A program made the translations under genes and the position numbers. A stretch of 64,000 bases of DNA from Onchidella celtica (lineage: Eukaryota; Mollusca; Gastropoda; Systellommatophora; Onchidiidae). The DNA lies in NCBI GenBank assembly GCA_963931925.1, contig OZ007575.1, positions 42,726,112 through 42,790,111 on the forward strand, in the 5' to 3' direction. The notes below the pieces were generated by a model that was not told where the DNA came from, searched no databases, and saw only the letters and a program-made list of their open reading frames with translations. Of the stretch, positions 1 to 64,000 are shown piece by piece (the first letter of the stretch is position 1; each line of letters opens with the position of its first letter).

Positions 1-689
1 AAGGCCTACAGCGATAGCTGAACGGTTAACAAAATGCACCATTTTCCTATTTGGCTTTGTAAAATACGGCACTATTCATGACTTCCACGCATTCCCCGCT
101 AGGTGGCGGTGCGAAATCTGTGTACGCTAAATGCTCTTGCTGACTCACCTTATTGTTTCTACTATCTTTGCTATAACAGCTTTAGATAGCTTATTGTTGG
201 AAATAATAATTAAGATGCTTATATCCACGAACTTGTAAACTGCTACTTCAAAACAATGAAGATCCTTATTGGCAAAACATGCAGAAATGGTGGAAACAAA
301 ACAGAACCGTCTTGCTGAGCAATCGATATAGAGTTTTCAGTGTATTATTTAATACTTTTCCGTTTTTCCCACGCTTTTAATAGTTGCTATTTTTAAACCA
401 CGTGGCATTACTTTCTTCGTACGCTTTTCCTCTATAGCCTTCAAAAGCTTTTCACTTGGAAACCGTTTCTTGCCGCTCACCCTAGTGTCCGGTGGAGAAC
501 AAAATAACAACACCATCAACAAAAACACACGCACGCACACACACATATATACACACACTGATACTCAAACACACACTTTAAAACTACAGCTTGGCTTCAA
601 GAGACACTCTACAATAATCGGTAAATTACATCTCCTTAATTTGGCAAATTGTGCATTTACAAAGCATGTTTTGCATTTTTTTTGTTCAG
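1..689. other. Unassigned region at left edge
   Basis: No gene is recognised here. A CA-rich simple tract lies near 530-575. A 69-codon open frame on the - strand (349-558) begins with a hydrophobic leader-like stretch and continues into a basic segment, but it overlaps the CA tract and has no recognisable homology, so it is not called. Upstream exons of the IgGFc-like gene may lie here or off the left edge. Confidence 0.5.
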
Positions 690-737
690 GTTGCCTTTCC
701 AACATGCAGTTTACCGCCCTTGGCGACTCAAGACACG
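690..737 (+). CDS. Candidate 48-bp upstream exon, phase 1-1
   Basis: A pyrimidine-rich acceptor (tttttgttcag) immediately precedes 690 and a near-perfect donor (CACG|GTAAGT) follows 737. Between them the frame is open and encodes about 16 residues including CLSNMQFTALGDSRH. The exon is symmetrical (phase 1 in, phase 1 out), as are the three better supported exons of the IgGFc-like gene downstream, so it could be an early exon of that gene. It is very short and carries no recognisable motif. The next convincing exon is at 3831. A chance pair of splice sites is quite possible. Confidence 0.3.
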
Positions 738-798
738 GTAAGTGATTTACTTGACTTTATAGAAATGTTAACGTTTTTTGTTTTGTAATCCCTTTTTC

Positions 799-882
799 TT
801 TGTGTTTTATTGTATCGTTTGGGTATTATTTCTAACTCGAGGCTTTGCTACATACATCCTTTTCTTTTTGCTAGTTTTTGCC
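799..882 (+). repeat. Dispersed repeat family A, copy 1
   Basis: One of four copies of an approximately 85-bp sequence sharing cores such as ATTGTATCGTTTGGG, GAGGCTTTGCTACATAC and CTTTTTGC. The others are at 3421-3510, 22960-23040 and 63031-63120. No terminal inverted repeats or coding potential are seen. The longer repeat it derives from was not identified. Confidence 0.6.
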
Positions 883-1668
883 AACTTTCAGTGGTTGTTG
901 ATACAGAAAACCTAGCAGCCAACGAAGCAGTTATTCAGGAACTGATGAGCGACCAAATCGGAAAAACACAGTTAAAGGAAAAAAAAAAAACAAAAAGAAG
1001 CAAAATTCGGTCAAATCTTACCGACCCGGAAATATTCTCACTGGTTTTCATCAGTGAAACAGAAAATCATGGTTCTCAACCACACCGATAAAGGGCACAA
1101 AAAGGAAAAGAAAACAATATTCAGAAAAGTCGACGGCTGAGGATCGATACTGAAAAACCTCTTCCCTGGTTAGTCATGTCACTGTGAAAAGAAGTTTTTT
1201 TTATTCAAGCGCCTCTATTGACTGGGTGAAGTGGTTTAAAAGGTTTAAATGAATATCGATCTTTCAGAGTTTACGAGTATTTTCTTTTTCGTTCCATTAC
1301 AATATCGTGTTTTACTTTAAGATAGAAATTCACAGGACTGAATAGCCCAGAACAGACGAGGGTCACCAAGTACATTATTAACGGTAGCACTTTTTCGGTG
1401 GATGTATTACTACGAGGTTGACATTTATGTTGCGTTTTTTTTTTTTTTTAATAAATTCGATTCTCGAAAACCTATCTGTTGGATTATTTCAAATTTTGCC
1501 TTCGGTCATATTTTATATTAAAATTTAGTAAAGTGATTTTTTTGTTGTTGTTGTATTTTTGTATTTGTAATACTCTTGCGTGATTTTGAGTTTGTGTCTT
1601 TTGCATTTTGTAACCTACTACCAAACTGTGCTCAACAAGAAAATGTGTTCAACAGATTGTGTGCTTTA

Positions 1669-1884
1669 GGGAGGTATCATACTAAGCCCGGAACGTCACA
1701 GCTAGTTGCTACCAGCAAAATATACACCCAGGGTAATATAAAGGCAGAAGCTGACTGTGTCTGATCGGACTTAGTGTGACGCGGTCTTCATGGATTTACT
1801 AAGGGAATATAGGAAATTATGGTGTGCAGTCATTGTCTGCCAGCTGCTGGCTGTGCTGTTCCGAACTTAGTATGATACCCCCCT
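1669..1884. repeat. MITE-like element, family B copy 1
   Basis: The left end reads GGTATCATACTAAG and the right end is its inverted partner CTTAGTATGATACC, with further imperfect complementarity inwards (GGAAC..CACAGC). TTAG flanks both ends and may be the target duplication. No ORF. A second, more diverged copy is at 33008-33242. The form fits a non-autonomous DNA transposon; the superfamily is not assigned. Confidence 0.6.
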
Positions 1885-2306
1885 TAGTGTATGGGTACTG
1901 TTTGCTGAGTATCCAACCATCGTTTTCCCGTTTACGGTGAACGGCAATTTTCACAGTATAGTATTGTATAACTGTTGTTTTTTTTTAAAAATAATATTAT
2001 CAAATTACTATGTTTTACAAATCACAAAGAATCAAACTCAAAACCAGGCTATAGTCAAAGAAACACTATTTCAGTTCCCTAAGGTTTGGTATGAAATATG
2101 CATGAGCCCGTGTAAAATTTCAGAGAAATGTAAAAGATGTTGTCTGAGAAAATCGATGTTCATTCCACGCATTGTAGAAACGAATGCACTACGATCCGTA
2201 CAAGATTGTTAGAGCTATTAAATCTCTGTGTAAACAAAAGTGCCTAAAGTAGAGTGCAAAGTAATGTAGCATTGAAACCAAGACATATGGATAACTTATT
2301 ATGACC

Positions 2307-2533
2307 ATAGAAAGAAATCGACCATGTTTGAAAATGTTACCCACGAGTTTCTCATTAATCTCTTAATAGAGAGGAAGGAAACTCTGGACAGGTGAAGCAT
2401 GAGTAGTGAAGAATCCTCAGAGAAACTACCCCCCCCCTCCCCCAAACCTCCTCGTCAAGTCTTTCGGCCCTAGAAAAAATTCGACCATGTTTGAAAACGT
2501 TACCCGCGAGTTTCTCATTAATTTCTTAATAGA
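2307..2533 (+). repeat. Spaced direct duplication of ~63 bp
   Basis: About 63 bp starting near 2307 (core TCGACCATGTTTGAAAA, then GAGTTTCTCATTAAT) recur from about 2470 to 2533 with a few substitutions. The intervening ~100 bp includes a C-rich tract and is not repeated. Only the outermost block ends are given. Confidence 0.7.
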
Positions 2534-2867
2534 GACAATCTAGTCTTGCGTGCAGGGATTTCATTAAAGTGGATCAAATTGCTAAATCGGTTTATGTTTA
2601 GTCGTCCATACAATGTACTGGAATTCGATACCTTGAACAAATATTGACGTGATCAGAGTACACCACGGCTTTGACACTAGATAGGGGTATTTTGCCCTTC
2701 ATCAATCATTACCTCTCTTACCTAACAGTGTTGACTGCTCACCCACTCGGATGTACGAAACGAGAAATAGATGCAGTATTGTAAACAGCATGAACTATAA
2801 TTGTTAATAATAATCATCTAAAATTGACACCCCCCCCCCCAATGGTGTAGGCTAGCCACTTATATAT

Positions 2868-3140
2868 GGGGACACTGTGGTCTGGAGGCTAGGTGCTCGC
2901 CTCTCATGCCGAAGGTACCGGGTTTGAATCCCTTTCGGTGTAGGCGTGTTGGAATTTTGGGATTTTTCTCATATTATTATTTTCCTGGCCTTGATCCTAT
3001 GGTGGGTAGGATCGAGCACCGAGTCTTCTTGGATAAGGACGAAAAAACTCGGAGGGCCCGTGTGCACGCTGCGCACGTTAAGGATACCTTGGAAATCGAG
3101 AACAGCAAGGCCAACAGGCCGCTGCCGGGGCAAAATTAAA
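2868..3140 (+). mobile_element. tRNA-derived SINE, copy 1
   Basis: The 5' part is tRNA-like, with an A-box-like stretch (TGGTCTGGAGGCTAGG) and a B-box-like stretch (GGTTTGAATCC) at pol III promoter spacing. A central conserved body follows (CGAAAAAACTCGGAGGGC, then CCGTGTGCAC), and the end is A/T-rich. A second copy at 34612-34880 shares the same layout, which is strong evidence for a SINE family. The body resembles central domains known from mollusc SINEs; the family name is not assigned. Confidence 0.8.
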
Positions 3141-3420
3141 TAATATTTATCCCCACCACTCCCTGCCTCCCCCCTGACCAACCCCGCCATGGCCCCTCAT
3201 CTGATTTACTGTCTACATAACAATGCTGATGTCCGTTACTACGTCGTCAAGATATGGCTTTGTGAGGATCGGCATTGAGTTGATCACAATAATGATAAAA
3301 AAAAAAAAAAAAGTACAAGAAACCAACGACATAGACAATCGATATGGCCGCAGAAAGAACTTAAGCTAAGATTTTCTGTATTTTTTCATCTTTTTTTTTT
3401 TCAATGTTTGACTTTGCTTC

Positions 3421-3510
3421 TTCTTTGCGTTTTATTGTATAGTTTCTGTAGTATTTCCTACGAGAGCGTTTGCAACAGACATTTTTCTTTTCTCTTTGCC
3501 TCATTTTGAG
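3421..3510 (+). repeat. Dispersed repeat family A, copy 2 (diverged)
   Basis: Shares the GCGTTTTATTGTAT..GTTT core and the following ACGAGAG..TTTGC..CAGACATTTTTCTTTT layout with the copies at 799-882, 22960-23040 and 63031-63120. It is the most diverged of the four. Confidence 0.4.
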
Positions 3511-3830
3511 TTTTGTTGTTGTTGGCGTGCTTGTGTCTCGAGAGACAATGGATTTGCGTCTGCGGTAGGTCAGATCGGGTCAGTGCAGCGCTTGCGTTTT
3601 GAATTTAATCGCTCAAATTCTACCTCTTCATTAAATTTGCATGTTAATCATGGTTTCTACCTCACGGTGCTGTAACAGATTCAAGGGAACAATGAACGTT
3701 CTCGTATGATTGTCTCTGAATGGTGATGGATAATGAACGTATTTTCATAGTTTTTGATGATTGAATGTCAATCGAATAGCCACAAGTATAACCATTATCA
3801 TCCTGTTTCTACTATGTCTCCTAGCTACAG

Positions 3831-4037
3831 CACCGGATACCTGTGGCGATTACTTCTTCCTCCCAATGTTCCCGGAATGCAATCTATACTTAGAGGCTGT
3901 CCCATGCTTCAACGACACACCCACGGTGATCGTCACCATGGCAACTCCTGCAGGGGAGACTATCCACATTTTCACGGTGACCTATGGCCCAATAGAGGAA
4001 CTGTTTCTGGTCAACATTAATCAGGAGAAACACGAAG
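3831..4037 (+). CDS. IgGFc-binding-like membrane protein, exon A
   Basis: Encodes about 69 residues opening with PDTCGDYFFLPMFPE and continuing with a beta-rich stretch (TVIVTMATPAGETIH). This resembles the start of the IgGFc-binding N-terminal domain found in FCGBP-like and many mollusc surface proteins. The acceptor is chosen at CTACAG|CACC after a pyrimidine-rich run; an AG six bases earlier is an alternative. The donor is CACGAAG|GTGAGG. The in-frame stop just before 3761 and the absence of any ATG show that coding starts in an earlier exon. The exon is phase 1-1 and its last G joins GT of the 31570 exon to make Gly. A signal peptide is expected upstream but not seen. Confidence 0.6.
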
Positions 4038-5217
4038 GTGAGGCGCCCTTTTGAAGAAAAAACAAAAGTCCATTACAATATTACGCATATTTTATTTGAG
4101 TAAACTTAAGCGAACTTGAAACATACTGAAATTAAACCCTGGCACTTAAATTATATATGTATTATTAAAATTTTGTCCATTATTGTGGTCACAATCACCT
4201 TGCCTGTGCAGACAATTTCGGAAGGTCAAGAACTAACGATGCAGAAAACGTCCTCCATCAGTCAATGCCGCACTTTGATGTGCTTGGTTGTATTAATTGT
4301 TCAAACGTTTCTATGGGTGATAGAATCTGTTGGTTATGATTTCTGGGCATAATTCAGTATTGTCACCTTGATACTTAATCACTATTGCACGATTTTTTGC
4401 TGCTTGTATAACATTTTGAATGTAATTGAAAATATCCACTCATACAAAACGTGCAGAAAGAAAATATAGAGGATAAAACAAAGAAAAGGAACGACATTGG
4501 ATGCTAGTGCGCTCTTTGTAACATTCACAGTGCGCTCTTTGTAACATTCACAGAAAAAAAAAGTAAATTAAAAAAAAATCGACACTGGATACATAATGCT
4601 CTTTTTAGAACTGCAAATCCATAATCCATAATATTATTTTTTGCTGGCAAATTCAGTTATTGCTTGTTACTGGTGAATGTGAGTAACTGAAAACTTGAGG
4701 TTACACTAAACGTATGAACTTCAGGCTGTCCTTTCCTTTGACAAATATCTCACAATAAGCAGAGAGAAGTAAAGAGGAATACAATCTAAACTTGAGAAAT
4801 GGCTCTGATTACATGCAAAACCACGGGCCTAAGCCGGATTTTCCATTGACTTTCATATCCGCGTAGATCTGGGATGTAGCCCTTCATTTAATTGGAGGAT
4901 CTTTGCAATCAGGAAAGAAAACAGCTAAAAAATATTGGAATTCGACATGTCTGATTTTGCTGCTAAGTCATGAGCCTGGACCTTATATGCGACATTTAGC
5001 TTTCGAGCTTAGAGGCTGTCTAGTTCTGAACTGGGATATTCAGAAAGAAACGGGTGGGAAAATAAAAACATCATATTTAAAGAAAAAGGAATCGTCTGAG
5101 GGCAGGATACTTGTCTCTTTAATTAATGCAGTTATCTATATATACGTGTAATATCATCTTGCTGAAATTAGAAGACATAATTATGAGTTAGTAAAAGAGT
5201 TATTGAATTGTGACAAA
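4038..5217 (+). other. First part of a 27.5-kb intron
   Basis: AT-rich DNA without recognisable coding sequence. It includes a perfect 23-bp tandem duplication near 4506-4551 (core GCGCTCTTTGTAACATTCACA). It ends where the outer LTR retrotransposon begins. Confidence 0.5.
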
Positions 5218-6414
5218 TGTCACAAATCCCAGACTGGGAGATGTAATAAGTTATGACAGGACAACAATCACGAACAAACAAGTTAACACTTAACAGAACA
5301 ATCCATCAGACTCACACATTTATTAAACATAATTATACAGATAATAGCGCAATTACATACATTATATTATTGAAATCAACTGCCGTACAACGGCCTTATT
5401 CTCACACACACTCTTCCTCGGGTCCACAACCCGGTAGTTACTCCTAAAGGCACTTCGGCCTCAGCCTCTCCCCTCAGGGTCTTAATAGCACATTACTAAT
5501 TTACTGGCACCGCAGTCTCTCAATATCACCTTCCTATTGTCATACACCTTAGCATTCCCCTAGCACCTCAGCAGGGCAATAACACATTATCATTTCAATA
5601 GACATTATCATTTCAATAGACATTATCATTTCAATAGTACATTCTCCCCTCAGCATGGCAATAGTGCATTATCACATTCACGCTCATATCTACGTCCCTG
5701 TCCGTGGCCTGACTACCACGACTTTATGTGCCTCTACTGTCCTGCACTGACAGCCTCACTTCTGGCCTATGTGTGGCCTCCGGCCCTATGCTGGCCTATC
5801 CCCTGTGCTCATCAAGGTGGCTCTGCGGCCCGTCCTCGACACCTACAAGAATAACATTACATTGGTATAATACCCTACCATTTCTATTCACTCCACCTCT
5901 CCTTACTACCCATAAAGCGTACACACACTAGTTCACCTTTCACTCACCACACATCTTACGGTAACACACCTCCATCGGAGTACACACTACTCACTCGCGC
6001 TACAAATCCATGAACTCACTTTCATCTATCGCTCATGGCGCACATTGCTATATCCAATATCAAGGACTTCCACATTCCTCACCTATACTTATTTACATCA
6101 TGGTAATAGACGAATATAATATAATACATCAATCATAGTAATCAATCAACGTTCTACGTACCAGTCATTACTGGAAAGACTCTCTCACTAGTCTTCTCGA
6201 CTGCTTCCCTTATGTCCGCCCGATGGGCTCTTATTCACAGGTCCGTTCCGTAGGACCTTCTAACTTGCAGTGATAGTAATACAGTGCTTTCGCCTCCTTC
6301 AGACCCCCCCACTACTCACAACAGCACGCTTAACTTGCTGTCTACTGTGAGCCCTTCTTACTCTACACCCGCTCTGTAGCAATCCCCTTAATTGCACTCA
6401 CTCCACTCGTGACA
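5218..6414 (-). repeat. 3' LTR of outer element (LTR type A)
   Basis: 1197 bp bounded by TGTCAC...GTGACA, giving the usual TG..CA ends inside a 6-bp inverted repeat. Near-identical to 20355-21551. It carries a triplicated CATTATCATTTCAATAGA block near 5584-5640 that type B LTRs lack, and a different sequence on the U3 side near 6300-6360. Confidence 0.93.
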
Positions 6415-6432
6415 TCATCCCCCACCCCAAAA
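6415..6432 (-). promoter_or_regulatory. Polypurine tract of outer element
   Basis: On the - strand, GGGGTGGGGGATGA abuts the 3' LTR and is preceded by a T run. This is the expected place and composition for the plus-strand primer used in reverse transcription. The same sequence abuts the inner 3' LTR at 9770. Confidence 0.75.
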
Positions 6433-6772
6433 AAATTAATGCAATTAATTTCAAATCGCATCAAGATGACTGTCAACGAGTGAGCGTGAGCAATACGTAC
6501 ACTAAAAAAAAAATGACCTAGCAGTTCCCCTAGTATATAGAATACCGAAATCAGGGGAAAATATGGGGATCAATATGGCCTGCAATATGCATATATGTGT
6601 CACATCATGAATAGCTAACTAGTCACAATACTTAATACAGAATCAAAAACCACTCAACCTATCAACCATTCTTCATATCATATTTATAATGTCAATATTT
6701 TAAAGTCGACTCATTCACACAGATCCTGTCAATGTTCCTGTCCTCCGATGTATAAGCTCCTGAAATCTTCCC
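6433..6772 (-). other. 3' untranslated region of outer element
   Basis: About 340 bp between the pol stop codon and the polypurine tract. No env-like or other ORF is present. Closely matches the corresponding region of the inner copy (9790-10123). Confidence 0.8.
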
Positions 6773-8532
6773 CTAGGCTCGACTAAGGTAGTCGGCGATA
6801 TGATTGCTGGTTCCTGGAATTGGTTGAATAACGAAGGTATACGGCTGCAAAGCCAATGCCCATCTAGACAAGCGTGGGCTGGACGAACGATTCTTCGACA
6901 AAAATGTCAGTGGCTTGTGGTCTGTCTGGATACAAAATTCTCGTCCCATGAGATAACGTCCTAATTTCTGGACGGACCACACAATGGCAAGACACTCACG
7001 CTCTATCACAGAATACTTTCTTTCTCTCTGCAATAACTTCCTACTGACATAACATACAGGATGGAGACATTCGTTCTTCTCCTGTAGAAGACAAGCGCCG
7101 ACACCAGAGTCCGACGCATCCGTTCTGAGGATAAAATTAGATCGAAAATCGGGTAATATCAGAATGGGTGACGATGATAATGCTGTCACCAAATTATCAA
7201 ATGATGTCTGACATTCAGACGTCCACTGGACCTTATCGGGTTGTCCCTTCTTAGTAAGGTCAGTAAGAGAAGATGACAAGGAGGAAAAATTTGGAATGAA
7301 CTTTCTGTAATAATTTAAAATTCCCACTAAGCTTCTGACTTGTTTCTTTGTTTTAGGGATTTGCAACCCTACTAACTTGTCAATTTTTGTTTCTTCAGGT
7401 CTCTGAACACCTCTACCCACAATATGTCCTAAGAATACTATCTCTGGACATGCCAAATCCATCTTTGCGGGTTTAGCAGTTAACCCAAAATGACGTAATC
7501 GTTGAAAAATTACTGTTAGTGTCTGAATATGATCAGACCATGTCGACGTATGGCATGCTATATCGTCAAAGAATGACACGACATTAGGTATATCCTTCAA
7601 CACTAGTCTCATTAATCGTGCAAACGTCGCTGGCGCGTTTACCAACCCAAATGGCATGACCTTAAATTGGAATAATCCAATGGGCGTTTGGAACGCCGTG
7701 TATTGTTTAGACTCCTCAGTAAGCGGGATTTCCCAATAACCTTTCGTTAAATCTATCTTGGAAAACCACGTGGACCCGGCCAATGAAGCTATTAATTCCT
7801 CCTGAAACGGAATAGGCTCCCTATCGCCTACCGTAATAGTGTTCAATCTTCGAAAATCAATACAGAACCGCACCGATCCATCAAGTTTTTTCACGAGGAC
7901 GATGGGTGATGAATACGGCGATGTTGATGGTTCTATCACATCTAACTTCAACATTGACTCAACTTCCTTTATGACTCTATCTCTCGAAGAAAAAGGCAGC
8001 GGATACGGTCTAAGAAATACTGGCTTATCCGAAGTCAACTTTATTTGGTGCTGGATCACCGTAGTGCGACCCGGCAAATCCGTAACAACATCCGGAAATG
8101 ACGCTAACAGGGTCTCAAGTTCCCTACTCCTTGAACTCGTAAGGTCAGGGTTAATTTTTACGTCCCTGTAACCTTGTGTCGCAGTTAACTCCGGCAATTG
8201 AATTTGTAACTCTTCCTGCGCCTCGGTGTCGCTTACGTCACAGTCCAACTGGTCTACGACCCCCGTACAAGCAATAGAGAAGACAGTCTCCTCTGGTCTT
8301 GTCTGTGCACACAGATACTGTGGTCTCTCATAAAATCTCTGTAGCATGTTAACATGGAAAAACTTACTCGTTCCATCAATGTGGATAGCGTAATCTACCT
8401 TTGAAACAACTCGCTCAATAACATAAGGGCCTTTCCATGTCATCAATAACTTATTATGGTCCGTAGGTAACAACAACAGAACCTTGTCTCCTGGCTTAAA
8501 AATTCTCAGTTTGGAACCTCTATCTTTATAGT
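6773..8532 (-). pseudogene. pol: Outer element pol, 3' part: integrase end, RT, RNase H
   Basis: Continues the frame interrupted at 17033. In order it encodes the GPY/F-type integrase tail (TWKGPYVIERV), reverse transcriptase and RNase H. The RT carries motif A (FSKIDLTKGYWEIPL), motif B (QFKVMPFGLVNAPATF) and an active-site box FFDD in place of the usual YxDD. RNase H keeps its four acidic residues in RTDAS, ERECLA, QTDHKPL and HIADYLS, and the protein ends there. The first five bases (8528-8532, ATAGT) are the duplicated target. An apparent upstream extension to 8581 is nested LTR sequence and not part of the protein. Domains were assigned by motif recognition. Confidence 0.9.
8528..8532. 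repeat. Target site duplication of inner element, left copy
   Basis: ATAGT here and at 17033-17037 flank the inner element. The corresponding uninterrupted site in the inner copy's own pol reads CTTTATAGTCTTTTGC, near 11874-11889. This proves insertion into the outer element's pol. Confidence 0.97.
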
Positions 8533-9769
8533 TGTCACAAATCCCAGACTGGGAGATGTAATAAGTATGACAGGACAACAATCACGAACAAACAAGTTAA
8601 CACTTAACAGAACAATCCATCAGACTCACACATTTATTAAACATAATTATACATATAATAGCGCAATTACATACATTATATTATTGAAATGACTGCCGTA
8701 CAACGGCCTTATTCTCACACACACTCTCCCTCGGATCCACAATCCGGTAGTTACTCCTAAAGGCACTTCGGCCTCAGCCTCTCCCCTCAGGGTCTTAATA
8801 GCACATTAATAATTTACTGGCACCGCAGTCTCTCAATATCACCTTCCTATTGTCATACACCTTAGCATTCCCCTCGCACCTCAGCAGGGCAATAACACAT
8901 TATTATTTCCATAGCCATCAACATGGCAACAACATAGTATCAGTTCACTAGCCTATCAACATGGCAACAATATAGTACCTCATTCACTCTCATATCTACG
9001 TCCCGGTCCGTGACCTGACTGCCACGACTTTATGTGCCTCTACTGTCCTGCACTGACAGCCTCACTTCTGGCCTATGTATGGCCTCCGGCCCTATGCTGG
9101 CCTATCCCCTGTGCTCATCGAGGTGGCTCTGCGGCCCGTCCCCGACACCTACAAGAATAACATTACATTGGTATAATACCCTACCATTTCTATTCACTCC
9201 ACCTCTCCTTACAACCCATGAAACGTACACACACTAGTTCACCTTTCACTCACCACACATCTTACGGTAACACACTTCCATCGGAGTACACACTACTCAC
9301 TCGCGCTACAAATCCATGAACTCACTTTCATCTATCGCTCGTGGCGCACATTGCTATATCCAATATCAAGGACTTCCACATTCCTCACATATACTTATTC
9401 ACATCATGGTAATAGACGAATATAATATAATACATCAATCATAATAATCAATCAACGTTCTACATACCAGTCATAACTGGAAAGACTCTCACTAGTCTTC
9501 TCGACTGCTTCCCTTTATGTCCGCCCGATGGGCTCTTATTCACAGGTCCGATCCGTAGGACCTTCTAACTTGCAGTGATAGTAATCCAGCGCTTTCGCCT
9601 CATTCAGACTTCCACACCACTCATACACGCACGCTTTTCCCACTTGTCTGCATGAGTTATTTTTACTCTTCCCCTTTCACGTCTTTTCCTATCCGTCTGT
9701 CGTGAGCTCTTCTTATTCTACACCCGCTCTGTAGCAATCCCCTTAATTGCAATCACTCCACTCGTGACA
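8533..9769 (-). repeat. 3' LTR of inner element (LTR type B)
   Basis: 1237 bp bounded by TGTCAC...GTGACA. Nearly identical to 15798-17032. Compared with type A it lacks the ATTATCATTTCAATAG triplication, has two copies of a CATCAACATGGCAACA-type block near 8920-8970, and carries a different U3-side segment near 9600-9715. Confidence 0.95.
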
Positions 9770-9787
9770 TCATCCCCCACCCCAAAA
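9770..9787 (-). promoter_or_regulatory. Polypurine tract of inner element
   Basis: GGGGTGGGGGATGA on the - strand directly abuts the 3' LTR, identical to that of the outer element. Confidence 0.78.
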
Positions 9788-10123
9788 AAATTAATGCAAT
9801 TAATTTCAAATCGCATCAAGATGACTGTCAACGAGTGAGCGTGAGCAATACCTACACTAGAAAATGACCTAGCAGTTCCCCTATTATATAGAATACCGAA
9901 ATCAGGGGAAAATATGGGGATCAATATGGCCTGCAATATGCATATATGTGTCACATCATGAATAGCTAACTAAACACAATATCTAATACAGAATCAAAAC
10001 CCACTCAACCTATCAACCATTCTTCATATCATATTTATAATGTCAATATTTTAAAGTCGACTCATTCACACAGATCCTGTCAATGTTCCTGTCCTCCGAT
10101 GTATAAGCTCCTGAAATCTTCCC
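9788..10123 (-). other. 3' untranslated region of inner element
   Basis: About 335 bp between the RNase H stop and the polypurine tract. Non-coding and nearly identical to 6433-6772. Confidence 0.8.
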
Positions 10124-13100
10124 CTAGGCTCGACTAAGGTAGTCGGCGATATGATTGCTGGTTCCTGGAATTGGTTGAATAACGAAGGTGTACGGCTGTA
10201 AAGCCAATGCCCATCTAGACAAGCGTGGGCTGGACGAACGATTCTTCGACAAAAATGTCAGTGGCTTGTGATCCGTCTGGATACAAAATTCTCGTCCCAT
10301 GAGATAACGTCCTAGTTTCTGGACGGACCAGACAATGGCAAGACACTCACGCTCTATCACAGAATACTTTCTTTCTCTCTGCAATAACTTCCTACTGACA
10401 TAACATACAGGATGGAGACATTCGTTCTTCTCCTGTAGAAGACAAGCGCCGACACTAGAGTCCGACGCATCCGTTCTGAGGATAAAATTAGATCGAAAAT
10501 CGGGTAATATCAGAATGGGTGACGATGATAATGCTGTCACCAAATTATCAAATGCTGTCTGACATTCAGACGTCCACTGGACCTTATCGGGTTGTCCCTT
10601 CTTAGTAAGGTCAGTAAGAGAAGATGACAAGGAGGAAAAATTTGGAATGAACTTTCTGTAATAATTTAAAATTCCGACTAAGCTTCTGACTTGTTTCTTT
10701 GTTTTTGGGATTTGCAACCCTACTAACTTGTCAATTTTTGTTACTTCAGGTCTCTGAACACCTCTACCCACAATATGTCCTAAGAATATTATCTCTGGAC
10801 ATGCCAAATCCATCTTTGCGGGTTTAGCAGTTAACCCAAAATGACGTAATCGTTGAAAAATTACTGTTAGTGTCTGAATATGATCAGACCATGTCGACGT
10901 ATGGCATGCTATATCATCAAAGAATGACACGACATTAGGTATGTCCTTCAACACCAATCTCATTAATCGTGCAAACGTCGCTGGTGCGTTTACCAACCCA
11001 AATGGCATGACCTTAAATTGGAATAATCCAATGGGCGTTTGGAACGCCGTGTATTGTTTAGACTCCTCAGTAAGCGGGATTTCCCAATACCCTTTCGTTA
11101 AATCTATCTTGGAAAACCACGTGGACCCGGCCAATGAAGCTATTAATTCCTCCTGAAACGGAATAGGCTCCCTATCGCCTACCGTAACAGCGTTCAATCT
11201 TCGAAAATCAATACAGAACCGCACCGATCCATCAAGTTTTTTCACGAGGACGATGGGTGATGAATACGGCGATGTTGATGGTTCTATCACATCTAACTTC
11301 AACATTGACTCAACTTCCTTTATGACCCTATCCCTCGACGAAAAAGGCAACGGATACGGTCTAAGAAATACTGGCTTATCCGAAGTCAACTTTATTTGGT
11401 GCTGGATCACCGTAGTGCGACCCGGCAAATCCGTAACAACATCCGGAAATGACGCTAACAGGGTCTCAAGTTCCCTACTCCTTGAACTCGTAAGGTCAGG
11501 GTTAATTTTTACGTCCCTGTAACCTTGTGTCGCAGTTAACTCCGGCAATTGAATTTGTAACTCTTCCTGCGCCTCGGTGTCGCTTACGTCACAGTCCAAC
11601 TGGTCTACGACCCCCGTACAAGCAATAGAGAAGACAGTCTCCTCTGGTCTTGTCTGTGCACACAGATACTGTGGTCTCTCATAAAATCTCTGTAGCATAT
11701 TAACATGGAAAACCTTACTCGCTCCATCAATGTGGATAGCGTAATCTACCTTTGAAACAACTCGCTCAATAACATAAGGGCCTTTCCATGTCATCAATAA
11801 CTTATTATGGTCCGTAGGTAACAACAATAGGACCTTGTCTCCTGGCTTAAAAATTCTCAGTTTGGAACCTCTATCTTTATAGTCTTTTGCTCTTTTCGAA
11901 GCGATACCAGAAGCTTCTTCTGCTATAGTGCGCGCTGAAGATAGTATTTCTCTTAAATCAACAAGGTACTGAAACACCGAAATCTGCTCATCGTCTCCCG
12001 ATGATGGCGACGTCATCATGTCCCGAAGAACATCAGTTGGGCCCCTAGGACTACGACCGTACATCATTTCGAACGGCGAGAATCCCGTTGACTCCTGCCG
12101 TACCTCTCTGTACGCGAATAACACTGCAGGGATATATCTATCCCAATCTTTAGGGCGATCAGCAGCTACCTTACGCAGCATCGACTTTAACGTCGAGTTC
12201 AATCTCTCGCACATGCCATTAGCCTGCGGATGATAAGGGGTGGTAGTGATAGGTTGTATACTGAATAAGCGGAACAATTCCTTCATCATCTGCGACGTAA
12301 ATTGCGCGCCCCTATCAGACAGAATTTGCTCTGGTATTCCTACCCTAGCGAAGATTGCAAACAACGCTTCCGCGACTGCCTCAGACGTTATGGTCCGCAG
12401 AGGAACCGCCTCTGGCCATCTCGTAGCATTACATATGACCGTTAAGAAAAATCGATTCCCCCTATCGGTCGCTGGGTGAATGGGGCCAACAAGGTCTATC
12501 GAGACCTTTTTAAACGGTTCCGAGACCGTGGGGATCTTCTGAAGAGGGGCCTGGGGTGTACGACCCTTATGCGTCGTCTTTTGGCACGCACTGCACGTCT
12601 TACAATAGACTTGCACATCTCTGTGGATCGATGGCCAGTAAAAATTTTTAAGAACCCTTTCTTTGGTTCTAGCTATCCCCATATGACCCGCTAATGGGAC
12701 ATCATGTGACAAATGCAATACTGTTGCGATCAGCAACGCTGGCACAACGACCTGCTTTAAAATGGAGGACACCGTTACATACTTACGGAACAGAATGCCC
12801 GCCTGAACAATAAAGGAGGACGACCCGTTCTTATATCTCCTCGTTTTCTCGGTTCGCGCTTCCCCAAAACATGGGTTTAATGATGGGTCCTCCCTTTGTA
12901 ATCTCGCCAAGCGCTCTGGCGTGATATCTAGGTTGACCGCTGGCGTAGCCAAAGGTCTAATCTTATCTTTATCAGCTACCCGTCGCCGTGTTTCGACCGC
13001 GGCGCAAAAGTCAATACCTTTTGATTGCGACCATGCTTGCACGTTCTCATCGGAAGGGGAAACTACCCGTGATACATTCCCAATGATGAGCTGGGCGCCT

Positions 13101-13726
13101 GGAAAACAACCAACGACTGCTTCGAGTTCCCCGCTAAGGAAAGGTGTATCTATCATTATTTTTGCCATGGGTAATTTCTCAATGGCCCCCGAAAATTGGA
13201 TGCACGGGACAGTCTCACCTGTAAGCTGTGAATCCCGAATGCAGTCCCTATGCACTCCCACAACGGTAGATCCTGTATCTCGTAAAACCGAGACCGGTTC
13301 GTCCCCAACAAACCCCGGATAAACCCTAAGACCACCTCCTGTATGACATGAATTTATAACGGGGATCTTTCTCCCACAAGGTAAAACACCGGAAGACAAT
13401 AACTTCTCACAACTGGGACACTTAGAATACTGTACGCCTCCGTTGTCCGATGTAACACACGCGGCTGCATGATGAAATTTATTTGGGGAGCCTGGACTGG
13501 AGCTACTGTCCACGTTCGCCGCTATCCTACCTGCAGGGCAGTTCACGCTGATGTGATCTGCTCTTCCGCAGTTCCAACACTTCGCGGCCCTACACTCGCG
13601 GGAAAAGTGACCCACGCGTCCGCAAGTCCAACACTCCGCTCCCTGTGCTGCCCTAGGCCTGGGTCCCCGTGACCCCTCGCGACCGGAACTAGAGTCCCTA
13701 TGCCGTCGGTCATCGGCAAAGGTCAC
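10124..13726 (-). CDS. pol: Inner element pol: NC knuckles, protease, integrase, RT, RNase H
   Basis: 1200 residues from the first Met after the TAG at 13880; the frame is open from 13879 and in register with gag. Two CCHC knuckles (Cys32-35-His40-Cys45 and Cys50-53-His58-Cys63) are followed by aspartic protease (Asp150-Thr-Gly). Integrase comes next: HHCC zinc finger (His341, His348, Cys378, Cys381), catalytic Asp411, Asp471 and Glu507 with the classic 35-residue D-E spacing, and a GPY/F-like tail near 649-651. RT follows (motif A Asp875, active box FFDD at 935-938), then RNase H (Asp1086, Glu1127, Asp1152, Asp1195) ending at 1200. Integrase before RT is the copia order in a gypsy-type protein, the hallmark of Gmr1-like elements. 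Confidence 0.95.
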   Translation of the reverse strand: MTFADDRRHRDSSSGREGSRGPRPRAAQGAECWTCGRVGHFSRECRAAKCWNCGRADHISVNCPAGRIAANVDSSSSPGSPNKFHHAAACVTSDNGGVQYSKCPSCEKLLSSGVLPCGRKIPVINSCHTGGGLRVYPGFVGDEPVSVLRDTGSTVVGVHRDCIRDSQLTGETVPCIQFSGAIEKLPMAKIMIDTPFLSGELEAVVGCFPGAQLIIGNVSRVVSPSDENVQAWSQSKGIDFCAAVETRRRVADKDKIRPLATPAVNLDITPERLARLQREDPSLNPCFGEARTEKTRRYKNGSSSFIVQAGILFRKYVTVSSILKQVVVPALLIATVLHLSHDVPLAGHMGIARTKERVLKNFYWPSIHRDVQVYCKTCSACQKTTHKGRTPQAPLQKIPTVSEPFKKVSIDLVGPIHPATDRGNRFFLTVICNATRWPEAVPLRTITSEAVAEALFAIFARVGIPEQILSDRGAQFTSQMMKELFRLFSIQPITTTPYHPQANGMCERLNSTLKSMLRKVAADRPKDWDRYIPAVLFAYREVRQESTGFSPFEMMYGRSPRGPTDVLRDMMTSPSSGDDEQISVFQYLVDLREILSSARTIAEEASGIASKRAKDYKDRGSKLRIFKPGDKVLLLLPTDHNKLLMTWKGPYVIERVVSKVDYAIHIDGASKVFHVNMLQRFYERPQYLCAQTRPEETVFSIACTGVVDQLDCDVSDTEAQEELQIQLPELTATQGYRDVKINPDLTSSRSRELETLLASFPDVVTDLPGRTTVIQHQIKLTSDKPVFLRPYPLPFSSRDRVIKEVESMLKLDVIEPSTSPYSSPIVLVKKLDGSVRFCIDFRRLNAVTVGDREPIPFQEELIASLAGSTWFSKIDLTKGYWEIPLTEESKQYTAFQTPIGLFQFKVMPFGLVNAPATFARLMRLVLKDIPNVVSFFDDIACHTSTWSDHIQTLTVIFQRLRHFGLTAKPAKMDLACPEIIFLGHIVGRGVQRPEVTKIDKLVGLQIPKTKKQVRSLVGILNYYRKFIPNFSSLSSSLTDLTKKGQPDKVQWTSECQTAFDNLVTALSSSPILILPDFRSNFILRTDASDSSVGACLLQEKNECLHPVCYVSRKLLQRERKYSVIERECLAIVWSVQKLGRYLMGREFCIQTDHKPLTFLSKNRSSSPRLSRWALALQPYTFVIQPIPGTSNHIADYLSRA

Positions 13727-13879
13727 AACTCGCCCCCGGCCATTACCGCGACCTAGCCCTCCTGCTCGGTCAAACTTACCGGATCCATATGCCGGTGATT
13801 GGTGATAGCCCCTACGCTGCCCCTGGGCTTGCCCGCTATAGGCACCACGCTGACGCGACCTGTCCCTAAGTCCTGCCGG
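13727..13879 (-). CDS. Inner element linker between gag TAG and first pol Met
   Basis: 51 codons in the same frame as gag and pol, rich in Gly, Arg, Gln and Ser. The same segment is translated without interruption in the outer copy. It is only made if TAG at 13880-13882 is read through or a non-Met start is used. Confidence 0.6.
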
Positions 13880-14836
13880 CTACCCCTCGACAACGGCGAC
13901 GTACCCAGCATCTTGGACGTACGCCCTGGCGACTGGTTTGGACGGATGCGCCGTACGGTATGCCTCCGCCAACTTAGACGCCTCCTGCACCGTCGCGGGT
14001 TCGTTCTCTTTCAGGAAAGCCACCAGATCTTTGTGGCACGACGCGTACAGCTGGTCACGGATCATTAAGTCTTTCAGTTTAGCAAAATCCGTGCCCACAT
14101 GCGCCAAGTCTATCCAGTTCGCGAAATACTCCGTTAGTCTCGCGACGAAGGCAGCAAAGTCCTCCCTGGTATCTGCACGTGCTCGCCTAAACTGCTCCCG
14201 GAAATATTCCTCGGTACGCGCAAATCGGCGAAGCAGCAAAGCCTTCAGCTTATCGTAATCTTGCACGTCTTCGCGCTGTAGCTCTTTAAAGTAGGTTAAC
14301 GCTCGCCCCTGCAATAGCGATGCCAGGTACGTGGCCCATAATTCCTTATTTTCCCCCCATTGCAATTGTGCGTTCAGTTCGAACCTGTAAAGGAAGGCGT
14401 CTATGTCGTCCTTCCGGTCGTCGAACGTAGGGAGCTTAATCCTAACGCCACCCTTATTGTGTACCTGCCGCTCAACTGTTTCTGTTGGCGCATTCTTTTT
14501 GAGTTCTAATTCCGCGATTCTTACTCGCGCGTCTGTCTCCCGCTCTTGAGCTTCTATCTCCTTTAACTTTAACTCCCTCTCCTGCTCCCGTTCCTTAGCC
14601 TCTCTTTCCTGTTGCTTAAACTCCCTTTCCTGTTCCTTATCCTTAGCCTCTCTTTCCTCTTGCTTATCCTTAGCCTCTCTCTCCTGCTCCTGAGCCTTAG
14701 CCTCTTTTTCTCGCTCTCTATCCGTAGCACGCTCATCGCGCAAATCCGCCTGCTGTTCTTTGATCCAGCCGCGTAGCTCCTCTCCCTCAAGGCCAAGTTC
14801 CTTACCCAACTTCATTAGTTGTTGGAGTTCCGCCAT
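13880..14836 (-). CDS. gag: Inner element Gag (capsid), ended by TAG
   Basis: 318 residues. The N-terminal ~110 residues are a highly charged, probably coiled-coil block of short Glu/Lys/Arg/Gln repeats. From about residue 135 comes a capsid-like helical domain (DAFLYRFELNAQLQWGENKE, then LASLLQGRALTYF), and the last ~80 residues (LKDLMIRDQLYASC, LVAFLKENEP, EAYRTAH) have the look of the SCAN-related capsid C-terminal domain of Gmr1-like elements. The stop TAG replaces TCG (Ser) of the outer copy and falls before the zinc knuckles. The coil repeat count is higher than in the outer Gag. The start is the first Met after the ~960-bp leader. Confidence 0.92.
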   Translation of the reverse strand: MAELQQLMKLGKELGLEGEELRGWIKEQQADLRDERATDREREKEAKAQEQEREAKDKQEEREAKDKEQEREFKQQEREAKEREQERELKLKEIEAQERETDARVRIAELELKKNAPTETVERQVHNKGGVRIKLPTFDDRKDDIDAFLYRFELNAQLQWGENKELWATYLASLLQGRALTYFKELQREDVQDYDKLKALLLRRFARTEEYFREQFRRARADTREDFAAFVARLTEYFANWIDLAHVGTDFAKLKDLMIRDQLYASCHKDLVAFLKENEPATVQEASKLAEAYRTAHPSKPVARAYVQDAGYVAVVEG

Positions 14837-15783
14837 TTCACAGATTTGTGGTTATGGTATCTATTATAAAACGACCAACCTGTCGGTATGATCACTAACG
14901 ATACGACCAGAGACCTGAGATCACACCAGATATAACAATACCCGGTTGTCTCAAATACAATTCAGAAATTTACCTTTACAGCACAACTAATTCTATATCT
15001 ATAAAATGTATAGCACCATTAATTATAAAAAGAATAGAAAAGACAAGAATAAGGAAATTTAGTAGAAAGACCACAAGGACGTCGAGGAACAACGAACTAG
15101 ACTAGGACAAAGACGTAAAAAAGAAAATATAATGGAAAAAAAATGCAACCTAACTACGCCGATTACACAACAAGGTACGAACAAGAACAGAGTCTGAAAA
15201 AAAAGAACGTATCTACAGAATAGGGAAGAGAGGGACAAGAGAAACGTCTTCCTAAAACAACGAGGAAGATAGAACGCTACAATCTAAACAAAAATACAGG
15301 TCCCTACAGAACTGTTCACTGTGATGAACGAAGTTCCAAAGTTTACCACACCTTTTTAAAAGGATAAACTAAGTTCAACACCGCAAACCCGCGCCACCGC
15401 CCGTATAATCAATAACGACAACAAAAACAGCAAAAACAGGGAAAAAGACAGATCACAGGGACAGCCCACAATCCAGGGCACAAAAATTTTGACTTTTACT
15501 TAACTTTCAAATTTTGAGTAAAACTCCTCCCCTTAATCGGAGCTCTGGCTGCTCGTCTCCTCAGGCTGCACGCACACACTCTGGAAAGTTTAAATACACA
15601 TTAATACCTATTCATAGCAATACATGCATCAATACATATTATTATTCATAAACATACATAAATCATATCATCATGAAATTTCCATTCATCCCACGAACAA
15701 AGACAACAGCACGAATTCCTAGCACAACAGAAAAACAACTAGATATAACGAATACACAATGTCAAAATGACCACAGGTAAACA
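14837..15783 (-). other. 5' leader of inner element
   Basis: About 950 bp between the primer-binding site and the gag start, without ORFs. It should hold packaging and dimerisation signals. Closely similar to 19388-20340 of the outer copy but with scattered indels. Confidence 0.8.
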
Positions 15784-15796
15784 GGACTAGCCCCCA
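15784..15796 (-). promoter_or_regulatory. Primer-binding site of inner element (tRNA-Pro type)
   Basis: One base inside the 5' LTR, the - strand reads TGGGGGCTAGTCC, matching the tRNA-Pro primer site used by murine gammaretroviruses (TGGGGGCTCGTCC) at 12 of 13 positions. The outer copy matches at all 13. Confidence 0.75.
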
Positions 15797-15797
15797 G

Positions 15798-17032
15798 TGT
15801 CACAAATCCCAGACTGGGAGATGTAATAAGTATGACAGGACAACAATCACGAACAAACAAGTTAACACTTAACAGAACAATCCATCAGACTCACACATTT
15901 ATTAAACATAATTATACATATAATAGCGCAATTACATACATTATATTATTGAAATGACTGCCGTACTACGGCCTTATTCTCACACACACTCTCCCTCGGA
16001 TCCACAACCCGGTAGTTACTCCTAAAGGCACTTCGGCCTCAGCCTCTCCCCTCAGGGTCTTAATAGCACATTAATAATTTACTGGCACCGCAGTCTCTCA
16101 ATATCACCTTCCTATTGTCATACACCTTAGCATTCCCCTCGCACCTCAGCAGGGCAATAACATTATTATTTCCATAGCCATCAACATGGCAACAACATAG
16201 TATCAGTTCACTAGCCTATCAACATGGCAACAATATAGTATCTCATTCACTCTCATATCTACGTCCCTGTCCGTGACCTGACTGCCACGACTTTATGTGC
16301 CTCTACTGTCCTGCACTGACAGCCTCACTTCTGGCCTATGTATGGCCTCCGGCCCTATGCTGGCCTATCCCCTGTGCTCATCGAGGTGGCTCTGCGGCCC
16401 GTCCCCGACACCTACAAGAATAACATTACATTGGTATAATACCCTACCATTTCTATTCACTCCACCTCTCCTTACAACCCATGAAACGTACACACACTAG
16501 TTCACCTTTCACTCACCACACATCTTACGGTAACACACTTCCATCGGAGTACACACTACTCACTCGCGCTACAAATCCATGAACTCACTTTCATCTATCG
16601 CTCGTGGCGCACATTGCTATATCCAATATCAAGGACTTCCACATTCCTCACATATACTTATTCACATCATGGTAATAGACGAATATAATATAATACATCA
16701 ATCATAATAATCAATCAACGTTCTACATACCAGTCATAACTGGAAAGACTCTCACTAGTCTTCTCGACTGCTTCCCTTTATGTCCGCCCGATGGGCTCTT
16801 ATTCACAGGTCCGATCCGTAGGACCTTCTAACTTGCAGTGATAGTAATCCAGCGCTTTCGCCTCATTCAGACTTCCACACCACTCATACACGCACGCTTT
16901 TCCCACTTGTCTGCATGAGTTATTTTTACTCTTCCCCTTTCACGTCTTTTCCTATCCGTCTGTCGTGAGCTCTTCTTATTCTACACCCGCTCTGTAGCAA
17001 TCCCCTTAATTGCAATCACTCCACTCGTGACA
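15798..17032 (-). repeat. 5' LTR of inner element (LTR type B)
   Basis: 1235 bp, TGTCAC...GTGACA. Pairs with 8533-9769. The small number of differences, including a 2-bp CA deletion in the ATAACATTATT stretch, indicates recent insertion. Confidence 0.95.
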
Positions 17033-17037
17033 ATAGT
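17033..17037. repeat. Target site duplication of inner element, right copy
   Basis: ATAGT, identical to 8528-8532. Confidence 0.97.
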
Positions 17038-19387
17038 CTTTTGCTCTTTTCGAAGCGATACCAGAAGCTTCTTCTGCTATAGTGCGCGCTGAAGATAATC
17101 TTTCTCTTAAATCAACAAGGTCTATCGAAACCTTTTTAACCGGTTCCGAAACCGTGGGGATCTTCTGAAGAGGAGCCTGGGGTGTACGACCCTTATGCGT
17201 CGTCTTTTGGCACGCACTGCACGTCTTACAATAGACTTGCACATCTCTGTGTACTGACGGCCAATAAAAATCTTTCAGAACTCTCTCCTTGGTTCTAGCA
17301 CTTCCCATATGATGCGCTAATGGAACATCATGGGCCAGACGCAATACTGTAGCAATCAACGACCGTGGCACCACGACCTGCTTTTGGACGGAAGCCACTG
17401 TGACGTACATACGGAACAGAATGCCCCCCTGGACAAAAAAAGAAGATGACCCGTTTTTATATTTCCTCGTTTTCTCGGTTCGCGCTTCCCCAAAACATGG
17501 GTTTAATGATGGATCCTCCCTTTGTAATCTCGCCAAGCGCTCTGGCGTGATATCTAGGTTGACCGCTGGCGTAGCCAAAGGTCTAATCTTATCTTTATCA
17601 GCTACCCGTCGACGTGTTTCGACCGCGGCGCAAAAGTCAATACCTTTTGATTGCGACCATGCTTGCACGTTCTCATCGGAAGGGGAAACTACCCGTGATA
17701 CATTCCCAATGATGAGCTGGGCGCCTGGAAAACAACCAACGACTGCTTCGACTTCCCCGCTAAGGAAAGGTGTATCTATCATTATTCTTGCCATGGGTAA
17801 TTTCTCAATGGCCCCCGAAAATTGGATGCACGGGACAGTCTCACCTGTAAGCTGTGAATCCCGAATGCAGTCTCTATGCACTCCCACAACAGTAGATCCT
17901 GTATCTCGTAAAACCGAGACCGGTTCGTCCCCAACAAACCCCGGATAAACCCTAAGACCACCTCCTGTATGACATGAATTTATAATGGGGATCTTTCTCC
18001 CACAAGGTAAAACACCGGAAGATAATAACTTCTCACAACTGGGACACTTAGAATACTGTCCGCCTCCGTTGTCCGATGTAACACACGCAGCCGCATGATG
18101 AAATTTATTTGGGGAACATGGACTGGAGCTACTGTGCACGTTCGCCGCTATCCTACCTGCAGGGCAATTCACGCTGATGTGATCTGCTCTACCGCAGTTC
18201 CAACACTTCGCGGCCCTACACTCGCGTGAAAAGTGACCCACGCGTCCGCAAGTCCAACACTCCGCTCCCTGTGCTGCACTAGGCCTGGGTCCCCGTGACC
18301 CATCGCGACCGGAACTAGAGTCCCTATGCCGTCGGTCATCGGCAAAGGTCACAAATCGCCCCCGGCCATTACCGCGACCTAGCCCTCCTGCTCGGTCAAA
18401 CTTACCGGATCCATATGCCGGTGATTGGTGATAGCCCCTACGCTGCCCCTGGGCTTGCCCACTATAGGCACCACGCTGACGCGACCTGTCCCTAAGTCCT
18501 GCCGGCGACCCTTCGACAACGGCGACGTACCCAGCATCTTGGACGTACGCCCTGGCGACTGGTTTGGACGGATGTGCCGTACGGTATGCTTCCGCCAACT
18601 TAGACGCCTCCTGCACCGTCGCGGGTTCGTTCTCTTTCAGGAAAGCCACCAGATCTTTGTGGCACGACGCGTACAGCTGGTCACGGATCATTAAGTCTTT
18701 CAGTTTAGCAAAATCCGCGCCCACATGCGCCAAGTCTACCCAGTTCGCGAAATACTCCGTTAGTCTCGCGACGAAGGCAGCAAAGTCCTCCCTGGTATCT
18801 GCACGTGCCCGCCTAAACTGCTCCCGGAAATATTCCTCGGTACGCGCAAATCGGCGAAGCAGCAAAGCCTTCAGCTTATCGTAATCTTGCACGTCTTCGC
18901 GCTGTAGCTCTTTAAAGTAGGTTAACGCTCGCCCCTGCAATAGCGACGCCAGGTACGTGGCCCATAATTCCTTATTTTCCCCCCATTGCAATTGTGCGTT
19001 CAGTTCGAACCTGTAAAGGAAGGCGTCTATGTCGTCCTTCCGGTCGTCGAACGTAGGGAGCTTAATCCTAACGCCACCTTTATTGTGTACCTGCCGCTCA
19101 ACTGTTTCTGTTGGCGCACTCTTTTTGATTTCCAACTCGGCGATCTTTACTTGCGCCTCTATCTCCCTTAACTTTAACTCCCTCTCCTGCTCCCGTTCCT
19201 TAGCCTCTCTTTCCTGTTGCTTAAACTCCCTTTCCTGTTCCTTATCCTTAGCCTCTTTTTCTCGCTCTCTATCCTTAGCACGCTCATCGCGCAAATCCGC
19301 CTGCTGTTCTTTAATCCAGCCGCGTAGCTCTTCTCCCTCCAGGCCAAGTTCCTTACCCAACTTCATTAGTTGTTGGAGTTCCGCCAT
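17033..19387 (-). pseudogene. gag-pol: Outer element gag-pol, 5' part: Gag, NC, protease, broken integrase
   Basis: 785 codons from Met at 19387 to the nested insertion. Gag resembles the inner Gag but with a shorter charged coil block. It continues without a stop through two CCHC knuckles (CWTCGRVGHFSREC and CWNCGRADHISVNC), protease (RDTGST) and the integrase zinc finger (HDVPLAHH..CKTCSACQ). After SIDLV, the first catalytic Asp, the frame jumps directly to DLRE, skipping the stretch that holds the second Asp and the Glu. The junction (17113-17121) is CAACAAGGT, a 9-bp sequence present at both deletion ends in the inner copy (11959 and 12487, 528 bp apart). The apparent extension to 17006 is nested LTR sequence. 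Confidence 0.92.
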
Positions 19388-20340
19388 TTCACAGATTTAT
19401 GGTTATGGTATCTATTATAAGACGACCAACCTGTCGGTATGATCACTAACGATACGACCAGAGACCTGAGATCACACCAGATATAACAATACCCGGTTGT
19501 CTCAAATACAATTCAGAAATTTACCTTTACAGCACAACTAATTCTATATCTACAAAATGTATGCACTATTAATTATAAAAGAAAATAGAAACGACAAGAA
19601 TGAAGAAATATAGTAGAAGGACCACAAGTACGTCAAGGACAACGAACCAGACTAGGACAAAGACGTAAAAAAGAAAATATAATGGAGAAAAAAAAAATGC
19701 AACCTAACTACGCCGATTACACTACAAGGTACGAACAAGAACAGAGTCTGAAAAAAAAGAACGTATCTACAGATAGGGAAGAGAGGGACAAGAGAGACGT
19801 CTTCCTAAAACAACGAGGAAGATGGAACGGCACAATCTAAACAAAAATACAGGTCCCTACAGAACTGTTCACTGTGATGAACGAAGTTCCAAATTTAGCC
19901 CACCTTTTGAAAAGGATAAACTAAGTTCAACACAGCAAACCCGCGCCACCGCCCGTATAATCAATTACAACGAAAACAGCAAAAACAGGTAAACAGACAG
20001 ATGAAAAGACAGCCCTTAATCCAGGGTACAAAATTTTTGACTTTTACTTAACTTTCAGCCTTATGCGTTTAAGTCCTCGACCCAATCGGAGCTCTGGCTG
20101 CTTGTCTCCTCAGGCTGCACGCACACACACTGTCTCTGCAGAAATTTAAGTACACATTAATACATATTCATCAAAGTACCTGCATCAATACATATTATTA
20201 TTCATAAACATACATAAATCATACCATCATGAAAATTTCCATTCATCCCACGAACAAAGACAACAGCACGAATTCCTAGCACAACAGAAAAACAACTAGA
20301 TATAACGAATACACAATGTCAAAATGACCACAGGTAAACA
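19388..20340 (-). other. 5' leader of outer element
   Basis: About 950 bp, non-coding, homologous to the inner leader. Confidence 0.8.
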
Positions 20341-20353
20341 GGACGAGCCCCCA
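20341..20353 (-). promoter_or_regulatory. Primer-binding site of outer element (tRNA-Pro type)
   Basis: TGGGGGCTCGTCC on the - strand, one base inside the 5' LTR. It is complementary to the 3' end of tRNA-Pro over 13 bases. Confidence 0.8.
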
Positions 20354-20354
20354 G

Positions 20355-21551
20355 TGTCACAAATCCCAGACTGGGAGATGTAATAAGTTATGACAGGACA
20401 ACAATCACGAACAAACAAGTTAACACTTAACAGAACAATCCATCAGACTCACACATTTATTAAACATAATTATACAGATAATAGCGCAATTACATACATT
20501 ATATTATTGAAATCAACTGCCGTACAACGGCCTTATTCTCACACACACTCTTCCTCGGATCCACAACCCGGTAGTTACTCCTAAAGGCACTTCGGCCTCA
20601 GCCTCTCCCCTCAGGGTCTTAATAGCATATTACTAATTTACTGGCACCGCAGTCTCTCAATATCACCTTCCTATTGTCATACACCTTAGCATTCCCCTAG
20701 CACCTCAGCAGGGCAATAACACATTATCATTTCAATAGACATTATCATTTCAATAGACATTATCATTTCAATAGTACATTCTCCCCTCAGCATGGCAATA
20801 GTGCATTATCACATTCACGCTCATATCTACGTCCCTGTCCGTGGCCTGACTACCACGACTTTATGTGCCTCTACTGTCCTGCACTGACAGCCTCACTTCT
20901 GGCCTATGTGTGGCCTCCGGCCCTATGCTGGCCTATCCCCTGTGCTCATCAAGGTGGCTCTGCGGCCCGTCCTCGACACCTACAAGAATAACATTACATT
21001 GGTATAATACCCTACCATTTCTATTCACTCCACCTCTCCTTACAACCCATTAAGCGTACACACACTAGTTCACCTTTCGCTCACCACACATCTTACGGTA
21101 ACACACCTCCATCGGAGTACACACTACTCACTCGCGCTACAAATCCATGAACTCACTTTCATCTATCGCTCATGGCGCACATTGCTATATCCAATATCAA
21201 GGACTTCCACATTCCTCACCTATACTTATTTACATCATGGTAATAGACGAATATAATATAATACATCAATCATAATAATCAATCAACGTTCTACGTACCA
21301 GTCATTACTGGAAAGACTCTCTCACTAGTCTTCTCGACTGCTTCCCTTATGTCCGCCCGATGGGCTCTTATTCACAGGTCCGTTCCATAGGACCTTCTAA
21401 CTTGCAGTGATAGTAATACAGCGCTTTCGCCTCCTTCAGACCCCCCCACTACTCACAACAGCACGCTTAACTTGCTGTCTACTGTGGGCCCTTCTTACTC
21501 TACACCCGCTCTGTAGCAATCCCCTTAATTGCACTCACTCCACTCGTGACA
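20355..21551 (-). repeat. 5' LTR of outer element (LTR type A)
   Basis: 1197 bp, TGTCAC...GTGACA, partner of 5218-6414. Confidence 0.94.
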
Positions 21552-22446
21552 ACAACAGTACACTGATCAGTGTAATTTAGGACGCATGTACGATGTAGCC
21601 TAGATCTAGATCAAGATCTAGTTACTCAGTCGGCACACAGATTATTTAGGCCTAGATAAAGGTAGAAAAGAACACGCACAATCGGCACACAGATTATGTA
21701 GATCTAGGTAGAAAACAACTCACAACTGGCATAGTAACACCCGCATGGCCCATGCAAAAGGCAGACGGCACAGAAACTCATGCCTTCAAACTTTGAAACG
21801 CAACCGGAAGTTTAAAGTCGAAACAGAACAAAGGCAGGAGGGAGGCCATCGTTGTTGAGGAGAAAGCATCATTCGATATTTTTAGGCCTATTTTCATTTA
21901 TTACAAAATTACGATACTTCGCTTTCATGTCAAAGGAATAGACATAGTGGCAAAAAGAACTATCTTTCACAAGTCATGTAATTTTTTCAGGTTTGGGCAT
22001 TTTCTTCCTCGCAGCAGTGATTTTTTTTCCTTGCTGTTTTTTTTATATAGACAATTGGGTAAAATTGGACGGTTGTACTCTATAGCTGAAAAAACTACTG
22101 AACGTAGAGCCATGAAAAAATTACTGAAAGTAGTTCAAAGACTGAGCAAGGTTTGTATCAATTCATTTAAATGATGCAACAACCTTAAAAATTTAGAAAA
22201 ATAGAAAACAAAATGGGCCGTTCGAGGTTTTCCGATTCGTCATTTTTACAGCTCAGACAAGCCGAGTGTAGTAAGATATTTTGGTAACTCGAAACTTTGG
22301 TCACCTAAGGCTCAGGAACCGCATCACACTCATGCTTCAAACTTTGCACAACAGCATATTATCAAGGCGAAATTAACATGGGCTATATTAGCAATTATGA
22401 AATATTCAGGCTTCTACGTTTTATTTTTCCTCGTTTCAGCATCATC
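21552..22446. other. Unassigned intronic DNA right of outer element
   Basis: No coding sequence recognised. It contains a partial direct repeat (CGGCACACAGATTAT at about 21637 and 21690) and an AGATCTAG-rich palindromic stretch near 21600-21625. Confidence 0.45.
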
Positions 22447-22732
22447 TAGATCTATGTCGAGTCATGGTTCGCCATTTTAAGGTTTCGTTATCACTTCCTG
22501 CGATGTATTCACTATCAAACACACTAACCCGTGCGCAAATCATGCTGTTGTACGGGACGCGCAGGGTGTCAACTCACAAAGGCAAAGCAGTAAGACTTAA
22601 TTAAAAACAAACAAACAAAATTAAAATAAAAAATAGGAACAGGCAAGATGAAGCAGGTCCATAATAACCACCCAGAACTGAAACTAATATTCAAACCGAT
22701 TTATCCCGGGCAGGGCCGGGGACCTCAGCTAG
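22447..22732. repeat. Dispersed repeat family C, copy 1
   Basis: About 290 bp ending in CCGGGGACCTCAGCTAG. A closely similar copy lies in inverted orientation at 48067-48352. No ORF and no terminal inverted repeats seen. Confidence 0.75.
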
Positions 22733-22959
22733 TTATAGATAGAAGTGTTTACTATAATCATAATACAAGTCAGGACTCCCGGATAAGTTACCGTATTGGT
22801 TTTATGGTCTAAATATTACACATTCATCATGTTGTTTTTTTGTTTTTGTTTAATTGTTTTATCTGTTCAATTTTCCTGTTTTTTTTCCTGTTTTTTTTTT
22901 TTTGAAAAAGTTACTTCACCGAAACAATGAGATTTTTTTGTCTCCCCTTTTTCGTTGAG

Positions 22960-23040
22960 TTTCATTGCATCGTTTGGATTAGTATTTCTTACGCGAGGCT
23001 TTGCTACATACAACTTTTTCTGTTTGCCAATTCGTGACTT
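22960..23040 (+). repeat. Dispersed repeat family A, copy 3
   Basis: Shares TGCATCGTTTGG and CGAGGCTTTGCTACATAC with 799-882. Confidence 0.6.
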
Positions 23041-23375
23041 TACTATAGACGTGGTTACGATCTGATTTTGTTTGCCAAGTTGAGTTTGCTTTACTTGATT
23101 GTTCCTTTTCGTTCGACTCCAACTCAATATGTTATATAAATCCTGCCCTCTGATGAGACTTTTTAAAATGTTACCAAAGATTATATGGTAGCCGGTACTT
23201 TCATGACATAATCAGCCAGTGCCCCGTGTCGGTTTGTTAAATAGTGTTATTAAACAGTGTTAGAAAGTGGCAGCTGACGCTCTCAAATGATGATGAAAAT
23301 AATGACACTCTCATGTATTTAATGCAATGTAAGCATTATATCACCACCGTGCAAATACCATCATGGCTACCTTGT

Positions 23376-24422
23376 ATTATTTCCACTTTTACTGACGTTC
23401 TGGCGTCCTTATTACTAGACCTCAATTTGAGCATTCCTTTATTTACCAACCTGCTCATTCATCATGTCATAATTTGCTTTACCACAGTTTTTTTAGACCT
23501 CTCCTTCAAATGTTGTAACCTCCTCTAGATACATGTTTAAAATTACTAGAAGTTCAGTATTTGCCATTCAGGGCCAGATTTAGGCGAAGAGAGGCCATGG
23601 GCTATTACAGCTGTGAGGCCCCTCCCAATCCCCCACTTTCACGCCTAGAGGAAGATAGAAATGTTTTAAATAAACTGAGTAAAGCCAGTGGTGATGATAG
23701 GTGTTGAAAATTCGGCACTTCACAATTATTTCCACTTTTACTGACGTTCTGGCGTCCTTATTACTAGACCTCAATTTGAGCATTCCTTTATTTACCAACC
23801 TGCTCATTCATCATGTCATAATTTGCTTTACCACAGTTTTTTTAGACCTCTCCTTCAAATGTTGTAACCTCCTCTAGATACATGTTTAAAATTACTAGAA
23901 GTTCAGTATTTGCCATTCAGGGCCAGATTTAGGCGAAGAGAGGCCATGGGCTATTACAGCTGTGAGGCCCCTCCCAATCCCCCACTTTCACGCCTAGAGG
24001 AAGATAGAAATGTTTTAAATAAACTGAGTAAAGCCAGTGGTGATGATAGGTGTTGAAAATTCGGCACTTCACAATTATTTCCACTTTTACTGACGTTCTG
24101 GCGTCCTTATTACTAGACCTCAATTTGAGCATTCCTTTATTTACCAACCTGCTCATTCATCATGTCATAATTTGCTTTACCACAGTTTTTTTAGACCTCT
24201 CCTTCAAATGTTGTAACCTCCTCTAGATACATGTTTAAAATTACTAGAAGTTCAGTATTTGCCATTCAGGGCCAGATTTAGGCGAAGAGAGGCCATGGGC
24301 TATTACAGCTGTGAGGCCCCTCCCAATCCCCCACTTTCACGCCTAGAGGAAGATAGAAATGTTTTAAATAAACTGAGTAAAGCCAGTGGTGATGATAGGT
24401 GTTGAAAATTCGGCACTTCACA
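23376..24422 (+). repeat. Three tandem copies of a 349-bp unit
   Basis: Units start at 23376, 23725 and 24074, exactly 349 bp apart, and appear identical over most of their length. Each contains the left part of the MITE called at 24267-24603 plus about 190 bp of its left flank. The identical 75-codon - strand frames at 23580 and 23929 are products of this duplication and are not genes. Confidence 0.93.
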
Positions 24423-24603
24423 ATTCCTTCTCGAGAGAACATAAACCAGGAAAATTACAAAAGATTTGTTCGGAAACTACAGTGCATTGTAACATCATAT
24501 GTCACTAAATATTATGCAGATGGACCTGAGGCCACAAGGCCCCCAAGATTTTGAGGCCTTAGGCTTCAGCCTGCCTAGCCTAATGGTAAACCCGGCACTA
24601 CTG
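24267..24603. mobile_element. MITE, family D copy 1 (complete)
   Basis: 337 bp. The left end is CAGGGCCAGATTTAGG and the right end is the imperfect inverse GGTAAACCCGGCACTACTG, with CCATT immediately outside both ends as a 5-bp candidate target duplication. Non-coding. Inverted copy at 25490-25875. The CAGGGCC-type end recalls hAT elements, but the 5-bp flanks do not fit their usual 8 bp, so no superfamily is assigned. Confidence 0.55.
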
Positions 24604-24928
24604 CCATTATGCTAGGAAAATATTGTGTTATCGGGATACAAATTCCAAGCACAATTAACGTGTATAACATTTTGTTGTTGTTGTTATTGTGGTTGTAGTT
24701 GTTGTTGCAGTCGATATGGCTTCTACCAAATATTGCAGTCGTTTTCTGATTCTTTAACTATCTGCTCAGTTTGTCGTTCAGTTGGTAATGAAAAATCTGC
24801 TGTAATTAATGAATCAGTGATGACATGCTGCCAACTGTAAACAAATTCCAGCTTATGTGTAGGTGGCGACAACTAATTGCTAGGGAGATAATTTGAGATA
24901 AGTGCTTGGACTAGCTATCTTCTCTCTC

Positions 24929-24936
24929 TCTTTCTG

Positions 24937-24990
<54 letters not shown>

Positions 24991-25115
24991 GTTCTCTCGC
25001 TCACACCCTTGCTTTCTCTTTTCCTTTCTCTCTTTCTCTCTCTCTTTCTTAATTTCTCTCTCTTTTTTTGTCTGTCTGCCCGTTTTCTCTCGCACTGTCT
25101 CTCTTTCTCTCTGCC
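24929..25115 (+). repeat. CT-rich simple repeat
   Basis: A (CT)n core near 24940-24985 followed by a degenerate CTTT/CTCT tract. Ser/Leu-rich and Arg/Glu-rich frames here are artefacts of composition. Confidence 0.9.
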
Positions 25116-25456
25116 TCTAACGTTTTGCATTTTGGTTTTTTTTGTTTTTGTTTATTTTTTACTCATTCTATTTTTGGAGTGGAATACGGCCATCTGTTGT
25201 TTGTAATAATACACAAGGCAAATCTGTAACTATTGATTTATCTGGCTTTCTACATGGACAGGAACAATATGAAAAAAAGTAATTTGATTATCTGAGACAT
25301 ATGGTCCAGAAGATTTAAGATAGAATTATTGGCATGTTTAGCTGTTTAACTCTATTTTTTGCTTTCTTCCGATAATCTGCCTAAGTTGCCGGCTTGCCAT
25401 TGAGCTTCTGTTACCATGGTCATCAGCGCCTTTACAATCACTGTTATCCCACTTAT

Positions 25457-26070
25457 GCTGGGTTTTCATTAGTACTGACACGGAAACGACAGCGCCAGAT
25501 TTAGGGCCTACCATTACCCTCGCTAGGTAGACTGAAGCATAGGGCCTAAAAATCTAGGGGGGCCTTGTCGTCTCAGGTCAATCTGCATAATATTTTGTGA
25601 CACGCGTAGCCTTTTCTTACATAATATGATATTACAATGCACTGTAGTTTCTGAACAATCGTTTGTAATTTTTCCTAGTTTATGTTCTTTCGAGAAGGAG
25701 TTGCGAAGTGAGGCATTTTAAACACCTATCATCACCATTGGCGTTACTCAAGGATTTAAAACACCTCCATCTTCCTCTAGGCGTAAGAGGGAGAGGGGGG
25801 GAGGGAGGATTCGGGGGAGGGGGTCTCACAGTTAGACTAGCCTAGCCTCTCTTCATCTAAACCCGTCCCCGGGAGACGACAAAAATCCTAGTAGTAAAAA
25901 GAAAGAGTGTTTCTATGATTGTGTGGGCTACGGAAATGACATTTCCGTATGTCAGTTTTTATCTACAGAGTGAAGCTGTGGCTTATATGAAAATGAATGC
26001 CAACATTCCGTCTATTTCACTACTTGAAGGGCTCTTGACGTTTCCGTTTCCGTACACATGAAAACACGGC
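25457..26070. mobile_element. MITE, family E copy 1, interrupted by family D MITE
   Basis: The left end GCTGGGTTTTCATTAGTAC is mirrored at the right end by GTACACATGAAAACACGGC, with GGAAACG/CGTTTCC motifs inside both ends. The interior AAAAAGAAAGAGT matches the compact copy at 27383-27555. The inner 386 bp (25490-25875) are an inserted family D element. Confidence 0.65.
25490..25875. mobile_element. MITE, family D copy 2, inverted and nested
   Basis: Reverse-complement counterpart of 24267-24603 with many substitutions and indels. ACGAC occurs at both edges (25486-25490 and 25876-25880) as a possible 5-bp target duplication; depending on the exact end, one base is shared with the element. 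Confidence 0.55.
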
Positions 26071-26562
26071 TTTACTCGGACAATCTCACCAGGAACGCGA
26101 AAACTCTACAAACAGAAGCGTAGGCTCACACCATAGCATATTTTCTATTACCCACATGTCCAGATAAACAGAAGCTTCTGTTATAGGCCGTGCCCAGAAA
26201 CAAACAAAATTCTATTAAGGAAAGAGCGATGACGCGAACCAAGCTGTAATTGACATTTCGGTGAGTACCACATCTCCCATGAGATTAGATTTAAGACTGC
26301 CATGGACTGGAGAAAGGATACACCACATCAAACAGGCTCTGTGGCCATCGGGGGAAAAATAGACAGATAAACAGCAAAGAAGAAGAAGAAAAAGGAAAAA
26401 TGCCCCCCCCCCCCTCTGGAAATTTGGATTTGTGGGGGGAAACACAGAGATGTTATTTAGGTGGTTAGGAGAAGATGTGTGGCACAAACAGCCAGATACG
26501 GAACCCTGAACCTCTCCTTTGGTTATTGCATTTCCATACGCTGGAAATTGAATGAAAGTTGA

Positions 26563-26583
26563 GATGACAGAGAGAGAGAGAGG

Positions 26584-26645
<62 letters not shown>

Positions 26646-27081
26646 AGAGAGAGAAAGAAAGAGGTGAGAGAAAAAGGGACGGAGAGAGAGACAGACAGAA
26701 AAAGAGACACAGAGAGAGATAAAGAAAGACAGAAAGACAGAGAGAGATAAAGAAAGATAGAAAGACAGAGAAAGACAGACAAACATACATAGACAGAGTA
26801 AAAGAGGGGGAGAGGGGGGGGGGCAGAGAAAGAGAGAAACTTACAGATAGACAGAAAGACTGAGAGAGACAGATAGATGGAAAGAGAAAGACAGACAGAC
26901 AAACGGACATAGAATAAAAGAGAGACAAAGAGAGAGGCGACAGACAGATATACATAGAGAGAGTGAGAGAGATACAGAGAGAGAAAGAGGGAGGGGTGAG
27001 AGAGAGACATACACACAGACGAAAAGAGAAACAGAGACAGACAAACGTTCATAGAGTAAGAGAGAGAGAGAGAGAGAGCGC

Positions 27082-27120
<39 letters not shown>

Positions 27121-27175
27121 GGGGTGAGAGAGAAGTAAAAAAAGAGACAAGAGAGTGAAAACAAAGATTTCAATC
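26563..27175. repeat. ~600-bp polypurine (GA/GACA-rich) tract
   Basis: Nearly all-purine + strand made of (GA)n runs near 26590-26640 and 27060-27118 plus GAGACAGACAGA variants. The long Ser/Leu frames on the - strand are translated simple repeat, not genes. Confidence 0.92.
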
Positions 27176-27382
27176 GAAGTCAGCCACCCCCTCCCCCCCC
27201 CCCCTCCCATTGACCCCACTCCTCGCGCGTCCTCAAATTAAAATAAAGACACATTTATCCACAGCCTCCAAAACGATACCTTTCTGGCTATCTGAGTAGT
27301 TTAGTGACACAGTACGACATTCTTTCTCTGTCACATACAGATAGACAGAACAGCCTCAGGCAGAGCAGACAAAACGCCCAAA

Positions 27383-27555
27383 GCTCGGTTTTCATGTGTA
27401 CGGAAACGGAAACGGCAAAATCCATCATGTGGTAAAAAGAAAGAGTTTTTCCGTGTGTACAGAAATGGCGATTAAAAATTCTTTCTATTTAACTATTTGA
27501 GAGATTTTTTACCTTCCCGTTGTCGTTTCCGTTTCCGTACAAATGAAAACCCAGC
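27383..27555. mobile_element. MITE, family E copy 2
   Basis: A 173-bp element with near-perfect terminal inverted repeats: GCTCGGTTTTCATGTGTACG at the left, and the right end reads inward as GCTGGGTTTTCATTTGTACG. Both ends continue into GGAAACGGAAACG. The two sequences agree over more than 30 bp. Confidence 0.8.
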
Positions 27556-27749
27556 TTAACAAAGATCGAAAAGTGGTTGTGAACTCAACAGTGCAACATG
27601 CTATTTTAGCTAATCACCAAGTCTGCCACTGTGTGATTCGAAAATCAATCAAGAAATAAAACAACAACAACAGAAATTATTACCCAGTCAATCAAAATAC
27701 GAAAAACTCAACGATTAAAATACAATAATAATCGCATTATAAAGTAATC

Positions 27750-28080
27750 AAGGCCTCCAATGTAATCATGAAAGGCTTTTTAACCGCTGAGCCTTAAATT
27801 CTACAAATATTAGGCACAAAAGGACGTAAAGGCGTACGTGGCATATTATAAAAGGTAATGAAGTACGCCATATTTTTAATATTTTCTTTGATTTTGCACC
27901 ACAACTGAGTTGAATAGAAGAAGGTGTTCCCACATTTTGAGCCAAAAAAAAAAAAAAAACGCATTTCCTGCGAGTAGAATTAAAGGGTGTGACAGGAAAT
28001 TTCGTTCATTACCTGAATTGACACATTGGTGATCAAACTCCACTTATAAAATCAGATCTGTGTATTCCCTGAGCCATCAG
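27750..28080 (+). repeat. Dispersed repeat family F, copy 1
   Basis: About 330 bp sharing ATGAAAGGCTTTTTAACC, GAGCCTTAAATTCTACAAA, GACAGGAAATTTC and ACACATTGGT with 44482-44812. An inverted copy is at 55733-56045 and a partial diverged copy at about 42475-42585. Non-coding. Confidence 0.8.
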
Positions 28081-28200
28081 GCCAATTACTAATGATGATG
28101 ATGATAATAATAACAATAATAATAATAATAATAATAATACTAAATAAATAAATAAATAAATAAAAATAAATACAACAACAACAACAAAACGTATTGATCT
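28080..28200 (+). repeat. (ATA)n/(AATA)n simple repeat
   Basis: ATGATGATA, ATAATAATA and AAATAAATA runs followed by (ACA)n. Confidence 0.85.
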
Positions 28201-29038
28201 GCAGACTAGAAAAAGAATGACAAAAACAACATTTAAGTATGTAAAAGCAATGTATGTGATAGATTTATAATACAAAAAGCGTTTTGTCATTGCTTTCAAA
28301 AATCTAATTTTAAAAAAAATACTGCTTGAAGAGTCTGCTTAGAGCAAGTTTTCCAGTCGAGAGGTTGCTTAATACCTGAACCCTACATAATTATGGCAAG
28401 TGCTTGCTCTCTCCTCTATCCTGTCTATTTGATTGAATGACCTGCTTCATTAATTTGCCTGCTTTGATCAATGATCTATCAATCCAGCTCTATCGATCTG
28501 TCGCTCTATTTAATTCCTCTCTGTTTTTCTCCACCATCTTCTATCCCCAGACCTCACTTTTCTTTTGCCTGGATGCAATACCTTCTCTTGAGTTGTTCTA
28601 TGAAACAGCTCTCAGTGGATACGGTGATATCGATTTTCAAGATTTCATTCTCTCAAATAATGAAAGTTCTCCATTGTCTATCCAAAATCAGGAGCAAAGT
28701 GGCCGCTATCGTGCTGACCCATGGTTCAACCCAAACTCAAACTCAGTATTTGACGTCGGGTATTTGAAAGAAACGTGCATATTATATTAAAAACATTTCA
28801 TCAGAAAACACTAATTTTGCTTTATAAGAGGGCGTTTCTACCAGTACTATATAATTTCTTGTTGCCTTTGTCATTTTTATCCTGATAAAGTTATGGTTAT
28901 GTTCAACGGCATGGGCATTTTCATTTGACAAAGTTTCAATTATGGAAAAATAATTGTTTTATGGAAACACTGTTATTTTTATATTACTTGATTTCATCAA
29001 CAAAACGAAAAGAAAAAAAAATGAAAATGTGGCCCAAA

Positions 29039-29430
29039 GAAGTCACTCTCATACTGATCCTAATTTCCCTTAGCTTCTCTCATTCTGATCCCATTTTCCC
29101 CCTGACTCCTCTTTTAATGATCCCATTTTCCCTTAGATCCCTCTCATTCTGATCCTATTTTTCCCTTGACCCCTCTCATATTGATCCATTTTCCCTTAGC
29201 TTCTCTCATACTGATCCCATTTTCCCCATAGCTCCTTTCATACTGATCCCATTTTTCCCTTAGCTCCTCTCATATTGATCCCATTTTCCTTTAGCTTCTG
29301 TCATACTGATCCCATTTTTCCCTTAGCTCCTCTCATATTGATCCCATTTTCCTTTAGCTTCTGTCATACTGATCCCATTTTTCCCTTAGCTCCTCTCATA
29401 TTTATCCAATTTTCCTTTAGCTCCCCTCAT
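29039..29430 (+). repeat. Minisatellite, ~31-bp unit, about 13 copies
   Basis: Tandem degenerate units of the form CTCATACTGATCCCATTTTC followed by CCTTAGCTC(CT). The unit order and spacing are regular with small indels. It lies in the 27.5-kb intron of the IgGFc-like gene. Confidence 0.9.
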
Positions 29431-31569
29431 GGTTCATCTTATTCCATTGCCCGGGAGCTTTGTTTGGCTTTCCGGCAACGCAGTGTAAAAAAGATTCTCG
29501 CTGCCCGGGTCGCACTTGCCATCCTTCAAAACACAAACCTCTCCTCGGGATTGTAATGACGATGATTAAACAATCGCTTGAAACTGCACATTGATGCATT
29601 CAATGGCATTTGCTATTGTAAGGAATTGCCCCTTCAAACACCATGTTATCTGCCTATGGGCATTGCTTGTTGAAGAAACAAATGCATCTTCTAAGAGAAT
29701 GTCATCAGCTTAGTAAAGAACTCTTGAAAGTATTATTTCTGTATCGCAATCTTATTCTTGTTTGTCCCAACTGCACTTTCTGCACAGCTGAGAAATTCAA
29801 AGTTAAATCTTTTGCGGCTTTAGTATTATGATAAAGGAGTTAGAATAAATCGGAACTATGAAACAAGTTGATAAGTGCAACAAAGCATTTTAAACAACTG
29901 CCAAAGTATGCATTTGTTATATCTCTTCTACGTACTAAAAGATCTCCAGTTGTTGTTGTTTTTTTTTCAGATAATGGAGATAGAACAAACAAGAACTAAA
30001 GTCGTGGCATGTTTTTAAGCTTCGTCTGGATCTGATTTTGCAGCGGAAGAATTTAGCCGCGAGATTGAAATACGATAGAGTGTGTCTGTGAACCAAAGCA
30101 TTATGTGGTCTTCTTTCTCCGTCTAAAATTGTTTATCTCTTCTTCCTTTTTCCACTGATCGTATCTTTCTACTAGTTTTGTTCTTTTTAATTTTCTCCAT
30201 TTACGATGAGCTTTTTTTCCTCCCTAGTTTTGCAGAGTTATGGTGGTTATCTCTATCAGTTTCATAACTATATGAAACACCCATCCATTCATCCATCTGA
30301 CTAACCAATACGGCAACAAATCCGTCCAACCGTTGTCAGATAAATGATTTTGTCGGCAAAATTATTGCTTTTAGTTGTTCACCCCTTTTCAGCTAACTAA
30401 CGCTGGAAATCCATAACATCTGACACCGAAACGGTGCGGATACGAACATGCATTTGGCTTCGGTGTCATGGTAGTGTCGGGTATGTGGATTTTCAAATTA
30501 AGGCTAAAGTAGAGGCTTTGTTTACCGGTAGGCCGCCAGCTAATGAATGTCTTAAAATGCAAGGATATCAGAGAGACACCTCCTACGTGGGTCATGCGTA
30601 ACGACCATCGAGCCACGGTGCTGATTGTTACCGAGTTTATTTCGTATTTGGTCTCTAAAATCAGATTACGCAGCATTCATAAATTATCACTCACTTAAGC
30701 AGGCATATCTAAAACTTAAGCTGCTTATCAATAGAAATCTCCTAGATGGAACTATTGAATTCATTGCTTTACCTAGCAACACTCATCCACTCAACCAATC
30801 GACTGACCAGTCATACACACAAGGCAAGTGATTATGTCAAACTTTAACCAGTCGATAGGTGAACCTTGTACATGAAAACTTGGCCATATTACACAAGGGA
30901 GGACTATTTTCACCTTGTAGACAAACTGGGAAAAGTTTGTCAGCGAAGTTTGGGGAAAGGTTTAGGTGTAGGGTTAAGGCTAGGGTTAGCTGAACTATAG
31001 TCCCCACGGGACAAAGAAAAGACAATCAACAAAGAAAAGACAGCCCGCAAGGATCCTTGCACCATCCTCATATGCAGATATTTGCAACAAAACATGCTTC
31101 TTCAACATAGGTAAGATTTGCCTTGAGCGAAGCTGCTGAAGGAAGAACGTCCAGATCAAGCTGCTTAGACCAACTGTCAAGACGTAAAGAGCCAATCTTC
31201 AGTCCCCGTGGAAATAAGAGAACTACTGTTTTTTGTGTTGTTTTTTTTTCAAGATAACTTCGCTCGTTGGTAATTTGAGTTTCCAAATTTGGCATGGCTT
31301 TCCAAATCATTCTGCCTTGACTAAAAATTATTTTTCTTATTTAAACTGCAAGAATGCACAAGGGGGGCTGCTTCATAAACTTATAAGTTATATCAATATT
31401 GGTAACAGGTGAGTTTCGGGTACACCAAGAGTTTTACCAATATGACAACCTTTTTTTTTTTCACGGCATATCTACCCGAAAAACTTTCTCAGGAATCAGC
31501 CACAAGATGAGAAAGACTGACTTTAAATTTATCAGTACTTTTTTCCCTTCTTTCTCTATTTATGTACAG
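29431..31569 (+). other. Distal end of the 27.5-kb intron
   Basis: No exon was recognised. Several short frames are open but lack flanking splice consensus or motif content. A GGGTTA/GGCTAGGGTTA stretch near 30970-30990 is telomere-like by composition only. Confidence 0.4.
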
Positions 31570-32208
31570 GTTTGGTGGTGAGAAGTACTGGTGACATCTC
31601 GCTCTATGTACACAAGACTTCAGGCGACTCCATGGCCGTCTATCCCATTGATTGCTTCGCTCGAGACTATGAGATCCCTCGGTTGATGTCACTCCAGGAA
31701 AGCAGTAGAAACGGCAGCAGCTCAACACCTACCACCACCAGCGCCACCACCGGGAAGGCCACCAGCCACAACCACAACAACAACAACAACAGCAAATACA
31801 GTCGTAGTGGAGCCTTGTACGTCTTCAGCCCTTTCAACAACACAAGTATTTCCCTCACTCAGTTACCTGACATCATCGACTCAACGTCATCGTCACCATC
31901 CAAATCACCATCATCATCCTCATCCTCAACGACGTCATCACGACCGTCGTGGACTACAACAACTTTTAAACTAGATGCCTTTGAAATCCACACATTCTAC
32001 ATTGACTTGCAGCGGAGGTACAGAGTGCATTCCAATGACGTGTTCGCTGTTGTGTTAGTGCAAACATTAAATCCTTTTGTTCCAAATGATACTCTTTGCC
32101 AGGATGCAATTTTAAGACTACTAGACTTTGTTCCCCCTTATGCAGTGAGAGCGAAGTACTATTACATAGCCTTTCCCAAAATCACGGATTTCACAGTGTT
32201 TGTTCTAG
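31570..32208 (+). CDS. IgGFc-binding-like membrane protein, exon B
   Basis: A 639-bp phase 1-1 exon bounded by TGTACAG|GTTTGG and TTCTAG|GTGAGT. It starts with LVVRSTGDISLYVHKTSGDS, which fits the core of IgGFc-binding domains (a V..S..D..V/LY..N/K..S pattern), followed by a YPIDCF..YEIP stretch comparable to their LP..LG..Y element. Two low-complexity Ser/Thr/Asn/His insertions (about residues 45-75 and 100-130) interrupt the domain and may be O-glycosylated linkers. The later TFYIDLQRRYRVHSNDVFAV segment continues the beta-rich fold. The phase match on both sides supports the joins to 4037 and 37088. Confidence 0.78.
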
Positions 32209-32285
32209 GTGAGTATTTATATTAATTTGTGTTTGTGGAAAAGTATGAAATGCCAAATGTGCGCTGTTTGCTTTCTCTGTGAATG

Positions 32286-32561
32286 TTGTTACCAGTACGT
32301 ACTTCCCCCAAGTTTTTTGCGCTAGGGGTACGTATATTGAAGCCTTTTGTGACTCCACAGCTAGAGAGCTCCTCCCGAAATACTACTGACAACGGCCTTT
32401 AATTCTTCAGATTTCCTTTTTCTGTTCGTCCTGTTTTTTTGGTTGAAGGGGTAAGGGGCAGAGTTAGGGATTCGATAAGATTTAGGGTGGAGGATAAGGA
32501 CGGGTTAGGGATTGCGCGCCCCTAGCTCAAAACGCTTGGAGGGCATATGTACGTATAACAA
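32286..32561. mobile_element. MITE, family G copy 1
   Basis: 276 bp with ~45-bp imperfect terminal inverted repeats: TTGTTACCAGTACGTACTTC at the left, while the right end reads inward as TTGTTATACGTACATATGCC, then CCAAG..TTTT..GCTAGGGG on both sides. The interior has AGGGATTCGATAA. Second copy at 40365-40691. Confidence 0.8.
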
Positions 32562-33007
32562 AGCCCTATCTGTTGATTTTTATGTGACACTAAAAGACTT
32601 ACTTTACTGGGTGAAAAAAACACAATCCTTACCATTTTTTGCACTGACAGAATCACAAGAACTTCATCAGTAGTACAACGCGTATTTGAAAAAGAAAATT
32701 CTTCGCTAATCGAAGGTTTTATGTTAAGTATTTTTAAATCTATGAATGTAGCATAATTGTCATCTGTATAATGTTCTAACTGTTAGAGTGGTATAGCCCT
32801 TCGCAGCACTTTGAAGTTACCAGAAGCTGGGAGATTTCCTCAAAATCGTATAAAAAGAAAGAGCCAGGCATGGAACAAAAGAATAAGACCAAGAAAACAA
32901 CAAGAAAAAAGAAATAAAATTTGCCTAAGGCAGCGCGCCCGCCTCTCAAAGCAAAGAAAGTTCCATCATTTCAAAAGGCTGAAAGGCTGAAACCACAATT
33001 AAATTGG

Positions 33008-33242
33008 GAAGGGGGGGGGGGCTAGAGGAGAACCAGAATGTCACAGACAGTTGCTGCCAGCAAAATGTATACCCCAAAAAATAGTGGCAGAAGCTGTCTG
33101 TGTCTGAATGGGCTTTTATAGTACGATAAGGTCTTCCCGGATTTACTAAGAAAATATAGGAAATTATGATGTGCACTGCTTGTCTGCCAGCGGCTGACTG
33201 TCCCGTTCTGGGGTTAGTATGTACCCCCCCCCCCCCCCCCCA
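33008..33242. mobile_element. MITE-like element, family B copy 2
   Basis: Shares CAGTTGCTGCCAGCAAAAT, GATTTACTAAG and ATATAGGAAATTATG with 1669-1884 and has inverted TGCCAG motifs near both ends. Its edges are a G-run at the left and a 19-C run at the right. Confidence 0.65.
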
Positions 33243-33753
33243 AATCAGGTTCACGTTAGCACCCGAGAATGTACTGAACTGTTGGGAGTCACAACTCTCT
33301 TCCGTTCCTGGTCATGAATTATAATAATTACGCAGATTTGTTCTGTTAAAAGCTTTAGGGGTCATCATATTCCATATCATGAGACCGAATTACAGTGTTT
33401 TTTTCAAGTCGTCATGGATCTTCAAAGCTAATCATTGCCACCACAATCAATAACACATTCATCAGTGCAAAACAAATGGGCGGGTATCTAATTCTGTGCT
33501 GTGGCGATGCTAATGGGGTTTAATAAACAGAATCCCTTTGAGGACGCGTGACTGCCGGATATAATGATATGGTCGGTAAATTTATAACATGCCAGGTATA
33601 TCGAATATTTCTGTAGTATTTGATTCAGTATTTTCTTGAGCCGGAATCTGCTACAAAAATTATGGAAATCGCCCAGATATGAACATTTTCCAGCTTTAGC
33701 ACCGACTCATAATTAAACATTAATTATGTTATTTGCAGTAAGGTGGAGAATGT

Positions 33754-34013
33754 CTATTGTGTGAAAACGAGATGCATCTAGTATTCATCTTTTTAAAGAC
33801 ACCCCCTCCCCCCGTCCGAAAAAAAAGTTTAACATTGGCATGCAATTCATTGCTAAAAAAGCCTTCTCTGTTCTGAGGACTAGCTATTCACAGAAAATAA
33901 GATGCATCTGTATTCATTTTTTTTATGCGACCCCCCCCCCCCCCAAAAGAAGAAAATGTAATATTGGCGAGCAATTCCCTACATGCCTTCTTAGCTTCTG
34001 AGGACTAGCTATT
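33754..34013 (+). repeat. Tandem duplication, ~130-bp unit x2
   Basis: Two diverged adjacent units, each with GATGCATCT, TATTCAT, a poly-C run, TTGGC and CTGAGGACTAGCTATTCAC. Confidence 0.85.
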
Positions 34014-34189
34014 CACTATGGAGTGTAATGTACATTTTCGTACCTGCCATTTCTTGACATCATGAGAAATTAATAAGGCCGGGAAGAGGGTGGGGTTGGG
34101 GGTGGGAGGGGGGAGGTGGCAGTTAATTAGAAAAGTAACAAAGTACTGGTATATTGACTTGTAGTTTGCGCGGGATCAGGTTAGTTTGC

Positions 34190-34302
34190 GAAGTGTAACT
34201 AAGTATTGACCTGCCTAGAATGACCTGAATATGCCAGCGTACGTAGTGTAACTAGGTATTGATCTTCCGGGTATGAATTCAATATATGCCAGTTTACGTA
34301 GT
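34190..34302 (+). repeat. Tandem duplication, ~60-bp unit
   Basis: GTGTAACTAAGTATTGACCT..ATATGCCAG..TACGTAGTG is repeated with substitutions as GTGTAACTAGGTATTGATCT..ATATGCCAG..TACGTAGTG. Confidence 0.75.
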
Positions 34303-34611
34303 GAGGTGAAATTAACCCAATGGGTCCTTGTCCTTGTACAGCATTGTATAGCGGAAATTCATAAAATCACGGCTGTTTTAACATCATTATGGACCTACCG
34401 TACAGATTCTTTTGCATTGCGCGGGATTTTCTTCCCCGTTTCAAAAATCAATTTCAGTTTGCATGATGGGGCCCACTAAACCCTTGTGACCCATGGGCAG
34501 TTGCCCAAGGTACCCATGTGTTGGAACGGCCCTGCATCAATGATGTGGAGCTTTCAGTAAGAATAATCATTTAGTCACTACAGTGGCTGCAAGCGAACAC
34601 CAAAATCATTC

Positions 34612-34880
34612 AGGGGCCACGCTGGTCTAGAGGCAAGGTGCTCGCCTCTCATGCTGAAGGTACCGAGTTCGATTCCCGGTAGGTGCAGACATGTTCGAAT
34701 TTTGGGGCAAAATTCCTGTCCCTGATCCTATGATAGTTAGGCGCGAGCACCTGGTCTTCTCGGATAAGCTCGAAAAACTCGGAGGGCCGTGTGCACATTA
34801 AAGATGCCTTGGCAGTTGGAAATCGAGAAGGGCAGACCTAACAAGGCCGCTGCTAGGACAAAATTTAAAATAAAAAAAAA
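34612..34880 (+). mobile_element. tRNA-derived SINE, copy 2
   Basis: A-box-like TGGTCTAGAGGCAAGG, B-box-like GAGTTCGATTCC, then the conserved body CTCGAAAAACTCGGAGGGC and CCGTGTGCAC, ending in an A-rich tail (AAAATAAAAAAAAAA). The tRNA-related head is better preserved than at 2868-3140. Confidence 0.85.
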
Positions 34881-35543
34881 AGACTACCACAAAAAAACAC
34901 ACAAAAGTATTAACAAAAAAAATAAAAACAAAGATAATGAGGTGTAAATGCCATGAGCAAAGAACCTCCTAAAATGAAGACCAAACACACAAGCAAAGAC
35001 CAGGAGTAAGGTTGTTGTAATGATTGAAGCTGGAATGATCCTATTTCCTTTCTTCGCATGCCAGTAATCGGCCAAGTGCTTAGCGAGAAATCAGAATTTC
35101 CGCTGACGAGAAAAGGTTCGTTGTGGTGAAGGCCAGACCATTTCCGAATCCAACGGCATGGTAGTCGCACCGTGTGATGTCTCCAGGTTTGGGTGTGGGT
35201 TGTCACGAACATGACATTTCCTTATAGAGGCTCATGCGTACGAATACTGACATCGTCCTTTAATGACGAGTTATCGTCATCGTTCGCCTTACCTATGGCT
35301 GTAGAAGTCAAAACTTAGAAAACTCTATTTTTATGTATATTCAACTGCACTCAAAGCCACATCGAATGATCTTGGTATAATAGGTTGAACAAACAAGATG
35401 TCACAAGCTCCCTTTGTTTATTTCCGCCCACCATTGCATCGGTACTTAATGGCCTGGCTTTTGTGCTGTGTTTGGTTGTCGAACTCGAACGTCCGACAAG
35501 TCGCACTCGATACGGAGTGAATCACAGAGATATTTATCTAGAT

Positions 35544-35882
35544 CTATATTCCTACTGAACAACAACTAAGCTGTAGAGTCTGGTGATGTCCAAAACCAAT
35601 GAACAATAACGTCTGAAAAAGAACCGCGTTCATTTGGCCTTCACAAGAAAATCCACTTTCCTTGAACTGATCAAATGTGTAGGTTCTGCATTCGAGGACA
35701 AAATAATTACAAATGTCGGTGGTATGTGATGTTTGGCAGCTGGGCCAGCTGTAAGTAGTGTAAGCACTTGACAATCTGTCCGCTAGCAGCTTGTGAGGAT
35801 CAACGCCGTGTTTGCTTTGTAATTTTTGGTTGTATCGTTTTCCCTCAAAGTGATCTAGCGAGTCTCCACTATGGGACGCCAT
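35544..35882 (-). CDS. Uncertain 112-codon open frame
   Basis: It begins at an ATG in a strong context (AACGAACATGG) and encodes MASHSGDSLDHFEGKRYNQK followed by a His/Asp/Trp-containing stretch (DICNYFV, YTFDQFK). The layout recalls N-terminal regions of transposon-associated proteins common in mollusc and cnidarian genomes, in which a DI.NY.V motif is followed by a QFK motif. The C-terminal third looks unrelated. It lies in an intron, antisense to the IgGFc-like gene. It may be a first exon, a fragment of a decayed gene or chance. Confidence 0.3.
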   Translation of the reverse strand: MASHSGDSLDHFEGKRYNQKLQSKHGVDPHKLLADRLSSAYTTYSWPSCQTSHTTDICNYFVLECRTYTFDQFKESGFSCEGQMNAVLFQTLLFIGFGHHQTLQLSCCSVGI

Positions 35883-36346
35883 GTTCGTTGATTTTAAAGA
35901 ACAGGTAAAATAGATGCCGGGTTAAAGTTTAAAAAAAAACAACTGAGTTCAACTTATAAACTCTCAAATCAGAAAATAATTGAATAGCAAACTTTCACAA
36001 ATTCGTCGTAAATTAGACCAGCAGTTTGTGCTAAAAGAAAATGTTTTTTTGTTTTTTTTTGGCTTCTCCTGAAAAGTAGTCAAACTCGATTCCTACAGTT
36101 TTAGGGAACAGTGACGTCATGATCACTGAAATATGTGAATGGTGGCATAGACAAATTTGCTGACTTTTTTTTTAATTTTTAGAATTGTTCGTTTTGTTGT
36201 TTTTTTGTGTTTTTTTTTTTGTTTGACATATCTCTTGTCCTTTCTGCTGTTTCTTTGAATATCTCCTGGTGAAAGGTTTGAGCATGTTCTCATGGATCAG
36301 ACCGTCCTTTCCAACTTCATTGGCGTCCACCCTCTCCCCCGTTTCC

Positions 36347-36445
36347 CCTGTTAATAATAATGATAATAATAATAATAATGGATGGCATTTATATAGCGCG
36401 TATATCCATTCAAAATGCTCTATGCGCTTTACAGAAGCAACATGT
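36347..36445 (-). mobile_element. LINE/SINE 3' tail fragment
   Basis: An (AAT)n run followed by GGCATTTATATAGCGC..ATGCGCTTTACA. On the - strand this is a stem-loop ending in TATATAAATGCC(ATT)n. The same tail terminates the LINE at 56115-57055. No RT sequence is attached here. Confidence 0.65.
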
Positions 36446-36692
36446 CAACCACAGAGCAGAATGGAGCGCCGGCGAAGTGCCCAACACACTACACTGCTTC
36501 TTTCTCTCTCCCTGTCTCGCTCACTCTCTCTCTCTCTACCTCTCTCTATCTCAGAGCAATTAATTGTAACGCAGCCTTAGGCGCAGTTCACAACTCACAA
36601 CACAAATGACATTTGAATAGTTATTAATAATAATACATATTTAATAATGAATAATAAATTTTGCTGCAAGATTGACTGTCTCTCTTCCGCCC

Positions 36693-36868
36693 CAGTCTCT
36701 CTTTCTGTGTCTCTGTCAGTCTCTCTTTCTGTGTCTCTGTCAGTCTCTCTTTCTGTGTCTCTGTCAGTCTCTCTTTCTGTGTCTCTGTCAGTCTCTCTTT
36801 CTGTGTCTCTGTCAGTCTCTCTTTCTGTGTCTCTGTCAGTCTCTCTTTCTGTGTCTCTGTCAGTCTCT
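36693..36868 (+). repeat. Minisatellite, 24-bp unit, about 7 copies
   Basis: Perfect or near-perfect copies of CAGTCTCTCTTTCTGTGTCT followed by CTGT, in the intron 220 bp before exon C. It reads as Ser/Leu/Val repeats in all forward frames and is not coding. Confidence 0.95.
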
Positions 36869-37087
36869 CCTCTCTCTTTTTCTGCTTCTTTCTTTTTTCT
36901 TTCTCTCTCCTTCTCTCCCTCCTTCGGTCTCTTGCCTTGTTTCTGTTTGTCTGTCTCTCTTGCTGTGTGTGTGTGCGTGTGTCAGTGTATGCGTGTTGTT
37001 TTCTGGTTGTTATTGACGTTGTATTAGGAATTATAATTATTAATGTATGTAAATTGGGATTCATAAATATTTTGATTTAAATTTCAG

Positions 37088-38049
37088 GCCAGGCAAACAC
37101 AACCCTAGATGTAACGACAGATCTTAAGTCCAAAGAAATCACTTTGGATCAGTCGGGGACCAACATAAGTGACGTCACAAAGACGTCGTCGATGTGGATA
37201 TCCGCGTCTCAGCCAATCAGTGTCTACGTCATGCTCACCATTTGCAGCAATGTGACGTCAACGCTATGCGGGGATAACGGGTTTTTCCTTCCCAGCGTAG
37301 AACAATACTTCTCGTGCCAGGGGAACAGGTCTAAAGACGGCTGTGTCTGTACCTGCCCGTCTGTCTTTCAATGGGACATCGATCCTCATAGCTTCCATTT
37401 CTTCCGTAACGCATCGGAGTCACGGCCTACGTCAATATATCCCTTGCTGGTCGGAGAACTCTTTGACGTCTCTACGTCAATCTCAAATTCAAAACAGTTT
37501 AAAGATGCTCAGGACATCATTGTGACCTCCAACACCTCTTTTAACATTTTCCGTTATGATCCTTTGAATTTGAACTTTCTTCCCGCCGGAAGCGCGCTTG
37601 CCAATATCTACAGCGTGTGTTCTTCTGAGTCTTACAATCTTCACTTTCGTGTTTGTGATGATACAGTTGAGTCTCCAGTCAAATCTGAGGATCCCAACAG
37701 CAAACAGGACTTTGGAGATTCAAACTCTGCGCACAGTCAGTGTTCGTGTGAGTTTATTCAGGACGCGGTTTCCTTTTCCGTGGGAGCTGATGAAGCAAAT
37801 GCGTTGCACAACAATCCGGGGACGTCTGGAAGGAAAGTGAGCATACGCCGTGGTGGGGGAGGTGGCGGGGACAGTTTCACGTGGGTGGAGGATGCAGAAG
37901 ACACCACACGGCCTCTCATAGCTGTGGTGGTATCGCTATGTGTTTCCATATTCGCCGTAATCGCTCTCATTTCCGGCTACATGCTAGTGGAGATGGTGTC
38001 ACGGCGAAAACACGTGCGAAATACGAAGATACGACCTTTTGTTTCTTGA
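37088..38049 (+). CDS. IgGFc-binding-like membrane protein, terminal exon C
   Basis: The acceptor AAATTTCAG|GCC and phase 1 join to exon B (G|GC, Gly). Encodes about 319 residues. It opens with a Thr-rich TTLDVTTDLK and an ISDVTKTSSMWISASQPISV segment that matches the 'DLTG..I.S..PI.V..G' end of IgGFc-binding domains. A Cys-rich segment (FSCQGNRSKDGCVCTC) and N-glycosylation sites follow. A Gly6 run near residue 255 precedes one transmembrane helix (PLIAVVVSLCVSIFAVIALI) and a short basic cytoplasmic tail (SRRKHVRNTKIRPFVS). The product is thus a type I surface protein without the VWD/TIL repeats of vertebrate FCGBP. Ligand unknown. Confidence 0.85.
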
Positions 38050-40364
38050 CAACGACAGAGAGGACCAGAGGGGGGCCAAGACCGCGACAACATCGTCATC
38101 CAAATGGACGACATGAGAGTGTAAATGTGAGCAAAATGTATGATGGACAGGACCTTGTGGCGTTTTCAGAAAAGGTCTCGTTGCAAGAGAATGATGTTGT
38201 TCTGTTTTAGCCCTCCATCTGTTCCTCGTGATTCATTTTATTCACACATTGATCTATTCTTGGTATTTGTTACATAAACATTTCTCCAAGAATAATATGT
38301 CTGATAATTATATTAATGCCATTAATTAGTAATGTGTGATTTGGCTCTCAGAGGTCAACCGTCATTTGGTTTTACGTAGCAATTCCTGATAGCAAGAGTG
38401 AACAAATCTCTGAACTTCATCCCTATTATCATAATAATTACAGCAGTTTAGGTAGCAAGTCCAAATATTTGTATAAGAAACTTGGGATTTGCCCTGAACG
38501 ACCCGCGTGCTTCAAGTCAAAGTACAATAAGTGACTCGCCGTATGTATATCCATAAGGTGCTCATCTGAACACCGTGTAATGAGATTATGGACCGCCTTT
38601 GGTGCTTGAGACATGGCTGTGGTGCAGTTGGCTGAGAAGCCCGTGACGTAGTTGGAGTCGGGTTTTCGCCCCCTGTAACCCAAGTGATATCAAACTTTCA
38701 TTAACTGAAGTGAAACTCAGCAAAACCGCCATCGATCTTCTCCTGTGTAGATTCAGACTGATAGCAAATTACATGTACGATCAATTCAAAGTCGTGACGC
38801 TCCCTGGTTTAAGTTCCACACAGTTATGGTTTTTTTTTTAACTTCATCGGACATCTCACAAGGGTTCAGTAGCCAACAGCGGCGTAGCTAAGCTGAGGTG
38901 CAACGAGTGTGTGTATGGAGGGCGGGGAGGGGGCCTCCAGACACAAAATCATCTCATAATGCCCAAATAGTTCATTCACAGTTGAAACAGATGCCCATAA
39001 TTACAATTATTAATATAAATTTTTATACTGGTACCTGAGAGTACTCGGTTTTGCCACAGCTTTAAATAAAACGTTCCCTTGAGTGAGCACCCACAGCACG
39101 ATACAGAGACAATGAATGCGAAATAATCGATACACTGGGTGATTTAATGCAATAATCTGAACCACCCACTGGCGTAAATATGCTAATGGACTGCGACTGT
39201 GGTCTCTAATAAATGGATACATCCCAAGTATTGGCACGATTTACGATTGCACGTCTTTTCAATGCCAGTGGTGCTGGCTGGCAGACCCAGTACTACATAG
39301 AAAAATGAATGCAAATGAGTGCATCTATCACCCCCGCCATGTATTTGTATCTATTATATATGGTTACCGTACACCTTTACATTTTGCGGGCAGTTGTAAA
39401 ATTTCGGTCTCTCTCTCCCAGTCCCAGAGACCAGATTTTCACACTGTGTCTATGAAAACCCGCACAGACATCTGCTTCCGTAATCTATCAATCGGGGGGG
39501 GGGGGGGGGGGAGTTCTCATCTGCAGTTGGATGAATACACTTACGCTTTGTCATGATAAGGCCAGTGCTTAATGATACATGTGCCATTAGATTTACGTTA
39601 CGCTCTGTACACCCAGCTCCAAATGCATTACAACAATACCCTTGATGGGAGTTCCTCAAAATTATTCTAACTTCTAATGCTGACTTTATGTCAATTTATC
39701 TCTGATCGCCAGCACAAACAGGCATGTTGGTTGCGCTCTCCATCCCCATCCCTGCCCCAATTTCAATTCTTTCCTCTATCACCAACTGACAGTTAAGCAT
39801 CCATTGAGATACACATAGAAAGAAACGACATCACATAACAATTTTACTTTTCAAAGACTTTGTGAGATCAGAATTTTGATTAAGTTTACTGGAAACCTCA
39901 TGCGAATTAATACGTATATTCCTGAGATAATCTTTGAACTTTATCCCTATTACCACAATATTTACATCTCATGAACCAGATAAACCTACATGTATATCAC
40001 AATTCTGAAACAATTACTGGTATTTTCCCCATCATATAAGTGATAATTAAATTACAGTTGTATATTTTCATAAACCTGTTAACAGGTTTGTGTTTATTTC
40101 TAGCAAATGTGTCAATTATTGTCAGTTTTGATATTCCTATCCCAAACAAAACAGAAAGAAATGCACAAACAGAAAAAAAAAGTGTGTCTTTGAAACTACG
40201 TAATAATTGTGTGATGCGATCCTTTCTTGTTTTTTATTTTGGTGTAACACAAAATGTTGATCTGCGGACAGTCAAGGTTCCATCTCGGGAACGAAAATCA
40301 GATTAAAACTATACAAAAGCCACAACATGAGACAAGCATTATTAAAGAAAATAAACGATGAATG
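38050..40364. other. 3' flank of IgGFc-like gene, unassigned
   Basis: Presumably the 3' UTR followed by intergenic DNA. No clear AATAAA was found close to the stop. A long poly-G run lies near 39495-39510. No further gene recognised. Confidence 0.5.
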
Positions 40365-40691
40365 TTGTTACAAGTGCGTATGTCATCCCAAGTTTTTGTT
40401 TGTTTGTTTTTTTGCTCTAGGAGTACGTGTTTTAAAGGTTTTTTTGACTCCAGAGCAAGAGAGCCCCTCCCGAAATTCTCCTAACAACGGCCTTAATTAA
40501 TTATTCTTTCAGATGTTCTTTTTGTTTTCCTCCTGTTTTTGTTGTTGTTGTTGTTGTTGTTGTTGAAAGGGCAGGAGACAGGGTTAGGGATTCGATAAAA
40601 TTGAGGGTTGAAGATAAGGTCGGGGTTAGGGATAGGTACATACGCCCCCCCCTAAAGCAAAACGCTTGGGGTGCGTACGTACAAGTAACAA
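40365..40691. mobile_element. MITE, family G copy 2
   Basis: 327 bp, same terminal inverted repeats and interior as 32286-32561 (TTGTTAC at the left, GTAACAA at the right, AGGGTTAGGGATTCGATAA inside). It is longer because of a (TTG)n expansion near 40540-40565. Confidence 0.8.
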
Positions 40692-43600
40692 CAGCCCCAT
40701 AAAACAATACAAAACGACCGTTCAATAAAAAATGCCAAGCATCAAGGATGCAGTTCACCCCCATCCCCACCCAACATCATTCTTAAATATTTCACAGCAT
40801 TTATGACAACCTATTGAGGAAAGACAAGATATCCAGACTTGGTGTTTTTATTCAGTCATGATAGTACATAGATAGGCTACGTACACTGTATTGTGACAGA
40901 TAATTCTGGAATAAATCGCTTTCCTGTAGCAGACAAGCAAGCAGGAACGTCAGCGATTTCTTATTGTGTATACGACATGTAGGCCTGTCTATCTTTTTAA
41001 CCCGCTAAGCCCCATGTACCACTAGTGAAACAAATAGAAATGTACCACTCGGCTGCAGCTCCAACAAGAACTCAGGGCGAGAAATGTTATTTTTAGTAAT
41101 TTCTACACTATACACTAAATCTACCAAATGATCACAAGAATCCCTTAATTATGCCCCTAAGAACAACTTCTCATAAAATCAGAATTTTCCCACCAGCATA
41201 AAAGGGGGAAGGATCTAGAGGGTTAAGTCTTGAGCATCACCACAATTATCTTAAACTTCTGCTTTGGGGAAATCCGTGTACAACCTAAAACCAAGTTACG
41301 CGGACCACGATCTAAAGTTTAAGGCCTGGGGTTCAGAGTAACCGGAATACTACCAATGTGCCTTGGCCGTCCACACAAAATCATAACAATAAAAGTGAAA
41401 TGTTCCCCCTTACCGTAGACTTGCCAAAATCGATCCCACCAAGCCATGTCAAAGCACCAAACAAGAACACAGTGTGTGTATCTTAAATTTATTTTATGGT
41501 GAAAATATTCTATAATAGAATAGTGTGATCCATAGCTTAAAACGAAGCAGAAATTAAAAGTATTACACTCTGCGACGATAAAGATGACTTTTGTATGCTT
41601 AACGTTTTCATCCTGTCCTTTGCATTTTACTTTACCATCGGATCTATAATCATGCCAAGGTTGACTGAAATTTTTCCTCCTTTTTTCCCCCGCTTTTATT
41701 TTTTTCTTACGTTTTAATCGTTAGAAATTATAAATAATAAAATTACATTATCCTTCGCCTTGTATGGAACATTATAATATCTAACGTGTAATAAACTGTA
41801 CTGACAAAAGTATGCAACATCATCTTTATCACACTTTATGATAATCCAGTTTTGTAATAATAATGTTAATGATGACAGTTACATTAGTACAACATATTAA
41901 TTGAGTAACTAATGTCCGCTGCTGTCATAATTATTATTCCTTTTCTTTTTTTATTGCTTCATAATCGTTAAGACAATATTGTTATAAATCTGATGTCAAC
42001 AGAACTACAGTGTTACTTGGAGGATTGAATAATGCCATAGACAATATTGAAGACCGTTCTTAATTAGACCATGTCATCCAAATGATTTTGTTAAATACAT
42101 TATGTACATACTTGACACCTATAAGTCATTAAGTTAAATTACCTATTCTGGCACGATGTACATGATTACGCACGTGAACACAATAGTATACGTGCAAGCG
42201 TGAGAGTGTGAATTGTGAGTATCGGATACTGTCCCATTGAGTGAAGTGTGTTTTGCCTCGATTTCAGTGTGAGATGTTGTTTATCTTACTATAAAAACAT
42301 GGAGCTGGGGGATGAAACTGTGAGCAGCTAAAACTTCGCGACAAGGCCATTAAAAATTATGAAACTTGGCGTACTGCATCGATTTTTGTCGAAGAGTTAC
42401 GTGGACACATTCATTTTGAAGAAAAATCGATCTTTACTATTATTTTTTTTTTGAGCCGCAAAAACAGAGACGCATTTTCATCGGATAGAACAGAAAAGTG
42501 TGACCAGAAATGTCGTCCTTGACCTCTCTTTACACATTGGTGGTCGAAAATCAATGTTATCACATCTGTGTATTTCTATTTGAAATTGTGGTGTAACAGT
42601 AATTTTTATTAGTCATTGCATCGAATCCAAAAGTCGTTTTAACGTAGCCTAGCTCTAGACATACGGTTGGGCTTGATACATGGACATTTTGTAAAGATTC
42701 ATATTGCGCGAGTCGGCTAGTGGTAGAGATAAAGAAGACCTCGCGCATTATTGACACTGAATGAAGTCTGCCTCGCTATTTGATTCAAAGGCAGTTCAAG
42801 TCTTGAGTCAAAACCGACGCAAGACAGACTTGCCTCAGTAAACCACTAATAATAATCTAATGACTGTGCGATCGAACATTAAGTGTGGTTGATCGTGAAC
42901 TTTTTTTCTCAGCACATTCGTATAAAACTTTAAAAATTTAATATCAGCAGACAGAATGAATCAATGATAATAAACATAGTAATGCACTTCTAGAGCTGAG
43001 ATGCACGCTTTAAGTTACCAGTGACTAGAAAAATTCCCTTCCAACTTAGATCGTCTCCTTAGAATGGCAAAGTTCTATCCCCACTTTTTGACTGAAGAGA
43101 GTTACACACCTCACACTACTTCTGCAGGCCTCCTACATTGTGTGTCAAAGTACTGAAAAATAAAAGAGTCTGAAATCTGTGAGCACAATGCATGAAGCGT
43201 CAGTCTTCAATTTCTCAAAAGATGATGGAAGGGAGTTAGAAACTTGTCATTCTAGGGAGACGCAATCTCAAATCTCATCGCCATAGTGCACGTCCGTGTG
43301 GTAAAGACCAGCCCTTTATTAGAGGTTCTATTGTTTCCATTGCTTACTGTAGTACGTCTACGATATGTAGGCCTACTATTCACAGACACAGAATTGTAGA
43401 ATTACATTGTACAATACTGGGCATGTTTAGTTCAGTATCTGTGAGAGGCTTTACATCTTTCTCTCTCTCCTTAGAGAATGGCATTGTGTGAGTTTGCTCA
43501 TCGCCCGTAGATTGTCTTGAATTGGCGTCATTTCTTTGCAATGTCACATAGGAAAAGGGGGTTGGGGGTGGGGGAGCGGGGAAATCATTGTCATTTTTAA

Positions 43601-44481
43601 CTCTCGACTGCGACAATTACATTACAGGCCTATAAATTGCATTTTCATTCCCAAATACTTGAAATACTCTGCGCTGACAATGTAAATAATGAATCCTTGT
43701 GTACAAAAATTCATGCCAATTACCTTGTCATTCATTTCATAGCCAGAGAATGATAATAATATTATTATTGTTGATGTTATTAATGCTATTTAGTTTTGTT
43801 TTTTTTTCTTTTGTCTCCATAACCGTTTCTTCTTATACGAAATAAAACGGGGGTGTTCGCCTTCAAAAAATACAGTAGTGCGTGATTTGGTACCGGTATG
43901 TACATTGTATAGAAATTTTTTTCCACGTCTTACAGCTTTGTTCACAATATTCATGTATTTATTTTACTTATGTATTTATGTATTTATTTTCAAATTTTTC
44001 CTTCATTTCACTCATCGGCCCTCCCAACCCCCAATCCCCCCCCCCCCCCACAGTTTGTTTTTATAAATTTCAAACAACAACAACAACAACAAAAATCCAG
44101 TATTTTAAATAGTGATATTTTGTACTTTAGTTTATGGCCCATCAGGTTTATGAAAGACCAAACTGCACCGAGTTCTCATAAACCATTTTACATAACCTAT
44201 TCGTATTCCATTAAACATTGGAATTCATTTGGCACCAGTTCTCTATAGCTTCCATGGCATCCTACAGTTACTGATACTAAACCATCAAGCACTCATCCAG
44301 GGACGTTGTGTGAAGTTCCTATTCACGGTCACTGTAATTACTTACGTACAACACATATAATGAATCATATGATTTGAAATTATTCATACGTGGATGCCTA
44401 AAAAAACAACAACCCGAAAACAACATTACACAAAAATATATGTATAGCATATTACATGCATTTAAAGGAAGTTAGGTCTCC
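40692..44481. other. Gene-free AT-rich region
   Basis: No coding sequence recognised. A partial, diverged family F copy lies near 42475-42585 (GTGACCAGAAATGTCGT, ACACATTGGTGGTC). Simple repeats and a poly-C run (44037-44050) occur near 43750-44100. Confidence 0.5.
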
Positions 44482-44812
44482 CATGCAATCATGAAAGGCT
44501 TTTTAACCACTGAGCCTTAAATTCTACAAAATTAGCATTATACATGTAATTACTATGCATAGGAAGGTTTGAAGGTGTAGGTGAGCATATTTTAAAAGGT
44601 CTTGAAGTTCATTATATTTTTTATACTTTTGTTGATTTTGAGCCACAACTAAGTTGAACAGAAGAAAGTACATGTATTCTGACATTTTGAGTAAGAAAAT
44701 TTAAAAAGTATGACAGGAAATTTCATTCTGCGCCTCAGTTTACACATTGGTCATCAAAACTCCACTTTAAAAATCACATCTGTGTATTCCCCGAATCGGC
44801 AGGCCAATTAGT
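44482..44812 (+). repeat. Dispersed repeat family F, copy 2
   Basis: About 330 bp, co-linear with 27750-28080 and of similar length. Confidence 0.8.
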
Positions 44813-47640
44813 ATTACATGATAAAGCAAACACCTGAAAGGTGAAAACTGCCTGAAAACTAAACCACAAATTTGAGAGACTGCCACAAAATGTGAAATTG
44901 CACCCTTCGTACCCCTATCCCTTTTCCTCTTACCTAACACAGACACACACACACACAAACATGCAATGTGAAACAGCACCCCACCCCCCCCCCCCCTTTC
45001 ATACTCACAGGAGGTTATTTCCAAGAGCAAACAGACATTGGGGTAAGAAAAAAAGACAACAAATGTTTGGAACATTTTATTCTTGACAGTCAATAACATA
45101 AAAATATGTCCATGTTTTAATGCACCAGGAAGTCATTCAATCTCACCAAAGTCAAAAAGCTTCAGAAAACAAAAAAAAAAAAAAAGCAGCAAAAAAGAAA
45201 TCAGGTAAAGGTACATGTACTGTTATACAATGTACGTGTCTGAACTATTCTGCCGTGCCATGGCAGAGCGACGCGACGTAACTGATAAGAGAAAAAAGAG
45301 CACATTACATTACATTACATACATTATACATCGCTCTGCCTTTGCACGGCAGTATTCAATCTCAAGCTGGTAAAACTAAATGAGAAAAAAAAAGCCAGGG
45401 TTAATTTATAATTGTTGTTCCTTCAGTTTCACCAAAGTCAGAAAACCTCATGAAAATAGAAAAAAAATGCTCAGTATTTGTAATTTCAGAAATTATTGTA
45501 CTAAAGACAGGAAGAAAACTCCTCGAGAAAAGAAACAAATGCACGGTACCTGTAATGACAACGGTTTGTGTACTACATGTATTCAGTCTTGTGTTGAGAA
45601 AAGGAAAGATGCCTGTGCTAAATTATAATTGTTGATACAGGCAAGCCTTAAAGAATGTTGTCAAGGGAGCCTAGTCTATTTATCAAGCCAAACAAAGAAA
45701 ACAATAAGTTGTGTTCACCATTCAGCAATGGTTCATGATGTAAAATACATGTTTCAGGCCTCCCTAACAACAGACAACTTTAAATGTTTACTGCCGGAGC
45801 AGAACTGACAGTGTAGGACTGCTAAAAATTCACCATTTGCTACGCTTGATGCGACCAACAAATCGAGCTGATGGAGAAGTTACATGTTTTCTATTTGTTT
45901 CAACAGGGGCTGTGGGAGAAGGAATTGACACTAAACATTTATTTAAAGGAAACTGTTCTTTCCACCTGGTGTCCCAGGTTAGAATTCATAATGCCCAATC
46001 TGAGTGACATAATTATATTTTTCTCATGTTTGATTTGGTTTCTCAAGATAGTCTGGGTCTCTGTGACCCCCCCCCCCCCCCCCACATGGCCAATCTATCA
46101 CTGGGGCTTTCCTTTGCCCATCTATTCAAATCAGCTCCTTTTCAAAAATAAAAAAGGATCACACGAAATTGAATCTCCACCCCCATACCCCTCCCATCCC
46201 CCATGAAGGGTCTATTTTCGGGGTTTCCAATACACAAAAATAGGGGCTGGGTGGGAGGAGAGAGCACATTCAAAAAAGTGTGCCATCCCCCTCTTTTCTT
46301 ATTATTCGGGTAGCAACTGATTCCATTTAACACCATGCTGCCTGAGGCTTTTAGGAAACTTTCAACCATTTGAGAAGCTTTTTCTCCTTTACATTATGAC
46401 CAGTCTTAAGAGATTACACTCTTGTAGTGTACTATGAACTGAGTGCACTTTCCATTTTCCATTTCAAACAAGAATCGACCACCACACTGCCTGACTAAAT
46501 TTTCCCACTAGATATTACAGTTTTCAAAACGAGGACAATTTTTGGTGGCTACTGACAAAGTAAAAAAAACAGCAAAAAATGGCCAATAAAGCTCAACTTC
46601 ACTTGAATACCAGTGACTACAGTTTGGTCTTAGGAGTCCAATCAATAACTTACAAATTTACCAATTTGCAAAGTTCAGACTTTTGAGAAAGGTCTTCATA
46701 TAGTTTAGCAATGTGATTTTTACTGATTTTTTTTACATAATTCCTTGTCTTCTATTTTTAATCATTTGGAACCCAAAGGTAGTCTTCAATAAGGCCTTTC
46801 TGAAGGGGCACAAAATCGCTGAAAATCACACTAGCCTCACTTACTTTAAAGTCTAAGTAACCACAGCATAAAATTTCATGTATCTCAAAAGTATGAACTT
46901 TGCACCTACAGCATTTTGACTTTGGACTCCTCAGTATCAGTTATTAAAAAATCTTGTACTCTGGCATAAGTCTTAGCATTCTAAACATTATGGCATGTAA
47001 TCAACCATGCTAGTATGGAACATGACAATAACGAAAAACCTTAAAATGAACATAGTGTCAATAAACCTGTTTGCCCCATGCCATGGTGAGCTGTGTGCTT
47101 TGTCTGTCCACTTTATAAGTCATAATCTTAGAAAACAACACATAATCTGAGAAACATGGAAAACACATTTGAATGTGGGTACTTCTTGCTTGCACTACTG
47201 AAAAAAAAGGGAATCTGGGAGTAGCAGAAAATAAATCAAACAGTTCATACAACTTATGGTCTCACTATCTATCAGAAGTGGATGAAAGTCTGTAATTAAA
47301 GAAAATGACAAGAAGATAACTATAACAACTCTGATCCAAAGACGAAAAGTATTACTCTCACTATGATAAAGAGGAGTTTGGCTAAGTGTTCCACGCTCTT
47401 TGGCAAATCGGAGTCAGTGCGACTAGTATGCTAAGGGGAACTACTCAGTCTTTCTACAACAAAATATGAAATGCCATGTTTACTTCCCTTGCACCTGCAT
47501 GTAACTTGCTGCCATATAAAGAAGTACATAAATAATAAACCAACCTACTTACATCTGTGCATAAAATGAAGGTCACATACATTCATGATGTGTAATGAAA
47601 CAGAAAGCTGAGAGTAATTTTAACGGATTACTTCCTGCAA
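44813..47640. other. Gene-free region
   Basis: No gene recognised. It contains poly-C tracts near 44985 and 46069 and the small inverted-repeat element at 45246-45357. Confidence 0.5.
45246..45357. mobile_element. Short foldback element or MITE
   Basis: CTGCCGTGCCATGGCAGAGCGA at the left pairs with TCGCTCTGCCTTTGCACGGCAG at the right over about 22 bp with few mismatches, separated by about 65 bp containing ACATTACATTACATT. Confidence 0.65.
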
Positions 47641-48058
47641 GCCGCTCTGAGTGGCTCAAGAGCAGTTTACTGAGCTCAAATAATATGCTGTGCATCGCAG
47701 TTCAGACAGGATCAATCTGTGTTAAATGTCTAATCAGTGGGTAATGTTCCCACAGTTTCAGTCGGTGAAAACCTTTTTCACGTTGAGCAGGAATCATAAG
47801 GCCAAATGATCAATTTCCATAAACTGCCTGGAAGTGAATCGGGAAGGGGGGGGGGGGAGGATTTGCCTAAATAAACATTACCTTACTGAATGAAAGGGGG
47901 GGGGGGGAGGATTTGCCTAAATAAACATTACCTTACTGAATGTACACTCGCCCCTCCCCAGCTGAATATTTTTTCACAACCATAAAAATTATTCTGACCA
48001 GTGCACTCTCACTAACATATTTAGAACATACGGTGTACGTCTAAAGCGCACTTGCCAA
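47641..48058 (+). repeat. Dispersed repeat family H, copy 1
   Basis: Shares GTGGCTCAAGAGCAGTTTACT, CAGTTCAGACAGGATCAATC and CAGGAATCATAA with 63181-63535. Includes a local ~61-bp tandem duplication at about 47836-47946 starting with a poly-G run. Non-coding. Confidence 0.85.
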
Positions 48059-48066
48059 GTTTTAAA

Positions 48067-48352
48067 CTAGCTGAGGTCCCCGGCCCTGCCCGGGATAAAT
48101 CGGTTTGAATATTAGTCTCAGTTCTGGGTGGTTATCATGGACCTGCTCCATCTTGCCTGTTCCTATTTGTTTATTTAATTTTTGTTTGTTTGCTTTTTAA
48201 ATAAGTCTTACTGCTCTGCCTTTGTGAGTTGACACCCTGCGTATCCCGTACAATAGCATTGTTTGCGCACGGTTTAGTGTGTTTCATAGTGAACACATCG
48301 CAGGAAGTGATAACGAAACCTTAAAATGGCGAACCATGACTCCAAATAGATC
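48067..48352. repeat. Dispersed repeat family C, copy 2 (inverted)
   Basis: Starts CTAGCTGAGGTCCCCGG and is the reverse complement of 22447-22732 with some substitutions and a shorter T-rich stretch. Confidence 0.78.
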
Positions 48353-49551
48353 TAAAATTGGTGAAACAATAAATTTCCAACAAAAAAAACTACACCGATT
48401 TGAGACTTCTATTAAAAACTGTGAACCCTTACATCCATTCTGATGCACTATATAAAGTTTGAAGTCTGAGTGTTGAGTGGTTCAGAAGCCTTTTGCAACG
48501 AAAAATCTCAAGTCCCCAAATATAATTATATAGAATAGATAATATATGCAGTGGCATGTCTGTTTGGATACTCCACAGTGAACACTGTTATGAGGTGATA
48601 AACCATCATCAGTTTAGGACTGCAGTCTTTATCTCTTATAAGCCATAACAAATAAATACATATTATGTAAACATAAAAATCCTCATTTGCTTTATGTAAT
48701 GAGGACAATATTTGGAAAAGTGTCCTTATTCTAATGTACTGCACTAACAGTCGCAAATGTTCATATTAATTTTATTACATCTAAAATACATGTACATGTA
48801 TTAAACAAATCTGATATGCCACTCGCTGAGAACTAAATTTAATTTGCAAAATATTTATAAATATAAGCCAAGTGAAATATTTCACCACAGTCAATCTCCA
48901 TCATTTTTTTTTTTTTTACTTGTTTTTGTGAAGAGACATGCCATGCAGTGCAATTCCCGCAAACACTTCTGTTTGCAAATGATAAACCATTATCAAAATA
49001 TGCAACAAGGTAAATTTTCTTTCATACTGTCCGCCAGCATAGCCCAATCCATGTGTTAATTTTGGCATTCCAAAGTCCAAGAGATAAGCGTAATGTATTT
49101 TTTGTTGTTGTTGTTCACTCCCAGTTGACAATGTGCATATATATAGATAATTTTTGTTTTGTTTTGTTAATTTCTTTTTTTTTTAAATGTTTTTTTTTTA
49201 AATGTTTTAAAGATTAACCATCATACTTCAATCAAAAATAAACACAGCAAATTAATTCACTAAACAAAACAAAACAAAAAAAAAAAACCTGACAAAAGTG
49301 TGACACTTCACTTCACACTGCTGAAGTTTACAAATTAATTTATCGGGCTAGATCTAAGCTCAATTAAAAACTGATCCATTACTATCTGGATAAACTGACC
49401 ACTTAGAAATTTATCCCTTTACAAGTGGCTGGAATTCAACACTGCAAATTATCACCTAAAACGATTTTTCAATATTGGATTAGAATAGATCCAATTGTCT
49501 GAACTCTTGTGTGCCACCCCCTATCCTAGTCAAAGACCATGTACGTATTTG
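48353..49551. other. Gene-free region
   Basis: AT-rich with poly-T and (TTGTT) runs. No coding sequence recognised. Confidence 0.5.
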
Positions 49552-49805
49552 CAATGTTAGTTTAGGCCTACCCGAGACACAGAATACCAAGAAGGAATTT
49601 CTTTCATTATATTATGTCCACAGCGTGTGCGCGTATAAACACGGTGAGTACCACTCACAGAGCTCTGTGGTACAAGTCTTTTTCGTTCAATTATGAAGGG
49701 GGTGTGGTGCGAATTGTTGCATTGTTGACATGGATGGTACGCGCACAAACCGGCGGATGGAAAATGATGAATTGGTCTGTCTCGATATCCTGTGTCTCGG
49801 GGCCT
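49552..49805. repeat. Inverted repeat family I, left copy
   Basis: About 250 bp including ATTATGAAGGGGGTGTGGTG and GAATTGTTGCATTGTTGAC. Its inverted partner is at 53677-53945, so the two flank the foldback element at 49921-52740. Non-coding. Confidence 0.75.
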
Positions 49806-49920
49806 ACTACGTTCGTGACAGGTGAATTCTGTGCCAAAATATTAAACAGTAAACAAGTGGCCCTGTTTGGTCACTGCACTGTGTTACTTATATACACTTG
49901 TGGATTTTTCCATAACAATA

Positions 49921-52740
49921 CCCGGTGTAACAGGCCAAAATATACCCCCCGCCCAGACTATACCCGGGGTTAAACTGGCCTAGCCCAGAATATACCCCGG
50001 GGTATATTCTGGGCTAGGCCAGTTTATACCCCGGGTATACTTTGGGCTAGGCCAGACTATACCCCCCCAGTCCAGATTATACCCCCTACGTTTTTATTAA
50101 AAACAAGTCAAGACCACAGTTTATTTCAGCCTGTTCTTCATCACTGTCATCAGAGATCATATTAATACAAACATGAACACATTCTTGACACCTACAAGTC
50201 ATAATGCAATTTAGAGAAAGTAATAATAACAGTTTATTTCAGCCTTAGTTTAAATTGGTGTACAGACATACTTTCTCGGCTCCTGTAAATCATGATACAT
50301 TTTAGAAGAAACAAACATGCATTAAAATGCATTGATACAAAAGGGTTGAGTATCCATTCAAACTGATATGATTAGACTTCAGCATTAATTTCACTCGTGT
50401 GTGTTGATGATATTATTATTATTATTATTATTTGTTTGATAATAGGTTGGCCATGAGTAAAACAAGCATTGTATTTTTTGTTACAATGATGCAGAGAGAA
50501 AAGGCCAGAAAAGAACACAAATAGAAAAAAAAATAAAAAACATAATAATAACCCAACTGACAGATGGTGCAATTCCATCATCCAGCAGACATAAAACTAA
50601 ATAAGCACTAAATGTTTTCGACTCATGAACTCCACCTGTCCAGATCCACTTGAAACGTTACAGAATGCTAACCAGCGATATACAATAATAACAATAAGAA
50701 CACGAAATCATCTTATTTACTCTTGAAAATATAGAGAAATATCAGTATCAAAATCATCATCATCGTCTTGGAAATTGCAAAGATATGAGAGGGAGTTTAA
50801 AAATGGCAGCGTAGGCCTCCAAATCATTCTAGAATTTATAAGCAGCAATATATAATATGTGTATCAACTATATAAAAAACATGTTAAATCTTTTCAAATA
50901 TTCAAGTAAAATTGGACAGAAAGCTTTAGTGAAATAGCCTTGAAAGTTGCCTAGGCTGACAGAGTAAGCCCACTGAGACAAAAGTAGTGCATTGTAAAAG
51001 GTAATTACATCTATAGAATGTTGAGGCAAAATTCGATGGATCATGTTACACTAACAGTATTTCTTGTTAGTGAGTATTATTCTTTGATAGGTTATTTGTA
51101 GAAAGATATATACATTTCATGTACATTATGGTTTAAGACATTGGATTAGTTTGCAAGGCTTTTGAAAGATTGAACCTATGTGTTATAGTGAATAAGGGTA
51201 TGTCACTCGCGAGTGAAATAATAATTTTAAAAAAAGACCTCGTCCGTCTTTCCCTTCTTAAGCTTGATACGTCCCTTGCCAAGGGATTTAACAACTGTTT
51301 ATTTGTACACAAAAAAATCTTCAAAATGACTTCATTTTTATGAGTGTGTTAATTATTTCATCCACTGCGACAAAGTGTATGTCAGTGCCAAACAAACAAT
51401 ACAGTTCAAATTTTACTCATGGGCAACCAACTACAAAAACAACTACAACATGCCAACGAACGTGAGTGAAACTAATCCAGTGCCTTAACCCATGAGCTAC
51501 ATGAAATGTATACATTTCTACAAATACGCTATCAAAGAATTTACTGACAAGAAATGTTCACGCAACATGATCCATCGAATTTTTGCCATAACATACTGTA
51601 ATTACTTTCTACAATGCACTGTTGTCTCAGTGGATTTAATCTGTCAGTTTACATGACTATCAAAGCTACTTCACTAAAGCTTTCAGTCCAGTTCTACTTG
51701 AATAGTTGAAAAAATTTAACACATTTTTTTTTTACATGTACTTGGTACGTACACATATATAATTATTGCTGCTTATAGATTCTAGAATGATGTGTAGGTC
51801 ATTTTTATATTCCCTCTTATCTTTGTATTGTTCCAAGATGATGATGATTCTGATATTGATTATATTCTCTTTATTTTCAAGAGTAAATAAGATGATTTGG
51901 TGTTCTTATTGTATATTACTGGTTAGCATTCTGTAACGTTTCAAGTGGATCTGGACAGGTTAAATTCATTATGTGAAACAATTTTAGTATGTATTTAATT
52001 TTGTGTGACGTATTTAAGGTCTGCTGGATGATGGAATTGCACCATCTGCCAGTTCGGTTATTAAAATGTTGTTGTTATTGTTTTCTCTATGTGTTCTTTC
52101 CCGGCCTTTTCTCTCTGCACCAGTGTAACTTTGTATGTAGATCTAATTGTTCTGACATATCAAGCACATTTCTGATTTTCAAAAATTAAAATAAGATTCA
52201 GATAATTTTACACTTATGAGTCTTATAATTAGTTCATACCTTGCCACTAAGTATATGTCAGTGGTGCCAAACAAAAAAATTACAATACATGTTTAACTCA
52301 TGGACAACTAATTATAAAAAAAACCAAAACAATAATAATACCAACGGACACAAGTAAAATCAGTGTTAAAGTTTAATCATATCAGTTTCAATGGATTTTC
52401 AATCATTTTGTATATCAATGCTTTTTAAGCATGTTTATTTCCTTTTAAATGTATCATAATTTACAGGAGTCAAGAATGTATGCTTCAATATGATATCTGA
52501 TGACAGTGATAATGGACAATTCAAACTAAAGTTGAAATAAACTGCGGTCTTGACTTGTTTTTAAAAAAAAAGTAGGGGGTATAATCTGGACTGGGGGGGT
52601 ATAGTCTGGCCTAGCCCAAAGTAAACCCCAGGGTATAAACTGGCCTAGCCCAGAATATACCCCGGGGGATATTCTGGGCTAGGCCAGTTTAACCCCGGGT
52701 ATAGTCTGGCGGGGGTATAATCTGGCCTGCTACACCGGTA
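49921..52740. mobile_element. Large foldback element with ~1.2-kb inverted arms
   Basis: The left arm 49921-51152 and right arm 51469-52740 are diverged reverse complements over their whole length, with a ~316-bp spacer. The outer ends agree as CCGGTGTA(A/G)CAGGCCA. Subterminal regions hold many TATACCCC/GGGGTATA motifs and a 56-bp palindrome. Matching landmarks run through both arms, such as AAACTAATCC near the spacer, GAATGCTAACCAG and CTTGACTTG. No transposase frame exists. It is best described as a foldback-type non-autonomous DNA element; the superfamily is unknown. Confidence 0.8.
49971..50026. repeat. Perfect 56-bp palindrome in the left arm
   Basis: A 28-bp half-site beginning TAAACTGGCCTAGCCCAG and meeting at CCCC|GGGG is mirrored exactly. 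The counterpart in the right arm (52636-52691) has one mismatched pair near the centre. Confidence 0.95.
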
Positions 52741-52772
52741 CTAAAATTTACGTCCCATTTTAACATACACGC

Positions 52773-52854
<82 letters not shown>

Positions 52855-52902
52855 TCAGTCAGACAGACAGAGAGATAGACAGACAGAGACAGACACAGAG
52901 AG

Positions 52903-52948
<46 letters not shown>

Positions 52949-52978
52949 TCAGACAGACAGACAGACAGAGACAGAAAA
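52773..52978 (+). repeat. (GA)n and (GACA)n simple repeats
   Basis: Purine-rich microsatellite cluster just outside the foldback element, followed by a G-rich tract. Confidence 0.93.
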
Positions 52979-53099
52979 GGGGGGTGGGGGTCGGGGGAGG
53001 GGGTGTGCAGATTTCTCGAATGATCGATGTCTCCTCTTATGACTGAAATCGCACGTATCTGAACTTTACGCAAGTAAGTAATTATCGGGTGAGTCTGAA

Positions 53100-53676
53100 A
53101 GACACCGCAGTGTACCTAGTCAATACCGTTACTGTACTACATGCACCATCCGGGACATTTTCACTCTCTATTCGCTGCCAAGCGCGGATGACATTTACCA
53201 AAAATAGAATGCTCGGAATCGACAAAATTCTCTACTGGTAACGGTCACGCGGAACGTGAAAGCGAAGGCTGTATGCATTCTTCACTGTGCAAAGTTCCCG
53301 CAATTGTGAACAGACATTCCTGTGAATTCGAGCTTCCCACCAGGTAAGACGAAATCTGACTGAATGACAAAAGCGAAGGCATTAGTCCGGTGAGTATCAT
53401 CTGTAAGACGTAGATCTAGTCCACACGGACTTCTAGAAAAAAACTACTTGAAAACTGCCTGTGCACTGTGCAAAGCACTGGCTTGTTACATGTATTATTT
53501 AGAGTGTAAACTGTAATACCTTGACAAACCTGAAGTTTAAAGAATCATACAATACACATACACAAAACCAACAACATTTTTTTTTATCGATGTCTCTGTT
53601 TTAGCACGGACAGAGCCGGAATTCTACGCTTTGTGTGTGTATGTGTGGTCATTATAAAATCTGATTCAAATAAAAG
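53100..53676 (+). other. Possible promoter or 5' exon region of IFI27-like gene
   Basis: Two donor-like sites occur here (CACCAG|GTAAGA at 53343 and TCCG|GTGAGT near 53390) upstream of the acceptor at 54229, which could mark a 5' untranslated exon. No TATA box or coding frame was identified. Support is only the splice consensus. Confidence 0.25.
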
Positions 53677-53945
53677 GCCAAAAATAACTCCATCAAAGGC
53701 TTTTACCCCAAGGCACAGGATACTGAGACGAATTAGTTCGTCATATTCCGTCCGTCGGCTTGAGCGCGTATCATCATTGTCAACAATGCAACAATTCGCA
53801 CCACACCCCTTCATAATTGAATGAAAATGAGTAGTGCTCACCATATTCATACGCGCTCAATTTGTGGACATATATAGCAGTAAAAAGAATAATTAGTGTT
53901 CGTCTTGGTAGGCTTAGTCTGTGTCCCGGGCTTTAGCTAAAAAGT
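53677..53945. repeat. Inverted repeat family I, right copy
   Basis: Reverse-complement partner of 49552-49805, roughly three-quarters identical by eye. Confidence 0.75.
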
Positions 53946-54250
53946 TGGTTAAAATGTTCAGCATTTCATTTACTTTTTTATATTTTTTATTTGGCTAACT
54001 CCACCGCTGTTTTGTGCAACTCATATGGTACTCCTTCCCATTAAGCATTAATTAACTTCCCCACCCCTCACCCTACCCCATCCCTCCCAGTTTCAGCTGA
54101 TTGCCTAGTTATGTTGGTTGTCCATTTTTTCTCACGAGCATTACACTGATTACAACACCACTGTTGTATGGGGAACAATGTTTGCAACTTTCTGATATGC
54201 ATGTTTTCGTCCCAGCCTTTCTACAACAGATTTCATCTTCCTGAAAAACC

Positions 54251-54749
54251 ATGGATCCCCTCAACGATACAACAACATACTCTCCAAAAGACGGTTCTGA
54301 TCATGCACGACCCCCACCATATTCTCCAAAAGATCCCTACAACCTTCAAATCAATTTTCAAAACCAATTTCCAGTGATTCTCCCCCTTTTTACTCTTCAC
54401 AAGATACCTCCAAAAACACTACAAAAAAGTCACAAGCAAATGTTTCTAATGGGGATACATCCCTTACATCAAACCCAAGAGATACTCCAAAACAGGCCTC
54501 CAATGATGCACCCCGCACTTCGAACCCCAACGATACCCCAACACCAACCTCCACTGATGCACCCTCTACATCTAGTTCAACAAGCAGCAGTACCATGCCA
54601 AAAGTGCTCACGGGTGGTGCTATTGTTGCCGGTGCCGCAATAGTTGTTGCAGGAGCTCCTGTTGTTGTGGCTGCAGTTGGCTTTGGTTCAGGTGGAATTG
54701 CATCTGGTAGTCTGGCAGCCTCACTTATGTCTACTGCCTCGACCACAGG
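54251..54749 (+). CDS. IFI6/IFI27 (ISG12)-like protein, exon 1, frame-disrupted
   Basis: The ATG at 54251 is in a strong context (AACCATGG), 21 bases after a good acceptor (CTACAACAG|ATTTC). It begins MDPLNDTTTYSPKDG and soon gives a PPPYSPKDPYN motif, but that frame then diverges. The family signature lies in the next frame: KVLTGGAIVAGAAIVVAGAP and VGFGSGGIASGSLAASLM, the hydrophobic Gly/Ala-rich first half of the Ifi-6-16 domain. That frame is open from 54301 and has its own ATG at 54595, with adequate context. It ends in phase 2 at ACAGG|GTAAGG. Either a one-base indel or unseen intron lies between about 54340 and 54376, or translation starts at 54595. ISG12 proteins are small membrane proteins of mitochondria or ER, linked to apoptosis and antiviral response. 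Confidence 0.72.
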
Positions 54750-55732
54750 GTAAGGTCACTGATGTTCTCAGATGTCCACTACTCAAAAAGTGACATGTAG
54801 ATATGACTCACGTACACCCTCTCATCAAATTTCAGCTGGTAACTTGTTTTGAATAGATTGTTTTCATTTACATCTCTGTCATAGAACTTCCTAATCCCTG
54901 AATGAGCGAATACTTGCAGAATCATTGAACTTACCATCTAAATAATCCATCCCTCTGTTTCACCCTACATCTCTCACCATTTTAAAAATAAGTACGTAAC
55001 TGTGCATTTAAATGGGCTCCATGTTCCCTCATCTCTCTATGTCTTAACATGTTATGGTCATCCCCATGAAGTCAGATTTTGAAGAATGCTAAAGTACAAT
55101 ACTGTTTATCACTGTGTAGTAGTTGTTTTTGTGTTCAATAATTTGTGAGACAAAAAGAGTCCGGAAATATCCTGAGTACATTCTTTGGAAAGACTTTCAA
55201 ATGCATCTCACGTCAGACTGCACCTTATAACGTACTAAGCAGTTAGTCATTACCAGAGCACCCCCCCCCCCCCCCCGTGTACCCGGCGTGCTCCTTGGTA
55301 ATCGGTAAAACCCCGCAGTTTAGAATATTTCACTTCACTACTGTAAGTAAATCTATTCTTGAGATGCATCCACTTCTCCCCATTCATTTTCCATTTACAT
55401 GTAGCTGTGGTTTTCAAAGGCCCTTTACTTTAATAATCAACTAACTCCTTTCGGGCAAAAAATGATTTATACCGGTACAGGTAATATTCTCTTTGCAGAG
55501 CTTTGATCCACAATTAATAAAAGCCTCACTCTGCCTTTCCTTGCATGTACGTTATTGCTGTGACCTGTCTCTCTTGTATGCTAGCCTTGTGGCAAAATGT
55601 GCTTTCAGCTCACTGCGTACTTTTATTGCATCTGCTGATATAATTAAGAGTACTCTGCCTGACTATATTACCAGTAAGTGTTAGCCATGTGGTTTACACT
55701 TTTTACTTGTACTGACTTGGGGAAAACACTGA

Positions 55733-56045
55733 TGTGATTTTTAAAGTTGAGTTTCAATCAGCTATGTGTAAATTTTGAGGCACAGCACGAAGTTTCCTGT
55801 CATACTTTTTAATTCTAGTAGACGAAAATGTGTCTTTTCCTTCCAGCTTAAAATGTTGGAACACTTCCTTCTGTTCAACTCAGCTGTAGCTCAGCTCAAA
55901 ATCAGTGAACATATCAAATTAATTATGGCGAACTTCAAGATCTTTAAAAATATGCCGACGTTCAGTACACCTTTACATCTTTCTATGTGTAAGATGATAT
56001 TTTGTAGAATTTAAGGTGCAGCGGTTAAAAAGCCTTGGATGGTAA
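55733..56045 (-). repeat. Dispersed repeat family F, copy 3 (inverted)
   Basis: Reverse complement of the 27750 and 44482 copies: TTTCCTGTCATACTTTTTAA, CTTCTGTTCAACTCAGCTG and GTAGAATTTAAGG mark the same landmarks. Confidence 0.75.
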
Positions 56046-56114
56046 CACTGAAGGTTGTACTACAATATGATAAATCCACAACAGCTACAGATCAGAGAGC
56101 AATCATTTCTCCTC

Positions 56115-57055
56115 TCCAACAATAATAATAATAATAATAATATATTGCATTTATATAGCGCCCAACCCCGTCGATGACAAGCTCTGGGCGCTTTAACAAA
56201 CTCTTACACACACACACACACACGCATACACAAAAGAAATTCAAAAATATTTACTATTGTTGCTGCCGAAAAACACCTAGCCTAGTTTGTCTGAAAGAAA
56301 TGGGTCTTCAGATGGCGTTTGAAAGAACCAATGTCATTAATTTGTCTTTGGAAGAGTGTTCCAGATGGTAGGGCCAAGAAATGAAAAGGACTTTTCTCCT
56401 ACAGTGGACAGATTCATTTTAGGTACTTTTAATTTTGTAGTGTCAGATGATGATCTTAGTTGACGAGATGGAACATAGTAATCAGTTAAATCAACTAGGT
56501 ACGATGGAGCAGTATTATTGACACATTTGTGACAAATGGATGACAATTTGTACATTATTCTTTTCTCGACTGGCAGCCAGTGCAAACTCTGCAGAAGTGG
56601 CAGTGCTGAATCTCTTTTCTTTTTCTTCAAAACAAGTCTCGCTGCATTGTTTTGAGCAATTTGGAGTTTTCTAATATTTTTTTGTGAAATTCCAGCCAAA
56701 AGGGAGTTGCAATAGTCAAGCTTTGAAAGTACAAAAGAATTTACTAAAACAGCCGCAGTTTCAGTTGAAATAAGATGTCTGATTTTACCAATTTTCCAGA
56801 TTTCCATGTATAGAATACGAACGAGGTGACTAACCTGAGATGACATAGAAAGATTTGAATCAATGTAAACCCCTAGGTTTTTTACTTTTTTTGAAATTTC
56901 TATTGAATTAGTGCCAATTATCATCTCAGTTCTGTCCACTTCTTGCAGAACCCGCTCACGGCCTAATAAAATAACCTCAGTTTTATCCTCATTTAGTGCC
57001 AGTTTGTTTTGGTTCATCCAGCTTTTAATTTCAATAGTAGTGAAACTAACAAGAG
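56115..57055 (-). mobile_element. 5'-truncated LINE, CR1/L2/Jockey-like RT C-terminus
   Basis: An open frame of 226 residues from the first Met (57017 to 56337) that reads back to about 57055. It contains the end of a non-LTR RT: LALNEDKTEVILLG, VKNLGVYIDSNLSM, LSKLDYCNSLLAG, AQNNAARLVLKKKK, LHWLPVEKRI and LGPTIWNTLP. These are the usual thumb and C-terminal motifs of CR1/L2/RTE-X-like elements. The catalytic palm is absent through 5' truncation. The 3' UTR ends in an AGCGCCCA..TGGGCGCT stem-loop and (ATT)n tail near 56122-56190. The open frame suggests recent insertion. It lies antisense in the IFI27-like intron. Confidence 0.88.
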
Positions 57056-57640
57056 CAAAAGTGCATGTAAACTTTTTGCAAATTGTTACTGTATGGTCCG
57101 CCCATTTTCAGTCAGCAATTTCAAAATTACCTTCGCCCATAATTCCAAAGTCAGACATGTAGATGTTTGAACTAATTGAAAAAAAAGCAAGTTTTGAGTG
57201 TTTGTGCTTAAACATTGGTTTCTCCATTGTGGAAAGGAGTTCTTACCCTTATTTTTCATCACAGTTTTCAAAATATTGTTTTTGCCAAAAAAAAAAAGCA
57301 AACATTGTCCCTGCCATGAACTTATTATACTCCCAGAAATTCAAAAATAAAAGAAATTGGCTGGCAAGTACAGTCTTTCAAAATCCAAACAGTACTAAAC
57401 AGTACTCCCCCACCAGTTCATGAGTTGGGGGTCCTAAATAATAGGATTATTTGAAGTCAGTTTTAAATCAAATTCATGAAAATTACATACAACAAGCACT
57501 TACTTACACATGACTGAGTTTAGATGGTCATACAAAATAATATAAAAATCCCATGTAAAAGTCCAGACTTTCTCAATATCTCTTTACTTCAGCCAGCTAT
57601 TTCAGAATAGTTCTCAGTGGTTCAATGCTGTCATCTACAG

Positions 57641-58589
57641 GGTCGGCATGGGGGCGGTTTCTGCTCTACAGTCAGCCGGAGCCGCTGGAATTGGACTTGG
57701 GACACAGGTCGCCCTGGGGACAGCGGGAGCTGGAGCAGGCGTTGGCTTAAAGAAAGCAGGAGACAGTGGCATACAGAAATTCAAAAGCTGGTTTGGAAAA
57801 AGCAAAGACAACGAAGGTGGCCAGGACAGTGGGGATTCTGTTCCAGACAACAGCCACCAGGGCGATGATGGTCCAGATAATGAAGGAGATGCCAGTGAGA
57901 GCTGTGCTGGAGATACTGTTGGAATAAATGATGAAAGTGTTGGAGACCATGCTGGTATAGATGATGGTAGTGTTGAAGGCACTGCTGGTATGGATGATGG
58001 CAGAGTTGGAGATACTGTTGATATGTCTGAAATAGGAATCAGTGATGCCAGTGGTGGTTCTGAAAGCTGTGATGAAACTGTTGTCAAGAGTTTTGCATCT
58101 CCAAATGTAGTCATTGCAGCTAATGCAAGTGCTGCTCCAAGTACTATTCATGATAAACGTCATAATACTTTAACAAGTCGGGGGCATGAAAACGAGTTGA
58201 AAAGTAAATGTGATGGAATCAGACATGCATCCAGTTATTCCCATGCGTGTGCACCAGGCACAATCAGCAATAGTCACTATTTTGATCATCAACAAAATCC
58301 TGGTACATGTACTAATGTCAGTAGTTTCACAAGTCAGGAACATGAAACTCAAATGAAAAGAATTTATAATGAAGCCAGACAGGCATCCATTCATTCCCCT
58401 GAATCTGCACAGTGCACAAACAGGGATAGTTATGATCTTGATAATGAACCTGAGGCATGTGACATTGCAACTAACAATAATAACCCTGACGTCGCTGACG
58501 TCATGGGACTGAATTTTCGTATCAATGATAATGATGATGATAATGAAGAGGATGGTTTATTCTCCACACGGATTGTTTTCAAAAAGTAA
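57641..58589 (+). CDS. IFI6/IFI27 (ISG12)-like protein, exon 2 with acidic repeat tail
   Basis: The acceptor TCATCTACAG|GG and phase 2 join give Gly, then VGMGAVSALQSAGAAGIGLG, which completes the Ifi-6-16 domain (compare SGSLVATLQSLGATGL in vertebrate members). After a basic, Trp-containing segment (KFKSWFGKSK) the protein runs on for about 270 residues beyond the family's usual end. This part has an acidic Gly/Asp/Ser region with three 11-residue repeats of the form G(I/M)(N/D)D(E/G)(S/R)V (nt 57925-58020), then two diverged ~50-residue repeats (from LTSRGHENELKSKCDGIRHA and FTSQEHETQMKRIYNEARQA), and an Asn/Asp-rich end. The tail is presumably soluble; function unknown. An AATAAA lies near 59006. 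Confidence 0.88.
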
Positions 58590-59239
58590 AAGTAAAACAG
58601 ACGATGCCCGTGCATGAAGATGAGCCTAATTTCACTGGTCTACAAAGGTATATTACTGTTATTGTTAATTTACTCTAAACTTAAGGCTAAGCAAACAGAC
58701 TCAAATGACGTGATGTGCCTCATAATTATTGTATTGCTTTTCAGATTAATCTTTGTTGAATTAAGATGTAATGTCTCCTGCACCATAATATATGTATTTA
58801 TTATATATTGTCTCTTTACAAGTTTCACTTATTCGTTTTCAAAATACCTGGGTATCTGATAGAACTCATCTCGATAAAATTGTATACAAACCTGATGTTT
58901 ATCAGTGGAAGTATTTAAACCCTTAAACTGCCGTGAAAATAGCGAACATGATTGTAACAAAATCTTTAATTTGAAATTCTACTTTTCATCCTATAATGCC
59001 ATACAAAATAAACACTGCAATTTGGTGAAAAAAAAAAACAGTACCACTGTCTGAGGTGTGCTGCAGTTGTTACTGCAAATTATGCCATGTAACTTTTTTC
59101 ATCACTTTAGTTGCCAAATGTAAAATTAAAGTCTAGTCTAAAGCAATCTTACCATTAATATTCACTTGCTCAGTAAAGCCAAAGAATAGTAGGTTGTGAT
59201 TTGAGCTTTGTAATAACTACTATTATAATAATAAATAAT
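58590..59239 (+). other. 3' UTR and intergenic DNA
   Basis: Probable 3' untranslated region of the IFI27-like gene. A candidate polyadenylation signal (AAAATAAAC) is near 59005. No other gene seen. Confidence 0.5.
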
Positions 59240-59391
59240 TTACGTGTACTGTATAAACGTATGAGCAAGCGGGACACATCCACAGTAAGCAGGCAGATTA
59301 AGGCGGACAACGGGGTCATTCTGGATACAGCTGAAAATAAAGGACCAGCCTTTTTAGAGCGGATCAGGGAAATTATGACGAAAAAGTCAGA

Positions 59392-59922
59392 ATGAAAACG
59401 GAATTACAAGAACTCACTAATAGCACAGCATCCGTAATTACCTTTACAGTTGAAAGCATTAAGTCTATGTTGTCAGCCTCAAAAAACACTGCAACAGGAC
59501 CCGATCAAATAGACTATAATCAGCTAAGGAGCTTATCTGACGATGAACTGCAGGAACTAGCCGACTTGTATAATGAGAGTCTGATGCTGGGAGACGTTCC
59601 CGAAGACTGGTTGCACAGCTACTTGGCAGTGATACCTAAGCCAGGCAGAGATCACACCAAACTAAATGGTTACCGAGTGATAACAATGCAAAACACAGTT
59701 GGCAAATCAATGGAGAAAATGGTTGCACAGATCCTGGCAGCTGACCTTGAGTATGGGGAGGCACTACCAGCGACCCTTGGAAGCTATAGAAAAGGAAAGC
59801 ACACATGGGCAAATGCAGCAATCTTTGCTTATGACACATATGAGGCATTTCAGCAAAAGGTAGAGACACTGGCTGTGGCAATAGACCTGGAAGATGCATA
59901 TAACAGAGTATCATATGGGTGA
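59392..59922 (+). pseudogene. LINE reverse transcriptase, N-terminal fragment
   Basis: 176 residues covering RT fingers and motif A (AIDLEDAYNRV). Ends at a TGA directly after SYG, with homologous sequence continuing in the next fragment. Confidence 0.85.
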
Positions 59923-59988
59923 CTCCTGAGCCTGCTGGTTGAATGTGAGTTAGATCCATACCTGGTCAATTGGGTCGCGAGCGCCCTG

Positions 59989-60507
59989 ATGAAACGCACA
60001 GTAGCATTACGTTTGGAGCAGTGGGTGTCAGAGCCAGTCATTATCACGCCAGGACTTCCACAGGGATCATCGCTATCTACAGTTCTCTACAATATCTACA
60101 CTAGTCGGCTTGCCAACATAACCATTCCCAGGGGTAGAGTTCTTACATTTGCGGATGATGCACTGTTATATACATCAGGCACAGAACGAAACGCCATGGT
60201 TGACGTTATGGGAGAAGCGTTGAATGAGGTTGACTCATGGTACCTTGGAATAAAGTTTGACATAACCCTCTGTTTTAAAGAGCACGTGAACCACATAGTG
60301 AAGCGCTGTGCAAGTGGACTGGCTGCAGTAAAGACAATGGCTGCCCTTGGATTAGAACAGTGCCAATTGCTTATTCTTTTCAAGGCCACAGTGCTATCAG
60401 TCATCGACTATGGTCTAGGCATCATCACAATTTCCAAGACACAGTTGATGAAATTGGAAAAAGATTCAAAACACTGGAATGAGAATCATCCTTGGATGCA
60501 CCCGTGA
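59989..60507 (+). pseudogene. LINE reverse transcriptase, palm and thumb fragment
   Basis: 172 residues with motif B and the catalytic FADD box. The segment that normally separates the box from the YLGI motif is shorter than usual, indicating a deletion near 60240. Confidence 0.85.
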
Positions 60508-61009
60508 CACCCCGATAGCAGCAATGAGATACATCCTCGGGCTCCCCAGTATTGAACAAAGGCACACACTAGCCCAGGTTAAGGCAATGTTTAGAGTGGC
60601 GAAAGACCAAAAACATCTGCTGCATGACCAGCTGAATGTCAGGAAAGGTAGCAGAATAAAGCGAGGCAGATCATGGTTAGCTAAAGCTGAGGCCACTGTA
60701 CAAAAAGTGTGTGAACTTGACAATGTGCGAAGGGGTGAGGAGTATGTGAAAGTGGACGATAAGATGGCCGGCAAATACACTAGAGTGGTCATCACCATGG
60801 GCCGAGAATGCCGTGAGAGGGCTGCATGTGCCGTTAATGCGGACGTGCTGGAACTGGTGCAAGAGAACAGCAGGACAGGAGATGCGGTGATGTATACAGA
60901 TGGATCAGTCACTAGAGGAGAAAGATTTGGATGGGGTTACAGGTCAGCGTTGATGGCAGGACAGTGGCAGAAGATGGAGCTGCACATCAAGTCACAACGT
61001 CTAGTATGA
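60479..61009 (+). pseudogene. LINE connection and start of RNase H
   Basis: Continues the connection domain and includes the first RNase H Asp in VMYTDGS. Overlaps the previous fragment by a frame change. Confidence 0.8.
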
Positions 61010-61037
61010 AAATGGAGGAGGTAGCCGCTGAAAACGC

Positions 61038-61469
61038 ATGCTCAGGAAAATAGAGACAGGATACCTCAAACCTGAATGGGTGCAGTATCTGCACGATAGT
61101 AAACTGAAGAGGCTGACTTGGATTTTCTCCCCTGGGCACGCTGGAGTATCTGGAAATGAGAGAGCGGATAAGCTTGCTGGTGAGGCCCCAATGCAAGGCT
61201 CTCTTAGTCTTGGGGAAAATGAAATTCTCGCAGCTTTGAGAGAAACAGCACCACAAGAAGACGGGGACACCATCGAACGTATAAAACTGTTTGGGCATCG
61301 GAGAGGCTGTGGAGTCAAGAGCCGGTTGTGTGGTACTGCAAGACGACTGTTCAATCAACATCTTACTGGAGTTGTTAGTGAGAAGACCTTGTCCGACATG
61401 ATGGCGCGGAGTGCTGAGCACGTATGGGTGTGTCCCGAGTGCGAGGAGGCTGGTTCTACACCAAAGTAA
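61038..61469 (+). pseudogene. LINE RNase H C-terminal part
   Basis: Has the RNase H signature (SPGHAGVSGNERADKLAG) and ends CPECEEAGSTPK, a Cys-containing tail, immediately before the (TAAAG)n tract. Confidence 0.82.
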
Positions 61470-61490
61470 AGTAAAGTAAAGTAAAGTATA

Positions 61491-63030
61491 CATAATAAAC
61501 ACAATCAGGTCCAACATTTTTATGAATTAGGGCTTTTTATCAAGTCTGAAATGCAACAAAGGACCCGAGACTTCTCACATAAGAACAGTAAGCAAAAGTG
61601 TTACTTCTCACATTTTTCGTTCAAATGAGAAATGCATCTTTTCTGGGAAATGTGACAGCCACCAATGATGCTACAATTCAGCTCTTTATTCATGCCTGTT
61701 GATGATTTCTCTATTCATATAGTTGTTTTGTTTTGTTTTTTCAGTAATTTATCTTCAATCAAAGGAATATAATGTAATGAACATCTAAATTTATGTACCA
61801 CATAATTCCCAGTATAAACAGTTGCATTCCCTACAATTAAATTTGCCTTATCATCCATGTATCTTCCTTTTATGCCTTATTACTGATGGTTTTGAAATTG
61901 GTGTGCAAGGAAAACAAGAGGTATTTGAGAGTTCTAAAAGGACAGCATGTGTATGACAATAACTAGGGGTGAAAAATTACATAATTCACAGTTCAACATT
62001 TGCCCTTGCCATCAAAGAAAACAGAACGAAACCTTAAGTTGAGTCCACGATGCCGGAACATCTGGCAAGCTACAAGATGCTACAAAACACTCCACAATTC
62101 TTATTGTCAAAATGCAGTTTGATGAAGTTGCCAAGGTACTTGATCAACTGAGAAACTGTTTAGCCCGGAGAACATGTGCCCCAAAGTAGATGTTAAAATA
62201 TGATAGTGGACATGTATTCATAAATGACTTGTATTTTGACCTATTTGGATCAATGCTTTTGAGTTTACTAATGATGTCCAAATGCACTCAAACTGGCATT
62301 TCAAATGTATAAAATACATGCTTCAGCAACTATAATCAAAGGAGCACAGTGCAAGAATTTGATTTCATACTATACACTGTGACAAATAACATGCATGTAG
62401 GTACATCCAACAGTCAAGGAAATCTCTACAACTGCTACTTTAATGTTGTTGGTCATAAATCTAATACCATACCAAAATATCATGATTTCCCAACATTTAT
62501 GAATAATCTTTCCTCTTCAAATTCTGACATCACACAATGTGACATAATATGCAATATATAATATACTTAATTTGTACACGTAATTAATACTTCACACTGA
62601 CATTAAACTAGGGAAATTATTACTTCTCTGATACATGAAAACTACTGTAGGTTCCCCCCCCCCCCCCATTTAACAGGCAGAATCAACAAACATCAAGTAC
62701 TGAAATATAATCCAATCCATTTCAGGGAAGTAGGATGATTCTGTGATCAAAGCTTTGTGAAGTGTTCTGTCCCATGAAACAGCAGCCTCTATAAAACCCT
62801 GCACAAGCAATAATGTAGGCCTAGGATACCACCAGCCATACTGTAAAGTCATAGGATAACATTAACAAGCAAAATAGAGACGAAGCGAAACAGGTTACTT
62901 ATCTGCAAGTACTGTTTCGCTTACCTGCTTCGCTTCGATTCTTTACATTTCCTGTTGAAATCTTTTATTTTTCGATTTTTTTTCACTTGAAAAAGGCGAA
63001 AGCCGAAAATTTAATTTTCTGTCTTCTATT
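61491..63030. other. Unassigned region
   Basis: No gene recognised. It contains a poly-C run (62647-62665) and a small stem near 62880-62935 (GAAGCGAAACAG..CTGTTTCGCTT). Confidence 0.5.
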
Positions 63031-63120
63031 TAGTTTGCTTTGCATCGTTTGGGTTTTTTTTTCTCACGCAGGGCTTCTCTACATACAACTTTTCCTTTCT
63101 GCCCAATTTTGACTTTGGTT
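63031..63120 (+). repeat. Dispersed repeat family A, copy 4
   Basis: Shares TTTGCATCGTTTGGG, CTCTACATACAACTTTT and TTTGACTTTGG with the other copies. Confidence 0.6.
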
Positions 63121-63180
63121 ATAGCCCTGCTGTGACCCCACAGTTTTTCTGTGGTTTTTATGATATTTTGAGCATTAGGG

Positions 63181-63535
63181 GCTCTGGGTGGCTCAAGAGC
63201 AGTTTACTGAGCTTAAATAATATGCTGTGTATTGCAGTTCAGACAGGATCAATCTGTAATAAAATCAGTGGATCATGTTAACAGAGTTTTGCTCGGTGAA
63301 AACCATTTTCATCTTAAGCAGGAATCATAAAGGCCAATTGGTCAATTTCCATAAACTGGCTGCAAGTGCATCAGCTGGGGGGGGGGGGGGATGTAGCTGA
63401 ATAAATATTACCTTACTGAATGAACACTAACCCCTCCCCAGCTGCATATTTCTTCCCCAACCATATGCTGACCAGTGCAACCTCACTAGCGTATTTAGAA
63501 CATACTGCGTGAGGTCAAAAGCGCACTTGCTCTAA
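63181..63535 (+). repeat. Dispersed repeat family H, copy 2
   Basis: Co-linear with 47641-48058 but without its internal tandem duplication. Also contains a poly-G run at the same place. Confidence 0.85.
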
Positions 63536-64000
63536 ACATTTTAAGACAAAGTAGTCTATGTCAGCAGCATGGTGGAGGGTTGCAAAAATAACTTTTCAAA
63601 ATAAAACCAAAATAAACAAAAACCAAAACTAAACAAAACCAAAGAAAAACAAACAACAAATTTAAATGTAATTCAGTATGAAACAGAGAAAATGTGAGCG
63701 AACCTCACTGACCTCAACGAAAGTCGCATTTTTTCTGTTTTGAGTTATGAATATCAACATAAAATATGAAATCTTATTTTTAATCTGGTGTAAAAATTAT
63801 TGCAATGCTCCTTTTCATCGCAAAGTTATGGCTTTGTAGAGACACTTATCCCCCGGACAAAAACGGAAGCAAACTTCCGAGAAAATCGCCATTAAAGATG
63901 TAGGAGCGGTTTTTGCTCTCAGCGAGATGGATGGCCTTACCATCTCCCTAGCATCGGGTACTTGTAATTAACCTACGGCTTTGAAATTTTGCATATATGG
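63536..64000. other. Unassigned right edge
   Basis: No gene recognised. An A/C-rich stretch (AAAACCAAA-type) lies at 63595-63665. Confidence 0.5.

What the first reader, a model, noticed from the sequence alone, without database searches (positions are those of the whole stretch)
10124..13726. Gypsy-type retrotransposon with copia-type pol order (integrase before RT)
The frame reads zinc knuckles, protease, integrase (zinc finger, DDE, GPY/F-like tail), then RT and RNase H. RT and RNase H motifs look like Ty3/gypsy, whose normal order is protease, RT, RNase H, integrase. The reversed order is the known signature of Gmr1-like elements, first described from cod and other deuterostomes. A near-intact copy here would help define the clade's host range if the host is a mollusc.
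Basis: partly seen in the sequence, partly recalled or inferred. Interest (0 to 1): 0.75.

Follow-up and report, generated by a model that had tools for sequence, protein, structure and literature searches.

The report
Integrase-first jumping gene in sea slug
This is a recently active retrotransposon of a known but unusual kind, with its integrase gene placed ahead of its copying enzyme, sitting inside a second copy in a sea slug genome where many sister copies have lost the integrase core yet appear to have spread.

Summary
Minus-strand ORF 10124-13726 reads zinc knuckles, protease motif, integrase (HHCC, D-D-35-E, GPY), RT, RNase H, all of Ty3/gypsy type. The upstream gag carries a SCAN domain, a trait reported for Gmr1-like elements. 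The whole element is 8533-17032: 1.24-kb LTRs, perfect 5-bp target duplication, tRNA-Pro-like primer site, polypurine tract. It lies inside a second copy of its family (5218-21551). The host is a mollusc, Onchidella celtica, by mitochondrial COI and assembly size. The order is no assembly artefact: 150 of 150 best-scored genome matches cross the integrase-tail-to-RT boundary, and 182 of 182 fetched relatives are integrase-first. The clade is already reported from fish, frogs, crustaceans and an annelid; the 2018 mollusc survey does not list it, but unnamed mollusc, echinoderm and hemichordate relatives exist. So: a new member of a known kind. Unexpected: two deletions removing most of the integrase core occur at 987 and 599 exact-match places, against 1,736 with the intact boundary. 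Four deleted copies whose ends could be read have perfect, different duplications, so they probably moved with integrase from other copies. No Gmr1 type sequence was available for a direct tree.

The parts
8533..17032 (-). Inner full-length element A (LTR to LTR, 8,500 bp)
   Evidence: Repeats; ends, TSD and LTR pair
15798..17032 (-). 5' LTR of A (1235 bp)
   Evidence: 4 mismatches of 1235 aligned positions and one 2-base gap against the 3' LTR; TGTCAC...GTGACA ends
8533..9769 (-). 3' LTR of A (1237 bp)
8528..8532 (.). Target duplication ATAGT, one side
   Evidence: Identical to 17033-17037
17033..17037 (.). Target duplication ATAGT, other side
15784..15796 (-). Primer binding site, tRNA-Pro-like, one base inside the 5' LTR; one mismatch in this copy
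   Evidence: the outer copy and 5 of 5 other copies whose 5' LTR end was read have TGGGGGCTCGTCC; tRNA-Pro identity recalled from the murine leukaemia virus PBS
9770..9790 (-). Polypurine tract before the 3' LTR
   Evidence: same tract in the outer copy and in the two other copies whose 3' LTR start was cleanly placed
13880..14836 (-). gag ORF, SCAN-like capsid C-terminal domain
   Evidence: Pfam SCAN 32.9 bits, cut-off 27; ends at an in-frame stop that the outer copy lacks
10124..13726 (-). pol ORF: NC knuckles, protease motif, integrase, RT, RNase H
5218..21551 (-). Outer copy of the same family, split by A
   Evidence: LTRs 5218-6414 and 20355-21551, 9 mismatches of 1197; flanks ACAAA and ACAAC, 4 of 5 equal
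17033..19387 (-). Outer copy: gag, protease motif, integrase zinc finger, with most of the integrase core deleted
17113..17121 (-). Deletion junction 1 in the outer copy, one copy of the 9-bp repeat ACCTTGTTG left
   Evidence: 987 exact places in the genome
11959..12486 (-). The 528-bp stretch of A that is missing from the outer copy (holds the second catalytic D and the E)
6776..8527 (-). Outer copy: rest of pol with RT and RNase H

Best explanation
Element A is a Ty3/gypsy LTR retrotransposon of the Gmr1 type in the sea slug Onchidella celtica. Shown: it has paired LTRs, a primer site, a polypurine tract, a SCAN-type gag, and pol in the order protease, integrase, RT, RNase H, and it lies with a 5-bp target duplication inside an older copy of its own family. 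Inferred: transcription from the LTR, one Gag-Pol polyprotein of about 1,560 residues cut by the protease, priming by tRNA-Pro, and insertion by its DDE integrase. Shown: the family is numerous, the copies with cleanly placed ends have nearly identical LTR pairs, and about half of the exact-match boundaries counted in the genome belong to two deletion forms that lack most of the integrase core. Inferred: these deletions arose by template switching between short direct repeats during reverse transcription and spread with integrase supplied in trans by other copies.
For: Domains and order. Ty3 is the best PDB match for RT/RNase H. LTRs, TSD, primer site and PPT. 150 of 150 scored genome matches, the window's own among them, cross the integrase-tail-to-RT boundary at 98% identity or more; these are the best-scored of 11,724 first-look candidates. 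Of them 75 have open frames of 1,500 or more residues. 182 of 182 fetched relatives are integrase-first, being the best 120 listed of 2,009 and of 4,653. In the same genome 7 of 7 scanned RT-first gypsy frames have RT before integrase and no SCAN at E 0.001. RT-RNase H tree: integrase-first rows on one side, 97/98. Exact junction counts, reversed-pattern control 0 in each: intact right boundary 1,736, deletion 1 987, deletion 2 599. Of 8 deletion-1 copies examined, 3 had both ends in the fetched stretch and all 3 have perfect, different 5-bp duplications, one of them with a 5' end resting on an 18-base match. Of 2 deletion-2 copies examined, one has LTRs with 0 mismatches of 1190 (3 gap bases) and a perfect duplication; the ends of the other were not cleanly placed. 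Host by COI 99%.
Against: No Gmr1 type sequence was available. In the integrase tree the RT-first row L015 falls among the integrase-first rows, unresolved; the AU test does not reject one clade (p 0.43) and without L015 support is 100/100. With copia as outgroup the RT tree does not show the integrase-first rows as one clade, its weak inner branches placing the RT-first rows among them. Copy A itself has an in-frame stop between gag and pol. The protease is supported mainly by its motif. Only 4 of 10 deleted copies examined gave readable ends on both sides.
Confidence: 0.9

Rival explanations
1. A gypsy element that acquired the integrase-first order on its own and is not a member of the Gmr1 clade.
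For: The type sequence was not compared; the integrase tree is only partly resolved and the copia-rooted RT tree does not group the integrase-first rows.
Against: 47-64% identity over integrase to RNase H to the 120 listed integrase-first relatives, including sea urchin, sea star and hemichordate ones; SCAN in 77 of these 120 by my hand count of the table; integrase-first rows on one side of the RT-RNase H tree.
Confidence: 0.06
2. A hybrid with copia-derived integrase or RT.
For: Only the domain order.
Against: Integrase has the H2C2 domain and a GPY motif and no copia model is matched at E 0.01; RT matches Ty3 best; six copia RTs of this genome branch apart at 100/100.
Confidence: 0.01
3. 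The order is an assembly rearrangement.
For: The window holds two nested, similar copies.
Against: 150 of 150 scored matches on many chromosomes span the same boundary; relatives in other species share the order; perfect TSD and LTR pairing.
Confidence: 0.003
4. The integrase-deleted copies did not move in trans: the same deletion recurred after insertion at each place because of the short direct repeats.
For: Deletion 1 lies between 9-bp repeats and could recur.
Against: Deletion 1 mostly goes with its own LTR type: of 6 copies with a 5' LTR start matched, 4 fit the outer LTR better (94.6-98.2% against 78-94% for A), one fits A better and one fits neither well. Deletion 2 has only about 5 bases of microhomology by my reading, yet 599 exact copies. 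Another integrase deletion seen in one copy is private, 1 place.
Confidence: 0.05

Closest known systems
Gmr1 of Atlantic cod and Gmr1-like elements (Butler 2001; Goodwin and Poulter 2002, seen only as citations in PMC8220671 and PMC2774666)
   Same: Ty3/gypsy element with integrase before RT; SCAN-type gag in the wider group
   Different: Mollusc host; type sequence not compared here
Gmr1-4 of Tetraodontiformes (PMC11117352, passages and part of one table seen)
   Same: Clade name; gag and pol in one frame of 1,506-1,634 residues, like the roughly 1,560 here
   Different: There 6.1-6.5 kb with LTRs of 337-518 bp; here 8.5 kb with 1.24-kb LTRs
Gmr1-like elements of crustaceans (GyRex4/5, PMC3587641) and of the annelid Lamellibrachia (LGF3, PMC8220671), passages seen
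   Same: Protostome members of the clade
   Different: Other phyla; sequences not available here
MolGy and Cigr-1 clades of molluscs (PMC6238403, section 6 and passages seen)
   Same: Mollusc gypsy clades defined on RT/RNase H; this family may fall in one of them
   Different: That survey names Gmr1 only once, in its background; integrase position of its clades is not given in what I read
Unnamed protein P0001 (64% identical over integrase to RNase H)
   Same: Integrase-first with SCAN gag
   Different: Source organism not given

Membership tests
Ty3/gypsy LTR retrotransposon | Paired LTRs with TG...CA ends and a short target duplication | tested here: met
Ty3/gypsy LTR retrotransposon | RT, RNase H and integrase of gypsy type, not copia | tested here: met
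Ty3/gypsy LTR retrotransposon | Usual order RT, RNase H, integrase | tested here: not met
   Integrase before RT; this exception marks Gmr1
Gmr1 clade | Integrase upstream of RT in a gypsy element | tested here: met
Gmr1 clade | SCAN-like C-terminal capsid domain in gag | tested here: met
   trait from passages of PMC4131045, PMC3424704 and PMC4592553. No PDB chain is matched by the gag sequence at E 0.1
Gmr1 clade | RT and integrase both branch with Gmr1 itself | not testable with these tools
   No type sequence could be fetched
Gmr1 clade | Integrase-first elements separate from RT-first gypsies, RT-RNase H | tested here: met
   97/98 with 25 and 7 rows and no outgroup; not shown as a clade when copia is added on RT alone
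Gmr1 clade | Integrase-first elements separate from RT-first gypsies, integrase | tested here: inconclusive
   Unresolved with L015; 100/100 without it; AU p 0.43
Ty1/copia | Copia-type RT and integrase | tested here: not met

The most novel reading that the evidence does not exclude
In this integrase-first family the integrase core behaves as a dispensable cassette: deletion forms lacking it have twice become successful sub-lineages, together nearly as frequent in exact-match counts as the intact boundary, living on integrase shared by others. One of them keeps the frame through to RT and RNase H. The unusual gene order, with integrase in the middle of one long polyprotein, may favour this, and the balance of intact and deleted copies could be followed as a parasite-host system within one genome.
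Probability: 0.4. Interest if true: 0.6.

Novelty: new member of a known kind. Interest (0 to 1): 0.45.

Why it matters
It places a young, numerous Gmr1-type family in a gastropod with a chromosome-level genome, and shows that integrase-first relatives are present, though unnamed, among bivalve, gastropod, echinoderm and hemichordate proteins. That makes the age and host range of the domain swap testable. The SCAN-type gag in molluscs bears on the origin of the vertebrate SCAN domain. The amplified integrase-deleted forms give a natural case in which integrase seems to be shared between copies.

Tried and rejected
Reading the three LTR blocks at 5218, 8533 and 15798 as a tandem array: rejected, because the two halves of the outer pol meet at the insertion site with a perfect ATAGT duplication. 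Assembly artefact and copia hybrid: rejected (see rivals). A third amplified integrase deletion from copy L017: rejected, its junction occurs at 1 place only. Second protein search with a hemichordate relative in the hope of listing vertebrate Gmr1 proteins: no vertebrate name among the 120 listed of 4,653. Rooting the RT tree on copia: a very long outgroup branch and weak inner branches, inconclusive; an earlier try lost the six copia rows through a wrong motif filter. Gag against PDB: no match. Papers: in the listings, some of them capped (20 of 21, 40 of 91, 25 of 4,887), and in the passages I opened, I saw no report of Gmr1-clade elements in molluscs; subscription journals and repeat databases are not covered. 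PMC8220671 counts a Ciona element in the Gmr1 clade and cites Simmen and Bird 2000 for it, recalled as the source of Cigr-1, so the mollusc Cigr-1 elements of PMC6238403 might be related.
Full report
What is there. On the minus strand the ORF 10124-13726 encodes two zinc knuckles, a DTG protease motif, an integrase with HHCC finger, D-D-35-E triad and GPY motif, then RT and RNase H. Upstream, the gag ORF 13880-14836 carries a charged repeat region (my reading; direct repeats) and a SCAN domain at 32.9 bits, above the Pfam cut-off of 27. Gag and pol lie in one frame, interrupted in this copy by a single stop. Over the whole element the order is gag, protease, integrase, RT, RNase H.

Anatomy. 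Element A runs from 8533 to 17032, with LTRs of 1237 and 1235 bp that differ at 4 of 1235 aligned positions plus one 2-base gap. Each LTR has TGTCAC/GTGACA ends, and A is flanked by ATAGT on both sides. A 13-base tRNA-Pro-like primer site follows the 5' LTR, with one mismatch in this copy; the outer copy and 5 of 5 other copies read lack that mismatch. Identity with the tRNA-Pro site is recalled. The tract TTTTTTTGGGGTGGGGGATGA precedes the 3' LTR. A lies inside another copy of the family. That copy's LTRs, 5218-6414 and 20355-21551, differ at 9 of 1197 positions, its flanks are ACAAA and ACAAC (4 of 5 equal), and its LTRs differ from those of A by about 6% of aligned positions plus gaps. The split outer pol resumes at the target duplication.

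Host. The COI gene on contig C43 is 99% identical in protein to Onchidella celtica; all other listed matches are at 93% or below (best 120 listed). The held genome has 1,140,862,475 bases, against 1,141.02 Mb and 18 chromosomes in the Onchidella celtica genome note (PMC12744200; start of abstract, passages). The word transposon does not occur in that note's main text.

Not chance, not an artefact. A 231-residue query spanning integrase tail to RT start gives 150 scored matches of 150, the window's own included, all at 98% or more; these are the best-scored of 11,724 first-look candidates, so the identity is not a genome-wide figure. Of these 150, 75 have open frames of at least 1,500 residues and 31 have frames of 660-664 residues. 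The two such 664-residue loci that I looked at, L029 and L042, carry deletion 2. All 182 relatives fetched are integrase-first. Named hosts include Ylistrum, Littorina, Haliotis asinina, Argopecten, Mizuhopecten, Pecten, Patiria, Strongylocentrotus, Lytechinus, Diadema and Glandiceps, and Pinctada, Amphiura, Antedon, Holothuria, Dreissena, Crassostrea, Apostichopus and Gigantopelta. By my hand count, 77 of the 120 proteins listed carry SCAN. As a control, 7 of 7 other gypsy pol frames of the same genome that I scanned (L009-L012, L014-L016) have RT before integrase and no SCAN at E 0.001. Of the 12 fetched comparison regions L009-L020, L013, L018, L019 and L020 were not scanned, being broken or partly N, and from L017 only a gag frame was scanned, which turned out to be another SCAN gag.

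Placement. RT and RNase H match Ty3 best among solved structures; PFV integrase is matched at E 1e-25, and the Ty3 chain has a second stretch that the table does not place. No copia model is matched at E 0.01. The RT-RNase H tree of 25 integrase-first and 7 RT-first rows separates the two at 97/98. The 25 are A and 24 of the 182 relatives, chosen for named hosts plus the four nearest. In the integrase tree the long-branched RT-first row L015 falls among the integrase-first rows without resolution. The AU test does not reject one integrase-first clade (p 0.43), and leaving L015 out gives 100/100. With six copia RTs as outgroup, gypsy and copia separate at 100/100, but the RT-first rows fall weakly among the integrase-first rows. 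So gypsy membership is firm, and Gmr1-type membership is supported by order, gag and relatives but not tested against the type sequence.

Integrase-deleted forms. The outer copy lacks 528 bp of pol. The deletion is in frame, runs between two copies of ACCTTGTTG, and removes the second catalytic D and the E. Its exact 30-base junction occurs at 987 places. A second deletion, 530 bp relative to A, at about 5 bases of microhomology by my reading, shifts the frame; its 34-base junction occurs at 599 places. The 31-base intact right boundary occurs at 1,736 places. Reversed-pattern controls give 0 in each case. The patterns differ in length and miss mutated copies, and an intact boundary does not prove an intact integrase, so the ratio (1,586 of 3,322) is rough. 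Of 8 deletion-1 copies whose ends were fetched, 3 had both ends in range, with duplications TTCGG, GACAG and ACCAA, each perfect (the 5' end of the last rests on an 18-base match); 4 gave only a 5' end and 1 gave neither. Of 2 deletion-2 copies, one (C4) has an LTR pair with 0 mismatches of 1190 and 3 gap bases and the duplication TACTA; for the other (C10) my end placement failed. Among 3 copies with long frames, one (C1) was cleanly placed, with 2 of 1239 LTR mismatches and the duplication CTGTG; the other two were not. Each deletion is shared by many insertions with different flanks, so the deleted elements were most likely inserted by integrase from elsewhere. Of 6 deletion-1 copies with a matched 5' LTR start, 4 carry the outer-type LTR, one is closer to A and one fits neither. 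A further deletion in L017 is private.

Literature. PMC6238403 (section 6 and passages) describes 21 mollusc gypsy clades and names Gmr1 once, as an exception in its background. Gmr1-like elements are reported from crustaceans as first in protostomes (PMC3587641, passages), an annelid (PMC8220671, passages), frogs, with SCAN in over 50% of Gmr elements only (PMC4131045, passages), and Tetraodontiformes (PMC11117352, passages). SCAN is described as derived from, or homologous to, a Gmr1-like gag (PMC3424704; PMC4592553; passages).

Verdict. The finding is correct and its interpretation holds within these limits. The element itself is a new member of a known kind. The amplified integrase-deleted forms and the self-nesting are the less expected part.

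Noticed in passing
Host genome C1:2370556, 2377679, 2384802; C16:28728942, 28736177; C1:39709537, 39716783: Copies of the family at regular spacings of about 7.1-7.25 kb, as expected of tandem arrays that share LTRs.
   Followed up: no
Host genome, RNase H search: 150 scored RNase H matches at 132.8-135.1 bits, many with frames near 1,500 residues and higher scoring than copy A (122.8 bits); perhaps a second abundant family or subfamily.
   Followed up: no
L017:6522-9001: A diverged relative (gag 79%, pol pieces 86-96%) with a private integrase deletion.
   Followed up: partly
window 59392-61469 (+): Fragments of another reverse transcriptase element: RVT_1 at 59392-59922 and a weak RNase H match, below its cut-off, at 61038-61469.
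   Followed up: partly
window 26215-27173 and 36624-37064: Low-complexity repeat stretches that read through as long ORFs.
   Followed up: no
window 37144-38049 (+): 301-residue ORF without a Pfam match that looks by eye like part of a membrane protein.
   Followed up: partly
host genome C7:39465500-39474500 (L013): A stretch of this comparison locus reads N and was left alone.
   Followed up: no
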